Below, in pieces: positions 1-51,107 of a stretch of DNA of 51,107 nt. Within the stretch, counting starts at the first letter, position 1. Each line of letters starts with the position of its first letter. The notes under the pieces are model-generated. The model was not told the origin of the DNA. It saw nothing but the letters and a program-made list of their open reading frames with translations, and ran no database searches. Origin of the DNA: a virus; IMG/VR virus record IMGVR_UViG_3300021420_000048, positions 1 to 51,107 of that record. One strand, written 5' to 3'. A program made the position numbers and the translations under genes.

Positions 1-1
1 C

Positions 2-253
2 GGCGATGCGCAGGTGTACGGCAATGCGCAGGTGTACGGCAATGCGTGGGAACAAACGCCGTTACAAATCCACGGTACTAAACATGTGTTGACTAATTCA
101 GCGCACGGTCAAATTACTATCGGGTGTCACTCACATGATTTTAAGCATTGGTTGAAACATTATCGCGCTATCGGCAAAGCTAACGGTTACACGAAAGAAC
201 AAATCAAGGAATACGGCGGACATATCGCACACATTGTAAAATTCGGAAAATAA
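2..253 (+). CDS. C-terminal part of a YGNA-repeat phage protein (5' truncated)
   Basis: The frame is open to the window's left edge, so this is only the 3' end of a gene. The visible part begins with short repeats of the type GDAQVYGNAQVYGNA, which also repeat at DNA level, followed by a non-repetitive tail of about 65 residues rich in His and Lys. Repeats of this GNA/GDA type occur in phage proteins and probably form a left-handed beta structure; function is unknown. A GTG lies inside the repeats but is unlikely to be the true start, because the repeat continues upstream of it. Confidence 0.75.
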   Translation, partial: GDAQVYGNAQVYGNAWEQTPLQIHGTKHVLTNSAHGQITIGCHSHDFKHWLKHYRAIGKANGYTKEQIKEYGGHIAHIVKFGK

Positions 254-271
254 CACAAACGGAGAATAGTT

Positions 272-376
272 ATGCTTGAATATCTACTAAGCTTGTACTA
301 CGCCTATAGGCATGCGCAGCTAATCACTCGCCGACTGCGAGCGTATCGGCATTGGAAACCGATTAGCAAAATTTGA
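272..376 (+). CDS. Small basic protein, 34 aa
   Basis: A GGAG ribosome site sits 7 bases before the ATG. The product is Tyr-, Leu- and Arg-rich (starts MLEYLLSLYYAYRH) with no recognised domain. It fills the gap between two clearly coding genes in the same direction. Function unknown. Confidence 0.5.
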   Translation: MLEYLLSLYYAYRHAQLITRRLRAYRHWKPISKI

Positions 377-390
377 AAACCAAAATCGCG

Positions 391-433
391 TCGTGCATTT
401 TCAAAAGCAAAATTCGATCGTGCATTTTCAAAA
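391..433 (+). repeat. Tandem 16-nt repeat in a gene leader
   Basis: TCGTGCATTTTCAAAA occurs at 391-406 and again at 418-433, a 27-base period, just before the AAGGAGG ribosome site of the next gene. The core TCGTGCATTT returns at 894-903 in front of the gene at 914, again after an AAAACCAAAAT run. The copies look like duplicated leader or regulatory sequence. Confidence 0.6.
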
Positions 434-446
434 ATAAGGAGGTGGT

Positions 447-653
447 ATGCTCGAGATTCAACTTGACAAAATGAAGCAAATTGTTCGTCAGGCCGGCGGT
501 ATCTTCGTTGGCATTCAAGAATTGGGACCAACAAGGTTAGTTCTATTCAATTCTCCACAAACCAATTCGACGCTTGCGTTGCAAGCGAAGGTTGTTTCTG
601 TTGCAACGGTGCAGAATTGTATTGCGAAATCAAATGCAAAATTCGGAAAATAA
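447..653 (+). CDS. Hypothetical protein, 68 aa
   Basis: A strong AAGGAGGTGGT ribosome site precedes the ATG. The product starts MLEIQLDKMKQIVRQAGG and ends NAKFGK, echoing the VKFGK end of the first gene in the window; the DNA around both ends is similar (AAATTCGGAAAATAA). No domain recognised. The leader carries the tandem 16-nt repeat. Confidence 0.65.
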   Translation: MLEIQLDKMKQIVRQAGGIFVGIQELGPTRLVLFNSPQTNSTLALQAKVVSVATVQNCIAKSNAKFGK

Positions 654-679
654 AACTAAAAAAAAAAAAAGGAGAAATG

Positions 680-859
680 ATGCCAAGACCTAGGTGTAGC
701 GAATGCGGACACGATATGCTAGAACACGGCACCTCTATGCCATATTATTGTTATCATGCCGAGTATGGCGATGCTGTAGATGTATGTCAGTGTTCCGGTT
801 TTAAATACCCGATAATTATGCGAGATGCCGAAATACTCGGCGGCTACGACCCAACATAA
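680..859 (+). CDS. Small zinc-finger-like protein, 59 aa
   Basis: CSECGHDMLEH followed by a CYH and a CQC cluster suggests a bound zinc ion. Two ATGs are adjacent; the second is chosen because it lies 5 bases after the GGAG, a better spacing than 2. Unknown role; small CxxC proteins of this sort recur across the window. Confidence 0.65.
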   Translation: MPRPRCSECGHDMLEHGTSMPYYCYHAEYGDAVDVCQCSGFKYPIIMRDAEILGGYDPT

Positions 860-913
860 AACCGATTTTGAAAATCTAAAAACCAAAATTTGATCGTGCA
901 TTTCGGAGGTCGA

Positions 914-1117
914 ATGAAAGAGAAAAGTTTAGAAAAACAACTTGATGATCTAAACTTTGACATCACAGAAGCTCTGGTGGAACGAGGAAGGTGCTGCGGT
1001 CCTGGAGATTATCCAGAATGGGAGAAATGGCATTTGAAAGCCTTGGAATTGATTAAACAGCGAAATAAATTGGTTGCATTGCTTCCTGCCGTAACAGTTT
1101 CCGAAGATTTAGCTTGA
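914..1117 (+). CDS. Hypothetical protein, 67 aa
   Basis: Preceded by CGGAGGTCGA. A mostly helical, charged protein (starts MKEKSLEKQLDDLNFDI) with a central CCGPGDYPEWEKWH segment. No family recognised. Its last codons overlap the -35 hexamer of the promoter at 1114. Confidence 0.65.
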   Translation: MKEKSLEKQLDDLNFDITEALVERGRCCGPGDYPEWEKWHLKALELIKQRNKLVALLPAVTVSEDLA

Positions 1118-1142
1118 CACTAGTTGTATCAAGGTCTATACT
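1114..1142 (+). promoter_or_regulatory. Consensus sigma70-type promoter
   Basis: TTGACA at 1114-1119, a 17-base spacer and TATACT at 1137-1142: a full -35 match and five of six -10 bases. The start point would fall near 1149, giving a roughly 30-base leader before the gene at 1182. The -35 box overlaps the stop codon of the preceding gene. The host RNA polymerase would be expected to recognise it. Confidence 0.8.
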
Positions 1143-1181
1143 TTTAAATAGATGAGTAGTCTTAAATCTAAAGGAGGAAGA

Positions 1182-1442
1182 ATGCCAAGAACAGCAAGCG
1201 CGGCAGTAGCAGAAAAGGTTAACCTTTCAAAGCAAGAGCGGCTAGTCCGTTTAGCCAATAAACGTGTTCCGAAGGCAATCAAGGCGTTGCAATTGGTCGC
1301 GGCTCTCGCAAAGTATAATCCTTCAACGCCACAGGTAAACAGCATCGTGGATAGACTGAATAAAGAAATGGAGGCGGTTGTTTCTACACTTTATCCAAAG
1401 CCGGAGGAACCGGAAGAGAAAGAAACCGAGTTTGCTCTCTGA
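1182..1442 (+). CDS. Small basic helical protein, 86 aa
   Basis: First gene behind the promoter, with an AAAGGAGGAAGA ribosome site. The centre is basic and helical (LANKRVPKAIKALQLVAAL); the C-terminus is acidic (PEEPEEKETE). The size and charge would suit a DNA-binding regulator, but no family is recognised, so this remains a guess. Confidence 0.65.
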   Translation: MPRTASAAVAEKVNLSKQERLVRLANKRVPKAIKALQLVAALAKYNPSTPQVNSIVDRLNKEMEAVVSTLYPKPEEPEEKETEFAL

Positions 1443-1464
1443 CGCCGCAGGAGGCTAGAGCTTT

Positions 1465-1529
1465 GAGGGCGCAAGTTCCTGAAAAGGATATTATACAAGT
1501 ATTTGTATAAGGATTGTGCTTGCGCCTTC
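1465..1529 (+). ncRNA. Candidate three-helix structured RNA
   Basis: Closing stem 1465-1475 / 1519-1529 pairs 11 of 11 with one G-U. Inside are TCCT-GAAA-AGGA (1477-1488), a 4-bp stem with a GNRA tetraloop, and a perfect 8-bp hairpin 1491-1498 / 1503-1510 with loop GTAT. Together they form a three-way junction between two genes, downstream of the promoter. There is no U-run, so it is not a simple terminator. It could be a cis-acting leader of the next gene or a processed small RNA. Confidence 0.5.
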
Positions 1530-1552
1530 TAAAAATTCAAAAAAGGTATTGA

Positions 1553-1888
1553 ATGATAGAGACTATCGCCAAAATAACATTGCAAGAATACGCTGACAAG
1601 GTTGTTGCGGGAGAGTACAGGCAGCCACTAAAAACGGTGCAAGAAGCCGTTGCGGCAGCTGGCTGGGAGTGGGCCGATAAACCTGTTTGTTGTGGCACGC
1701 AAATTGAAGTGCGTTCGTTTATTGGCAGTGCCTACATGGGCGAATGTATGGCTTGCGGACGATTTATCGTTGATGTTTCCGGCCCGACGTTTGGGAATTC
1801 ATGGGTGAATTTTCCAGATTCAACGAAGATAGAACTGAGTGTCGAACAACGATGGATCGCGGGGCAGCGCACTAAAATAGGTAAATGA
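1553..1888 (+). CDS. Hypothetical protein with possible zinc site, 111 aa
   Basis: Follows the structured RNA; the leader AAAAAAGGTATTGA resembles that of the gene at 41491. Two cysteine pairs about 20 residues apart (CCG and CMAC) could bind zinc. No family recognised. Confidence 0.7.
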   Translation: MIETIAKITLQEYADKVVAGEYRQPLKTVQEAVAAAGWEWADKPVCCGTQIEVRSFIGSAYMGECMACGRFIVDVSGPTFGNSWVNFPDSTKIELSVEQRWIAGQRTKIGK

Positions 1889-2161
1889 ATGAGCGAACCT
1901 CTAACTGGATCAGAAAGAGATGCCTTGGGCTACCTCTACGGCGGCGGTGATGAGCAAATTGAATGTCGCTCGACGGCGTGGGTAACCACTCGCTATAAGC
2001 AAAAGTGCGTCAGTGTCCTGCACAAAGGGACGATGACTATGCCTTCTCGGACACACATGATTCTTGAGCGGGCAAAAGTGGAAGGACGGTTTGGCAGTTG
2101 CTATACCTGTGAGCCTTGCATTAGGAAAGCGGAGCAGGAGCTAAATTCAAAGGAGGATTGA
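1889..2161 (+). CDS. Hypothetical protein with C-terminal cysteine cluster, 90 aa
   Basis: Starts directly after the stop of the upstream gene and ends directly before the RNA ligase start, so it is translated in one operon. CYTCEPC near the C-terminus suggests a metal site. Function unknown. Confidence 0.7.
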   Translation: MSEPLTGSERDALGYLYGGGDEQIECRSTAWVTTRYKQKCVSVLHKGTMTMPSRTHMILERAKVEGRFGSCYTCEPCIRKAEQELNSKED

Positions 2162-2746
2162 ATGAAAGAGTTTGTACCGTTTCCTAAGATTGGTCGGCTA
2201 TCTCGCAGTTGTACAATAACCGAGAAAATTGACGGGACGAATGCTTGCATCTACATTGGTGAGTCTTTACTTGAAGTTCATACTCCTGAGCAAGAACAGG
2301 AATTCCTTGTTGGCTCTAGAACCCGCTGGATTACTCCTGGAAAGAACACCGATAATTACAATTTTGCTGCTTGGGCTTATGAGCATAAAGAAGAACTGAT
2401 TGCTGGTCTCGGTCCTGGTTTGCACTTTGGCGAATGGTGGGGCCTTGGTATTCAACGACGATATGGTGCAACCGAAAAGCATTTTAGTTTGTTTCAATCT
2501 GATCGGTGGAGCGATGAGCGAGGATTAAGACCGAAGTGCTGTGATGTAGTTCCGGTAATTTATCAGGGGCTTTTTACTTCAACGGCAGTTGACGAAGCCA
2601 TTGAATCGTTGAAAATTAAGGGGAGCTTTGCTTCTCCTGGTTTTATGGATCCGGAAGGTGTGGTGGTCTTTCATCATGCGACTAAGCAAATGTTTAAGAA
2701 AACAATAGTTGGAGATGAGAAGCCGAAAGGCTCTAAGGAAGAGTAA
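2162..2746 (+). CDS. RNA ligase family protein
   Basis: The nucleotidyltransferase motifs appear in order: EKIDGTNA with the adenylated lysine at K22 (motif I, KxDG), a GEWWGLGIQRR segment (motif III region), EGVVV (motif IV) and FKKTI (motif V). At 194 residues it is a compact catalytic domain without an obvious extra C-terminal domain. The family joins RNA ends through an adenylated intermediate. A 3'-phosphatase gene at 29605 could supply the end-healing step. An AAAGGAGGATTGA ribosome site overlaps the previous stop. Confidence 0.85.
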   Translation: MKEFVPFPKIGRLSRSCTITEKIDGTNACIYIGESLLEVHTPEQEQEFLVGSRTRWITPGKNTDNYNFAAWAYEHKEELIAGLGPGLHFGEWWGLGIQRRYGATEKHFSLFQSDRWSDERGLRPKCCDVVPVIYQGLFTSTAVDEAIESLKIKGSFASPGFMDPEGVVVFHHATKQMFKKTIVGDEKPKGSKEE

Positions 2747-2749
2747 TCG

Positions 2750-2992
2750 ATGCTGTTAGTTAAGGTCGTGAATATAGGAGGCGGTGAAGAGACGGCTATG
2801 TACGAAGCCGAAGTCTTCGTCAACACTAAACGCATTTGGCGCGGCAAGGTCGGTCCGCATATTCGCGGAAAAGGATGGACAAAACTTATACGACAATTGG
2901 CTACTAAAGCTGAGTTTAATCCCTGCACAGATGAAGAAAGTTCAAATCGTTGTCCTGCGTGTGATTCTGCTGTTCGGATGATTCATAAATGA
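2750..2992 (+). CDS. Hypothetical protein, 80 aa
   Basis: ATG three bases after the ligase stop. C-terminal CPAC motif (NRCPACDSAVRMIHK). Its stop overlaps the start of the next gene as ATGA. No family recognised. Confidence 0.6.
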   Translation: MLLVKVVNIGGGEETAMYEAEVFVNTKRIWRGKVGPHIRGKGWTKLIRQLATKAEFNPCTDEESSNRCPACDSAVRMIHK

Positions 2993-3423
2993 AAAACGAA
3001 GATAAAGCCCGTGCAAAGCGATACAAAGATAACTACAATCTAACTATTGCAGAGTATGATATCGTTGACGATTATCAAAGCCACGTCTGCTGGTTTTGTG
3101 GAAAGCCACAACCGCCAGTAAAAGGTGTTCCTCGACGGCTCGCTGTAGAGCACTCTCATACTTCCGGTTTGGTGAGATCTCTCTGCTGTTCTCTTTGTAA
3201 TAGAATGCTCGGAAAAATTGAGAATGGCTTGAAACGCGCAGGCTGGCAAATAAGCATGCTACGCAAGGTGTCAGCCTATCTGCTGTATCCATCTACGCTC
3301 CCTGTAACGATGGCCCTTGGTCATGAGGTTATAGGCTGGAAAGGGCGCTGCGGAACGAAACGCCACAAGGCGGAGATTCGTCGGACAGCAAGAAGTAGGA
3401 AGAAATGCGTTGGAAACCTATAA
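2989..3423 (+). CDS. Recombination endonuclease VII-like HNH protein
   Basis: CWFCGKP, an EHSH segment, a VRSLCCSLCNRMLG block and a following helical region fit the endonuclease VII fold (zinc CxxC, DH-type catalytic site, C..CN..LG). Here the usual DHxH is EHSH. The C-terminus is basic (KRHKAEIRRTARSRKK). In T4 the relative resolves branched DNA; scattered copies like this are often homing-type nucleases. One of four in the window. Confidence 0.8.
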   Translation: MKNEDKARAKRYKDNYNLTIAEYDIVDDYQSHVCWFCGKPQPPVKGVPRRLAVEHSHTSGLVRSLCCSLCNRMLGKIENGLKRAGWQISMLRKVSAYLLYPSTLPVTMALGHEVIGWKGRCGTKRHKAEIRRTARSRKKCVGNL

Positions 3424-3587
3424 ACCACAAAGATTTTACTGAGTGGCACCGTTGGTTTGCTTGGTATCCTGTAGCAACCGGCGAGAACGAGGAAGGTCTT
3501 GTTGTTTGGTTGGAGTATGTTGATCGTCAATTTAGATACATCCCAGAAATAGAATATAAGCGGGCGGTATATCGCTTGCTAGAATAA
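3405..3587 (+). CDS. Hypothetical protein, 60 aa
   Basis: Overlaps the end of the upstream nuclease gene by 19 bases, with an AGGAAGAA ribosome site inside it. Aromatic-rich (HRWFAWYPV). Function unknown. Confidence 0.6.
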   Translation: MRWKPINHKDFTEWHRWFAWYPVATGENEEGLVVWLEYVDRQFRYIPEIEYKRAVYRLLE

Positions 3588-3588
3588 A

Positions 3589-3618
3589 ATCGTGCCACCA
3601 TACTGTTTACTTTTGGAG
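3589..3618 (+). promoter_or_regulatory. Repeated leader element, copy 1
   Basis: ATCGTGCCACCATAC, three variable bases, then TTACTTTTGGAG. The same 15+3+12 arrangement occurs at 21567-21596, also right after a GAATAA stop and ending in the ribosome site. It is therefore a repeated untranslated leader, perhaps regulatory. Confidence 0.6.
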
Positions 3619-3626
3619 GTTTGTAA

Positions 3627-4364
3627 ATGGGCACTACACCGCCCGTTATACCTGTTATTATATCAAAGACTAGTCTAGAGATTTGGATTATTCGTCTTGC
3701 TTTGATTGCCGCTCTTATTTTCGGGTGTATTTATGCTTTTGATTCTCTTATTGCAAACCACGATGCTGCTAAAGCCAACGCTTCTCAGATCGCTCTTGAA
3801 GCGGTCGTAAAGAGCAACGTCGATTATCAGACTAGCGCGGCTACTTTGTTTGCTCAAATAGAACAGCAAATAGTAGCGCTGGGAGCCTCAAATAAAATCC
3901 TGCAAACCGCTCAGGTTACTCGCGCTACTCAGACTGATAAGCAACAGCAGCAGGATGCTAATTTGACCGTGATTCAGGCTAGTCAGCGTCTCAACCAATT
4001 GGAGCCGAAGCAGCCTCCTGCAGTTGTAAATACTAATGGTAGTTTGATTATTGGGTTACCATTGACTCAAGCCGTCATTCAAGATTTAGATTCGATTCCT
4101 GGGCTTAAAGCCGATAACGCAGGCTTGACACAAGAGCTTGTGAACGATACAACGATCATAACGGATTTGCATACGGAGTTGAATACGGATGACGGCGAGA
4201 TTACTGGCTTGAAAAGTCAAATTACTGCCCAAGACAAGGCTAGCAAAACTGAAATCGCGGCGCTAAAGTCGTCTGCCCGTAAGGGGAAACTAAAGTGGTT
4301 TGGCATTGGATTTATTGCAGGGTTCGTAGTTCGCGAAGGAATTTTACTGGGGGTGGGACGATAG
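3627..4364 (+). CDS. Membrane-anchored coiled-coil protein
   Basis: An N-terminal membrane segment (about residues 18-40, WIIRLALIAALIFGCIYAF) is followed by a long Gln/Ala-rich, probably coiled-coil region and a second hydrophobic stretch near the C-terminus (about 225-243). Basic residues flank the second segment. This resembles phage envelope proteins, but no family is recognised; a spanin or structural role would be speculation. Translation starts after the repeated leader and its GGAGG site. Confidence 0.7.
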   Translation: MGTTPPVIPVIISKTSLEIWIIRLALIAALIFGCIYAFDSLIANHDAAKANASQIALEAVVKSNVDYQTSAATLFAQIEQQIVALGASNKILQTAQVTRATQTDKQQQQDANLTVIQASQRLNQLEPKQPPAVVNTNGSLIIGLPLTQAVIQDLDSIPGLKADNAGLTQELVNDTTIITDLHTELNTDDGEITGLKSQITAQDKASKTEIAALKSSARKGKLKWFGIGFIAGFVVREGILLGVGR

Positions 4365-4369
4365 AGTCG

Positions 4370-4618
4370 TTGAAAGAACGAAGGAGAAAGCGTTGGGAGT
4401 CGGAGTTTGTTCCTTGCTCCAAACATCCAAACCGGCGCTGCAATAAATCAATTTTTGTAGCTAATCGAACAAGAGTTTGTGGAACCTGCAAGACGAGAAC
4501 AACTAGGAATAAAAAGCGTTATAATGCAACCATGAAACTAAGACTTTTCGGATACGGTCGTCTTCGTGGGATTGCGCTATTTGAACGCCTGACTGGATTT
4601 AAACTCGGAGGAAGTTAG
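4370..4618 (+). CDS. Small basic zinc-module protein, 82 aa
   Basis: Contains CSKHPNRRCNKSIF followed by VCGTCKTR, matching the C-x-H-P-x-R ... CxxC module seen twice in the endonuclease VII-like gene at 14286. The nuclease domain itself is missing, so this may be a remnant or a stand-alone DNA-binding module. A TTG start is used here because no ATG is well placed; the start is uncertain and the frame continues upstream into the previous gene. Its stop overlaps the next GTG. Confidence 0.5.
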   Translation: MKERRRKRWESEFVPCSKHPNRRCNKSIFVANRTRVCGTCKTRTTRNKKRYNATMKLRLFGYGRLRGIALFERLTGFKLGGS

Positions 4619-5487
4619 TGGTTAAGAAACCGGTTGAGTCACCAGACGAATATTACGAAGAACTAGAGGCAATTCAAGACGGCTTCCAAGAAAAAGCATT
4701 TGAGAAGTATCGTCCAAAGTCCGAGTTTCCTGAGTTGTTTGTTACCTTGGATGATAAGTTTGAAACGATTCAGTTAGCTCCGCTGTATGATGTTCATGTA
4801 GGCAGCCGTGAGCACGACGGCGCTCTTTTTGAACGACACTTAGAATGGATTGCGAATACTCCAAACGTATTTACTTGGAATGGCGGAGATGCATTTGAGA
4901 ACAAGACTCCTCACGAAGGAAACATGGGACATGATCCGTTGTCTCCAGAAGAACAACTTCTTGAGGTAACCAGACAATTCGGAAAAGTTCAACATAAGAT
5001 GCTTTTTTCAATTCCAGGTAATCACGAGGATCGTACTTTTAAGCAGTCTGGTATGTCAGGAGCCAAGCGGCTAGCGGAAAATCTGCGCGTTCCTTATTTT
5101 GGAGACTATTGCTTTTGTACTATTCGGTGGAGGGGTAACAATTTCCGCATTCTCGCTCATCATGGCTCTGGCGGCGCACAGACGCCCGGAGCGCAACGCA
5201 ATTCAGCTCGTAAGGATTTGGGTTGGGCAAAGCCGGATATGCTCTGGACGGGGCATTTGCATCAGCCAATGGTGGACACAGCATTCGTAGCGGATATTGA
5301 TCAGAAGACTGGTCGAGCGTTCCAGCGCGATGTTTTGATCGTTATCTCCCCGAGCTATGTTAAATATTTTGGTGGTTACGCGGCGCATAAGAGGATGGCT
5401 CCGGGACTTCGTGGCCTTACTGTTGCGATCTTGAATCCAGACGGTCGGATTGATGGTAATGTGCATGCCCGAGGACGGAGACTTTAA
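4618..5487 (+). CDS. Calcineurin-like metallophosphoesterase
   Basis: The two-metal phosphoesterase motifs are in order: DVHVG, NGGDAFEN, PGNHED, AHHGSG and WTGHLHQP. At 289 residues it has an N-terminal extension of about 45 residues before the first motif. The family includes SbcD/Mre11-type nucleases and nucleotide phosphodiesterases. The substrate cannot be told from sequence. GTG start overlapping the previous TAG. Confidence 0.85.
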   Translation: MVKKPVESPDEYYEELEAIQDGFQEKAFEKYRPKSEFPELFVTLDDKFETIQLAPLYDVHVGSREHDGALFERHLEWIANTPNVFTWNGGDAFENKTPHEGNMGHDPLSPEEQLLEVTRQFGKVQHKMLFSIPGNHEDRTFKQSGMSGAKRLAENLRVPYFGDYCFCTIRWRGNNFRILAHHGSGGAQTPGAQRNSARKDLGWAKPDMLWTGHLHQPMVDTAFVADIDQKTGRAFQRDVLIVISPSYVKYFGGYAAHKRMAPGLRGLTVAILNPDGRIDGNVHARGRRL

Positions 5488-6128
5488 TGATCTTAGCTTT
5501 TGGAAACAAAGCACGGCAAGGAAAGAATACTGCTTGCAACGCTGTTTTAAGCTATTATGCTACTCAATCAAAGTTTCAAATTAAGAGTGTTAATTTTGCT
5601 GATGCTTTGCGTAAAGAAGTAACTACGGCTATCTCAGAGCACGGCAGCGCCAAAGAGTTTTTTAACCGAGGTTACTTTGGCGTGAGTCTTTTAAATCCGC
5701 TCGGCGTATGTATACCAGATTGGGTTGTTGCAGATCCGAATCCGGATATGGCTGATCCATTGCTTCCGTATGGCAAGCATCCGAAATTATTACAGTGGTG
5801 GGGTACGGAATATCGTCGTAAGCAATCTCCTAATTATTGGGTTGAAAGGTGGCGAGAGCAAGTTGTGGGGTTTAAAGGTATTGTAGTAACAGGGGACCTT
5901 CGATTTTTAAATGAGGCCGCTGCGGTTAAGGAACTAGGCGGATATACAATTAATGTTACATGCTTGAACAAAGATGGTACAGTGTATATTTCTTCAGATC
6001 GGCCTGCAAATCATTCTTCGGAGACTGAATTGGATGGCTATAACTGGGATTTTTTTATACGCTCAAAAAGCTCAGACCTTACTGAGAGTATGACAATTAC
6101 TATAGCCGAATATATTCGGAGGTTGTAA
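5487..6128 (+). CDS. Deoxynucleoside monophosphate kinase
   Basis: N-terminal P-loop GNKARQGKNT (residues 6-15), a DLRFLNE motif and the LDGYNWDF block match the phage dNMP kinase family (T4 gene 1 type). It phosphorylates dNMPs to dNDPs, feeding replication together with the RNR, ThyX-like and dUTPase genes further right. Good GGAG site; the start overlaps the previous stop. Confidence 0.8.
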   Translation: MILAFGNKARQGKNTACNAVLSYYATQSKFQIKSVNFADALRKEVTTAISEHGSAKEFFNRGYFGVSLLNPLGVCIPDWVVADPNPDMADPLLPYGKHPKLLQWWGTEYRRKQSPNYWVERWREQVVGFKGIVVTGDLRFLNEAAAVKELGGYTINVTCLNKDGTVYISSDRPANHSSETELDGYNWDFFIRSKSSDLTESMTITIAEYIRRL

Positions 6129-6133
6129 TTTAA

Positions 6134-6673
6134 ATGAGCCGAGCTTGGATACAGACTTTTTCTAATATCAAATTTGATATATTGAATCCGAAACCAGAAA
6201 TGGTTCGGATTGAGGATATCGCACACGCGTTAAGTTTGTTGTGTCGTTTTACAGGTCACACTAAATTTTTCTATAGTGTAGGGCAGCATTCATATCTTGG
6301 AAGCTTTTTGGTGCCCCCTAAAGACGGCCTGTGGTTTCTTTTGCACGATGCTAGCGAGGCTTTCCTCGGCGACGTTAGCTCTCCGCTGAAACACCTTACT
6401 CCTGCTGGCAAGGCTTATCTTTCGCTGGAGTTAAGAACTATGGAAGTGATTATCAAGCGCTTTGGCTTATCGTCTGTTGAGCCGAACAGTATTAGAAAAA
6501 TTGATCGGCAGATGTTATATGCAGAAAAAGCTCTGCTAATGAAGAAGTGCAATTGGGACCGCCTTTGGTGGGGCCAACCCAAGAAAGCCCCTATAGTTAT
6601 TAAAGAAATGTCTCCAAGAGAAGTGGAATTTGAGTTTTTAGATCGATATTATCAACTTAAGGAGGATTTATGA
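6134..6673 (+). CDS. HD-domain phosphohydrolase (YfbR-like)
   Basis: Conserved H31, H52, H71-D72 and D80 (DIAHALS, GQHSY, LLHDASEAFLGD) give the metal-binding HD site, with the W-x-QT ... FDxLNP ... CRF-x-GH N-terminus common in phage and prophage homologues. YfbR relatives are 5'-deoxynucleotidases, fitting its place beside dNMP kinase. Exact substrate unknown. Confidence 0.8.
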   Translation: MSRAWIQTFSNIKFDILNPKPEMVRIEDIAHALSLLCRFTGHTKFFYSVGQHSYLGSFLVPPKDGLWFLLHDASEAFLGDVSSPLKHLTPAGKAYLSLELRTMEVIIKRFGLSSVEPNSIRKIDRQMLYAEKALLMKKCNWDRLWWGQPKKAPIVIKEMSPREVEFEFLDRYYQLKEDL

Positions 6674-7014
6674 CGGCAGTTGTTACTACATACCAATCAA
6701 TTAATTGTGATGGTTGCGAAAAAACTCTTACATTTGAAAAGAATGAAGGGCCTCAAGCATCTCAGGATCATCCTTGGATCAATCATATGATTCTAGTTCA
6801 AACTCCTGATGGTCGGCAGTTCTCTTATTGCAGCACGCTGCATGCAATTGAGCACGGAGGAACCGGTGTCTGGAATCGTCCTGAAGAAAAGAAAGTCATC
6901 ACTATGGGTAGCACGGAAGCTGTCAACCTAGCCGCCAAAGCGGCGGCGAAAGCGAAGCAGTTTACCGATCAAATCAAAGCAGGGCAGCCGGCGCAAGTAA
7001 CTATTGAAAGATAG
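6670..7014 (+). CDS. Hypothetical protein with CxxC site, 114 aa
   Basis: Strong AAGGAGG site; overlaps the HD gene by four bases. INCDGCEKT and YCSTLHAIEH resemble a small zinc-binding domain often seen in phage proteins; the C-terminus is Ala/Lys-rich. Function unknown. Confidence 0.7.
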   Translation: MTAVVTTYQSINCDGCEKTLTFEKNEGPQASQDHPWINHMILVQTPDGRQFSYCSTLHAIEHGGTGVWNRPEEKKVITMGSTEAVNLAAKAAAKAKQFTDQIKAGQPAQVTIER

Positions 7015-7022
7015 GAATCTTT

Positions 7023-7370
7023 GTGCCAGATTACATTCTTAGTTTTGTCGGGCATATCATTGAGGAAATCAGACCTATTGATTTTCCAACAGAAGTACGC
7101 CACGACTTTATAACTAGAGTTGAGAATGTTGAGGATCTTTTCAAAATAACAAACGATCAGTGCGCTACTTTCATTCGGCAGAGCGGTATGATCGTTTTTA
7201 AAGATCCTAATCGTGTACTGTTTTTGGAGAAGAGCGGCTCTGAGAAGAACTTGGATAATCGAATATTCGTTCCTATGCACATGATAAGCTATATTTCTAC
7301 GGAGACAAAAATCATGGATTCGCCAGTTCCAGATTTGGAGGGGCCGTTCAATGCTCGTTCTTTCAATTGA
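7023..7370 (+). CDS. Hypothetical protein, 115 aa
   Basis: GTG start after AGGAATCTTT. No recognisable motif. The C-terminus overlaps the exonuclease start by 20 bases, which supports coupled translation. Confidence 0.6.
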   Translation: MPDYILSFVGHIIEEIRPIDFPTEVRHDFITRVENVEDLFKITNDQCATFIRQSGMIVFKDPNRVLFLEKSGSEKNLDNRIFVPMHMISYISTETKIMDSPVPDLEGPFNARSFN

Positions 7371-8070
7371 CTTCGAAAGTACTGGATTGAATGTAGCAGA
7401 AGATCATGTTATTGAAGTTGGCATGGCTCTTTATAGCACCGGCCAACGTAAGATTCTAGAGTCGTCTGGTTATCTTGTAAAATCAGATAAACCAATCTCG
7501 GAAGAAATTACGAAAATCACCGGTATTCATCCTTCGGCTGTTGAGAAGTTTGGCTTTGATTCTAAAGATGCTTTGCAAACTGTCATTGAGTTGATTCAAG
7601 TAGCGGATGCCGTAGCCGGTCAAAACGTAATTCAGTTTGATAAGAGAATGCTTGAGTCGTGGGGCAAGCGAGAGTCCGCGTCGATCCCGGATAAGCTCTG
7701 GCTTGATACACTAACCGATCTTCCTGGTGTAGAAGGTAAGCATCTCGGGTATATGGCAGCCGACGCCGGTTTCCTAAACCTATTCCCGCACTCCGCCTTG
7801 ACAGATTGTTTAACAGTTGTTAAACTGTTAATGGGGCACGATATCGATAAGGTAGTTGAGCGAGCCAAGAGTCCGTTGGTTGTCCTGCAGGCGCATCAAG
7901 ACCGAGCTAATAACGATCAAGCTAAGAAGCTTAAGTTTCGGTGGAAGCCAGAACGAAAGATCTGGTGGAAAGTTGTAAAGGAAATGGATGTTGATGAACT
8001 TGTGAAGTCGGCCCCGTTTGATATTTCAATAGAGAAGGATACTCCAGTAGAGGAGCTTTGGTATGATTAA
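7351..8070 (+). CDS. DnaQ-like 3'-5' exonuclease
   Basis: DEDD-type motifs: D7-F-E9 (IDFESTGL) and an ITGIHPSAV segment typical of DnaQ, a NVIQFDKRML second motif, and the late HSALTDC block carrying the final His/Asp. After the nuclease domain (about 1-165) comes a 70-residue basic tail. It could proofread for the phage polymerase, which has its own exonuclease domain, or process DNA ends. GGAGG site 7 bases upstream. Confidence 0.8.
   Translation: MLVLSIDFESTGLNVAEDHVIEVGMALYSTGQRKILESSGYLVKSDKPISEEITKITGIHPSAVEKFGFDSKDALQTVIELIQVADAVAGQNVIQFDKRMLESWGKRESASIPDKLWLDTLTDLPGVEGKHLGYMAADAGFLNLFPHSALTDCLTVVKLLMGHDIDKVVERAKSPLVVLQAHQDRANNDQAKKLKFRWKPERKIWWKVVKEMDVDELVKSAPFDISIEKDTPVEELWYD
7810..7831 (+). 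repeat. Perfect 9-bp inverted repeat inside a gene
   Basis: TTAACAGTT, GTTA, AACTGTTAA. It lies in the exonuclease gene and overlaps a promoter-like pair, TTGACA (7798-7803), 17 bases, TAAACT (7821-7826). It could be an operator or an RNA hairpin, or could arise by chance from the coding sequence. Confidence 0.4.
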
Positions 8071-8314
8071 ACCTAAAAAGAAAAAGACGGTAACTGAAGC
8101 GGCGGCAGTTTTAGATGAAGTATGTCAAAATTGGAACGGGAAGGGGTCTGTTTATGCTCTTACAGTTCGTACTGCTCGCCGACAGTTTAAGGGTCCAATT
8201 TTTAATATAGCCGCTTGGTTAAAATTTAATTACGGTCCGCTATACAGTGGAGAAACTGAGGCAGATTGGATTAGAAGTGCAAAAGATGTTCTTAGAATTG
8301 CGCAAATCCGATGA
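8063..8314 (+). CDS. Hypothetical protein, 83 aa
   Basis: Overlaps the exonuclease stop by eight bases; a basic start (MIKPKKKKTVTEAA) leads into a globular, Trp-containing part. No family recognised. Confidence 0.65.
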   Translation: MIKPKKKKTVTEAAAVLDEVCQNWNGKGSVYALTVRTARRQFKGPIFNIAAWLKFNYGPLYSGETEADWIRSAKDVLRIAQIR

Positions 8315-8357
8315 CCGACATTGAGTAACTATTTTCCATAATAGAGGAGCTTTTGGT

Positions 8358-8561
8358 ATGACTGAAAAAGACGAATGGGTTACTTTTGAGAAATACCCTA
8401 TTGAGTATAAACTGAATCTTATAAACCGAGTCGAGGGTTACCGAGATCAGTTAAAAGAGTTTTTAGCAGATGTTGAATTTACAGATTTGTTGGATAATCA
8501 AGGTCTGGAAATCGTCGTGCCAGATCTTGAGAAGATGGTTCACGACATTCTGAATAGCTAA
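8358..8561 (+). CDS. Hypothetical acidic protein, 67 aa
   Basis: GAGGAGC ribosome site. Predicted mostly helical and acidic. Lies directly before the SSB-like gene. Function unknown. Confidence 0.6.
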   Translation: MTEKDEWVTFEKYPIEYKLNLINRVEGYRDQLKEFLADVEFTDLLDNQGLEIVVPDLEKMVHDILNS

Positions 8562-8587
8562 AACTTAAAAATCTAAAGGAGAAACAC

Positions 8588-9106
8588 ATGCCTATCATTG
8601 CGCCAAAAACTTACGAACAGCCTAAGCCGGGTATTTATCTCGGAACCGTTATTGACGTGGTCGATCTCGGCCTTATTCAAGGCCAGAACGGGCCGTACGC
8701 AGCCCTTAGAATCTTTTGGGTGCTTGATAAGAATGATTCAAAAGGCTACCCGTTTAAAATTATGCAAACCGCTCCAGCGGTTATTAGCAGTGCTTCCAGC
8801 AAGAAGAAATCTCGTTTGACACTTCTCGCCAGTAAAGTTTTGGGTACTGATTTTTCTGGTAAGACTTTTGACTCTGAGCTTCTTATGGGAAGATCAAACC
8901 AACTTTGCGTCGAACAGAACGGGGAATACGTTAACGTGACTGGAATTCTCCCTTTCCCCGAAGGCGCGGTTGCTCCTAAAGCTCCTGCAAACTTCGTTCG
9001 AAATAAAGACATAGTAGATAAGCAGACCTTTTCTTCGGCAGCGACTCAGCCTGTTCGTGCACAAATTCCTCCGGTTGAGATTTCGGACGAAGACATTCCT
9101 TTCTAG
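8588..9106 (+). CDS. Single-stranded DNA-binding-like protein
   Basis: A compact beta-rich domain of about 130 residues is followed by a flexible linker and a C-terminal ISDEDIPF. That acidic tail ending in Pro-Phe is the hallmark by which SSB proteins recruit partners. No exact SSB family is recognised from the core, so the call rests on tail, length and position just before the primase. AAAGGAG site. Confidence 0.65.
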   Translation: MPIIAPKTYEQPKPGIYLGTVIDVVDLGLIQGQNGPYAALRIFWVLDKNDSKGYPFKIMQTAPAVISSASSKKKSRLTLLASKVLGTDFSGKTFDSELLMGRSNQLCVEQNGEYVNVTGILPFPEGAVAPKAPANFVRNKDIVDKQTFSSAATQPVRAQIPPVEISDEDIPF

Positions 9107-9111
9107 ATGAA

Positions 9112-9238
9112 GTTGCGGAGTAGCTCTCCGCTGATTTCAGGGGAGTAGGAAGAGCGGCTCGCTCGAAAGACGAGCACAGCAGAGTTAGATGTGAGGGAAC
9201 CCTGCGGGGTATTCACATAATCCTCTGCATGTCGCAAC
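9112..9238 (+). ncRNA. Candidate multi-branched structured RNA
   Basis: Fills the longest gap in the window, between the SSB-like and primase genes. GTTGCG (9112-9117) pairs with CGCAAC (9233-9238) and closes the domain. Within it: GCTCG-AAAGA-CGAGC (9161-9175), and a long arm of GCAGAG/CTCTGC (9179-9184 / 9223-9228), ATGTGA/TCACAT (9189-9194 / 9213-9218) and ACCC-TGCG-GGGT (9199-9210) with a UNCG-type tetraloop. A fourth hairpin GCGGAG/CTCCGC (9115-9131) overlaps the closing stem, so the two may be alternatives. It could be a riboregulator of the primase or a free RNA. Confidence 0.6.
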
Positions 9239-9307
9239 CTATGCATCCGGCTAGCCTGAATGAGAATGACAAAAATCCGGACCAAATTTTGAGCTGTTAA
9301 GGAGCTT

Positions 9308-11371
9308 ATGGGTTTTCGAGAAATCGTAGCTCCGCTAGTCGAGCGAGGGATCCCAGTGATCCCTCTTCGCCCTCGCACCAAAATTGCAAGCATTTCCGAC
9401 TGGCAGAATCTGGCTAGTACAGATTTACAGCAAATAGAAGCTTGGGCTAAAGATCAGCCGGATGCTAACGCAGCCTGTGTTGCTCAAGCTCGCGTGGGTT
9501 CTTATTGGTTTTTTGAGATTGACCATTCAGATGTTCAAACTAGGATTAGAAAAGAAACAGGTAAATCAATTCCGCGTACGTTTGCAGTTCGCAGTTCTGC
9601 AGGTCGTGGGCATTATTACTTTAAGCAGAATGAAGCAAGTATAGCTTTAGGAAACATCGCTCAGCCCTTCGTCAAACACAGCGACTGGTCGGCTCGTATC
9701 GATCGGGAATATGTCGTCAGTCCAAAATCTCTTCATCCTCGAACTGGACTACCTTATGAACTTTTATCTGATGCTGAAATAATAGAAGCCCCGCAATGGC
9801 TTATAGACTGGCTGGCTTCTCAGAAGGTCCTGAAGCCAATCCCTGCTAATGGTCATGCAGAAGGTCCAATCATCGAAGGCGGTCGTAACAACACTCTAGC
9901 AAGCATAGCAGGCTCCTGGCGCAGCAAAGGTTTGCCACACGAACAGATTGAAGCCGGTCTCCTTCATATCAACCGGGAGCGCTGCCAGCCTGAATTGCCA
10001 GAGGAAGAAGTCCGAGTAATAGCAGCAAGTATTGCTCGATATCCTGTAGGAGAGACGATTCCGGTACTAGTTAATGGCGTACCGGCGGGAACAAAACGGC
10101 TTTGGACTCCTGGTAACACCGCAGCAGCAGTTCTAGACGAGCCTGAAGAATTACTAGCAGTTCAGCAGATTCCTTATCCGGTGTTCCCCAAATGGATCAT
10201 GTCGGGGACTTCAATTTATGAAGGTTTGGTCAAGCCTGTCTGCGATGTAAACTGCAGATATGAAGAGTACATGTTTATGCCGGCGATAGCGATGATGCTC
10301 AACTACCTCGCAATGAAAGTCAAGTTTGAACATAATACAGATATGATTCCCAGTCTTTTTATAGTTCTTATAGGCCAAAAAGGGAGAATTATCAAGTCTA
10401 GTTCGGTTGAAGATGCGATTACCTATTTTCAATTCGCTGGTATTTCAGGACACGCTACTAGGCAGATGTCAAACGCGGAAGGAAAGTCCTTAGTTTTTCA
10501 AGCCGGCTCTCCCGAAGGTTTGGGCCTAGAAATGAATCGTTTGAACTGCCGAAATGCTGTGCTTTTTTATGATGAATTGAGCACACTTACGAAGAAAGCT
10601 GGCATTGAATCAAGCACGCTGACTTCTAATTTACTGACGATGTACGAATCTGGGATATTTCAAAACGCCATCAAAGGCCGAAAAGAAAGCTATTCTTTCT
10701 CTCCGGGAACATACTGTATATCGTTGATTGCCTGCAGCACTAACAAAGGATTCCTGCCTCATTGGAGCCAACTATCTAGCAAGTCATCAGGATTGGAAGA
10801 TCGATTCTTCTTTTTGATGCAGCCGCAATCCTTTAAGCCGGTGACGGTGCGCCGTAGTGTTAATTTTGCTGACGGAGCTTTGAATACTCGCAAGATGATT
10901 GAACGCGCGATAGAAAAATCTGTGTTTAAGGCTGATGATTTTATCTTGACACAAGAGTTGAACAAAGGTACTATTACGAATAGGGAGGCAGGTCGGCTAG
11001 AAAAGTTCGCCCTGTACTTTGCGGTTGATCGTGGTTTGGATGAAGTTAATGGCGACTGTTTTGAGCGAGCTTTGCACCTAGTTAAGTACGAGCAAGCAGT
11101 CAAGAAGTACTTGCAGACCTATGAAGGCTCGACTAGAGAAGCTACGCTGCAAATGGAAATCGAATCGACGCTGCGCAAGAAAGGCAATCGAATGAACGTT
11201 CGGAAGCTCTTTCAAGCTGTGCACGCAGAAAGGTGGGGAAGTACTATTTGGAGTCAAGCTTATTCGGGATTGATTCGAATTGGCAAGATAAAAGAAAGTG
11301 GCGCGGGGAATAAGTCGGATCCGAAGATGGTTCAACTTTTGTGGATAACACCTGAAGACGAAGATGATTAA
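9308..11371 (+). CDS. PrimPol primase with helicase-like C-terminal part
   Basis: Residues about 1-175 form a bifunctional primase/polymerase (Prim-Pol) domain with acidic metal residues E70 and D72 (FFEIDH) and the SSAGRGHYYF block. About 188-245 resembles the primase C-terminal helical domain (GGRNNTLASIAG ... EEEVRVIAASIARYP). The rest (about 285-687) resembles a helicase or ATPase module (DUF3987/D5-like), with a Walker B-like LFYDEL, but the expected P-loop reads IGQKGRIIKSS, without the normal Gly-Lys pair. It should prime DNA synthesis; ATPase activity is doubtful. AAGGAG site. Confidence 0.8.
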   Translation: MGFREIVAPLVERGIPVIPLRPRTKIASISDWQNLASTDLQQIEAWAKDQPDANAACVAQARVGSYWFFEIDHSDVQTRIRKETGKSIPRTFAVRSSAGRGHYYFKQNEASIALGNIAQPFVKHSDWSARIDREYVVSPKSLHPRTGLPYELLSDAEIIEAPQWLIDWLASQKVLKPIPANGHAEGPIIEGGRNNTLASIAGSWRSKGLPHEQIEAGLLHINRERCQPELPEEEVRVIAASIARYPVGETIPVLVNGVPAGTKRLWTPGNTAAAVLDEPEELLAVQQIPYPVFPKWIMSGTSIYEGLVKPVCDVNCRYEEYMFMPAIAMMLNYLAMKVKFEHNTDMIPSLFIVLIGQKGRIIKSSSVEDAITYFQFAGISGHATRQMSNAEGKSLVFQAGSPEGLGLEMNRLNCRNAVLFYDELSTLTKKAGIESSTLTSNLLTMYESGIFQNAIKGRKESYSFSPGTYCISLIACSTNKGFLPHWSQLSSKSSGLEDRFFFLMQPQSFKPVTVRRSVNFADGALNTRKMIERAIEKSVFKADDFILTQELNKGTITNREAGRLEKFALYFAVDRGLDEVNGDCFERALHLVKYEQAVKKYLQTYEGSTREATLQMEIESTLRKKGNRMNVRKLFQAVHAERWGSTIWSQAYSGLIRIGKIKESGAGNKSDPKMVQLLWITPEDEDD

Positions 11372-11392
11372 GTTAAAAACTTAGGAGATTAA

Positions 11393-12118
11393 ATGAGTGA
11401 AGTTCAAACTGTGTGTATGTGTGGTGAGTGTGGTGACTCTGAGTGTTTATCTTGTGGAAACATGTCAGGAACAAAAACAGAAGATGTTGAACAGAAAAGA
11501 TATATTGTTCATAGCGCAAAAATAAGTGAAAATACTGACGTTTTTTCGGATATCTTATTACTCTACGCGCCACAAGAAAGCACTGTTGTTGATATGACTT
11601 TCGGACGAGGGATGTTTTGGAAGCGAATTAATCGTCCAGATATAAAGAGAATTACATGCGATATTGCTTTTGGTGAGCCTGATTTAAAATGTGATTTTCG
11701 GAGTCTTCCGATACAAAAAGAATCTGTAGATATGGTTGTGCTTGATCCACCATATGCGACGACAAAATCAGAAACGCATACAGGAGGGAAGTGTGCCGGC
11801 GACTTTGCTTACGGACTAGCAGGCGGTACCGAGTCTAAAACAAAAACCAGTCATGATGAAAATGTAAAATTGTATGTAGAAGGCGCAGCAGAGGCACGGC
11901 GAATTCTTAAGAAAGATGGTTTTTTAGTGCTTAAAACGCAAGATGATTCTACTTTCTGGAAACATACGTTGCTAATGAACATTGCAGGTTTTACTTGCGA
12001 GGATTTGTTCATTGTAATAAACCCTAGACCGCCGATTTGGGATCCTCGATGGAAGATTCAGCATCATGCTCGAAAGAACCACTCATACTTCATAGTGCTT
12101 AAAAAGCTAAAGTTTTAG
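11393..12118 (+). CDS. DNA methyltransferase (N6-A or N4-C type)
   Basis: A Rossmann SAM-binding motif (VVDMTFGRGMFW) and the catalytic LDPPYAT motif mark an amino-methyltransferase. The N-terminus has a cysteine-rich stretch (CMCGECGDSECLSC) that may bind metal. No restriction partner is adjacent, so it is likely an orphan methylase protecting phage DNA. Target sequence unknown. Confidence 0.75.
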   Translation: MSEVQTVCMCGECGDSECLSCGNMSGTKTEDVEQKRYIVHSAKISENTDVFSDILLLYAPQESTVVDMTFGRGMFWKRINRPDIKRITCDIAFGEPDLKCDFRSLPIQKESVDMVVLDPPYATTKSETHTGGKCAGDFAYGLAGGTESKTKTSHDENVKLYVEGAAEARRILKKDGFLVLKTQDDSTFWKHTLLMNIAGFTCEDLFIVINPRPPIWDPRWKIQHHARKNHSYFIVLKKLKF

Positions 12119-12124
12119 TTGGTA

Positions 12125-14272
12125 ATGTCTATTTTCTTACATCTCGATTTTGAAACCAGAAGCCTCGTAGAGCTTCGCGGTCCGACTTCTGTAGGTCTGC
12201 ATAACTATGCCAATCATCCTTCAACCGAGGTTCTTTTGCTGGCTTGGGCCTACGGAGAAGAGCCTGTTGAGTTGTGGCAGCCCCATTTAGATTCTATGCC
12301 TAATAGGCTTATTCGAGGTCTAGACGACCCCCAAACGCCTCTAATTGCGTTCAACAGTGCTTTCGAGAGATATATTTTTCAATTCGTGCTTAATAAAACG
12401 ATTCCCGCTAGTCGCTTTCATGATCCCCAAGCCAGTGCCCGTTACCTGTCTCTGCCGGCTGACTTGGAAACAGTTGGAGATATTCTCGGTTTGCCAGAAG
12501 ACATGAAGAAAGATAAAGTAGGAGACCGATTAATCAATTTGTTCAGTAAACCGTCGTATCCCAAGAAGAAAAAAGGAGAGCCTCGCGGAGAGGCGTTTTT
12601 TCGTGATTGGAACACGGATCCCGATGATTGGAACCTGTTTTGTGAATATTGTAAGAAGGACGTAGTTGCAGAGCGAGAAATCGCTCGTCGGCTAGAGAAA
12701 CTGGAAGTCTTTCCTTTGCCAGAACGAGAGCGTAAAGTCTGGATATTTGACCAGAAGGTGAATGACCGAGGGATTCCAGTAAATGTAGATTTTGTTAAGA
12801 AAGCTTTTGATTTAGCAAATCGAGAAAAGAAGGAGTATATACAGAAGCAAAACGAATTAACTGGCTTGGAGAATTCCAACTCTAATTCACAGATGTTGGA
12901 GTGGGCTAGGACGCAGGGCTATACCGTAAACTCATTGCGCAAAGAAGCCGTTGCTGCGGCATTAAAGTACAATGAGAATCTAACTCCTGTTTGCCGAGAA
13001 GTGTTTGCAGCGCGTAAGGCGGCTTCGTCAACATCGTATAAAAAGTTGTCTAAGATTTTGCAACGTGTTTCTCCGGATGGGCGGTTGCGGAACCAGTTTA
13101 TTTACATGGGCTCTTCTCGCTGCGGCCGGTGGTCCGGAGACGCGGTCCAACCACACAACATGGCTCGGCCAGATAAGCTGTTTGAAGATAAGAAGAATCT
13201 AGACCTTGCTCGAGCATTGATCGGCGAGTCAGATTATGATGGCATTAAGAAGCAGTTTGGTTCCGTTCTACTGACAGTGAAGAACTGTTTGCGTACGGCT
13301 TTTGAGGTTCAACCGGGTCGCCGGCTGAATGTGTGTGACCTGAATGCTATTGAGACTCGCGTGGCAGCTTGGCTTGCGCAGTGTCCAGGTTTGCTTAAGG
13401 TCTTTGAGGACGGCAAGGACCCGTACCTAGACTTTGCGGTTAAGATGACTCAAATTCCATACGAGAACTTAGAGCGAGATATACACTCAAAGGACCCCGC
13501 AATTAAGGCTAAAGCAAAGGATCATCGGCAAGTGGCTAAGCCTGGCGTGCTAGGCTGTGTTTATCGGTTAGGCGGCGGTCAGATGGGCAAGACTAAAAAA
13601 GGAGACCCTATTAAGACGGGGCTATGGGGCTATGCAGAAAATATGGGTGTTCTGATGAGCCAAGATAGAGCGCACGAAGTCGTCCGAATCTTTCGAGAAT
13701 CTTACCCAGAAGTGCCGCAATGCTGGTATGATTTGGAGAGAGCAGTGACGGAGGTTCTTGAAGGCGGTAAGAAAGCTTGCAGAGAAGTCGGACCTGGCAA
13801 TTGTCTCAAGTTTGATAAGATTTTTATGGAAGATGACCGAGTCATCCTTCGCATGCAACTGCCTAGCGGACGTTTCGTTCACTATGTAGATGCTTTTTTG
13901 GATGATTGTAGGATGCCTTGGCTAGATAGAGAAGGTAATGAGGTCTATAAGAAGACATTATTTTATTCAGGGATTGATGGCGAGACTAAACAATGGACTT
14001 CTATAAATGCTCACGGGGGGAAAACATTTGAAAACTCAGTCCAGGGTATAGCTAGGGATGTTCTAGTCGAGTCATTACTTAAGTTCGAGAATAATGCGGA
14101 TCTTCCTGTGTGTTTACATGTTCACGATGAGGCGGTGTCAGAAACTGATGAAAGTCTCTTTTCTCCGGGGTTATTGGAAATGCAAATGATAATGTCTGAG
14201 ACTATATACTGGGCTCCGGGGTTGCCTCTTGCTTCTGATGGGTTTGAATGCCGGTTCTATAGAAAAGGATAA
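12125..14272 (+). CDS. Family A DNA polymerase with 3'-5' exonuclease
   Basis: N-terminal exonuclease domain with D8/E10 (HLDFETRS) and an FNSAFER motif II. The polymerase domain has motif A CDLNAIETRVAAWLA (about residue 405), motif B RQVAKPGVLGCVYRLGGG (about 467), a variant of the RxxxKxxxxGxxYG helix, and motif C HVHDEAV (about 666). At 715 residues it is a full T7-type replicative enzyme without a 5' nuclease. An upstream TTG is possible, but the ATG is preferred. Confidence 0.9.
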   Translation: MSIFLHLDFETRSLVELRGPTSVGLHNYANHPSTEVLLLAWAYGEEPVELWQPHLDSMPNRLIRGLDDPQTPLIAFNSAFERYIFQFVLNKTIPASRFHDPQASARYLSLPADLETVGDILGLPEDMKKDKVGDRLINLFSKPSYPKKKKGEPRGEAFFRDWNTDPDDWNLFCEYCKKDVVAEREIARRLEKLEVFPLPERERKVWIFDQKVNDRGIPVNVDFVKKAFDLANREKKEYIQKQNELTGLENSNSNSQMLEWARTQGYTVNSLRKEAVAAALKYNENLTPVCREVFAARKAASSTSYKKLSKILQRVSPDGRLRNQFIYMGSSRCGRWSGDAVQPHNMARPDKLFEDKKNLDLARALIGESDYDGIKKQFGSVLLTVKNCLRTAFEVQPGRRLNVCDLNAIETRVAAWLAQCPGLLKVFEDGKDPYLDFAVKMTQIPYENLERDIHSKDPAIKAKAKDHRQVAKPGVLGCVYRLGGGQMGKTKKGDPIKTGLWGYAENMGVLMSQDRAHEVVRIFRESYPEVPQCWYDLERAVTEVLEGGKKACREVGPGNCLKFDKIFMEDDRVILRMQLPSGRFVHYVDAFLDDCRMPWLDREGNEVYKKTLFYSGIDGETKQWTSINAHGGKTFENSVQGIARDVLVESLLKFENNADLPVCLHVHDEAVSETDESLFSPGLLEMQMIMSETIYWAPGLPLASDGFECRFYRKG

Positions 14273-14285
14273 CTTTCTTAATTTT

Positions 14286-14783
14286 ATGTTTAATCGTAAA
14301 AAGTATTCAAAAATATACAAAGAAAAGCTTATGAAAGAAGGTGTCTGCGTTAGCCACCCAAAGCGGCGTGCGGCTATAGGAAACAGACTTTGTCAAAAGT
14401 GTCTGGACTATCTAATCATAAGGCAAGAGAGCCATAAAAATAAGGGGGTTTGTATTGGGCATAAAGATCGGCCTGCTGTTTCAGGAAAAACCAGATGCAA
14501 AGAGTGTCTTTTGAATGGTCGCTTGTATCAACTAAAAATAAAAGGAGTACCTGCTAAAGAAGTTAAGAAGGCGAAGAAGGCTACCGTAAGTTTTAACGGG
14601 TTTTGTCAATCTTGTGGAAGTTCTGATTCTGGGTTTCAAGGTTGGTGCTTAGATCATGATCACTCTAGTAAAAAGTTTCGTGGTATTTTATGTAGTTCTT
14701 GTAATATTATTCTTGGGGCTGCTGGTGATTGTATAGACAAAATATCAGCTGCTGCGAATTATTTGGGGAGAACTTCATGGTAA
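14286..14783 (+). CDS. Endonuclease VII-like protein with two zinc modules
   Basis: The C-terminal half has CQSCGSSDSGF, then LDHDHSSKKFRGILC and CNIILGAAGD, the full endonuclease VII core. The N-terminal half carries two copies of a C-x-H-x2-R ... CxxC module (VCVSHPKRRAAIG ... CQKC; VCIGHKDRPAVSG ... CKEC), likely extra zinc fingers for DNA binding. It sits between the polymerase and the next replication gene, a typical homing-nuclease position. Confidence 0.8.
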   Translation: MFNRKKYSKIYKEKLMKEGVCVSHPKRRAAIGNRLCQKCLDYLIIRQESHKNKGVCIGHKDRPAVSGKTRCKECLLNGRLYQLKIKGVPAKEVKKAKKATVSFNGFCQSCGSSDSGFQGWCLDHDHSSKKFRGILCSSCNIILGAAGDCIDKISAAANYLGRTSW

Positions 14784-16114
14784 AGCAGAATTTCGTTCCG
14801 ATCTACGACCTCGCGAAATTGTCTGAAGAGGAACGCAATGCTTATTATTTGCGAGTCTGCGAGCATTTCAAAATTCCAGCAGATCTTAATCTCTTGGAGT
14901 TTATTTGGATGGATTCCGGCGATTCTTTGAGAAAGCTTGTACTTTACTGCAAAAAGGGCGGAACAGATATTCTTAGAGCAAATTTAGGCATTAGCGTAGA
15001 TTCTATGGAAAAAGAAATAACTCCTGATCTGGTTATCTTTACTGCGAAGGGCCATGATCATACAGGACGTACCGATCTGGCCGTTGGCTCTGCTGTGATT
15101 AAGAATTTGTCAGGGCAGAAACTCGAGTACGCTATTCAAACCGCGCAGACACGGGCAACCCGTCGGCTTACTCTTCAGTTCGCAGGCGGGGGCCTTCTAG
15201 ACGAATCCGAAGTCATGTCTGGGGTAGTTAATAATAATCCATTTGCAAGCCCCGCTCTGTCTCAGTTGGCGGCTCCGCCCGAAGTTCCTAAGCCTAATAT
15301 GGAAAAGGGAAAAGATATTACCGAGCAGCAAGCTGCGAATGAAAAAGTTAATAAACAGATAGATTCCATCGTTGCAGCATGTCAAACTGGTGGTCCTGTG
15401 TTAGACCCAGAAACGTTACTTCCAGCGGAGTTACCTAAGCGTAGACCGGGGCCTCGTCGCAGCGTACTTAATTCTCCTCCAAACTGGCAATTAAAACCAG
15501 AAGAGGAGGTGTCACCGAGCGCCGACATTCTGGAAAGTAAGCGAACGGAGACTTTTCAAGAATTAGCCGAACAAATTACTGATCCTGTTGTATTAGAAAC
15601 CGCTCAACAACTTGTCAAAAGTGATCCGCTATTACAGCATCTTCAAGAGTCTAAATCGGAACTTCCTTCGCCAAAGCAGGCAGAAGAACTTCGCCCAAAG
15701 AGCGGCGATCTTATGGAAAGTAAGCAAATCTCGGAGGAAATTAAACTTACAAAGGAACTTCAAGAGAATTTTTTAAAAACTACCATTCTTTTTGACGAGC
15801 CCGGAATTGCACAGGAGTTAAGACAGTCTTTAGGAGGTTTGCTGCCGTCACCGAAAGAGGCAGAAGAACTTCGCCCAAAGCTGTATCACTATATTGATGT
15901 TTTGACTACCGAAGGTGGTATGATTCCGTCTGAAAATATCGGAGGTGGCTACAATAAGCTAAATGCTTTTGTGCTAAAAACAAAAGGTGTAGATTTGAAG
16001 AATCTTTCAATAACTGGCTGGAATGAATTGTTTGCATTTTTTGAGGAAAATCTTATGGTTAATGGGGCTAAGGAGTTAGTAAGGCATATTGATTCGGTGG
16101 TGGAAGCTAAGTGA
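14777..16114 (+). CDS. Putative single-strand annealing / recombination protein
   Basis: Residues about 1-155 hold a globular domain ending in AQTRATRRLTLQFAGGGLLDE, a Thr/Arg-Ala-x-RR-x2-L pattern seen in phage RecT/Erf-like and related replication proteins. The remaining 290 residues look low-complexity and linker-like, with PSPKxAEELRPK twice, encoded by an exact 22-base direct repeat (15679-15700 and 15859-15880). Context between polymerase and helicase supports a recombination role; the family assignment is tentative. Confidence 0.5.
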   Translation: MVKQNFVPIYDLAKLSEEERNAYYLRVCEHFKIPADLNLLEFIWMDSGDSLRKLVLYCKKGGTDILRANLGISVDSMEKEITPDLVIFTAKGHDHTGRTDLAVGSAVIKNLSGQKLEYAIQTAQTRATRRLTLQFAGGGLLDESEVMSGVVNNNPFASPALSQLAAPPEVPKPNMEKGKDITEQQAANEKVNKQIDSIVAACQTGGPVLDPETLLPAELPKRRPGPRRSVLNSPPNWQLKPEEEVSPSADILESKRTETFQELAEQITDPVVLETAQQLVKSDPLLQHLQESKSELPSPKQAEELRPKSGDLMESKQISEEIKLTKELQENFLKTTILFDEPGIAQELRQSLGGLLPSPKEAEELRPKLYHYIDVLTTEGGMIPSENIGGGYNKLNAFVLKTKGVDLKNLSITGWNELFAFFEENLMVNGAKELVRHIDSVVEAK

Positions 16115-17721
16115 AGCTGAATGCCCAGCAGCAGGCTTGTGTCGATGCTATAGATGGGGTGTACGCCGTAATAGCGGGGCCTGGAAGCGGAAAAACATCC
16201 GTTTTGGTTCAAAGACATTTGAATATGTTGTCTAAGGGTATACCATCTTCCGATATCTTAAACCTGACTTTTACCCACGCGGCCGCTTCTGAGATGGCCG
16301 ATCGGAGTGGGTTGTTGGATACAAAGAGGGTTTTCCGAACGTTTCATAGCTTCGCGATTGAGTTACTTAAGAAAGAAAAAGACCTCCTACCATTTAAATT
16401 GAACGATACGGTCATTCCGGTTGAGATGGAGGACTACAAGCTTTTGTTTGATTTGGTGAAGACTTATCCTACTATCAAAGATTTCAGAACTTTACAGGAT
16501 AAAATATCAGAGTGGAAGCGATCAGGAGTAGAGCCAGATGAAGCGATTAAAGAAGCGGAGAGATCAAGTGACAAATTCTCGTACTTCTACTCCTTGGCAT
16601 ACCGCGACTATGAGTATGGGTGTCGGAATCAAGGATGGCTCGACTTTGACAGTGTTATGCAAGAAGCCGTCTGGTTGTTGGAGATGCAACCCGAAGTCGT
16701 TACCCGTCATCAACGTAAGTATATTTCAGTTGACGAATGCCAAGATACTGATGTGGTGCAATTCCGAATGCTACAACTCATATTCGATGGAAATATCTTT
16801 GTTGTAGGCGACGAAAACCAGTTAATCTACGAGTGGAGATCGGCGCAGCCAGGTAATTTAACGAATTTTTGCAAACTCTTTCCGGATGCGAAGACACTTT
16901 TTCTGGGGCAAAATTTTAGAAGTACTGGGGCAATAGTCGGGTTGTTGAAGGAGATCCTGCCAGTCGATAACGGAATCGCGTCACATATGATTACCGAACG
17001 CGAGTACGGAGAAGAGCCAGAGTACATTCGCTACATGGATTCAGAGATTGAGGCTGATCGGGTTCTAGCCGCCATTACCGATCCTCTGAATACCGCAGTT
17101 TTAGCTAGAACAAATCGACAGCTTTTTATTTACCAGCGGCTATGTGCTATGCGCGGCATTAAATACAAGATTCTTGGAAAGAAAGATTTTTTTGACCAAA
17201 ATGAGATTAAAAGATTGTTGGCTTTCGCAAAGGACTCTATAGATCTTCGTCCAGCTCCTGCGGTTCTTACAGATTTGATTCAGCGGTATAGAATGCTTGA
17301 GACTTATAAGCACGCTGGCAGACCAATGGAATCAAATCCGATAGAGAACCTAAATGATTTGGTGAAGATGGCTGCTAATAAAGGAACGATTGAAGAGTTC
17401 TTGACTTGGCTTCGTAAACTGAAGTATAGTCGTCGTTCTGTTAAGGGATTAACACTCTCAACTGTCCATCAGGCAAAAGGTCGAGAATATAAACACGTTT
17501 TTGTCATCGGTGCTCACCAAGGTTCTATGCCGCACAGAGACGGAGAATTGCTAGAGGAAAAAAGGATTTTCTATGTAGCTTTAAGTCGTGCATCGGATAG
17601 GTTAACGGTGTCTTGTTCTAAAGAACCAACTATGTTCTTAAATAACCAGTTGTTTCAAATCTACACACCACCAATACAGGAGGAAAACAATGGAAGAGAA
17701 GAGATATATGTTGGTATCTGA
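16111..17721 (+). CDS. UvrD/Rep-like superfamily 1 DNA helicase
   Basis: All main SF1 motifs are seen: AGPGSGKTS (Walker A, K28), TFTHAAASEM (Ia), VDECQDTD (II), VGDENQLIYEWR (III), FLGQNFRST (IV), STVHQAKGREYKHVF (V) and FYVALSRASDRL (VI). At 536 residues it is shorter than bacterial UvrD. A 3'-5' DNA translocase for replication or recombination. GTG start overlapping the previous stop. Confidence 0.9.
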   Translation: MKLNAQQQACVDAIDGVYAVIAGPGSGKTSVLVQRHLNMLSKGIPSSDILNLTFTHAAASEMADRSGLLDTKRVFRTFHSFAIELLKKEKDLLPFKLNDTVIPVEMEDYKLLFDLVKTYPTIKDFRTLQDKISEWKRSGVEPDEAIKEAERSSDKFSYFYSLAYRDYEYGCRNQGWLDFDSVMQEAVWLLEMQPEVVTRHQRKYISVDECQDTDVVQFRMLQLIFDGNIFVVGDENQLIYEWRSAQPGNLTNFCKLFPDAKTLFLGQNFRSTGAIVGLLKEILPVDNGIASHMITEREYGEEPEYIRYMDSEIEADRVLAAITDPLNTAVLARTNRQLFIYQRLCAMRGIKYKILGKKDFFDQNEIKRLLAFAKDSIDLRPAPAVLTDLIQRYRMLETYKHAGRPMESNPIENLNDLVKMAANKGTIEEFLTWLRKLKYSRRSVKGLTLSTVHQAKGREYKHVFVIGAHQGSMPHRDGELLEEKRIFYVALSRASDRLTVSCSKEPTMFLNNQLFQIYTPPIQEENNGREEIYVGI

Positions 17722-17884
17722 TAACGATGGCAACGACTACATCATAGCCGTGGACGATATAGAGGATTTTGATAATTGGGTAGATAATGTAGAAGAGGGA
17801 GTTTCAATAAACAAAGATTATTATGAAAACCGTCGTGTTAATACTTCCGGCTGGACCTTTACCAATCCGCAAGGATGGAGGTAA
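17690..17884 (+). CDS. Hypothetical acidic protein, 64 aa
   Basis: Begins inside the helicase gene (32-base overlap) with an AGGAGG site. Asp-rich N-terminal half (DNDGNDYIIAVDDIEDFDNW). Function unknown. Confidence 0.6.
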   Translation: MEEKRYMLVSDNDGNDYIIAVDDIEDFDNWVDNVEEGVSINKDYYENRRVNTSGWTFTNPQGWR

Positions 17885-17886
17885 TC

Positions 17887-18057
17887 ATGATCGAAGACGG
17901 ATTAATCTTTTGTGACGAATGCGGTACGTGGTTTACAGAAGATGAGTTTGATGACATATTCACAGACGAAGATGATGGTAATATTTGCCGTTCATGTATA
18001 GAGTTTCTTGAGCAAGAAGACCAAGATTTAGAAGATGAGTGTGGTGGAGAAGCGTGA
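17887..18057 (+). CDS. Small acidic zinc-ribbon protein, 56 aa
   Basis: FCDECGTWF and ICRSCIEF form a CxxC ... CxxC zinc ribbon in a strongly acidic protein. The second ATG is chosen for its spacing from GGATGGAGG. Overlaps the following GTG start. Confidence 0.65.
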   Translation: MIEDGLIFCDECGTWFTEDEFDDIFTDEDDGNICRSCIEFLEQEDQDLEDECGGEA

Positions 18058-18521
18058 AAAAGAAGTGTTCTAAATGCAGAAAAACTCGCCTTTTAAAATT
18101 TTTTAATAAAGGTTCTCGCTATCGTATGGGTGTAACCAGTTGGTGCAAAACTTGTATCGCTGACCATAATAGAACTCCAGAAGCTAAGGAGAGAAACAAA
18201 CGAAAATGGATCGAGTACATATCCGATCCCACCAACAGGGAATATGAAAGAAAAAGAAGCCGAGAAAAATACTGGAGAGACCCCAAAAAGTACAAAGATC
18301 AAGTTTTACGCCGCTTGTTCGGTGTTTCATTAAAAAAGTTTCAACGAACGAAAAAGTGCCTCCTTTGTCAAAGAAAAGTTAAAAGGCTAGTTGCTGATCA
18401 TAATCATAAAACAGATACGTACAGAGGCGTTCTTTGCGTTACTTGTAATCTTATGTTGGGGTGGATTGAGAGATTTCCTAATATGCTTAGAAAGATAGAG
18501 GAGTATTTGAGGAGAGGCTAA
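18054..18521 (+). CDS. Endonuclease VII-like HNH protein
   Basis: The N-terminal CSKCRKTRLLKFF ... WCKTC zinc module and a basic linker rich in Arg and Lys are followed by CLLCQRKVKRLVADHNHKTD, YRGVLCVTCNLMLGW and a helical end: a complete endonuclease VII core with DHNH. GTG start, coupled to the previous stop. Third copy in the window; likely a homing-type or recombination nuclease. Confidence 0.8.
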   Translation: MKKKCSKCRKTRLLKFFNKGSRYRMGVTSWCKTCIADHNRTPEAKERNKRKWIEYISDPTNREYERKRSREKYWRDPKKYKDQVLRRLFGVSLKKFQRTKKCLLCQRKVKRLVADHNHKTDTYRGVLCVTCNLMLGWIERFPNMLRKIEEYLRRG

Positions 18522-19793
18522 ATGGCTTTCTTATACATCAATAATAAAGGCATTCCTTGGCGCAAGCATAGTTATTCTGCTGGGAATGATGCGGACCAAT
18601 GCATGTTTAAGTACTACCTGCGTCGGGTGTTAGGTTGGAAACCCCGAGATGACCGAGCTGCTTTCGCCTTCGGCCGAGCACTAGAAGAAAGTGTACAAAG
18701 TTTTCATGATAACAACGGCTGCGGGGCTGTTGAGGACTTTATACAGCGTTGGGCGGTTCATAAGGACGCCAATCTGAAGTATTCCAAAATCGAAGGTGGT
18801 TGGGAGCAGTTAAATCGTGCCGGTCAGGAAATGCTTCAGTTATACGCCATTCGTCAACCAAGTCTGCCTATTCCGCTAGGGGCGGGATCAATTTTTCAAC
18901 GGGAGTACGAGAAAGAGATGTTTCCCGGTGATCCTAACTATGGTGAGATTCTTGACGCTGGTAAGATAGACATTATCTCGTATGTTGATCCCAATCATCC
19001 TATGCTTCCTCCTATGGATTGGCCAGCAGAGCGAGGACCTCTACGACCTGCGCTGTATGATATGAAAACTAGTTGTTTGGACTTTCCAGATATCCCTGGT
19101 ATCGCGGCGTTTGATAAACAAATTCGTCGATACTCCTTTCTTTCTGGCATTGAAACGGGCGGTCTAATTTGGTTCAAAAAATGCGGTCACGGCATCCAAA
19201 AAGGTACTAGCGTAACTTTATTAAAAAATGTCTTGACAGGGAAGTGGACTGGTGGTATTGATATCAAAGCGGGAGACGAGGCTGTGGTGGCTTATATTCA
19301 AACGCCGATAAAACCAACAAAGAAAGAGCCGGATAAACAGCCGCCGTTGTCGTTGGGTGTTTATTTGGTTCAATCTGATTACTTCATTCGGCAGATGGAC
19401 GAAGTGCAAGGTCGAAGAGAGGACGGTGATTTAGATACAACTAACGAAGCTAAAGAACGAAAGTATGCTTGGCTACGAGAGAACGCTGTTCGTGTAGATG
19501 CTACGGAAGTCACCCGCCAACGCCTTCAGTTTAACGTTGGTATTATCAGCAAACAATCTGCTGAGGAAGCCGGCATGATAGCAGCTAGGCAGATAGTTCA
19601 GATTGTGAATGCTTGGAAGACGCAGACATGGATTAATAATTTCGGCGTGCGTTTTCCATGTAACGATATAACAGATCCATACTTCCGTGCTTTTGTTTTG
19701 AAGGATGAGGCGTTTAAGAAGGAAAACTTTACTCGTTCGGATGATGACTCAATTGACGAATTATTCACAGAAGAGGAACCAGAGGAGGTATAG
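18522..19793 (+). CDS. RecB/Cas4-like PD-(D/E)XK nuclease
   Basis: The N-terminal QCMFKYYLRRVLGW and FGRALEE helices, ILDAGKIDII with the metal Asp, and LYDMKTSC with the catalytic Lys match phage PD-(D/E)XK exonucleases of the Cas4/RecB type. Possible partner of the annealing-type and helicase genes in recombination. The C-terminus is very acidic (DDDSIDELFTEEEPEE). Confidence 0.75.
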   Translation: MAFLYINNKGIPWRKHSYSAGNDADQCMFKYYLRRVLGWKPRDDRAAFAFGRALEESVQSFHDNNGCGAVEDFIQRWAVHKDANLKYSKIEGGWEQLNRAGQEMLQLYAIRQPSLPIPLGAGSIFQREYEKEMFPGDPNYGEILDAGKIDIISYVDPNHPMLPPMDWPAERGPLRPALYDMKTSCLDFPDIPGIAAFDKQIRRYSFLSGIETGGLIWFKKCGHGIQKGTSVTLLKNVLTGKWTGGIDIKAGDEAVVAYIQTPIKPTKKEPDKQPPLSLGVYLVQSDYFIRQMDEVQGRREDGDLDTTNEAKERKYAWLRENAVRVDATEVTRQRLQFNVGIISKQSAEEAGMIAARQIVQIVNAWKTQTWINNFGVRFPCNDITDPYFRAFVLKDEAFKKENFTRSDDDSIDELFTEEEPEEV

Positions 19794-20527
19794 TGCAACT
19801 CTTTGAAGGCGATTGCTTAGAAATAATGAAGCAAATACCCGACAGTTCTGTTGATATGGTTTTCTGTGATTTGCCTTACGGTGTTACTGCCCGGAATGCT
19901 TGGGACGCCGTGATTCCTTTCGCGTCTTTATGGTCAGCATACGGTCGAGTTGTGAAAGAATCTGGGGTGATGGTTTTTACCGCAACACAACCTTTCGCTT
20001 CTGCATTGGTGATGTCTAAACCAGAGTGGTTCAAGTATGAGTGGATTTGGGAAAAGACTAAAACTACAGGGTTTTTGAATGCCAAGAAGCAACCGCTTCG
20101 TAACCACGAGCAAGTTTTGGTGTTTTATCAGAAACAACCAACGTATAATCCGCAAGGCATTTCGGAGTGTAATATTCAGTGTGACCGAGGCTCTGAAGAG
20201 GGTGTAGGGACAAATTATAATACAGCTAACCCGATTTACATCCAGACACAAACAGGTTATCCTCGCAGTGTTCAAAAATTCGCTAGCGAAGGTAAGACTG
20301 TTCATCCCACACAAAAACCATTGTCTTTAGTAGAATACTTAGTTAAGACATACACCTTAGAGAGCGAGACTGTGCTTGATAACTGTATGGGCTCCGGCAC
20401 TACTGGCGTAGCTTGCATTCAAACAGGCCGAGAGTTTATTGGTATAGAACAAAACCACGAGTATTTTCAAATAGCAAAAGCTAGGATAGAAAAAGCGATA
20501 AATAAAGATTTAAAGGAGGAACAATGA
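19793..20527 (+). CDS. DNA (N6-A/N4-C) methyltransferase, beta class
   Basis: The catalytic DLPYG motif comes first (FCDLPYG, about residues 24-30), then VHPTQKP, and the SAM motif NCMGSGTTGVAC near the C-terminus: the order of beta-class amino-methylases. No restriction enzyme alongside. GTG start behind GGAGGTATA, overlapping the upstream stop. Likely protects phage DNA. Confidence 0.85.
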   Translation: MQLFEGDCLEIMKQIPDSSVDMVFCDLPYGVTARNAWDAVIPFASLWSAYGRVVKESGVMVFTATQPFASALVMSKPEWFKYEWIWEKTKTTGFLNAKKQPLRNHEQVLVFYQKQPTYNPQGISECNIQCDRGSEEGVGTNYNTANPIYIQTQTGYPRSVQKFASEGKTVHPTQKPLSLVEYLVKTYTLESETVLDNCMGSGTTGVACIQTGREFIGIEQNHEYFQIAKARIEKAINKDLKEEQ

Positions 20528-20682
20528 ACTCGCCGAAGTGTCCTAACTGTTGTAGTACAAATAATCATAAACACGATACATATTGTGATGACGAACATGA
20601 AGAAGATAATTGTTTTCCTTTTTATTGCGACGATTGTGGAGAAGGATTTGAAGAAGATTACCTTGTTGAGGAGGAGCAATGA
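20524..20682 (+). CDS. Small acidic zinc protein, 52 aa
   Basis: AAGGAGG site; both ends overlap neighbours (ATGA). CPNCC near the start and YCDDCGEGF near the end make a zinc-ribbon-like arrangement in a highly acidic protein. Function unknown. Confidence 0.6.
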   Translation: MNSPKCPNCCSTNNHKHDTYCDDEHEEDNCFPFYCDDCGEGFEEDYLVEEEQ

Positions 20683-20915
20683 TTCGCTATCTTCAATGTA
20701 AAGTTACGGGTTGTAGAGAAGAGATTGAAATAAACGAATCTATTTCAATGAATTCTCTGTTTATTTGCAAACGTCATCCCCGGTCGGATCAAGTGGAGGC
20801 CGCAGGTCGAGTTTACGACCCCGAACACGACGAAAAAGACCAACAGATTCATTTCCAAACTCATGCCTTTGACAAAAACCTTGGCTGCGGTTCTTCAGCA
20901 CCGGAAGCGGAATGA
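20679..20915 (+). CDS. Hypothetical protein, 78 aa
   Basis: GAGGAGC site; overlaps both neighbours by four bases. Possible zinc ligands C-x4-C and CKRH. No family recognised. Confidence 0.6.
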   Translation: MIRYLQCKVTGCREEIEINESISMNSLFICKRHPRSDQVEAAGRVYDPEHDEKDQQIHFQTHAFDKNLGCGSSAPEAE

Positions 20916-21337
20916 ACAGTAATTCTTCGATGTTTGCGGAGTTACGAAAGTCCGTAGATGGTAGCGACAACTTCATGACTGGGCATCGCATCATTAAGAG
21001 CAAAGGACGGACTCGTAATGCTAGCAGGATTGCTCCAGAGTGGGCTCGCAGCGACGTTGAGGTTAGGAAAGTTCTACTTCGGTCTTTTCCAAAGCTGGAA
21101 ACTGATTCGAAGCAGAGGGGTAGAGCCGCTCGTTGGGCTTCGGTTATTCACCTCTATTTTCGGATGCAAGAAAGCTACCTTGAGATTGCACAAGAATTGG
21201 AAATCACGCCTACGGCGGTAAAGTTTTTGATTCGATCGATAAAAAGGGTCGCAGCGGGGAAAAGTGCTAATGGATCGGGGTTGCACGGTCGGAGACGAGG
21301 AGCACCCCTCAAAGGGAGACGTAATGAGCGAATATAA
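20912..21337 (+). CDS. Helix-turn-helix protein, sigma region 4-like
   Basis: Residues about 75-117 (IHLYFRMQESYLEIAQELE ... AVKFLIRSIKR) look like a sigma region 4-type helix-turn-helix in a basic protein. It could control middle or late phage transcription. The N- and C-termini are basic and probably disordered. No closer assignment possible. Confidence 0.55.
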   Translation: MNSNSSMFAELRKSVDGSDNFMTGHRIIKSKGRTRNASRIAPEWARSDVEVRKVLLRSFPKLETDSKQRGRAARWASVIHLYFRMQESYLEIAQELEITPTAVKFLIRSIKRVAAGKSANGSGLHGRRRGAPLKGRRNERI

Positions 21338-21566
21338 GTCGCAGTGCGGATGTGAAATTCATGTTGCACAGTGGACGACTAAACGAAAAATAGTTTCTGT
21401 TAAATACTGTTCTCTGCATAAATCAGCGGGGCTTCTTCTGCAATCTTTGAAATATGCTCGTTCTTTCATTCGCGGAAACGGATGCGCCGAAATTTCTTGC
21501 CCTGAGACGGTTAACGAACTAGACCGAGTAATTGCTCTTGCCGAGCGTAAAACAGGCGAAGAATAA
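21324..21566 (+). CDS. Hypothetical protein, 80 aa
   Basis: AAAGGGAGAC site inside the preceding gene. CGCEIHVAQW ... KYCSLHKSA gives a Cys/His pattern of a small zinc-binding domain common in phage proteins. Followed by the repeated leader element. Confidence 0.65.
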   Translation: MSEYKSQCGCEIHVAQWTTKRKIVSVKYCSLHKSAGLLLQSLKYARSFIRGNGCAEISCPETVNELDRVIALAERKTGEE

Positions 21567-21596
21567 ATCGTGCCACCATACAACTTACTTTTGGAG
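21567..21596 (+). promoter_or_regulatory. Repeated leader element, copy 2
   Basis: Matches the element at 3589-3618 in 27 of 30 positions; the three differences are together in the spacer. It ends with the GGAG ribosome site of the next gene. Confidence 0.6.
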
Positions 21597-21607
21597 ACTC
21601 TTTTCTA

Positions 21608-22126
21608 TTGCTGATGACCGAGGCGTTGGTATATTCTGTTACTGTACATTCCTGCCCTTTGGAACTGGGCTGGCTAACCTTTCCGACTTTGGAGTATCGT
21701 CCAGAAGGCAGTAGATTTATCATCAAAACAGACCGAGGCGTCTGGTACAGAGCTTTAGGTTTAAAGTGTTCCTGTAAGAAGACTGTTACGCGGGAGCAGG
21801 CCGACGATTTGTTGGAAACCGGACAGGCTCAACATTTGTATGATAGGTCGGTGCGGTGCGACCCAAAAAGAATTTGGATGCAACAGCAAGTGCAGGTTCC
21901 GCGAGTAGATTTAATCAGCAGGAGTGATATTGAGAGGGCCTACATCAGCGACGGAATTATGTCGGATAAGCAGAAAGAAGCTATTCAGTATATAGAAGAA
22001 GTTCACCAACTTTTTATGGAAAACAGGGCGAAATTGATTGTTCCTTTTCAGGAAAAGTGGCACGAAACGGATGGTTTGTTATTCCCCTTCGGCGCGGATC
22101 AAAGAACTCCAGGTGGTTATAAATGA
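21608..22126 (+). CDS. Hypothetical protein, 172 aa
   Basis: The TTG start is 11 bases from the GGAG of the repeated leader; an ATG two codons later is an alternative. No domain recognised; a central KCSCKK motif is followed by a mainly helical C-terminal half. Ends in ATGA overlap with the Dam-like gene. Confidence 0.6.
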   Translation: MLMTEALVYSVTVHSCPLELGWLTFPTLEYRPEGSRFIIKTDRGVWYRALGLKCSCKKTVTREQADDLLETGQAQHLYDRSVRCDPKRIWMQQQVQVPRVDLISRSDIERAYISDGIMSDKQKEAIQYIEEVHQLFMENRAKLIVPFQEKWHETDGLLFPFGADQRTPGGYK

Positions 22127-22551
22127 ATACTGCAGTTCATTTCTCTTCAGAGACGGATTTGTGGTCAACACCCCAAGATTTATTTGATGTTTTGGATGAG
22201 GAATTTTCATTTGATTGTGATGTATGTAGTACTGACGACAATGCAAAATGTCTTAAGCATTATACTAATGGTGAAGATGGGCTATTGCAAAATTGGGTTG
22301 GTAAGTGCTGGATGAATCCGCCCTATGGTCGAGAAATAGGTAAGTGGGTTAAGAAAGCATTTGATAGTGCTAAGAACGGCGCGACAGTTGTATGCTTGCT
22401 GCCAGCTCGGACGGATACAAAATGGTTTCATGATTATATTTATAATAAACACGAAATTAGGTTTATTAAAGGAAGATTAAAGTTTGGCGAGTCGAAAAAC
22501 TCGGCTCCATTTCCTTCGATGATAGTTGTTATGCGAGGTCGTAATGGTTGA
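22123..22551 (+). CDS. Phage N6-adenine DNA methyltransferase (Dam family)
   Basis: LWSTPQDLFDVLDEEFSFDCD followed by GLLQNW and the catalytic WMNPPYG is diagnostic of the short phage DNA N6-adenine methylase family. At 142 residues it is at the short end of that family. Third methylase in the window. Confidence 0.85.
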   Translation: MNTAVHFSSETDLWSTPQDLFDVLDEEFSFDCDVCSTDDNAKCLKHYTNGEDGLLQNWVGKCWMNPPYGREIGKWVKKAFDSAKNGATVVCLLPARTDTKWFHDYIYNKHEIRFIKGRLKFGESKNSAPFPSMIVVMRGRNG

Positions 22552-22960
22552 AAATGAGTTAGCTAAAGCCGTTCAGGACTTTAAAGAATCTCAAGAGCAG
22601 AAAACGTTTGCTGGTAGGCATCCTGAACTCGGCCGCATGATTACCTGTGTTGTCTGCGGCCTTCGGCATCGGTCCATACAAGTATGTAGGCAAAAGTTTG
22701 TTATAGAAGCCCCCGGCCCCGGCCGTCATCAGTTTGCAAAGCAGCGCTTTCATCCACATTACAGCAAACACGACCTGCAGTTAGTTCAGTTGACGCAGCA
22801 AATGTTTTCGAAAGAGGAGCCATTCTGGGGTACGCCGCTAGAGGCTATGAAGGAGGCGAGGAAGAAGGCTCAACGAATACTAACGGAGGCAAGAAAATTT
22901 AAGTCAAGGATCAAACGAATCCAGCAGCAGGAATCTCGGAGGATTAATCGTGAAAATTAG
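22544..22960 (+). CDS. Hypothetical protein with zinc-like motif, 138 aa
   Basis: Overlaps the methylase end. CVVCGLRHRSIQVC, a His-rich middle (FHPHYSKHD) and a long basic helical C-terminus (RKKAQRILTEARKFKSRIKR) suggest nucleic-acid binding. No named family. Confidence 0.6.
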   Translation: MVENELAKAVQDFKESQEQKTFAGRHPELGRMITCVVCGLRHRSIQVCRQKFVIEAPGPGRHQFAKQRFHPHYSKHDLQLVQLTQQMFSKEEPFWGTPLEAMKEARKKAQRILTEARKFKSRIKRIQQQESRRINREN

Positions 22961-23165
22961 TATTAGTAAATCCCAATATTATGAATTGACAGGTTTGATA
23001 CTATTAGCCACTAAACATAGCGAGCGCATTACTGAGATAATTCAAGCTATGCGTAAAATAACTGGAGAAGAAGACGAGAGCGGCCACTGTAGCGATGCTA
23101 TTTATGCACCATATACTGTGGATGAATTAATTAGACGACTAAGAATAAAAGTAAGAGAGCAATAA
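22950..23165 (+). CDS. Hypothetical protein, 71 aa
   Basis: GTG start behind CGGAGGATTAATC, overlapping the previous gene by 11 bases. Probably helical. Function unknown. Confidence 0.6.
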   Translation: MKISISKSQYYELTGLILLATKHSERITEIIQAMRKITGEEDESGHCSDAIYAPYTVDELIRRLRIKVREQ

Positions 23166-23191
23166 GATCTATAAAAATAGAGGAGAATAAG

Positions 23192-23404
23192 ATGCATAAA
23201 GAATTTGAATCTTACCGTCTTAACGAAAAAGGAAAACGTACTTTGTTTAGGGTTAAGGCTAGTTTTGATGCTCTTTTGAATGAATTAGAGGGCGCTTTGA
23301 TCCCAAGCAGAGAAATGTCTATCGTTCGCACAAAACTGGAAGAGGCGTCTTTTTACGCAGCAAAGGCTTTGTCTTTGGATCACACGAATCAAGAAAATGG
23401 GTGA
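23192..23404 (+). CDS. Acb2/Tad1 hairpin-like small protein
   Basis: A 70-residue, two-helix protein with F-x2-YRL near the start and a second helix reading SREMSIVRTKLEEASFYAAKAL. This matches the SRE-x-S-x4-TKLEEA-x3-A pattern I associate with phage Acb2/Tad1-hairpin proteins, whose studied members sequester cyclic nucleotide signals of CBASS or Thoeris defence. The assignment rests on remembered family patterns. Good GAGGAG site; opens the accessory island. Confidence 0.55.
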   Translation: MHKEFESYRLNEKGKRTLFRVKASFDALLNELEGALIPSREMSIVRTKLEEASFYAAKALSLDHTNQENG

Positions 23405-24194
23405 TTTATCCAAAGTCAGCATTGGCATCAAGACATTCCTAAGAGACGCGATGCTCTGCAATGCTATCGCCGCCATTGAGGATACGATGCCAGAAGCACA
23501 GATGATCATCGCTGATGACGGTGAATATACAGATAAAAAGCTTACTATGTACGATAATATGTTTCGTAATAAAGGCCATATTATAAAATACCTGCTTTTT
23601 GACTCAGGATTTGGTGCGAAGAGTAACAGGATTGCAGAAGCGTTCTTAGATTCTGAACGGGAGTATTTACTTATTGCGAGCGATGATTTTGACTTCCGTC
23701 CGCCAGAGGTTCGGCAAGGAATTGAGAAGCTGGTAGAAGTCTTAGACAGCGATCCTGGAATCCACATCGCTAGCGGGCGTGTAAACAACCGACTGTATGA
23801 GTTTGATTTGTTAGATGAGGGCAGCACGGTTACTGAGGTTCCTGTACAGATTTCTGGCAATGAGGGGTACGTACAGTGTGATTTAACTGTGAACTATAGC
23901 CTAGTTCGTAGGGAAGTTTTTGAGAAGGTACGATGGGACGAAGGTCCAGATTCGCCCCGCATCGGAGGTGGGGAGCACGCTGGATTTTTTCTGGATTGTA
24001 AGCGAGCTGGTTTTACGACAGTTTGGGTTAATCACGTCAATATCAACGAGCAAACCAGCGTAGAAGTAGATCCCCGATACAACGCTTATAGGGCTCGAGC
24101 CCGAAGCCGAGAACGATCTTGTTTCAAAAAACGCGGCATTAAAGAATATATTTTGGGAAACGGGCAAATTGACTATCTCGAGAAAGGGGCATGA
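23397..24194 (+). CDS. Glycosyltransferase, GT-A fold (GT2-like)
   Basis: VSIGIKTFLRD at the N-terminus, IIADDGEYT (nucleotide-sugar site) and IASDDFDF (DxD-like metal motif) are typical of GT-A transferases. A GGGEHAGFFLDCKRAGF segment resembles the catalytic region of galactosamine- or galactosyl-transferases. Donor and acceptor unknown. First glycosyltransferase of the island. Confidence 0.75.
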   Translation: MGDLSKVSIGIKTFLRDAMLCNAIAAIEDTMPEAQMIIADDGEYTDKKLTMYDNMFRNKGHIIKYLLFDSGFGAKSNRIAEAFLDSEREYLLIASDDFDFRPPEVRQGIEKLVEVLDSDPGIHIASGRVNNRLYEFDLLDEGSTVTEVPVQISGNEGYVQCDLTVNYSLVRREVFEKVRWDEGPDSPRIGGGEHAGFFLDCKRAGFTTVWVNHVNINEQTSVEVDPRYNAYRARARSRERSCFKKRGIKEYILGNGQIDYLEKGA

Positions 24195-24511
24195 AGCACC
24201 GAGGTGTTGAAGGAGGAACGATTTATGGTGAGCCTCTGTGCCGAACATGCCATCATTCGATCTATATCAAAGGAAAGGCTGAAGGGCAAGAGATGCTGAT
24301 GTGCGAATCAATAGGTTTTATGTTAAAAGCACCGCTGCCGTTTGAAGCATACGAGTGTTCTAGTTATTCAGATAAGCGCTTGCCATCTTTGCATGATATG
24401 GAAAAGACGGCTTGGATAATTCAGTCAGACGCTATTAATAACAAGATTGGTTTTGTGTCTCCAAAGCACAAAGAAGCACACAGGAAAGCTCTAGGCAGAG
24501 ATGACGACTAA
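24191..24511 (+). CDS. Hypothetical protein with CxxC, 106 aa
   Basis: ATGA overlap with the transferase before it. LCRTCHHS, MCES and ECSSYS may form a metal site. Lies between two glycosyltransferase genes and overlaps the second by 11 bases. Unknown function. Confidence 0.65.
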   Translation: MKHRGVEGGTIYGEPLCRTCHHSIYIKGKAEGQEMLMCESIGFMLKAPLPFEAYECSSYSDKRLPSLHDMEKTAWIIQSDAINNKIGFVSPKHKEAHRKALGRDDD

Positions 24512-25202
24512 ATTGCTCATTGCTGTGAAGAGCTGTCAACAAGATGCGGATCGCGGCTATCATGACGCGATCTTAGAGACTTGGGGCAAACGACTTTGGG
24601 AAGTAAGTAATGACGCGGATATACTTTTCTTTACGGGGAGTAATCACCCCGGCTTCACGAATTTTTGTATAGCTTATGATCTTCCCGAAACAATCTTAAT
24701 GGATGTTTCCGATGATTATAATAGCTTGCCTTTCAAAACTAGAGAGATACTACGATACGTGCTGGTGCATAGGGATCACGATTACGTTTTTCTCTGCGAC
24801 ACGGATACCTATATCGTCCCTGACCTTCTCCTGAAGTCAGGCTTTGAGCAGTATGATTATTCGGGTCGTTTCGGAAATTCTCCGGCAATTGGTACGATGT
24901 TCCCTTATACTGATGGTCGGGGAATTCACTATGATGCCTGTCATCCTTGGGCCTCCGGCATGGGTTATTTTCTGAGCCGAAAGGCTGCTGAGATTGTAGC
25001 GGATACAGAACCGGATCTATGGGCCGAGGACATGTATGTGGGGGCCTCACTGGGGCCATATATCCAGTCTGGAGAGATTACTGCGGCCAATCTCGACATT
25101 GAGAACAAATGTTTATGGCACTTCCCGAAAAGGCTGTACGGCGGCCATCCATACGATCTTAAATTTGGTTGGATGAAGCAGATGCAGGAACAACACGGAT
25201 GA
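24501..25202 (+). CDS. GT31-like glycosyltransferase (copy 1)
   Basis: LLIAVKSC followed by ILETWGKRL, FLCDTDTYIVPD (DxD metal motif), GMGYFLSRKAAEIV and AEDMYVG match the GT31 (beta-3-glycosyltransferase/Fringe-like) layout. About 233 residues, soluble, no membrane segment. Two related genes lie at 30043 and 32890. Confidence 0.75.
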   Translation: MTTKLLIAVKSCQQDADRGYHDAILETWGKRLWEVSNDADILFFTGSNHPGFTNFCIAYDLPETILMDVSDDYNSLPFKTREILRYVLVHRDHDYVFLCDTDTYIVPDLLLKSGFEQYDYSGRFGNSPAIGTMFPYTDGRGIHYDACHPWASGMGYFLSRKAAEIVADTEPDLWAEDMYVGASLGPYIQSGEITAANLDIENKCLWHFPKRLYGGHPYDLKFGWMKQMQEQHG

Positions 25203-25285
25203 GGTATTTTAAGACTGTGCTTTTACTTTTACTGCTTTTGGATGCTGTGTTGTTTATGGCGCTTATTTTGATTGGGCGAAGATAA
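25199..25285 (+). CDS. Single-span membrane microprotein, 28 aa
   Basis: Start overlaps the transferase stop (ATGA). After MRYFKT it is almost entirely Leu, Val and Ile and ends RR. A single membrane helix. No dedicated ribosome site, so translational coupling is likely. Confidence 0.45.
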   Translation: MRYFKTVLLLLLLLDAVLFMALILIGRR

Positions 25286-25301
25286 CGTAGAAGCAACACG
25301 G

Positions 25302-25400
25302 ATGAAAGAAATAAAACAATTCTTCGGTCCTTGGCTAATAATATTTATTATGCTTATTGTCTATTGGGGCTGCAGGATATTTTTTAGGTACCCCAAATGA
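25302..25400 (+). CDS. Single-span membrane microprotein, 32 aa
   Basis: One hydrophobic helix (PWLIIFIMLIVYWG) with basic ends. The 12 bases CAACACGGATGA around its start repeat exactly those around the start of the preceding microprotein, suggesting duplication. Stop overlaps the next start. Confidence 0.45.
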   Translation: MKEIKQFFGPWLIIFIMLIVYWGCRIFFRYPK

Positions 25401-25516
25401 AAAAAAAAGGAGCTTTAATCATCGGAACCGTAATAGCTATTGGCATCGTTGTGCTAGTGTGCTATGCTGTGGCGATGTTTGTTACAGATCTTCTTTTGTA
25501 TTGGCTGGGATCATGA
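25397..25516 (+). CDS. Single-span membrane microprotein, 39 aa
   Basis: MKKKGALIIG then a long hydrophobic helix. Coupled to the previous stop (ATGA) and to the fucosyltransferase start (ATGA). Third of a chained trio of tiny membrane proteins. Confidence 0.5.
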   Translation: MKKKGALIIGTVIAIGIVVLVCYAVAMFVTDLLLYWLGS

Positions 25517-26259
25517 CTATTGTGCGGCTCACAGGTGGGCTCTGCAACACGATGTTTATGTACGCTTTCGGCCGTTCTTTGTCTGTAAGGAAAAATGTCT
25601 CAGTGGATTTCCACTGGTGTCGGTCAACCTGGGACTATTCTTTGGGAGCCTATAATGTAAAGCCAAATCTAGTCGAGCCGTTTGCGGGGATGAAAGTCTA
25701 CAACGAGAAAAGCACGGCGCACGATCCTGAAGTTCTTAATGCTCCAGAAGAGACATATTTTAAGGGCTACTGGCAATCAGAGAAATATTTCGAAGAAGAC
25801 GTAATCAGGAAAGAGTTAGTGCTGTCTCATCCTACCGAGGAGATGCTTGCTAAAGCCAAAGAAATTCGTAATTATGACAATAGCGTCTTCATCCACGTTC
25901 GGCACGGGGATTATTTGACCACACCGGAGACCAACGCCTACCACGGGGTACTACCGTACGATTACTATATACGGGCGATAGACTACATGCGAACTAAAGT
26001 GACAAACCCTGAGTTTTTCGTCTTCTCCGATGATATCGATTGGTGTAGGACAGTCGGTCTTCCTGGTACTTTCATTAATGCGGGCTTGCACGGTGATCTG
26101 TACCTAATGAGATGCTGTAAACACGCTATTATAGCGAACAGTTCCTATAGTTGGTTTGGGGCGTGGTTGGGAAAGGCTGAGATAGTAATGGTTCCGAAGC
26201 CGTGGTTTAGGGCGACGGCTTCTGGGGATATTATTCCCGAGCGGTGGAAAAGGATTTAG
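25513..26259 (+). CDS. Alpha-1,2-fucosyltransferase-like (GT11)
   Basis: LTGGLCNTMFMYAFGRSL at the start, VFIHVRHGDYL (GDP-fucose binding, HxRxGD) and IANSSYSWFGAWLG are the GT11 signatures. 248 residues with the ATG that overlaps the upstream stop; a longer upstream frame exists but has no signal. It should transfer a GDP-activated deoxyhexose, most likely fucose. Confidence 0.85.
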   Translation: MTIVRLTGGLCNTMFMYAFGRSLSVRKNVSVDFHWCRSTWDYSLGAYNVKPNLVEPFAGMKVYNEKSTAHDPEVLNAPEETYFKGYWQSEKYFEEDVIRKELVLSHPTEEMLAKAKEIRNYDNSVFIHVRHGDYLTTPETNAYHGVLPYDYYIRAIDYMRTKVTNPEFFVFSDDIDWCRTVGLPGTFINAGLHGDLYLMRCCKHAIIANSSYSWFGAWLGKAEIVMVPKPWFRATASGDIIPERWKRI

Positions 26260-26261
26260 GC

Positions 26262-26891
26262 ATGATAACGAATTTAACGGCAGAAGACCTCATAGCCTTT
26301 GAACGTGAAATTGCTGATTTGTTCAACGCCGGCAAGATTCGATCTGTGATCCATCTATACTCAGGTGGTGAAACTGATTTTATTCGAATCTTTCAATCGA
26401 TACGAGAACAGGATTGGGTGTTGTGCGGTTGGCGCTCACACTACCAATGTTTGCTTAAGGGGGTCCCGCCGGATAAGTTAAAAGAAAAGATTATTGCTGG
26501 GCATTCTATTTCCTTGTGCTTTCCAGAGCATCGGATTTTAAGCTCCGGTATCTTTGGCGGCGTTCTGCCGATCACAGTTGGTCTTGGCATGGCGATCAAG
26601 CGTTCCGGCGAAGACGCGAAAGTTAACTGTTTCGTCGGGGACATGGGTGCAGAGAGTGGTATATTTCACGAGTGCGCTAAGTATTCACAGAACCACAATC
26701 TGCCAATTCGTTTTATAGTTGAAGATAATGGTTTATCAGTTTGTAGCGAGACTAAGAAGGTTTGGGCCTTTGACCGGCCTAGTAGTCAAACGGCTCTTAA
26801 TCCTATCCATCCTAATTCAGTTGTAGATTATTTTTCCTATGAGCCCGGCCGATTTCCCCATGCGGGCAGCGGTGTCCGTGTCCCATTTTAA
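26262..26891 (+). CDS. TPP-dependent enzyme, E1 alpha-like subunit
   Basis: The thiamine diphosphate motif GDMGAESGIFHE ... VEDNG (about residues 126-157), preceded by GIFGGVLPITVGLGMA, matches 2-oxoacid dehydrogenase E1 alpha. At 209 residues it is much shorter than the usual 320-360, and ends PHAGSGVRVPF. The partner gene follows immediately. In secondary-metabolite pathways, E1 alpha/beta-like pairs transfer a two-carbon unit to keto-sugars; that use fits this sugar cassette better than central metabolism. Confidence 0.8.
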   Translation: MITNLTAEDLIAFEREIADLFNAGKIRSVIHLYSGGETDFIRIFQSIREQDWVLCGWRSHYQCLLKGVPPDKLKEKIIAGHSISLCFPEHRILSSGIFGGVLPITVGLGMAIKRSGEDAKVNCFVGDMGAESGIFHECAKYSQNHNLPIRFIVEDNGLSVCSETKKVWAFDRPSSQTALNPIHPNSVVDYFSYEPGRFPHAGSGVRVPF

Positions 26892-26892
26892 T

Positions 26893-27423
26893 ATGAAGTA
26901 TCTTGACGAAATCATTCGGTCGATGAATTATCTGGCGGCAGATAATCGTACTCTATTTATCGGGCAGGCCGTTTTGGTTCCTGGAACTATCATGTCGCCG
27001 ACGCTTGTTAATATCCATCCGGGAAAGAGAATAGAATTGCCAGTTGCAGAAGAGATGCAGATGGGAATATCTCTTGGGTTGGCATTAACTGGGATCATAC
27101 CCGTCTCCATTTTCCCGCGTTGGAACTTCATGCTGCTGGCGATCGGTCAATTGGTGAATCACCTAGATAAGATCTCAGAGATGAGTGAAGGCGGTTACCG
27201 ACCAAAAGTAATCATTCGCACTGGTATTGGATCTCGTAGCCCACTCAACCCTGGCCCACAACACTTAGGAGACTATACAGACGCAATGCGGCTAATGTTG
27301 ACCAACATAGAGGTAATTCGCCTAGATCATCCCGATTGGATTTTTCCAGCGTATGAAAAAGCCTTGAATAGAACTGATGGTAAGAGTACAATAGTCGTAG
27401 AGTACGGTGATCTTTGCAAATGA
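26893..27423 (+). CDS. TPP-dependent enzyme, E1 beta / transketolase-like subunit
   Basis: The pyrimidine-binding domain features are PVAEEMQMGISLGLAL with the cofactor Glu, and VNHLDKISEMS. 176 residues: the C-terminal transketolase domain is absent. It starts two bases after the E1 alpha stop with no clear ribosome site, so coupling is expected. The two proteins should make an alpha2beta2-type enzyme. Substrate unknown. Confidence 0.75.
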   Translation: MKYLDEIIRSMNYLAADNRTLFIGQAVLVPGTIMSPTLVNIHPGKRIELPVAEEMQMGISLGLALTGIIPVSIFPRWNFMLLAIGQLVNHLDKISEMSEGGYRPKVIIRTGIGSRSPLNPGPQHLGDYTDAMRLMLTNIEVIRLDHPDWIFPAYEKALNRTDGKSTIVVEYGDLCK

Positions 27424-28427
27424 ATACTGATATCATCTTTGCCGATGCCGCTAGAGTCTTAGAGGCCGTCAACTTTGACTGCTTAGAAGGCAAGACGGTG
27501 CTGATTACCGGAGCGACCGGTTTGCTCGGCACGCATTTCTTGGCCACCTTAGCCTTGCTGAAGAAGCGAGGCATGAACATATATGCATATGCGCACTGTC
27601 ACTCCCATCCTGCTAGCTATACGCAAGAAATTGCTAAAAATAGCAGAATATTGCTTCACTGTCCTATGTCAGCAGATGTTATTATTCATGCTGCCGGCTA
27701 TGCTCAACCGTCTGTTTTCACGGTGGACCGAGCGGAGACTATTCGAATTAACACCGCGTGGACGGAGCAGCTTTTAGGCTATCTTCGACCTGGCGGAAAG
27801 TTTCTTTTTGTTAGTTCTAGTGAAGTTTATAGCGGCTTAACTGGTTTGGTTGATGAGTCTAAAATTGGAACAACAAATCCATACCATCCGCGATCCTGCT
27901 ATATAGAAGGCAAGCGTTGTGGTGAAGCGATCTGTTACGCGCACCGCTTGTCTGGAATTGACGCCAAATCGGCTAGATTGTCCTTGACGTACGGTCCCGG
28001 TGTCCGTAAAGGTGATAAGCGGGCAATGAGTGTATTTATAGAAGAAGCGTTGAGCACAGGTAAAGTCGCTATGAAGTATCTAGGAAAAGAAAGACGAACC
28101 TTTTGTTATGTAAGTGATGCAGTCGAACTGTTGTGGCAAGTATGTTTGCACGGAACTCATCCGATATATAATATCGGGTCTCCTTTGTCTACCTCTATGC
28201 GAGAAATTGCTGATGTTATTGCTATGGAAACTCATTCGGATTTAGATTGCCCAGAAGATTATGAAGAGTTGCTAGGTTCTCCAGAAGGTGCGACGATGGC
28301 TATTGGTTTAGCGGGGTGTGAATTTAATAAGAGCCAATATGGATGGGGCGCAAGCCGATACGTGGAATTCAAAGAAGGGTTGGAGTCTACTATTGAGTGG
28401 CATCGCGGTTTGATGGAGAGTGCATGA
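27420..28427 (+). CDS. NAD-dependent sugar epimerase/dehydratase or reductase (SDR)
   Basis: GATGLLG at residues 31-37 binds the dinucleotide, SSSEVYS carries the catalytic Ser, and Y161-x3-K165 (CYIEGKR) completes the extended-SDR site. Family members oxidise, dehydrate or epimerise nucleotide sugars. Position between the TPP pair and the DegT-family gene places it in the same pathway. Confidence 0.85.
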   Translation: MNTDIIFADAARVLEAVNFDCLEGKTVLITGATGLLGTHFLATLALLKKRGMNIYAYAHCHSHPASYTQEIAKNSRILLHCPMSADVIIHAAGYAQPSVFTVDRAETIRINTAWTEQLLGYLRPGGKFLFVSSSEVYSGLTGLVDESKIGTTNPYHPRSCYIEGKRCGEAICYAHRLSGIDAKSARLSLTYGPGVRKGDKRAMSVFIEEALSTGKVAMKYLGKERRTFCYVSDAVELLWQVCLHGTHPIYNIGSPLSTSMREIADVIAMETHSDLDCPEDYEELLGSPEGATMAIGLAGCEFNKSQYGWGASRYVEFKEGLESTIEWHRGLMESA

Positions 28428-29605
28428 AAAATATTACGTTGGGCCATTTAGACGTTAGTGTTCGTGGAAAAGAATACGTCAACGATGCTTTAAATACTAA
28501 TCGTCTTTCTTACGGTAAGTACACAAAAAAGTTTGAACAACAGTTCGCCGATTTACACGGTTGCAAGCATGGCGTATTCATGGCAAGCGGCACATGCGCC
28601 TTACAAGTCGCGCTAGCGGCATTGAAGGAGGTCCACGGCTACCAAGACGGAGACGAGGTCCTTGTTCCAGCGACAACGTTTATAGCGACTTCCAATATTG
28701 TTATCCAGAATGGGCTAAAACCTGTATTCGTTGATGTCGATCCAGAAACCTATAATATTGATCCATACCAGATTAGTTACAGATTGACTGGCAGAACAAA
28801 AGCGATCATTCCCGTGCATCTTTTCGGCTTGCCTTGTGACTTCAAAATGCTCATGAGTCTTGCTAAGATTTATAGACTTCAGGTTTTAGAAGATTCTTGC
28901 GAAGCTGTTGGCTCAACATTTAATGGCAAACCGGTAGGAAGTTTTGGTGATCTGGCCTGCTTCAGCACATATGTGAATCATCTAGTCGTAGGAGGGGTTG
29001 GTGGTCTGGTTTTGACAAACGACGATCAATTAGCAGAAATCTCCCGTAGCCTGATGGCCCACGGTCGAGATTCAGTGTACACCAATATCGATTCCGATGA
29101 CGGCTTATCTGGTGCAAAACTGCAGAATATTATCGAGCGCCGATTCCGATTTGAGCGTTTAGGGTATTCATATCGGGCGACGGAAATGGAAGCTGCTATC
29201 GCATTATCTGAGCTAGAAAGATACGAAGAGAACGTAGCAATTCGGCGCAGAAATGCTGCTCAGTTGATAAAGCTACTGGAGCCTCTGCGAGACTATATTC
29301 AGTTGCCCGTTATTCCTATAGGTTTAACGCATTCGTACATGATGTTCCCGATTGTTTGTAAACCTGGCGTAGAACGTGATAGACTTTTATTGTTTCTTGA
29401 AGAGCATCAAATAGAAACTAGATATTTATTTCCCTTGCTTTCACAACCGGTATATGCTAAGAGGTATCCCTGCTTAGCGGAGAAATATCCGGTAGCGCAG
29501 CATCTGGCTCAAAGCGGTTTCATGATCGGGATACATCAAGGCTTAGTTGAAGAAGATATAATTTACGTCTCGGACGTAATTCATGAATATTTTGGAGAGG
29601 CTTAA
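28424..29605 (+). CDS. DegT-family PLP enzyme with His for Lys, probable sugar 3-dehydratase
   Basis: 393 residues with the DegT/DnrJ/EryC1 fold: SGTCALQVAL phosphate-binding loop, FVDVDPETYNID, VLEDSCEAVGS with the cofactor Asp, and FSTYVNHLVVGGVGG where the Schiff-base lysine should be. The residue at that position is H186. Replacement of this Lys by His defines the ColD/E1-type 3-dehydratases, which remove the C3 hydroxyl of 4-keto-6-deoxy sugars. So a dehydratase is more likely than an aminotransferase. Coupled to the SDR by ATGA. Confidence 0.8.
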   Translation: MKNITLGHLDVSVRGKEYVNDALNTNRLSYGKYTKKFEQQFADLHGCKHGVFMASGTCALQVALAALKEVHGYQDGDEVLVPATTFIATSNIVIQNGLKPVFVDVDPETYNIDPYQISYRLTGRTKAIIPVHLFGLPCDFKMLMSLAKIYRLQVLEDSCEAVGSTFNGKPVGSFGDLACFSTYVNHLVVGGVGGLVLTNDDQLAEISRSLMAHGRDSVYTNIDSDDGLSGAKLQNIIERRFRFERLGYSYRATEMEAAIALSELERYEENVAIRRRNAAQLIKLLEPLRDYIQLPVIPIGLTHSYMMFPIVCKPGVERDRLLLFLEEHQIETRYLFPLLSQPVYAKRYPCLAEKYPVAQHLAQSGFMIGIHQGLVEEDIIYVSDVIHEYFGEA

Positions 29606-30042
29606 TGTACATTTTTGACATCGACGGCACAATTGCTGACTGCTCGCACAGATTGCATTTTATCCAAAGCCAGCCGAAAGATTGGAAAGCATTTTTCGCT
29701 GCCTGTGTAGACGATAAGCCAATTGTTGAAGTAATCGAGTTAATACGCATATTAAATATTTGCGGTTTCAAAATTATGCTGGTGACAGGACGTAGCGACG
29801 AATGCCGAGATAAAACGTCCGACTGGCTTTATTCAAACGATGTTCCGTACAGCCGTATGTACATGCGTAAAGCTGGTGATCATCGGCCGGATAACGAAGT
29901 AAAGGGAGAACTGCTAGATAAACTTATACACGACTGGCGATCTTTTTCAATTCGCGGTGTGTTCGAAGATCGCAATCAAGTGATAGAGATGTACCGCAAA
30001 CGTGGTTTGCGAGTGTATCAAGTTGCGGACGGGAATTTCTAA
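29605..30042 (+). CDS. HAD-family polynucleotide 3'-phosphatase (PNKP phosphatase-like)
   Basis: D5-x-D7-G-T (FDIDGTIAD), VTGRSDECRDKT, MRKAGDHRPDNEVK and FEDRNQVIEMYRKRG match the phosphatase domain of T4-type polynucleotide kinase/phosphatase. The kinase domain is absent (145 residues). It should remove 3'-phosphates from nucleic-acid ends before ligation. TAATG overlap with the preceding gene. Confidence 0.8.
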   Translation: MYIFDIDGTIADCSHRLHFIQSQPKDWKAFFAACVDDKPIVEVIELIRILNICGFKIMLVTGRSDECRDKTSDWLYSNDVPYSRMYMRKAGDHRPDNEVKGELLDKLIHDWRSFSIRGVFEDRNQVIEMYRKRGLRVYQVADGNF

Positions 30043-30741
30043 ATGAAGACGCTGATCGCCGTAATTTCCTACGACGGTGACGCCTGTAACGGGAACCACC
30101 AAGCTATACGCGATACGTGGGGGAAAGACTGCCACGCTGTCGGCGCTGATCTATTCTTCTTCGTTGGCCGTCGCAGTCGTGAGTTCGTGCCGAAATCGGA
30201 CGAGATTCTCGTTGAGTGGCAGGAACACCGAAAATGCTCGCACGATTGGTGGGTTGATGTTAAGGACTGCTGTGAGGATTACTGGCAAACACCGACGAAA
30301 GCAATCCTTCGTTGGTCGCTTGAAAATGGCTATGATTTTACCTTTATGATTGAAAATGATACATTTTTGATCCCTCAAACATTCATGACATCTGGATGGG
30401 TAGTCTATGATTTCTGCGGCCAATTCGAGCCTACTGATACTCCGCTAGGTGAAAAGACGAAGTACGAGGTTTATGGCGAAAATATTTACCCGTCTCCTGA
30501 GCCTGGAATCGGCTATATCATCTCTAGAAAAGCAGCTAGAATTATCGTGGAGGCACCACTTACCCATCACACCATAGGAGTGTATTCCGGGCAGATGCTC
30601 GGACCTTATATCTCCTCCGGAGAAATTCTTGCTCGCAATATGGACTTAGGTTCTTGGCATTACCGACGAGAAAAGGGAGAAGGCTATCCCGTTGGCAGTA
30701 ATTGGCAGAAGGAGATGTACGAAAAATATGCAAGAGCATAA
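30043..30741 (+). CDS. GT31-like glycosyltransferase (copy 2)
   Basis: Same plan as the genes at 24501 and 32890: AIRDTWGKD, then FMIENDTFLI at the metal-site position, where the usual DTD reads END, and GIGYIISRKAARII. Starts directly after the phosphatase stop. The changed metal motif may alter donor use or activity. Confidence 0.7.
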   Translation: MKTLIAVISYDGDACNGNHQAIRDTWGKDCHAVGADLFFFVGRRSREFVPKSDEILVEWQEHRKCSHDWWVDVKDCCEDYWQTPTKAILRWSLENGYDFTFMIENDTFLIPQTFMTSGWVVYDFCGQFEPTDTPLGEKTKYEVYGENIYPSPEPGIGYIISRKAARIIVEAPLTHHTIGVYSGQMLGPYISSGEILARNMDLGSWHYRREKGEGYPVGSNWQKEMYEKYARA

Positions 30742-30742
30742 A

Positions 30743-31558
30743 ATGTACAAAGCAGTCACTTATGGTAGTTTCCAGATTGACTTGCCAGAATTTACCTGGG
30801 GCGTGAGCGTTTCCGTGGACGTGTTTAACTTCTCTGATCAGTCGCCTTACCGGGTTTATTGGCAGACCGAACCAAACGAGATTCTGAACCACGAAGAGAA
30901 ACTTATCCGGAACAGTGGTTTCTATGATTTAATTTTGTGCTGGAATTCTCAAGTGTTAAGCCAATGCGGCAACGCCGTTCTGTTTCCTCCTGGGGCCGTT
31001 TGGACCCAGGAAAGTGACACATCGCAAAAGAAGTTCGCCATCTCCTATTTGATCAGTTCTAAAACTTTATGCGGTCCTCAGAAGTATCGCCAAGATATAT
31101 TTAATAGTCTCCCAGCGGTCATTGGGCCGTTAGAACTTCCAATTACGAAGTATAAATCGCCTCCTTGGCTTCCGGATAAGCGTAGCATGTTAGTCCCATT
31201 TCAATACAGCATCGTTATGGAAAATGCTATGCAAAATAACTACTTTACGGAAAAACTTAATGATTGTATGGCGACTAAAACGATTCCTATTTATTGGGGG
31301 GCACCGAACATCGGTGAATTTTATAACCCAGAAGGAATTTTATCTTGGGAAGGTACGGGAGATTTGTTTAATCTCCTTGAAAGAATCAATGAAGGCTACT
31401 ATCGGTCTAGGAAAGATGCGATTGAAGAGAACTACCAGCGGGCTTTGAAGTATGCGGATCGAACTGGAAACGTAGCTCGGGCTATTATTGACTCCTGGAC
31501 GCCAAAGATAGCTAGGGTTCACAGTGGGCAGCCAAACGAGAGCGGAGAACGAAGTTGA
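30743..31558 (+). CDS. GT10-like alpha-1,3-fucosyltransferase
   Basis: The C-terminal donor domain has FQYSIVMENAMQNNYFTEKL and KTIPIYWGAPNIGEFYN, the GT10 signature for GDP-fucose. The N-terminal half is the acceptor domain. An in-frame ATG 15 bases upstream is also possible. With the GT11-like gene this gives two fucosyl-type transferases in one island. Confidence 0.8.
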   Translation: MYKAVTYGSFQIDLPEFTWGVSVSVDVFNFSDQSPYRVYWQTEPNEILNHEEKLIRNSGFYDLILCWNSQVLSQCGNAVLFPPGAVWTQESDTSQKKFAISYLISSKTLCGPQKYRQDIFNSLPAVIGPLELPITKYKSPPWLPDKRSMLVPFQYSIVMENAMQNNYFTEKLNDCMATKTIPIYWGAPNIGEFYNPEGILSWEGTGDLFNLLERINEGYYRSRKDAIEENYQRALKYADRTGNVARAIIDSWTPKIARVHSGQPNESGERS

Positions 31559-32337
31559 AAGTTTCAATGGTTATGCCAACTAAGAATAGAGCGAGGTATG
31601 TTCCAATAGCGATACGGTGCTTTTTGCAGCAAACGTATCCCGATAAAGAACTAATTATTATAGATGATGGTTCTGAACTGTTAACTATTCCTAATGATGA
31701 TCGCATTCGATATATAAAGTTAGAAAATAATACACCAACTGGCACAAAGAGAAATATTGGAGTAGAAACAGCTAACGGGGAAATAATAGGAAATTGTGAC
31801 GATGATGACTGGGCATCGTCCTATCGTCTAAGAGATCAAGTTGGAAGACTATTCACAACCGGTAAAGCAGTCACAGGTTATAACTCCACTGTGGTTTATG
31901 ACGAGTCCACAGGCCTGTTATACAAGAATCTAGGAGGACCGCCCTATTTAGCGTCGGGAACAAGTCAATGTTATTGGAAAGAATGGTGGAGGAAAACTGG
32001 GGGGTTTCCCCCCGTAACTTACGGAGAGGATAGCGTATTTTCTAGAACGGCCCGCCTAGCAGACGAGTTAGCAATAGCTGATGTCGGCAAAACAATGATA
32101 GCTAGAAAGCACGCAAATAATACCGACAAGGTTCATGTAGAACGGCTTCAAAAATTGAGTGTAGAGGAGGCCCCGATAGAATTTCTTAGGGCTATTGAAA
32201 ATCCCCTTCCTACTTTAGAGTATATGTATCAAAAAGATATTCAGAGCAATGAGTATGAGCGCGAGGCAGAACGACAGTGTAGTTCTCCGATGATTGATTT
32301 TAAGACTGATTGGATACCTGAAATTCAAGTTAGGTAA
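31555..32337 (+). CDS. Glycosyltransferase family 2
   Basis: VMPTKNRARYVPIAI, LIIIDDGSE, and NCDDDDWA as the DxD region mark a GT2 enzyme; GGFPPVTYGEDSVF holds the probable catalytic acid. A TTG start overlapping the upstream stop is used because the domain begins at once. Confidence 0.8.
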   Translation: MKVSMVMPTKNRARYVPIAIRCFLQQTYPDKELIIIDDGSELLTIPNDDRIRYIKLENNTPTGTKRNIGVETANGEIIGNCDDDDWASSYRLRDQVGRLFTTGKAVTGYNSTVVYDESTGLLYKNLGGPPYLASGTSQCYWKEWWRKTGGFPPVTYGEDSVFSRTARLADELAIADVGKTMIARKHANNTDKVHVERLQKLSVEEAPIEFLRAIENPLPTLEYMYQKDIQSNEYEREAERQCSSPMIDFKTDWIPEIQVR

Positions 32338-32347
32338 TAAGGTTATT

Positions 32348-32902
32348 GTGGATATAGAAAAACGTAGGATTTATATGAAAGCTCGTAATGCAACTCCTAA
32401 AGCTAAAAAACGTAGAAAAGCTTATGCGGCGTTGCCAGAAAATATAGCGCGTATGAGAGAGTACGGTAAAGAGCGCTATAAAAGACCGGGGGTGAAGGAA
32501 CGCAAGAGAGAACTCAGTAGGATTCTTTATAAAAACCCAGAAAAAAGAGTAGATAGAAAAGCTTATCTAAAGGCTAACGATGAAAAACCGCGATATAAAA
32601 ACAGGAGAAAAAGGTACGACGCTAAAATTGAAAACAAAAGAAGGGCTTATATTCGGCTTCTGAAAAGGGTTTATAACGTAACAGTAGAAGAATTTGATGC
32701 CATGCTCATTGAGCAAAACGGCTGCGATGCTATAACTGGCCTTCCTCTAACCGCCGCCGTAATGGATCATGATCACACAACTAATAAAGTTCGAGCCCTT
32801 TTAAATAGGAATACCAACGTTGCTCTGGGTGTATTTGGTGATAATCCGACTTGGCTACGAGCAGCCGCAGACTATGTTGAGAAATACTCATGCGCATCTT
32901 AG
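32348..32902 (+). CDS. Endonuclease VII-like protein lacking zinc cysteines
   Basis: A very basic N-terminal half (many Arg and Lys, likely helical) leads to VMDHDHTTNKVRALL and the NVALG ... AADYVEK end typical of endonuclease VII. The cysteines expected before and after DHDH are missing (CDAIT, LLNRNTN), while DHDH remains. Zinc binding is probably lost. GTG start with an AAGG site. Sits between two glycosyltransferase genes. Confidence 0.75.
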   Translation: MDIEKRRIYMKARNATPKAKKRRKAYAALPENIARMREYGKERYKRPGVKERKRELSRILYKNPEKRVDRKAYLKANDEKPRYKNRRKRYDAKIENKRRAYIRLLKRVYNVTVEEFDAMLIEQNGCDAITGLPLTAAVMDHDHTTNKVRALLNRNTNVALGVFGDNPTWLRAAADYVEKYSCAS

Positions 32903-33555
32903 TCGCGATAGAATCTTGCTGGGCGCACACATCGCGACACGCGGCGCAAGAAGAGACTTGGCTAAAAGATTTAACTGTTGACTATAGATTTTTTGTAGGA
33001 TGCTTAATGAAGTTAGCTGGCTCTCTTCCTCTGAATACGACTGAATTAGCTGTTGATGATTCTTATCATGCGCTGTCAATGAAAACTCGAGAAATCTGCC
33101 GTTGGGTACTTGACAACGATTATGACTTTGTTTTTAAAACAGATACGGATACGCTAGTTTCGGCAAGAAATTTACTTGACAGCGGGTTTGAAAAGCATTA
33201 CTATTATGGTGGCGAGAACGAAGACGATATGCCAGCAAGTCTTTTGGGCGTTTTTCCAAATATGCGAATTCAGTTTGCAAGCGGCGGCGCAGGCTATTGG
33301 CTTAATCGGCGAGCTGCTATGCTTGTCGCATACGGACCAACGGTAACCTCGCCAGCGGAAGATGTTTATGTGGCGGCTATCTTAAAGGCTAATGACATTA
33401 CTCCGGTTTGGTCATCAGGGTATAGATGGCGACCAGGAGAAACGGTTGACAAAGACATGATTTCTTTGCATTTGTCTAGTGCTTTGCAGAAGCCGTACGA
33501 AGCTGAGCAGATGTACAAAGGCTATAAAAAGTTGAAGGATCGTGAAAATGTATGA
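32890..33555 (+). CDS. GT31-like glycosyltransferase (copy 3)
   Basis: ILVAIESCW, QEETWLKDL, VFKTDTDTLVSA (DxD) and GAGYWLNRRAAMLV with PAEDVYVA follow the same order as the other two GT31-like genes. Overlaps the end of the preceding nuclease by 13 bases. Last glycosyltransferase of the island. Confidence 0.75.
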   Translation: MRILVAIESCWAHTSRHAAQEETWLKDLTVDYRFFVGCLMKLAGSLPLNTTELAVDDSYHALSMKTREICRWVLDNDYDFVFKTDTDTLVSARNLLDSGFEKHYYYGGENEDDMPASLLGVFPNMRIQFASGGAGYWLNRRAAMLVAYGPTVTSPAEDVYVAAILKANDITPVWSSGYRWRPGETVDKDMISLHLSSALQKPYEAEQMYKGYKKLKDRENV

Positions 33556-34396
33556 AACTAAAATAATTGCCGATTCTGTCTGCAACGGAAATCGTCTCAC
33601 TACGATGCAATTAACTCATCCGAGGATCGTACATTCGGAATTCATGACGCATTGTATGTTTGCCCGTAACGCGTCTTCAAGCCGCGCCATACCTATTAAG
33701 AAAATGATTGAACGAGTGCTAACCGATCCTTTCATCCCGATTTACTGGGGTAAGAATCAATCCGGTATGCAGGCGGCTAAAGAACTTTGCTTATATGATC
33801 AAGCTTTGGCTCGTAGTTTATGGCTGGATGCTCGAGACCAAGCGGTAAAGAATTGTGAACTTTTAGACTCTTTAGGACTTCATAAGCAGATTTGTAACCG
33901 TCTTCTAGAACCTTTTGGCTGGATTACTGTTTGTGTTACAGGCGATTCTGGCGCATGGTCTAATTATTTTGCATTGCGCTGTCATCCGGATGCTCAACCG
34001 GAGATTAAGAAACAGGCGGAGATGGCTAGGGATATTTATTTTGAATCAAAGCCAGAAGAACTAGAAATGGGAGAGTGGCACCTTCCTTATTTAACAAAGG
34101 AAGAAGAGATTAATCTCGGCTTGCAGGGTCAAACGGAAGTCAGAATTAGTATAAAAGTTTCTGTTGGCCGGTGCGCTCGTACCAGTTATTTAACTCAGGA
34201 AGGAACAAGAGATCAGCAAAAAGACATAGACCTCCATGATCGATTGGTTAATTCCACGCCGATACACGCCTCACCTCTTGAACACGTTTGTATAGCTACG
34301 GGTAACAATCAGCGCTACGGGAAATATACTGGATGGAAGAGTTATAGGCATATGATACCAGGAGAATATGTGACGAATTATGAGAGGCCGCAATGA
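33548..34396 (+). CDS. ThyX-like flavin-dependent thymidylate synthase
   Basis: THCMFARNASSSRAIP resembles the THR-x-FSRN-x-SSRAIP form of the ThyX signature found in many phage members, but with Cys where Arg is usual. YFALRCHPDAQPEIKK and a C-terminal ASPLEHV also fit. Makes dTMP from dUMP with FAD and folate. Neighbours are RNR and dUTPase. The ATG is chosen over a GTG two codons upstream for its spacing from AAGGAT. Confidence 0.75.
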   Translation: MYETKIIADSVCNGNRLTTMQLTHPRIVHSEFMTHCMFARNASSSRAIPIKKMIERVLTDPFIPIYWGKNQSGMQAAKELCLYDQALARSLWLDARDQAVKNCELLDSLGLHKQICNRLLEPFGWITVCVTGDSGAWSNYFALRCHPDAQPEIKKQAEMARDIYFESKPEELEMGEWHLPYLTKEEEINLGLQGQTEVRISIKVSVGRCARTSYLTQEGTRDQQKDIDLHDRLVNSTPIHASPLEHVCIATGNNQRYGKYTGWKSYRHMIPGEYVTNYERPQ

Positions 34397-36255
34397 GACC
34401 TTGGAGTAACCTAGCTGCTATCGTAGCTAGACGAACTTACTGCAGAAAAGATTCCGGCGTCCTAGAAAACTGGGACCAAGTTATAGAGCGTGTTGTTTAC
34501 GGCAATGTAAAAGGACACAATGTACCAGAAGCAGAAGTAAAGGAGTTGCTTCGGCTCGGGAAAGAACGAAAAGCGGTAGTAGCCGGCAGAGGTTTATGGT
34601 TTAGTGGTACGGACGCTCACGCAAGACTAGGGGGTGTAGCGCTTAACAACTGCTGGTTTAATACTGCGAACAATTGGGAAAATTTTGTATTAACACAAGA
34701 TTTGCTTATGCTTGGCGGCGGCGTCGGTATGAGCGTTGAGCAGCGTTATACTAGCAAACTTCCGAAGGTAAAAAACAATGCCACTATTCTTCACAAAGCA
34801 ACAAAAGATGCCGATTTCATCGTACCCGATTCTAGAGAAGGTTGGTGCGAACTTACCTATCGGATATTGGAATCGTACTTTGTTACTGGTAAGGGATTCA
34901 GCTACTCCACCGTTTGTTTACGTGGGTATGGCGAGCCGATTAAAGGTTTTGGTGGAGTTGCCTCTGGACCATTACCCGTTATTCATTTTGTTGAATCTAT
35001 CAGCCGCATTCTTTCTGGACGGAACGGTAATCATATCCGACCTATCGATGCGGCGGATATCACTACAGCAACTGGCGAAATGGTCGTGGCGGGAAATGTT
35101 CGACGCAGTGCGATCATTATTCTTGGCGATCCGTGGGACAAAGTATATCTGCAAGCTAAACGCTGGGATTTGGGACCGATCCCTACGCACCGAGATAAAG
35201 CAAACTACAGTGTGGTTTGTGATGACGTAGACGATCTTCATCCTTCCTATTGGAAGACTTTTGAAAATGGCGAAGCTTACGGGCTTGTTAACCGCAAAAC
35301 TATTCGGAAATATGGTCGTATGGGGGAGTTTAAAAAAGATACCGCAGAAGGTGTCAATCCCTGCGGCGAAGCAACACTAGAGCCAAAAGAACCCTGTAAT
35401 CTGCAAGAAATTGCTTTGCCAAATCTTAATGATGTTGATGAGTTTGAGCATGCAGCTCGATTGATGCACCGTTATGGTAAACGAGTTACGATGGATAAAT
35501 ATCATCACGAAGATATACAAGATGTTGTATATCGAAATAGGAGAGTAGGAACAGGGATAACTGGTTGCTTAATTTCGCCATTATTTTCGCCAGAAATACT
35601 AGATCGAGTTTATGCCGCGATTCAAGATGAGAATCGGTCATATTCCAAAGAACTAGGCGTTCCTGAGAGTATTCGAACAACAGTAGTAAAGCCATCCGGT
35701 ACTTTGGGTAAAGCACTAGATTGTAGAGGCTTTGAAGGTATTCACGGCGGCTGGAGCCGCTATTGCATTCAAAGAGTTCGATTTTCTTCTAATGACGCTT
35801 TGATACCTTTGCTACGGGAAGCTGGGCACTATATGGAGCCAGTACTTAAACTTGATGGCAGCAGAGATCAAGGAACACTTGTGGTTGATTTTTATATAGA
35901 GACACCAAAAGGTGCGCCGGTTACTGACGAAGATTTTGATACTTGGAAACAGTTAGATGTTCTCAAGATGGCACAGAAGCACTGGGCAGACCAGGCGGTG
36001 TCTGTATCCATTTATTACAAAAGAGAGCAGATTTCCGAAATAAAGAAGTGGCTTCGTGATAATCTAGATGAAATAAAGACAATTAGTTTCCTGGCTCAGA
36101 GTGATCACGGCTATGCTCAAGCGCCAAAGGAAGCTATTAGCAAAGAACAATTTGATGTTCTATCTGCCAAGATTAAACCTATAGACACGAATTTGATCGG
36201 AGACGGTGAGCTAGAAAATCTCGAATGCGAAGGTGGTGTATGTCCAGTAAAATAA
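34393..36255 (+). CDS. Adenosylcobalamin-dependent (class II) ribonucleotide reductase
   Basis: NPCGE with C324 and C335 eleven residues later, C87 (NNCWF) and the C-terminal pair C612/C617 (CEGGVC) reproduce the cysteine spacing of the monomeric Lactobacillus-type triphosphate reductase. VVKPSGTLGK is the P-loop-like substrate segment. 620 residues against about 740, so insertions or the allosteric part are reduced. Needs a B12 cofactor from the host. ATGA overlap with the ThyX-like gene. Confidence 0.9.
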   Translation: MRPWSNLAAIVARRTYCRKDSGVLENWDQVIERVVYGNVKGHNVPEAEVKELLRLGKERKAVVAGRGLWFSGTDAHARLGGVALNNCWFNTANNWENFVLTQDLLMLGGGVGMSVEQRYTSKLPKVKNNATILHKATKDADFIVPDSREGWCELTYRILESYFVTGKGFSYSTVCLRGYGEPIKGFGGVASGPLPVIHFVESISRILSGRNGNHIRPIDAADITTATGEMVVAGNVRRSAIIILGDPWDKVYLQAKRWDLGPIPTHRDKANYSVVCDDVDDLHPSYWKTFENGEAYGLVNRKTIRKYGRMGEFKKDTAEGVNPCGEATLEPKEPCNLQEIALPNLNDVDEFEHAARLMHRYGKRVTMDKYHHEDIQDVVYRNRRVGTGITGCLISPLFSPEILDRVYAAIQDENRSYSKELGVPESIRTTVVKPSGTLGKALDCRGFEGIHGGWSRYCIQRVRFSSNDALIPLLREAGHYMEPVLKLDGSRDQGTLVVDFYIETPKGAPVTDEDFDTWKQLDVLKMAQKHWADQAVSVSIYYKREQISEIKKWLRDNLDEIKTISFLAQSDHGYAQAPKEAISKEQFDVLSAKIKPIDTNLIGDGELENLECEGGVCPVK

Positions 36256-36692
36256 ACCCATTGAGTCCTTTAAATCAGCTAAGCGTTAAAAAGTTGGACG
36301 AGCGAGCCACACTTCCAACAGTTGCTTACGCAGGTTCGGACCTCGGGTATGATGTGTATGCTTTGGAAAATGTTCTTCTGTATGGCATGCCCGTCAAAGT
36401 TCGAACAGGAATAGCCATCGCGTTGCACGGTCACGGATTCAAAGTCTTTGATCGCAGTTCGGTCTCCGCCAGAGGTATCATAACCGTTGGTGGGGTGATT
36501 GATGAAGGCTATCGTGGGGAAATTTTTGTTAACTTGCTCAACATAGCGCCGAAGATTGCATATATCAGAGCCGGCGATAAAATAGCTCAGCTGGTTCCGA
36601 TGTTTCCGCAAACACATTATCCAGTTGTAGAGGTAAGCGAACTCCCTTTGGGGGATCGTGGAGATAAGGGGTATGGGAGTTCAGGGGAATAG
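36240..36692 (+). CDS. dut: dUTP diphosphatase
   Basis: All five trimeric dUTPase motifs are present: GSDLGYDVYA (1), FDRSSVSARG (2), GVIDEGYRGEIFVNL (3), AGDKIAQLVP (4) and RGDKGYGSSG (5). Hydrolyses dUTP to dUMP, the ThyX substrate, and keeps uracil out of DNA. Starts inside the RNR gene behind AAGGTGGT. 150 residues, normal for the family. Confidence 0.9.
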   Translation: MSSKINPLSPLNQLSVKKLDERATLPTVAYAGSDLGYDVYALENVLLYGMPVKVRTGIAIALHGHGFKVFDRSSVSARGIITVGGVIDEGYRGEIFVNLLNIAPKIAYIRAGDKIAQLVPMFPQTHYPVVEVSELPLGDRGDKGYGSSGE

Positions 36693-36694
36693 AA

Positions 36695-36898
36695 ATGAAA
36701 AAGACATCGCCGCGAACGAAATTTATTGTAGAGACAGATATAACAAAGTTAAAAAGTTCTGTATGGGATCTCATGCAGCTGGCATTGAGTCATGATCCCG
36801 AACACTCAAAGCAACTAAGAAATCTTGAAATGAGAGTATCGATACTAGAGCGTCAAATGGAAAGAATCGGTGCTCCGCAATACCGAAGAGTTAAATGA
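36695..36898 (+). CDS. Small coiled-coil protein, 67 aa
   Basis: Charged, helical second half (LRNLEMRVSILERQMER) with heptad spacing. ATGA overlap with the following membrane gene. Unknown function. Confidence 0.6.
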   Translation: MKKTSPRTKFIVETDITKLKSSVWDLMQLALSHDPEHSKQLRNLEMRVSILERQMERIGAPQYRRVK

Positions 36899-37053
36899 AG
36901 ATTTGGCAAGCTCTTCTTTTGACTCTCATTATTTCTTGCGCGACGGGTCTGTTGATGGGCATATATGTTCCTGATGCTCCTAGCGTTGTAGTTTTTGTAG
37001 TGTCGGCTCTGATTGCTATTATGGCTTGGGAGTTGTTAGGAGGGCAGGAGTGA
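36895..37053 (+). CDS. Two-span membrane protein, 52 aa (holin-like candidate)
   Basis: Two hydrophobic helices (about residues 5-24 and 31-46) joined by YVPDAPS, with a short acidic tail. Size and topology suit a small holin, and the endolysin gene is 850 bases downstream; this is inference only. Both ends overlap neighbours. Confidence 0.5.
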   Translation: MKIWQALLLTLIISCATGLLMGIYVPDAPSVVVFVVSALIAIMAWELLGGQE

Positions 37054-37367
37054 GGGCGCTTACCGATAAAGATCTTTGCAAGCTCTTCAAAGAGTACAAC
37101 GAAACTCTTTTTAACAATTCAATCGATAAAAACATAAGTATTTATTTCAAGCATCTGTGGAAAACAGACGATGCCGATGGGCTTTATCTCCCTGGAGTAA
37201 TCTTTATAGACTCGCATTTGAAGAGCGTACCAAAATATGCTAGAATGGTTCTTATTCATGAAATGTGCCATGCGGCACTTCCCGAGTCCTGCGTAGATCA
37301 TGGCATGTTGTTTCAAGCAGAATTAGTACGGATTTTTAATCGTGGTGGGTTTGACGGGCTGCTATGA
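37050..37367 (+). CDS. SprT-like zinc metallopeptidase
   Basis: HEMCH with a following DHGMLFQAE gives the HExxH ... H zinc site of SprT/Wss1-like peptidases. 105 residues, a minimal catalytic domain. Family members cut DNA-protein crosslinks, though phage roles are not known. GTG start behind GGAGGGCAG, overlapping the membrane gene's stop. Confidence 0.75.
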   Translation: MRALTDKDLCKLFKEYNETLFNNSIDKNISIYFKHLWKTDDADGLYLPGVIFIDSHLKSVPKYARMVLIHEMCHAALPESCVDHGMLFQAELVRIFNRGGFDGLL

Positions 37368-37921
37368 ATGTTTATTTGATTTCTGATACCCATTTCAATC
37401 ATACAAAGATTGCAACATATTGTGATCGGCCAGAAAACTTTACCGAAATATTGATACGAAACTGGCAAAATATTATTAAGCCAGACGATCTTGTTATCCA
37501 TCTCGGCGATGTATTTATTGGAAAAGCCGAAGGTTGGTATGCCATCAAATCGGCTTTGCCGGGAAGAAAAGTTCTTGTTCGTGGAAACCACGACCGACAA
37601 AGAAGTGTTGGTTGGTGGATGTCTCACGGCTTTGAATTTGCTTGCGACGGTATGCGTTTTAGAAACTGTTGGCTTACGCACGAGCCTGATACCTCTAGAG
37701 CCGGAGGGTGTGATCTAAATATTCATGGACACCTTCATAATATTTGGCACGGATTTAATCCAGATAACGGAGAGAAGCAAACACGATTGCATCACGATTG
37801 GCAACGACTTTTTTCGGTTGAGTACACCAACTATATGCCGGTTGAATTCGATAAGTTTGTGGCACATCCTGATAGGTATCAATCTAAGGGATTGACGGAG
37901 AAACTAAATGGAATACGATGA
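37364..37921 (+). CDS. Calcineurin-like phosphoesterase, small
   Basis: SDTHFNH, HLGDVFIG, VRGNHDR, LTHEP and NIHGHLHN are the metal-binding motifs in order. 185 residues, a single domain, distinct from the larger enzyme at 4618. Substrate unknown; phage relatives are commonly listed only as phosphoesterases. ATGA overlap with the peptidase. Confidence 0.85.
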   Translation: MNVYLISDTHFNHTKIATYCDRPENFTEILIRNWQNIIKPDDLVIHLGDVFIGKAEGWYAIKSALPGRKVLVRGNHDRQRSVGWWMSHGFEFACDGMRFRNCWLTHEPDTSRAGGCDLNIHGHLHNIWHGFNPDNGEKQTRLHHDWQRLFSVEYTNYMPVEFDKFVAHPDRYQSKGLTEKLNGIR

Positions 37922-38339
37922 AAATGATATTCAGTCTATGGCTCTTTGCATTTGGAAAGAAGCCCGCGGTGAATTCGCTATCGGGATGCGAGCAGTCGCT
38001 CACGTTATCAAGAATCGAGTAGGAAGTCCTGGTTTTGCGAAGACTGTCCACGACGTAGTGTATGGAAAAAATCAGTTTACTAGCATGAGCGTTTCTTCAG
38101 ATCCAGAATTTAATTTAATTCCTCCTCCGAATGATGTGCAATTCGCTTATTGCTTGTCTATTTGCCCAAGAGTGCTTAGCGGAGACGATGACGACCCTAC
38201 TTTTGGAGCACATTATTACGAAAACGCTAAGACGGCGACGAGCGGTTGGTTCGGGCGCGTTATCGCAGGTCTGGATGGAAACGGGACCGATGGGCACGCA
38301 CTGACGGCCATTATCGGGAAACAAAAGTTTTATTTATAG
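37908..38339 (+). CDS. SleB-like cell-wall hydrolase (probable endolysin)
   Basis: WKEARGE with E18, AVAHVIKNRV, YGKNQFTS and a C-terminal GKQKFYL mark the SleB-type hydrolase domain, which cleaves peptidoglycan glycan strands. 143 residues, catalytic domain only, no signal peptide, so it would need a holin for export. Lies among small membrane genes, as phage lysis genes do. Confidence 0.8.
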   Translation: MEYDENDIQSMALCIWKEARGEFAIGMRAVAHVIKNRVGSPGFAKTVHDVVYGKNQFTSMSVSSDPEFNLIPPPNDVQFAYCLSICPRVLSGDDDDPTFGAHYYENAKTATSGWFGRVIAGLDGNGTDGHALTAIIGKQKFYL

Positions 38340-38351
38340 AAGGAAATAACG

Positions 38352-38594
38352 ATGGATGCAAAAGATAAAATGCCTCTAGAAGTAAGAGCCGCAATAGAAG
38401 ATTTGCTGCGAATCGCCAAACTTCATAAGATAATCGTTGCTGGCTTTGCCTTTGGATCGCAGCCCTGCTTTACTAATTTTGGAAATTGTTCAAATATGGG
38501 AGACATTGAGTTGTATCTTAGACTGTGTGATTTGGCTGCGGAAAAAGTTGAATCAGGGTTAGTAGTACGCGGTACTGTGCCGCCCGTTCAGTAA
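38352..38594 (+). CDS. Hypothetical protein, 80 aa
   Basis: Follows the endolysin with an AAGGAAA site. Compact helical N-terminus, then CFTNFGNCSNMGD. No family recognised. Confidence 0.6.
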   Translation: MDAKDKMPLEVRAAIEDLLRIAKLHKIIVAGFAFGSQPCFTNFGNCSNMGDIELYLRLCDLAAEKVESGLVVRGTVPPVQ

Positions 38595-38609
38595 GATTAT
38601 GGAGGACAC

Positions 38610-38714
38610 ATGAGCGGAAAAAGTGGTAAGATAGAGCCAATTTGGAAGAAAAAGCATGGGAAGATAACTAAAGACGGTACCTTAATATGGGCTAACATAA
38701 CCGGTAATAAATGA
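38610..38714 (+). CDS. Small basic protein, 34 aa
   Basis: TGGAGGACAC ribosome site six bases from the ATG. Lys-rich, likely beta hairpin. Stop overlaps the next start (ATGA). Function unknown. Confidence 0.5.
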   Translation: MSGKSGKIEPIWKKKHGKITKDGTLIWANITGNK

Positions 38715-39067
38715 TCCGAAAAATCGCCCGTGATCGGCTAGCCCGTCAAGCGTTAGCAAATTTAGCGGACATTAAAGAGGGCGTACAAGCAATACCATCA
38801 AGGGGCAAATCTCTTGTAATCCAGCCGATGCCCGAGCGGGAAAAGCGGACGTTGGGACGGCCGGCAGAGCCAGAAATTAACGTCTTAGAGGAACTAGCGA
38901 AAGTTGGGAAATATGTTCCTCCCGAGCCGCCTAAAGAGCGCTGCATTGTTTGCCAGGAACCGGTATACTTTTACGAAACGCTCGAGCCGGAACCGATTTG
39001 TTTGTGGTGTGAAAAACAAAAAGAATCGGGAACTATCGCGGAGGTCGAAAAATGGATCGTTGGGTAA
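38711..39067 (+). CDS. Hypothetical protein with zinc ribbon, 118 aa
   Basis: A basic N-terminal half and a C-terminal CIVCQEPV ... CLWCEKQ pair forming a CxxC ... CxxC zinc site. Overlaps neighbours on both sides. Function unknown. Confidence 0.65.
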   Translation: MIRKIARDRLARQALANLADIKEGVQAIPSRGKSLVIQPMPEREKRTLGRPAEPEINVLEELAKVGKYVPPEPPKERCIVCQEPVYFYETLEPEPICLWCEKQKESGTIAEVEKWIVG

Positions 39068-39342
39068 AATTCTATTTCGGATGGATAGTAATCTTATTCG
39101 GGTGCATCTGTGGCTGGCTGTATTTTCACACGCAACCGTGTTTAATTCTGTATGGAGTAGGATCGCCACACGACAGCACCGATCTTTTTCTGGCTTGTGA
39201 AGATAGCAATATGGCCGCGACATTCGGCGCTCAATTCGTAGCGGTAATTTGCATTCCGATTGTAGCGCTCTTGGCACTAATTTGTGACCGGATTTTCGAC
39301 TTTTTCATGCGGTTTCCAAAGAATTCCCTTGACAAGGTTTGA
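39052..39342 (+). CDS. Two-span membrane protein, 96 aa
   Basis: Hydrophobic helices at about 7-25 and 63-86 flank an extracellular-type loop with two cysteines. Near the endolysin, so a second lysis-related candidate, but no family is recognised. Confidence 0.6.
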   Translation: MDRWVKFYFGWIVILFGCICGWLYFHTQPCLILYGVGSPHDSTDLFLACEDSNMAATFGAQFVAVICIPIVALLALICDRIFDFFMRFPKNSLDKV

Positions 39343-39357
39343 AATCAAGAGCAGAAT
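39329..39357 (+). promoter_or_regulatory. Possible integrase promoter
   Basis: TTGACA, 17 bases, CAGAAT. The -35 is perfect, the -10 matches four of six. The predicted start point coincides with the integrase ATG, so the transcript would be leaderless. Overlaps the end of the membrane gene. Confidence 0.35.
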
Positions 39358-39363
39358 TAACTT

Positions 39364-40293
39364 ATGAACATTCAAAGTCAGTCAAAAATATATTGGGATC
39401 ATCTAGTTAGCCGTAAGCGGAGCCCAATCAAGCCGACAACGGCTAAGATTTACCAAAGTTATCTGAATAAGTGGATCCTGCCAGAACTAGGCTCTCTTGA
39501 GGTCTCAGCAGTCGAAAATGGCGTGATGAAGGTTTTCGTTTCTAAGCTGGCGACTGCTGGTCTCTCAGCATCGGCTATTGAAGGCGTTACAGGCCGATTG
39601 AAAGACATCGTCTCGTCGGCTATTGATGTGAACGGAAACGAGTTGTATCCTAGGAAGTGGAATTCCGAGTTTGTAGACGCCCCTATAATTGACCCAGCGA
39701 AGCAGAAAGCTCCTACAATAACCCTTAAAAGCCTCCAGGAGGCTCTAGGACGCGCTCAAGGGCAGTTCCGGGCTCTGTATGCCCTTTTGGCTGGAAGTGG
39801 GCTTAGAATGTCTGAATCCCTTGCCTTGCAACCCGGACCAGACGACGGCAAGGGCTCTTTCTGGCTTCCCGAGCAATCCAAACTGGTTGTCCGACAGCAG
39901 CGCAAAGATGGTATCCTGCAGTCTCCCAAGACACAGGCTGGCATTCGAGAAGTTGATTTGGCTCCTGAACTGAATGCTTTTCTTTGTAACGAAACCCCCC
40001 GTCTAAAGGGGTTTTGTGACAATAACTATCTCTTCGATAATCGTCGTCTGGTGCAGGCTAGACAACATGACGGGGTTCCTGGCTACCACAGTTTTCGCCG
40101 TTTCCGTCGTACCCATCTGGAATCTCAGAACGTTCCTCGTGGTCTTTCTGACTTTTGGATGGGACATGCCGGGAAGGAAGTTTCTGACCGTTACATCAAA
40201 ATTGGTCAGGATATTGAGGCACGAAAGACGTGGTGTGCGAAGGCTGGTCTGGGATTTGAATTAGGTTTTGGAGGCTGGGATGACCAAGACTGA
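39364..40293 (+). CDS. Tyrosine recombinase / phage integrase
   Basis: The catalytic set is visible: R148 (GSGLRMSE), a hairpin Lys near 189, H242-x2-R245 (HSFRR), H268 (GHAGK) and nucleophile Y277 (DRYIKI), with H268-Y277 at the standard spacing. The N-terminal 110 residues are the SAM-like core-binding domain. 309 residues. No excisionase, repressor or attachment site was recognised nearby. It may act in lysogeny or dimer resolution. Confidence 0.85.
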   Translation: MNIQSQSKIYWDHLVSRKRSPIKPTTAKIYQSYLNKWILPELGSLEVSAVENGVMKVFVSKLATAGLSASAIEGVTGRLKDIVSSAIDVNGNELYPRKWNSEFVDAPIIDPAKQKAPTITLKSLQEALGRAQGQFRALYALLAGSGLRMSESLALQPGPDDGKGSFWLPEQSKLVVRQQRKDGILQSPKTQAGIREVDLAPELNAFLCNETPRLKGFCDNNYLFDNRRLVQARQHDGVPGYHSFRRFRRTHLESQNVPRGLSDFWMGHAGKEVSDRYIKIGQDIEARKTWCAKAGLGFELGFGGWDDQD

Positions 40294-40495
40294 CACGCGC
40301 AAGCGGCGCAAGCCTAAGTTCCGTAAAGGCCAGCTAGTTAGGCTGGACAAGGGAGGATCGCTTCGTGAGATTCAGAAGGTTGAATTTGTTGATGGAAGGT
40401 ATCGGTATTGGTTCGGCGGCATGTCGTGGGCAGAATCGTGTTTGCGCCCTCTCACCGCAACCGAGATAGGCCCTCGTGCTCGCAAGGAGAAGTGA
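40280..40495 (+). CDS. Small basic protein, 71 aa
   Basis: Starts within the integrase end behind GGAGGCTGGG. RKRRKPKFRKGQLVRL and a C-terminal beta-rich part resemble small KOW-like or phage nucleic-acid-binding proteins. Function unknown. Confidence 0.6.
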   Translation: MTKTDTRKRRKPKFRKGQLVRLDKGGSLREIQKVEFVDGRYRYWFGGMSWAESCLRPLTATEIGPRARKEK

Positions 40496-40639
40496 ATGGA
40501 TTACGGAGGGGTACTAGCACTGATATCAGTTATTTGTGTTGCCGGTTACTGGATAGAACAGCGATTAATCTGCATTCAAAAGGAATTGGAGCGGCTAAAC
40601 CACCGTGAGGAAAAATTCCGCGAGCCCCCAGGAGGATGA
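40496..40639 (+). CDS. Single-span membrane protein, 47 aa
   Basis: AAGGAGAAGTGA leader, N-terminal membrane helix (residues 5-19), then a charged helix (IQKELERLNHREEKF). This one-anchor plus helix layout is spanin-like, but unproven. Confidence 0.5.
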   Translation: MDYGGVLALISVICVAGYWIEQRLICIQKELERLNHREEKFREPPGG

Positions 40640-40640
40640 G

Positions 40641-41372
40641 ATGAGTGATTATCGTAACGATGTAAAGGCCGGAAATTATGCATCACCAATGGAGCCCCAA
40701 ACTACCAGTCGCGTGTACACCCAGCACGAGGTAGATGCCCAAATCGCGGCGGCGCTGGAGCAAGCGTGTAAATTATGTGAAGGTCAAGTTCAAGCATTTT
40801 CGGAAACTCTCTGCCGTACCTCGGGGTCTACTGGTAGCACCGATATTCTCAAAGCTCATCTCGCAGAAGCTGCTGGACTAGCTTATTTTATCCGAGCACT
40901 CATCACCGCTACCCAAGCCAACGCGCTCGCGGAGCATGACACCAAAGTATTTCACGATACGCTAGACGAACTTGTGCACGACGGCAGTGAATTGGTTGTA
41001 GGCGGCAAAGAGCCGGTAAGGATATTCTCAGAGAACGCGCTAGCGAAGCATGACTCCAAAGTCAATGCTGTTGCTGCTATGGAAGCTACAACTTACATAG
41101 TCACAGAGCATAAAAGAGAAATTGAACTGGTGAATCTCTACGCGCGGATGGAGGAAGCTAAACGAGTACCCGCACTTTGCAACCGAATAATCGCTGAACT
41201 GGATAGCGCCAAAGTAAAGTGGGCAGATCATAATTACGTGTGGATAGATGCTGCGAAGACAATTGTGTGGAGAGCACTTCTTGGAGACAAGTACAACGAA
41301 GAGGAAGTCCCAGAGCGCCTCGCCGCCCTCGCAGCCGAGCGGGACAAGTTGCAGAAGTCAACAGGTAATTGA
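40641..41372 (+). CDS. Hypothetical helical protein, 243 aa
   Basis: CCAGGAGGATGAG leader. Largely alpha-helical, with an internal repeat (NALAEHDTKV and NALAKHDSKV, about 30 residues apart) and CKLCEGQ near the N-terminus. No family recognised. Confidence 0.65.
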   Translation: MSDYRNDVKAGNYASPMEPQTTSRVYTQHEVDAQIAAALEQACKLCEGQVQAFSETLCRTSGSTGSTDILKAHLAEAAGLAYFIRALITATQANALAEHDTKVFHDTLDELVHDGSELVVGGKEPVRIFSENALAKHDSKVNAVAAMEATTYIVTEHKREIELVNLYARMEEAKRVPALCNRIIAELDSAKVKWADHNYVWIDAAKTIVWRALLGDKYNEEEVPERLAALAAERDKLQKSTGN

Positions 41373-41474
41373 ATGACGAACGATCCTAATTCGCCTTCTG
41401 AAAGAATGATGGATTTCAATTTTCTGTACCGATGGTTCAAAAGTTGGTTGGTCTACTGGGAATCGCAGTTGTAA
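41373..41474 (+). CDS. Possible microprotein, 33 aa
   Basis: ATG immediately after the previous stop; aromatic-rich end (LYRWFKSWLVYWESQL). The only support is position and the shared AGGTAATTGAATGACGA leader, also seen before the leftward gene at 47170. Confidence 0.35.
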   Translation: MTNDPNSPSERMMDFNFLYRWFKSWLVYWESQL

Positions 41475-41490
41475 TTCAAGAAGGTATTGA

Positions 41491-41661
41491 ATGACGACCA
41501 TACTGAAAGTTCTAGGAATCATAATCTTTGCTGCTTCCTACGTTGTCGCCTATTGGCTCGGATATGGAGATGGTAAAACGACCGAGTTAGAGAACAATCT
41601 TTTTGAGCGATTTGATGCGTGCCTGCGGAAGTTAGAAAAACACAATTCAAGTAGGCATTAA
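41491..41661 (+). CDS. Single-span membrane protein, 56 aa
   Basis: AATTCAAGAAGGTATTGA leader. Hydrophobic helix at residues 4-24, then a charged tail ending HNSSRH, whose codons carry a second AATTCAAGTAGG element. Confidence 0.55.
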   Translation: MTTILKVLGIIIFAASYVVAYWLGYGDGKTTELENNLFERFDACLRKLEKHNSSRH

Positions 41662-41666
41662 ATAAA

Positions 41667-41969
41667 ATGGCAAATACCGCCAAAAGCCGTTATGAGTCAT
41701 GGGCAGAGACAAAAGTTCTGGGTCAAATATGGCACTGCGGAGACGAGGAATGCGATTGCTCTCAAGCGGTCATCGAACGAATTTCACCCAATACAGACGC
41801 TGGCTATCCGTGGATTCGCAGAGAGCGTTTATGGGAGGGAAAATTCTATAGCGATAGCTGGGAGAAATCGTGGATAGAAAATATGGAGCCTGCACCGGAG
41901 GACGATTTAGCGGATCATCTGGAGGAATTCAAAGCAGTCCTAGATAGGGACTATTACAACCAGTTGTAA
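41667..41969 (+). CDS. Hypothetical protein, 100 aa
   Basis: The AATTCAAGTAGG element inside the previous gene serves as its ribosome site. HCGDEECDCSQ may bind metal; C-terminus acidic. Unknown. Confidence 0.6.
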   Translation: MANTAKSRYESWAETKVLGQIWHCGDEECDCSQAVIERISPNTDAGYPWIRRERLWEGKFYSDSWEKSWIENMEPAPEDDLADHLEEFKAVLDRDYYNQL

Positions 41970-41984
41970 TTCAAGTAGGTTTAA

Positions 41985-42200
41985 ATGACAAAAGACCTCA
42001 GAATTGAAATGCTACTTGCTCACCAATTCGGCGACCGACCTCGCGGAGAACGAATCCGTGCCTTGATGCAGGAAGAAGCGGTGCAGGCTTATGCTCGGCA
42101 GGTGGAGTTAATCAATACTTCGTTCTATCGTTTGTGGCAGGATTGGGGCGCTTTGAAGGAGTATAAAGTAAGCAGGAGGGGCGATGATTTGTCTACTTGA
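41985..42200 (+). CDS. Hypothetical protein, 71 aa
   Basis: Leader AATTCAAGTAGGTTTAA, another copy of the local ribosome-site cassette. Helical; no motif. Overlaps the next gene by 17 bases. Confidence 0.6.
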   Translation: MTKDLRIEMLLAHQFGDRPRGERIRALMQEEAVQAYARQVELINTSFYRLWQDWGALKEYKVSRRGDDLST

Positions 42201-42393
42201 AGTTTTATTTGAACAAATGCATTTGCTTTGGCCAAAGCCAGATCGGCCAGAACAACAGGCTGCGATTCCGCCAAGTTATGTTGCGTACTGCCAAAATTGT
42301 GAACGAAATGTATATAGAACTGCTAGTTTTAGATGTGATGTCTGCGGGTCGGATGCTGTGCTGCCGCTAGAACCACAAAGGAGACTAGCATGA
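42184..42393 (+). CDS. Zinc-ribbon protein, 69 aa
   Basis: YCQNCERNVY and RCDVCGSD form a clear CxxC ... CxxC ribbon. AGGAGGGGCG site; ATGA overlap with the following gene. Role unknown. Confidence 0.65.
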   Translation: MICLLEVLFEQMHLLWPKPDRPEQQAAIPPSYVAYCQNCERNVYRTASFRCDVCGSDAVLPLEPQRRLA

Positions 42394-42638
42394 AAATTTA
42401 TATTGTGGAAGGTACAACCAGCGACGGCGAATGTCGCGATGACTGGATTGTATGCGCGTATAAGCAACAAGACGTTGCTGATGAACATGCTAGAAAAGCA
42501 ATGCTACGCGCTATGGAGATACATAAGGCTAATAAGTATTATTATTCGTCTCAAAAGTTAAACGAGTTTGATCCAGAGATGAGAATAGATTATACTGGCA
42601 TAGATTATAATGTTTTTGAAGTCGAGTTGGTAGATTAG
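42390..42638 (+). CDS. Hypothetical protein, 82 aa
   Basis: KIYIVEGTTSDGE at the start and a mixed alpha/beta pattern (VEGT..GE..W.V.AY) resembling small phage proteins of unknown role. AAAGGAGAC site. Confidence 0.6.
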   Translation: MKIYIVEGTTSDGECRDDWIVCAYKQQDVADEHARKAMLRAMEIHKANKYYYSSQKLNEFDPEMRIDYTGIDYNVFEVELVD

Positions 42639-42654
42639 AGCCGAGGAGGAATTA

Positions 42655-42909
42655 ATGGAAACGGAATCCGAGAAAAGGTACATGAAAGATCCGATGGCTA
42701 ATACCGTAGAGGGCTTTATAAAAGGGCTTCATATTCTTTCAAGATTTATGAAAGCTGATTTAGGCACAGCGTATTTTTGCGAAGCCGAACAAGACATCAT
42801 TTACATATACACAGAAGACGGCGGTCCAGCAGAAGATTCCAAAGAAGGTTTGAAATTAAGTGAACTGGGCTTTCATTATGAAGAAGAATTGTGGGCTTAT
42901 TATACTTAA
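42655..42909 (+). CDS. Hypothetical acidic protein, 84 aa
   Basis: GAGGAGG site. Contains a beta hairpin-like TAYFCEAEQDIIYIYTED and an acidic C-terminus. No family recognised. Confidence 0.6.
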   Translation: METESEKRYMKDPMANTVEGFIKGLHILSRFMKADLGTAYFCEAEQDIIYIYTEDGGPAEDSKEGLKLSELGFHYEEELWAYYT

Positions 42910-42923
42910 ATAAAGTTAAACCT

Positions 42924-43457
42924 ATGAAATTTATCTTGCTACTAATATGTTTGGTAGCCGCTGCTGTTTCAGGTGCAAATCCAGCCGACTACGACCCATA
43001 TCATGACAATGATCACGATACCTATCATCTAATCGCAGCCGCGATACCCTTCGCAATGCCACAAGAGGAAGAAACTGGTACTTGGCATTCACCTCCGCCC
43101 GGTCCTAATGCGGAAGCTTGCAGGCTTGTTTGGGACAAAGGCGTGCCATGCGCCGTAGACGGGAAGTTCTACGGTAATTGGGGTGAGTTACAACCAGAGT
43201 ATTGCGACAACGATCATTTCAATAAAGACGGCAAAACGCTAAAACCCGAAGCCGAAAAGTGCAAATGCAACGTTGCTATGACGACGGATCAAAAAAATTG
43301 TCCTGTAAACAATAAAGGTGAGCCAATCAAAAATATGGTTGATGGGGCGACTTGCATGGTATATTGCAGGGAGAAAACTCATTGCCATTGTGTTGATATT
43401 TGCGATATGGCTTTTGATGATAAAGCTGCTCAGCCGGCAAAGAAAGGTGGAAAATGA
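42924..43457 (+). CDS. Secreted cysteine-rich protein, 177 aa
   Basis: MKFILLLICLVAAAVSGA is a clear signal peptide with a type I cleavage site and no lipobox cysteine. The mature part holds about eleven cysteines (KCKCNVA, HCHCVDICD), likely disulphide-linked, and ends KKGGK. A secreted phage protein could act at the host envelope, for example in superinfection exclusion. No family recognised. The start lies after the previous stop, without a strong ribosome site. Confidence 0.65.
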   Translation: MKFILLLICLVAAAVSGANPADYDPYHDNDHDTYHLIAAAIPFAMPQEEETGTWHSPPPGPNAEACRLVWDKGVPCAVDGKFYGNWGELQPEYCDNDHFNKDGKTLKPEAEKCKCNVAMTTDQKNCPVNNKGEPIKNMVDGATCMVYCREKTHCHCVDICDMAFDDKAAQPAKKGGK

Positions 43458-43618
43458 CTTTTAATGAATGGCTAGAAAGCATAACGGATACACACGTATT
43501 GTATGAAGACCACTATCAAGGTGCGAAATTGGGTTGGGAAGCAGGTTTAGTAGAAGGCGCTCGACTCGAACGCGAACGTATTATGGAGGATGGGCTTCGT
43601 TTGCAAAAGAAATTTTAA
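43454..43618 (+). CDS. Small hypothetical protein, 54 aa
   Basis: ATGA overlap with the secreted-protein gene behind AAAGGTGG. A GAKLGWEAGLVEGARLERER helix with a Gly-x3-Gly-like pattern, common in phage microproteins. Unknown. Confidence 0.55.
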   Translation: MTFNEWLESITDTHVLYEDHYQGAKLGWEAGLVEGARLERERIMEDGLRLQKKF

Positions 43619-43631
43619 AATAAGGTAGGAA

Positions 43632-43874
43632 ATGAACAAATTAAATATTGATGATCTCCGGGCCACTGTTAAAACTTTAACTGGTAAAAACATTGAGCCC
43701 ATTAATCACAAATCTTCTCGTGTTTGGCTTGAAAATGGGGTTGTATATTTTGAAGGCAAAATTACCGGAGCTATGCACCCGAAATCATTTTTAGACTTGT
43801 ACGGAGCAGATGTTTTGAGGGGGTTAGATAAAGATGTCTCAGACGAACAACTGGAAAAGTTTATTTCTGAGTGA
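43632..43874 (+). CDS. Hypothetical protein, 80 aa
   Basis: TAGGAA site. VWLENGVVYFEGKITG looks like a small beta sheet; acidic C-terminus overlapping the next gene by 41 bases. Unknown. Confidence 0.6.
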   Translation: MNKLNIDDLRATVKTLTGKNIEPINHKSSRVWLENGVVYFEGKITGAMHPKSFLDLYGADVLRGLDKDVSDEQLEKFISE

Positions 43875-44202
43875 TATTCCAAATGGCAAACAGCCGATGA
43901 GCAGTAACGCTCAATATGTTTTCTATAACGAACTACCATCGTCGAAGACAGCACCCGCAGTAGCTCTCCTACGCGAGAAGATTTCAAAATCAGATCGAGT
44001 TGCTATCCAAGAGTCTATAGCGAAAGATCCTGACAACTGGTATGTTCCGTATCATTTTTGGTTCGGAATGTCTGTAAGGAATTTACTTCGGCAAGGTGGG
44101 TTCGGAGAGGACTACTGGCCTATTTGGAACTTAGACGATATCTATGTTTTTTTGATAGAAGAGGCGGTTAAAGAGGAGGTGAATGATGGCGATAAGTTTT
44201 GA
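43834..44202 (+). CDS. Hypothetical protein, DUF6794-like, 122 aa
   Basis: WYVPYHFWFGMSVRN ... WNLDDIYVFLIEEAV resembles a phage/bacterial domain with HF-x2-GM-x2-RN and a DD-x5-IEEA end (DUF6794-like, from memory). Starts inside the previous gene. Function unknown. Confidence 0.6.
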   Translation: MSQTNNWKSLFLSDIPNGKQPMSSNAQYVFYNELPSSKTAPAVALLREKISKSDRVAIQESIAKDPDNWYVPYHFWFGMSVRNLLRQGGFGEDYWPIWNLDDIYVFLIEEAVKEEVNDGDKF

Positions 44203-44443
44203 CCGAGTTAAAGAAATGGCAGAAAAAGAAATTTTAGGGTCGAGTTCAATTCCTCCTGGACTTCAAACTGTCTGGCAAAGAACGGCAATACAAATTCTAA
44301 CTCACTTCGGTCTTAGTATCGCAGTCTTGACTTGTGATAAGTGCGGCGGTTTTTGCGAAGAAAAATTCAACAACGGACGAGGCGCGATGGTTTGTACAAA
44401 GTGCCGTACGATAAACCACTGCCTCGGAGAGTACGAAATTTAA
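44186..44443 (+). CDS. Hypothetical protein with zinc ribbon, 85 aa
   Basis: GAGGAGG lies 6 bases before the second of two adjacent ATGs, which is chosen. CDKCGGFCEE ... CTKCRTI forms a zinc ribbon at the C-terminal half. Last rightward gene; its stop overlaps the stop of the leftward gene. Confidence 0.65.
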   Translation: MAISFDRVKEMAEKEILGSSSIPPGLQTVWQRTAIQILTHFGLSIAVLTCDKCGGFCEEKFNNGRGAMVCTKCRTINHCLGEYEI

Positions 44444-44793
44444 AGTTGAATATTAAGAAGTTGATTCAACCTAGCAGTTGCTCGCGTATGAGCATTCTCT
44501 CCGTAGAAATAGCTATCGTTGACGCCGTCTACGCAAACCACCCAACTGCCGAGATATAACTCTTTTAATTCTACGCAACGATTCCTGAATAAGACTTTTG
44601 GGGCTGGCAATGCTTTTAGCATAGCATCGCTAGCCAGCACAATTTCTTCCTCTTTCTTTTCTGGATTCTTCTTGCAGAAGTCTTCTTCTCGCTGATCTAG
44701 GTCAAGGATCCATTCAACGAATTTGCATTCGGTTTCGTACTTTTCTTTGGGAGAATGGATATGTATGATGGGCGATCGGTCTAGAACTTCCAT
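44440..44793 (-). CDS. Hypothetical protein, 117 aa
   Basis: AAGGAGACAG site. Acidic/basic helical centre and a C-terminal VVCVDGVNDSYFYGENAH segment. Last gene of the leftward block, ten bases after the methyltransferase stop. No family recognised. Confidence 0.6.
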   Translation of the reverse strand: MEVLDRSPIIHIHSPKEKYETECKFVEWILDLDQREEDFCKKNPEKKEEEIVLASDAMLKALPAPKVLFRNRCVELKELYLGSWVVCVDGVNDSYFYGENAHTRATARLNQLLNIQL

Positions 44794-44802
44794 CTGTCTC
44801 CT

Positions 44803-46068
44803 TCAGGACAGGTTGTTAATTATATCATCTACTTTTTGTATTCTCTCGCCTATCCAGCGCATGCACGGAACTGCCATTGAATTTCCTAATGCTTTATATC
44901 TCGGCCCGTCTGCTGTCTTGCCAGGAAGCAAGGTGTAGTCGTCGGGGAATCCTTGCAAACGTTCGTATTCTTTCGGAGTCAGACGACGAACTTGAGACTT
45001 CAATCTGAATTTATGATTTTGGGAAACGTTTACTGCTGCAGATACACCATCGGAAGAAAGCACTCTGTCGTGGCAACAGTCATGAGAATAATACTCATAG
45101 CAAACCCCCTCAGTTTGTGACTTTCGCAACGGATTGGTTACTTCTTCTTCTGCTTTAAAAGAGAAATTATCCATCCAATTAAACGCTATCGCTGGCATCA
45201 CACCAGCATTTGCATGACTGTTAGTATGCCCGCCAGCTCGTAGCGTAGGAGATTTGTCTCCTGCATCTGCTCCATAATCTTTAGCCGAAAAACAAACGGC
45301 TTGAGGAATTTGCCTAGCTTCCAATGTATAACTTTTGCCATCCGTTCTAACGCCGACGCCATTAGGGCTAGAATCAGGGTTTTCACAGACAGCTCTTTCC
45401 TGAATGGCTATCAAACCGCCGTCTAAGTCAAAATCGGTGCCGAGTCCACCACCACCTTTAGTGCGTGCGCTAATTGTGGGGGCAACTCCTCCCCTCTTTT
45501 TTCTGCCCTTCGCAATATCCCCGCGCAAGCTTTCGCGCTCAAAAAGAACCGCTGCGGCGGGTCGGTAGTCTCCAATATATCCGACAACAAAGACTCGACG
45601 GCGGCGCTGGGGTACTCCAAAGTATTGAGCGTCCAGGATTCGGTAGACGAACCCATACCCGAGTTCTTGAATCGCCCCGATAAAGGAGCCAAAATCCCGT
45701 CCTCTTGAACTTGACAGGACTCCAGGGACGTTTTCCCATAGGAACCAGCGGGGCTGCTTAATATCAACCAGTCGTAGAAACTCAAGGCAGAGATTACCGC
45801 GCGGGTCAGAAAGTCCTTTTCGGAGTCCGGCGACGGAGAAGGACTGACATGGAGTTCCTCCGACGAGCAGGTCAATTTTGCTTTCTCGGAATATTGAGTC
45901 GGCATGAAGTTTAGTCATATCTCCTAAATTTGGAATATTGGGGTAATGATATTTCAGAACTTCATTAGGAAACTTTTCAATCTCAGATAGCCACGCTGCT
46001 TTCCAGCCGAGCGGATGCCACGCTACAGATGCTGCTTCAATGCCACTGCATACTGAACCGAATATCAT
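44803..46068 (-). CDS. C5-cytosine DNA methyltransferase
   Basis: FGSVCSGIEAAS (SAM), GGTPCQSFS with catalytic C74, WENVPGV, QRRRRVFVVG and the C-terminal RRLTPKEYERLQGFPDDY and ALGNSMAVP motifs are in canonical order. The target-recognition region between about 200 and 345 is specific to this gene. Orphan methylase, no endonuclease adjacent; the fourth DNA methylase in the window. AAAGGAAC site. Confidence 0.9.
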   Translation of the reverse strand: MIFGSVCSGIEAASVAWHPLGWKAAWLSEIEKFPNEVLKYHYPNIPNLGDMTKLHADSIFRESKIDLLVGGTPCQSFSVAGLRKGLSDPRGNLCLEFLRLVDIKQPRWFLWENVPGVLSSSRGRDFGSFIGAIQELGYGFVYRILDAQYFGVPQRRRRVFVVGYIGDYRPAAAVLFERESLRGDIAKGRKKRGGVAPTISARTKGGGGLGTDFDLDGGLIAIQERAVCENPDSSPNGVGVRTDGKSYTLEARQIPQAVCFSAKDYGADAGDKSPTLRAGGHTNSHANAGVMPAIAFNWMDNFSFKAEEEVTNPLRKSQTEGVCYEYYSHDCCHDRVLSSDGVSAAVNVSQNHKFRLKSQVRRLTPKEYERLQGFPDDYTLLPGKTADGPRYKALGNSMAVPCMRWIGERIQKVDDIINNLS

Positions 46069-46095
46069 TAAGTTCCTTTCTATTGTCCTGCTATT

Positions 46096-46863
46096 TTACG
46101 GATTGAAGACTTCAAAATCCTTTGCATAGCGATCATTAGGCGAAACCCGCTTCAGCATTGACCTGAGACATTCAATTCTCTCTTGAATGTTCGTACCAGC
46201 ATTCATGTAAATATCAACCTTGTCGTAGCCTCGAAAGCCTTGGTGGGCGACCATAGGGCAACGCGGATATTTCACGATACCAAACGCAGCACGCATAACA
46301 TGTCTAATAAGGCCGTCGTCAAGGTCGGAGGATCCTTCAAGTTCACCGAATATCCTGTTTAGGTAACCACGGCGATCGGCAAAGTAATGATCGTTGATAT
46401 GTGGAACTATTTGCCGCAAGCTTTCTTTGGGAAAACAAGCTCCAGGATTCGTGTAATAATTACCAGGAAACTGGGGACGGCTACGGCCACATGTAGCAAA
46501 GTAACACCCCTCGGAAAGCTCTTTAAGACTCCACTCGAAATATCTAGGAAAGACAAGAACGTCCTCCTCGATCAAGAATATGTAATCAGCACCACTATGA
46601 TAACCTTCTCGAAGCGCATGTAGAATGTTCCAACAACCCGATAAAGCCGCGACATGGGGTCCCGATCGGTGGATTTCGGCTGTCGGCAAGTAGGTGTTTC
46701 GAACAAACTCCACCTCGTCTAATCTCTGCTCGGGGCAGTTATCTAGATAAATTCTAACGTCGTCGGGTACGTTTCTTGCGTTTGTTATTGCCTGCAAAGA
46801 CAAAGCGAGGAACTCGGGCCGGTGGAGCGATGGCATTACGACTACCGATCTTTTTTGGGCCAC
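46096..46863 (-). CDS. Glycosyltransferase, GT-A fold
   Basis: VVVMPSLHRPEFLALSL at the start, YLDNC, and FLIEEDVLVF as the metal motif fit GT-A transferases that act on glycan cores. The GTG start lies 110 bases inside the preceding gene in another frame; an ATG nine codons later is the alternative. Isolated from the main glycosylation island, next to virion-like genes. Confidence 0.7.
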   Translation of the reverse strand: MAQKRSVVVMPSLHRPEFLALSLQAITNARNVPDDVRIYLDNCPEQRLDEVEFVRNTYLPTAEIHRSGPHVAALSGCWNILHALREGYHSGADYIFLIEEDVLVFPRYFEWSLKELSEGCYFATCGRSRPQFPGNYYTNPGACFPKESLRQIVPHINDHYFADRRGYLNRIFGELEGSSDLDDGLIRHVMRAAFGIVKYPRCPMVAHQGFRGYDKVDIYMNAGTNIQERIECLRSMLKRVSPNDRYAKDFEVFNP

Positions 46864-46969
46864 TGTTCACCCCGAAGATGTCATCCCATTTGCTTTGGCT
46901 TACGTTACCGCCGGCAGGAGGGAACGATGCTTTCGATGCGCCTGAAGCCAAACTATCTCCCTTACCCAT
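46754..46969 (-). CDS. Small basic protein, probable virion-associated, 71 aa
   Basis: Strong AAAGGAGAATAAC site. Gly/Ser-rich start (MGKGDSLASG), NVSQSKWDDIFG in the middle and an Arg/Lys tail (NKRKKRTRRR). Overlaps the downstream glycosyltransferase frame by 110 bases. A DNA-binding or virion role is inferred from composition and location. Confidence 0.55.
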   Translation of the reverse strand: MGKGDSLASGASKASFPPAGGNVSQSKWDDIFGVNSGPKKIGSRNAIAPPARVPRFVFAGNNKRKKRTRRR

Positions 46970-46990
46970 TGTTATTCTCCTTTTTCGAAT

Positions 46991-47170
46991 CTATTGCCTA
47001 CTTGAATTTACTGCGTCCATGTGCAAGATGCAGGCTCCAGAAAAGTATTGCCCGTCTGCGCTATTGCCGACTTTGTGCTCTCGGTAGCACTGGCTGCACA
47101 GAAAGCATTTGCACATGGGGCAGCGTCGTCGGCGACTAGATTGTTCTTTGCAATCGGAGCAAGTCGTCAT
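46991..47170 (-). CDS. Cysteine-rich zinc-finger protein, 59 aa
   Basis: CSDCKEQSSRRRRCPMCKCFLCSQC followed by YREH has CxxC, CxxC and CxxC pairs as in RING-like or treble-clef fingers (motif 20+ residues, residues 4-28). First gene behind the leftward promoter. The leader AGGTAATTGA equals that before 41373. Confidence 0.65.
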   Translation of the reverse strand: MTTCSDCKEQSSRRRRCPMCKCFLCSQCYREHKVGNSADGQYFSGACILHMDAVNSSRQ

Positions 47171-47220
47171 TCAATTACCTGCTTATTATTAATCTTTTCT
47201 ATTCCAGAGCGTACTTTCTA

Positions 47221-47249
47221 ATGATATCCTGAGTTTGCTTGCATGTCAA
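47221..47249 (-). promoter_or_regulatory. Sigma70-type promoter, leftward
   Basis: On the minus strand: TTGACA (47249-47244), 17 bases, TATCAT (47226-47221). The -35 is perfect and the -10 matches five of six. It lies in the gap after the virion gene and should drive the zinc protein, the small basic protein, the glycosyltransferase, the C5 methylase and the last leftward gene. Confidence 0.75.
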
Positions 47250-47256
47250 GAGGTTT

Positions 47257-48954
47257 TTACTTTTCAACCGGAGCGGCTTTCGCGGCTGTTTTAAGGGCGC
47301 CGGATATTAGATGCTCAGGAGAATTCAACCATTTGCTTATAATAGGAACGGCTGCGACCATTGGGTGCCCGCTAGCCACTGCTCCGACTCCACCAATTAT
47401 ATCCCCGATGCTGATCGGAGCTTGTCGGCCATACACAACAGCTCGTTTTTCAGATACTCGTTGCAATTGATTGAGCGCCCCATACTGCTTACGCAGGTCC
47501 ATATGCTCGGGACCGATCTTCTCCTCAATTTTTCCGCGCATTGCATCAGCGGCATCTTGCAACATACCCATTTCTGGGTGAGCCGTAGCAACGCCAAACT
47601 GTTCTGACGGACTGAGTTTGTAAAAGTTCCGAAGTTGCTGATTAAAGTCTGTCACGGCTCGACTAGCTTCGGCAATAGGGTAGTCGCCTTTAAACGTATC
47701 AGCCCATTTGTCAATTCGTGCAGCAGTTTTTGGCTGATGTTTACGAACCGAATCATTGACGTTGTCCTTGATCGACTGAGCTATCTCATCACCTGATATT
47801 ACTACTCCAGCCTTTGCCGCATCCGCAACAGCGGGGGCAATCTTACCGGTCCACAATTGATCCTTTGCATTACTGGCAGCGTCGGCCATATCCTCTGGTG
47901 TTTTAATTGGACTGATTTTATTTTGCTCAACCAGTCGAGGAAGGATTGACTCAACATTTTCCTTAAAGTATTTCTCACCCACATAAGGTTTAAGAGCCTT
48001 TTCAAGGGACTCTGCCGGGTTAAGACCTCCGGTTCCAGTAGCTCGCTGCGCCTTCTTAACCGCCCCAGGAATTTCACTGGCTGTGTCTGCCAGTCCTTTA
48101 GCACCAAGGGTGCCCTGAATAGCCCCACCGACGCGACGTTCTGTAGCCTGCTGTTCGGTCTCTCCTGGCTGTTGAGGGGTAAGTGCTTCTTTAGCACCCA
48201 TCGCAGCAAATCCGGCCCCCGTACCGAGTTCTGCAGTTCGAGCAGACGCTTTAAGCAAAGGAGAGACCCCTGCAGCAGACCGAACGGCTTGAGCCCCTTC
48301 AATAGCTCCGCCGGCAAGACCCGTAACTGCCCCGCTCTTTGCCGCCTCACCAATTGGTGCTCCGTGAGCCATAGCTTGAGCCGTACCGGCCGTAGCCATG
48401 CGCATCGCGCTAGTCCCTATGTGCAAAGCTTTGGCTATTGACGGATACTTCTCAAGCATATCCGTAAGTTTGGTCGCCTGAGTCAATTTATCCGTAAGAG
48501 ACAGCCCTTTTAACGCTTCGTCGCCAAGAAAGAATTCTAACACGCCTTCGCCGACTTTTCCAATGCTCTCTTGCGCTCCGTGCGCCTGAAGATAATCAGG
48601 AGATTGTAAAGGTACTTGCGGAACTGAAACTCCAGCGGCATTCAAAACCTTAGAACCGTATGCACCGATCGTATGCCCAGTATCAAGTAGTCCTTTAAGT
48701 GCTCCGACAACTGCTGGCGGAACGCCCCATTTCTCATATTCCATTAGTCCAGGAGTGCCTGTCGGCGTACCCGAAGTGGGTACGGTTGTCCCCGAATCGG
48801 AAGCAGTCGTATCAATCGGCGTAGCGTCTTCAAACCCTTTAGGCAACGGCGGAAGTCCTGAAGAGGCCGGCGCAGATTGTGCTGGCGCAGCAGACGGAAT
48901 AGGCGTAGCGTTTTCGAAGCCTGGAGGAAGCGGCGGAATCTGTCCGTTACCCAT
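47257..48954 (-). CDS. Large virion-like protein, 565 aa
   Basis: The N-terminus has two copies of PPLPxGFExATPI (residues 7-19 and 35-47), a proline-rich motif of a type I associate with phage internal proteins. The rest is Ala/Gly-rich and helical, with hydrophobic stretches (about 180-300, and GDIIGGVGAVASG near the end) that could insert in membranes. This composition resembles ejected internal virion proteins. One-base stop/start overlap with the upstream gene. Confidence 0.6.
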   Translation of the reverse strand: MGNGQIPPLPPGFENATPIPSAAPAQSAPASSGLPPLPKGFEDATPIDTTASDSGTTVPTSGTPTGTPGLMEYEKWGVPPAVVGALKGLLDTGHTIGAYGSKVLNAAGVSVPQVPLQSPDYLQAHGAQESIGKVGEGVLEFFLGDEALKGLSLTDKLTQATKLTDMLEKYPSIAKALHIGTSAMRMATAGTAQAMAHGAPIGEAAKSGAVTGLAGGAIEGAQAVRSAAGVSPLLKASARTAELGTGAGFAAMGAKEALTPQQPGETEQQATERRVGGAIQGTLGAKGLADTASEIPGAVKKAQRATGTGGLNPAESLEKALKPYVGEKYFKENVESILPRLVEQNKISPIKTPEDMADAASNAKDQLWTGKIAPAVADAAKAGVVISGDEIAQSIKDNVNDSVRKHQPKTAARIDKWADTFKGDYPIAEASRAVTDFNQQLRNFYKLSPSEQFGVATAHPEMGMLQDAADAMRGKIEEKIGPEHMDLRKQYGALNQLQRVSEKRAVVYGRQAPISIGDIIGGVGAVASGHPMVAAVPIISKWLNSPEHLISGALKTAAKAAPVEK

Positions 48955-51107
48955 TATTGACCTTTTGCTACGAGCGGTTTGCCGGTTGCGGCATCAACCC
49001 ACGCACCGTTTAAGACCCCGATCTTTTGACCCGAAGGAGTTATGTGCATATTTGTAATTCCAGAAACAGTTGAAGGCTGTCCATTTTCTGGGGCTAATTG
49101 GTTAAGCACCTTTTTAGCATCCGGCATAAGAAACCGATTTTCAAAACTGGTCATGCCAGCGCCCTTGTTTACGTTCCACTGATTCTCATAAGACCCGATC
49201 TTGCTTCGCAGCAATTTAACTGTTTCGGCTGCGTTGGTTTTAAGCTGAGCAGCACCCAAATTAGCATTGAAATCTTCTTCGTTGGTACCGCGTTCTCCAA
49301 CGCTACCGCCGCTAGCCAAGTAAGCTTTAGTAAGCTCAGGACCCAGCCGATGAACGATGGTGTTGAAAGTTGTAACTGGAGTCTTACCAACCTCGACACC
49401 ATATCTGTTTGCAATGGAATTGAGCACTTTGACGTTTCCATTATTAAGCGCATCAATTGCATCATTCAAGACTCCAACGTGACCCAGAGCTACGTTAACG
49501 GCGTTGATTTCCTGAGAGCCCTTGCCAGTAGTAAGAGACTTGGTAAGATCGTATCTTTGTGTATTAAACTGCGGATCAGCCTGAGCGACCTCTTGATTGA
49601 TACGAACCCAGTACGGAGAACGAGCCATAGTCCCGCTAGGAGACGGAGATCGACCTTCGAGAATCTGACGAACCACAGGAGCATCGTCCGGTATAGAAGA
49701 GAGATAATCGTCTCCTCTTTTAGTTCTATCTCCTGTTGGAGTCGCAGTTCCGGCCTGCAAATTCATAGCTTCTTGCCGCATAGAATTTGCAATATTTCTC
49801 TGTTCTTTGGTACCCTCGGCATTCTCTACGTGCTCCATATCCTTACTGATTTCGTCATAATCTTTTTGCGTAGCATCATCAGGCAAAGTATAAGGCTTAG
49901 GAAGCGGTTTGCCTGGATTTAGAACTTGATAACGATCAGTCAATCGTTGATTAAGTTGTGAAACCTTTTCTCCTAAAGGAGGATTCTTTTCATCACCAGC
50001 ACTTTCCTTTATTAGCGCAGACCAGTTTTTCTGCCCGCCATAATATTCCGGTACTTCAATGGCAGCCTTGGGAAACTTCGCAGCTAGAGTTGGATTGCCT
50101 ACAAACGTCTCGAGAGCTTTTACTGGATCCAGTCCAGGAGTCTGACCAAGTACGTGCAGCCACTCAGGACTCCGGACCAAGTTATTTGCTTCGGTCTTTT
50201 CGGCTTCGATACCCGCATCAGCTAAAGTTTTTGCCCGAGCCGCCTCGACCGTTTTGGCTCCTGCAACTTGCTGCTTGAGCCAATTCCAAGTCTGTCCGGG
50301 AATTACAGTGCCCGCAGAGATATCCTTACCAGCATATTTTTTAAAGTCAGCAACGTCCTCCGGTTCTACCGTCATCTCTTTGGGAATTCTCAAAAGAGTA
50401 AAAGTAGGCTCATAGATAGGCAAATTTGTTTTAGGATCGGTGCCGACAATTTTCTTGCCGTCTCGCAGCGGATTCATAGTCGCCGTCTTGCTGATTTCAC
50501 CAGAACTAATCTTTTGCTGCAGTTCCCCCTGAGTTAAGCCGTTTGCAACTACTTCAGCAGGATCGTCTGCTTCGGTTGTTTGCCGAGCAATCTCATTTAT
50601 GTCGTGCTTAGCTATTTCGTCTTGCGAAGCCCAATCCAACTGTTGAGTTACACGCTCTTGTTGAATCTTATCGTTATTGGCATGCGCTTGCAGGATATCC
50701 ATCTTTGTCTTTTCATCAGCATTCTGAATAGCCTGTTGCGCAGCTTTATCAACTTGTTCTTTAGCCATCTGGCGTTGGTTATTAATATTCTTCGATGTTC
50801 CAGCAACGCCTTGAATGATCCCAGGACCGGCACCTTCTGTGCTGATATTTCCAAGATTAGCCAAAGTTCTCTGCGCAGCGCCAACTAAACTGGCTGCCCA
50901 ACCCATAGGTTGTCGAGGATTAATGCCAAGTTGATCGGCTGCTTGCATTACTTTATGCCCAAATGATCCAGGAGGAGGCATATTCGGATTAGATCGGGTC
51001 TGAGAAAGCGGAATACCAGCCAAGGAAGTCTGGCCCGCAGTAGCCGAAGCGGGGTTCAAATCGGAGTCGGTAAAAGGCTGCGGCGTTGGGTTAGGGGCAT
51101 TAACAAA
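48954..51107 (-). CDS. Large virion-like protein (5' truncated), at least 717 aa
   Basis: The frame is open to the right edge: 16 more codons precede the first TTG, so the real start is outside the window. Long helical, Gln/Ala/Asp-rich protein; residues near the C-terminus (AVNVALGHVGVLNDAIDAL ... NSIANRYGVEVG) recall a conserved block of phage/prophage proteins of unknown role. With the following gene it probably forms an internal or tail-associated pair. Confidence 0.65.
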   Translation of the reverse strand, partial: FVNAPNPTPQPFTDSDLNPASATAGQTSLAGIPLSQTRSNPNMPPPGSFGHKVMQAADQLGINPRQPMGWAASLVGAAQRTLANLGNISTEGAGPGIIQGVAGTSKNINNQRQMAKEQVDKAAQQAIQNADEKTKMDILQAHANNDKIQQERVTQQLDWASQDEIAKHDINEIARQTTEADDPAEVVANGLTQGELQQKISSGEISKTATMNPLRDGKKIVGTDPKTNLPIYEPTFTLLRIPKEMTVEPEDVADFKKYAGKDISAGTVIPGQTWNWLKQQVAGAKTVEAARAKTLADAGIEAEKTEANNLVRSPEWLHVLGQTPGLDPVKALETFVGNPTLAAKFPKAAIEVPEYYGGQKNWSALIKESAGDEKNPPLGEKVSQLNQRLTDRYQVLNPGKPLPKPYTLPDDATQKDYDEISKDMEHVENAEGTKEQRNIANSMRQEAMNLQAGTATPTGDRTKRGDDYLSSIPDDAPVVRQILEGRSPSPSGTMARSPYWVRINQEVAQADPQFNTQRYDLTKSLTTGKGSQEINAVNVALGHVGVLNDAIDALNNGNVKVLNSIANRYGVEVGKTPVTTFNTIVHRLGPELTKAYLASGGSVGERGTNEEDFNANLGAAQLKTNAAETVKLLRSKIGSYENQWNVNKGAGMTSFENRFLMPDAKKVLNQLAPENGQPSTVSGITNMHITPSGQKIGVLNGAWVDAATGKPLVAKGQ

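Follow-up and report, generated by a model that had tools for sequence, protein, structure and literature searches.

The viral DNA analysed here (IMG/VR record IMGVR_UViG_3300021420_000048; 51,107 nt, hereafter the window) carries five genes, GT11–E1-alpha–E1-beta–SDR–DegT, end to end on the plus strand at 25513–29605. The enzyme families, their catalytic residues, the coupling of the genes and their co-occurrence in other viruses can be read from sequence, and on these grounds we suggest, with a probability of about 0.58, that its enzymes finish the synthesis of a 3,6-dideoxy sugar that bears a two-carbon branch and is carried on GDP, a yersiniose equivalent in the GDP series, and then attach it. 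That the phage makes and attaches a branched dideoxy sugar had been proposed in a first-pass annotation of this DNA; the proposal is supported in part: one cassette unites GT11 and SDR genes with those for a 3-dehydrase-type DegT enzyme and a catalytically plausible TPP pair, and the SDR family is linked to TPP carboligases, but neither GMD nor RmlC was found anywhere in the 51-kb window. A complete, self-sufficient pathway within the window is therefore rejected.

The substrates, the order of steps, the position of the branch, the product and the glycan target are what we infer from the enzymes, as follows. GMD, cassette-adjacent in close relatives and here contributed by the host or by missing sequence, would supply GDP-4-keto-6-deoxy-D-mannose, from which the DegT enzyme, with PMP and with His186 in place of Lys, would take off the C3 oxygen as ColD does. 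E1-alpha/beta with TPP would then decarboxylate pyruvate and place the acetyl carbanion onto the ketone at C4, so that a 4-C-acetyl tertiary alcohol results; the acceptor would be a small molecule and not lipoamide. The SDR may convert the side-chain ketone to 1-hydroxyethyl or, less likely, prepare or epimerise the keto acceptor, and GT11 would attach the sugar to a host-surface or virion glycan.

Cassette layout

All five ORFs and their Pfam families are confirmed, their starts being the likely ones judged from homologues and junction sequence. The first product (25513–26259, 248 aa) belongs to the GT11, GDP-fucose alpha-1,2-fucosyltransferase family (PF01531, 4.4e-25; phrog_2644, 1.1e-39); a sequence search of the PDB gave no relative for it. 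Its residues 128–134 read HVRHGDY, which we take to be a GT11 motif of the HxRxGDY type. The overlapping or near-adjacent starts described earlier are borne out: E1-alpha starts 2 nt past the GT11 stop, 1 nt separates E1-alpha from E1-beta, and the E1-beta/SDR and SDR/DegT junctions are both ATGA overlaps. Since gene order and residues are kept across many viral lineages, the cassette is not a chance assembly.

Three neighbouring plus-strand genes deserve mention. A HAD phosphatase of PNKP type (29605–30042; PF25109, 6e-32; phrog_415, 3e-40) overlaps DegT by 1 nt and is translationally coupled to it, yet its membership of the pathway is doubtful; it is missing from the related cassette L018. 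The product of 30692–31558, GT10-like with a fucosyltransferase C-terminal domain (PF00852, 4.2e-5; marginal, its 23.7 bits falling just short of the 23.9 cut-off), is a possible second user of a GDP-sugar, and the upstream glycosyltransferase gene at 24501–25202 (Galactosyl_T, PF01762, 3e-10) belongs to the same glycan region.

The TPP pair and the SDR

The short TPP subunits, E1-alpha (26262–26891, 209 aa; PF00676 (E1_dh), 9e-15) and E1-beta (26893–27423, 176 aa; PF02779 (Transket_pyr), 6e-7), match the PDH E1-alpha and E1-beta profiles at 5e-18 and 1e-14, respectively. By family alignment, E1-alpha has His31, His60, a GDM motif (Asp127), Asn156 and the His200 of PHAG. E1-beta has Glu53 and His124 and consists of the pyrimidine-binding domain only, lacking the transketolase C-terminal domain; its profile aligns with residues 6–176 of the 329 of PDH E1-beta. 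Glu53, His124 and the His31 of E1-alpha fall on catalytic columns of PDH E1 and are invariant in the family, and in a model of a natural E1 fusion relative (pTM 0.91) the beta half resembles PDH E1-beta at 2 Å. A PDH-E1-like TPP pair is thus catalytically plausible from its sequence. The missing E2-binding domain fits acyl transfer to an acceptor other than lipoamide; a place in a PDH complex is unlikely, considering that this domain is missing and that no E2 was present among the ORFs examined. The window has GDM...N for the canonical GDG...N TPP motif, as do 87 of 97 loci; this replacement, together with the window's lack of GMD and RmlC, was counted against our best explanation. The E1 family is common in IMG/VR, with at least 553 matches, and is rare in the genomes sampled, and a plasmid search gave, among the matches listed, ordinary PDH-like E1 relatives only.

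The SDR (27420–28427, 335 aa; PF01370 (Epimerase), 1e-33) is of the extended, UDP-xylose-synthase-like type, with Glu135 in SSSEVY, Tyr161 and Lys165. Among 35 distinct viral members of this SDR family, 33 share their locus with TPP subunits (7 with E1, 26 with a split transketolase), and a pyrimidine-domain subunit stands directly upstream of the SDR in 26 of these loci; this links the family to TPP carboligation. The rule that all such SDRs need an E1 pair was rejected, given the split-transketolase partners and two E1-less siblings (L104 and L161), and a separate E1-positive SDR clade is unsupported, the E1-negative pair being nested among E1-positive SDRs.

These partners bear on what the TPP pair adds. 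It may add carbons from another donor, at another position or at another time, as a hydroxyacetyl (transketolase-type) or longer branch, at another carbon or on a sugar phosphate before activation, an alternative that we consider unlikely but deserving of serious attention. Most SDR siblings pair with a split transketolase, for which the donor would be a ketose, and this was counted against pyruvate; HddA-like GHMP kinase and nucleotidyltransferase genes accompany E1 and DegT in other relatives, and a cyanophage fused E1 adjoins genes for a Zn-alcohol dehydrogenase, a kinase and phosphoheptose isomerase. The E1 profiles, however, match PDH E1 far better than transketolase, and kinase and nucleotidyltransferase genes are missing both from the cassette in the window and from those closest to it, the latter having GT11 with GMD. 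Other partners, B12 radical-SAM genes among them, occur in many E1+DegT relatives, so the sugar may differ by lineage or be higher-carbon.

Related cassettes and the GDP route

The order in the closest relatives is GT11–GMD–E1-alpha–E1-beta–SDR–RmlC–DegT, with GMD, an RmlC-like epimerase and GT11 alongside the other four genes in L018/L102, L103 and L155; the GMD of L018 scores 498 bits, above the TIGR01472 cut-off. The contigs of L104 and L161 carry GT11–GMD–SDR–RmlC–DegT but lack an E1 pair. Since these two siblings keep the rest of the set, the pair is an optional addition and would act at a later step, and sibling cassettes with and without it make its role directly testable. The E1-less set would also suffice for a colitose-like sugar, and the product here might accordingly be an unbranched GDP-3,6-dideoxyhexose, with the SDR as 4-ketoreductase and the E1 pair unrelated, for instance a maker of acetaldehyde or acetoin. 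We judge this improbable, considering that the SDR family is so strongly coupled to TPP subunits (the 33 of 35 loci above) and that the E1 pair is coupled to DegT with His, which accompanies it in 18 of 23 distinct lineages of the GDM type but in only 1 of 7 with GDG (p = 0.004). The SDR retains the Glu of dehydratases and decarboxylases, so that it is no obvious plain ketoreductase; this tells against the branched-sugar pathway that we favour.

The best PDB relative of the SDR is UXS1 (4e-26), and a fold search also matches UXS. It would be in keeping with this that the SDR makes a keto acceptor such as a 4-keto-pentose, as does EvdS6, which forms UDP-4-keto-xylose and whose cluster also encodes a PDH-like TPP pair, and that the branched sugar comes from a pentose, the origin suggested for eurekanate. 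Three points make this a poor candidate: GMD already supplies a 4-keto sugar in close relatives, DegT with His and GT11 fit a GDP-6-deoxy sugar, and a Campylobacter jejuni reductase (8v4g) is likewise among the relatives of the SDR.

The branched GDP-sugar that we favour requires removal of the C3 oxygen, predicted for the DegT/DnrJ enzyme (28424–29605, 393 aa; fold type I, PLP; PF01041 (DegT_DnrJ_EryC1), 4e-94). In alignment to solved aminotransferases, to perosamine synthetase (Lys), to 3bcx (His) and to 3bb8, His186 stands on the catalytic Lys/His column and Asp157 is retained. The exchange of His for Lys remarked on earlier is real: His stands at the PLP-lysine column in 43 of the 44 distinct relatives whose residue there could be read, the sole Lys belonging to a second, distant DegT. 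The enzyme matches ColD (3gr9) at 3.5e-46; its best NCBIfam match is RfbH (7e-73), at a score of 246, below the cut-off of 423. No CxC..C Fe-S cysteine motif was found in it, and the motif is missing from 67 of 70 distinct viral DegT relatives. Deoxygenation of the ColD or E1 type had been put forward; the ColD comparison is the better one, given the GMD in close relatives, and the CDP-linked E1/RfbH type is rejected because the [2Fe-2S] cysteines seen in 3bcx are lacking. The sequence thus suggests a ColD-type sugar 3-dehydrase, with the relatives' GMD pointing to GDP-4-keto-6-deoxymannose as substrate. Among solved structures perosamine synthetase scores highest as a relative of the DegT, but an ordinary amino-sugar cassette with DegT as aminotransferase is scarcely credible and does not overturn the dideoxy-sugar proposal, given that the window enzyme (His186) and nearly all E1-linked relatives have His in place of the catalytic Lys.

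Known systems and viral relatives

A few O-antigens and antibiotics are known to contain sugars with a two-carbon branch. In the synthesis of yersiniose A of the Yersinia O-antigen, the TPP enzyme YerE adds a two-carbon branch to a 3,6-dideoxy-4-keto CDP-sugar (PMC12247030, PMC4753412). We propose a like reaction on a 3,6-dideoxy-4-keto nucleotide sugar here, with the differences that YerE is a single flavoprotein of the acetolactate-synthase type whereas the window encodes two short PDH-E1-type subunits, that the sugar would, by context, be GDP- and not CDP-linked, and that the E1-type 3-dehydrase of yersiniose has Fe-S cysteines, lacking in the window DegT. E1 alpha/beta pairs also branch keto-sugars, and in vitro KbDH-alpha/beta joins pyruvate to ketones that are cyclic (PMC12247030); further precedents are the aldgamycin knock-outs and the proposal for EvdU5/EvdS3, which adjoin the UXS-like EvdS6. 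These alpha-KADH2 enzymes (KbDH-alpha/beta of kibdelomycin, those of aldgamycin, AviB1/AviB2 and EvdU5/EvdS3) are, by description, likewise PDH-E1-like pairs among deoxysugar genes, but in bacterial antibiotic clusters and not in a virus, and the window subunits are cut down to 209 aa (E1-alpha) and 176 aa (E1-beta, which lacks its C-terminal domain). The GDP-colitose pathway (GMD, ColD, ColC and a GT11-type transferase) resembles the closest relatives' locus in GMD, a His-type PLP 3-dehydrase without Fe-S cysteines, an SDR and GT11; the GMD and the missing cysteines make it a better comparison than CDP or dTDP routes. It differs in that the viral cassette adds the TPP pair, that the SDR is UXS-like and that the viral relatives carry an RmlC-like epimerase, the window having neither this nor GMD.

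Related sets of these enzyme genes occur in many uncultivated viruses. Tentatively, and with rather less confidence than in the pathway itself, we raise the idea that environmental viruses commonly carry a general C-branched-sugar module, a dedicated SDR with a TPP carboligase of two subunits that can be exchanged for another. The module would extend GDP-deoxysugar routes and would remodel host or virion glycans with sugars new to viruses; equally tentatively, the minimal PDH-E1 pair would give acetyl branches and the split transketolase hydroxyacetyl branches. If widespread in viruses, these enzymes would make them a main reservoir of two-carbon-branched sugar chemistry, a source of small two-subunit carboligases yielding tertiary alcohols and a testable route for phages to alter surface glycans, blocking rivals or hiding virions.

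In the part of the literature covered by the PMC collection searched, we found no relevant account of viral branched-sugar synthesis or of phage TPP sugar enzymes. The activity had been called unfamiliar from phages; as far as this search reached that is so for the activity, but fused E1 relatives in the cyanophages S-SM2 and P-TIM68 (phrog_34187) are already annotated as 'transketolase central region'. These fused proteins are single chains with a GDG motif, adjoining the Zn-alcohol dehydrogenase and kinase genes, with no DegT or SDR of the window type in the stretch read; they share with the window the same short E1 alpha and beta domains (36–37% identity in the alpha part) and a setting among phage sugar genes.

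Gene arrangement and the DegT enzyme

ORF and Pfam searches confirmed the positions of the five cassette genes proposed in the first-pass annotation, and homologues support each start: on the plus strand, GT11 (25513–26259) is followed after 2 nt by E1-alpha (26262–26891) and after a further 1 nt by E1-beta (26893–27423), with ATGA overlaps leading into the SDR (27420–28427) and then DegT (28424–29605). A PNKP-type HAD gene follows DegT directly (1-nt overlap), and the window also encodes primase-like, DNA polymerase, helicase and methyltransferase genes. Neither GMD (the enzyme supplying GDP-4-keto-6-deoxymannose) nor RmlC was found in the whole 51,107 bases, and the window may be a fragment of a larger virus genome. 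Elsewhere lie a ThyX-like thymidylate synthase (33542–34396; score below cut-off), an adenosylcobalamin-dependent, RTPR-family ribonucleotide reductase (34393–36255; score just below cut-off, match in three stretches) and, on the minus strand, two large ORFs of 565 and 701 aa (47257–51059) that match no PHROG and may encode structural proteins.

The window DegT belongs to PF01041 by Pfam search. Alignment with perosamine synthetase and with 3bcx and 3bb8 (wild-type CDP-4-keto-6-deoxy-glucose 3-dehydrase and a variant in which Lys takes the place of the His) places His186 on the catalytic column, which holds His in 43 of 44 readable distinct DegT proteins from loci fetched via the E1 query, the exception being a second DegT 4 kb off. 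We rejected an E1/RfbH identity (CDP-sugar 3-dehydrase), although RfbH is the top NCBIfam name at a score far below cut-off, since the window DegT has none of the Fe-S cysteines found in the CDP enzyme; 67 of 70 distinct viral relatives also lack the CxC..C motif. Judged by its residues, this DegT is of the ColD pattern (GDP-colitose-type 3-dehydrase without Fe-S) and not of the E1/RfbH pattern.

The short TPP pair

The two short subunits match the profiles of PDH E1-alpha and E1-beta best. In the family alignment, E1-beta Glu53 and His124 fall on the columns of the catalytic Glu and His, E1-alpha His31 falls on the conserved HLYxGxE His, and all three are family-invariant, as is E1-alpha His200 (PHAG), which would be the counterpart of the second E1-alpha active-site His. 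The window E1-beta lacks the C-terminal domain, which binds E2 in PDH. The predicted model of a natural alpha–beta fusion (relative locus L016; pTM 0.91) resembles transketolase overall, its beta half fitting PDH E1-beta at about 2 Å.

The TPP motif is GDM in the window's subfamily and GDG in the fused, cyanophage-like one. Because many of the loci are nearly identical to one another, raw counts exaggerate how independent they are and counts at 80% identity are fairer; among lineages so clustered, DegT accompanies the GDM type in 18/23 and the GDG type in 1/7 (Fisher p = 0.004).

The SDR, a possible route and its variants

With the SDR as sole query, and so independently of E1, 35 distinct family members were retrieved, whose loci carry the E1 pair (7/35), split-transketolase subunits (26/35, one with the C-terminal subunit only) or neither (2/35); in 26 loci the gene immediately before the SDR encodes the pyrimidine-domain subunit. 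From these sequence neighbourhoods we read the SDR family and TPP carboligation as a probable dedicated partnership. Split transketolase plus SDR is a second viral TPP–SDR arrangement: in L108–L129 and other IMG/VR loci, pairs of about 240 aa (N-part) and 290 aa (C-part) directly precede the SDR, some with GMD, DegT and GT11.

Precedents include YerE, which acts on CDP-4-keto-3,6-dideoxyglucose, and alpha-KADH2 (PDH-E1-type) pairs backed by knock-out and feeding evidence for aldgamycin, by carboligation in vitro for kibdelomycin and proposed for everninomicin, next to the UXS-like SDR EvdS6; for miharamycin and amipurimycin, the proposed enzymes are split transketolases (PMC12247030, PMC10338323, PMC4753412).

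The most economical reading is a route, inferred at each step beyond family assignment, in which GMD would supply the sugar, DegT would 3-deoxygenate it, the E1 pair would add an acetyl group from pyruvate at the C4 ketone, the SDR would reduce the new side-chain ketone and GT11 would transfer the product. The SDR's role is the least certain step, because it retains the Glu of dehydratases/decarboxylases and its nearest relative is UXS1.

The closest cassette, L018 (identity: E1-alpha 66%, E1-beta 70%, DegT 62%, SDR 55%), runs GT11-GMD-E1a-E1b-SDR-RmlC-DegT, its GMD scoring above the TIGR01472 cut-off; the same gene set recurs in L103 and L155, with GMD downstream. L104 and L161 run GT11-GMD-SDR-RmlC-DegT, no E1 being found on these contigs (109–186 kb), and their SDRs nest among E1-positive ones; on this sequence comparison, the E1 pair therefore looks like an optional step atop a colitose-like route. 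Other E1–DegT lineages have a GHMP kinase, B12 radical-SAM or nucleotidyltransferase partner, so that a single product for the whole family is not required. In L048, as in most of the freshwater relatives, E1-alpha is directly preceded by a B12-binding radical-SAM protein of about 505 aa (L048:6491–8008) and an HddA-like GHMP kinase lies between E1-beta and DegT, which suggests a further modified sugar, perhaps C-methylated or higher-carbon.

Distribution of the short E1 family

Confirmed relatives number at least 553 (E1-alpha) and 527 (E1-beta) in IMG/VR and, by the same method, at least 11 in GTDB genomes. The family occurs in 2/151 sampled genomes of one cyanobacterial family, scoring there about 300 bits against about 80–120 for ordinary E1. 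DegT adjoins the pair in the bacterial copies (Verrucomicrobiae MAG, Acidimicrobiales MAG, Prochlorococcus MIT 9314), and the isolated cyanophages S-SM2 and P-TIM68 have fused relatives. Fused cyanophage-type E1 also occurs on Parcubacteria and Kaiserbacteria MAG contigs (L015, L016; 86% mutual identity), adjoining a gene that falls into one cluster with the cyanophage Zn-alcohol dehydrogenase. One virus contig (L069/L070) carries two E1-pair copies (130–1305 and 8001–9156) about 7 kb apart.
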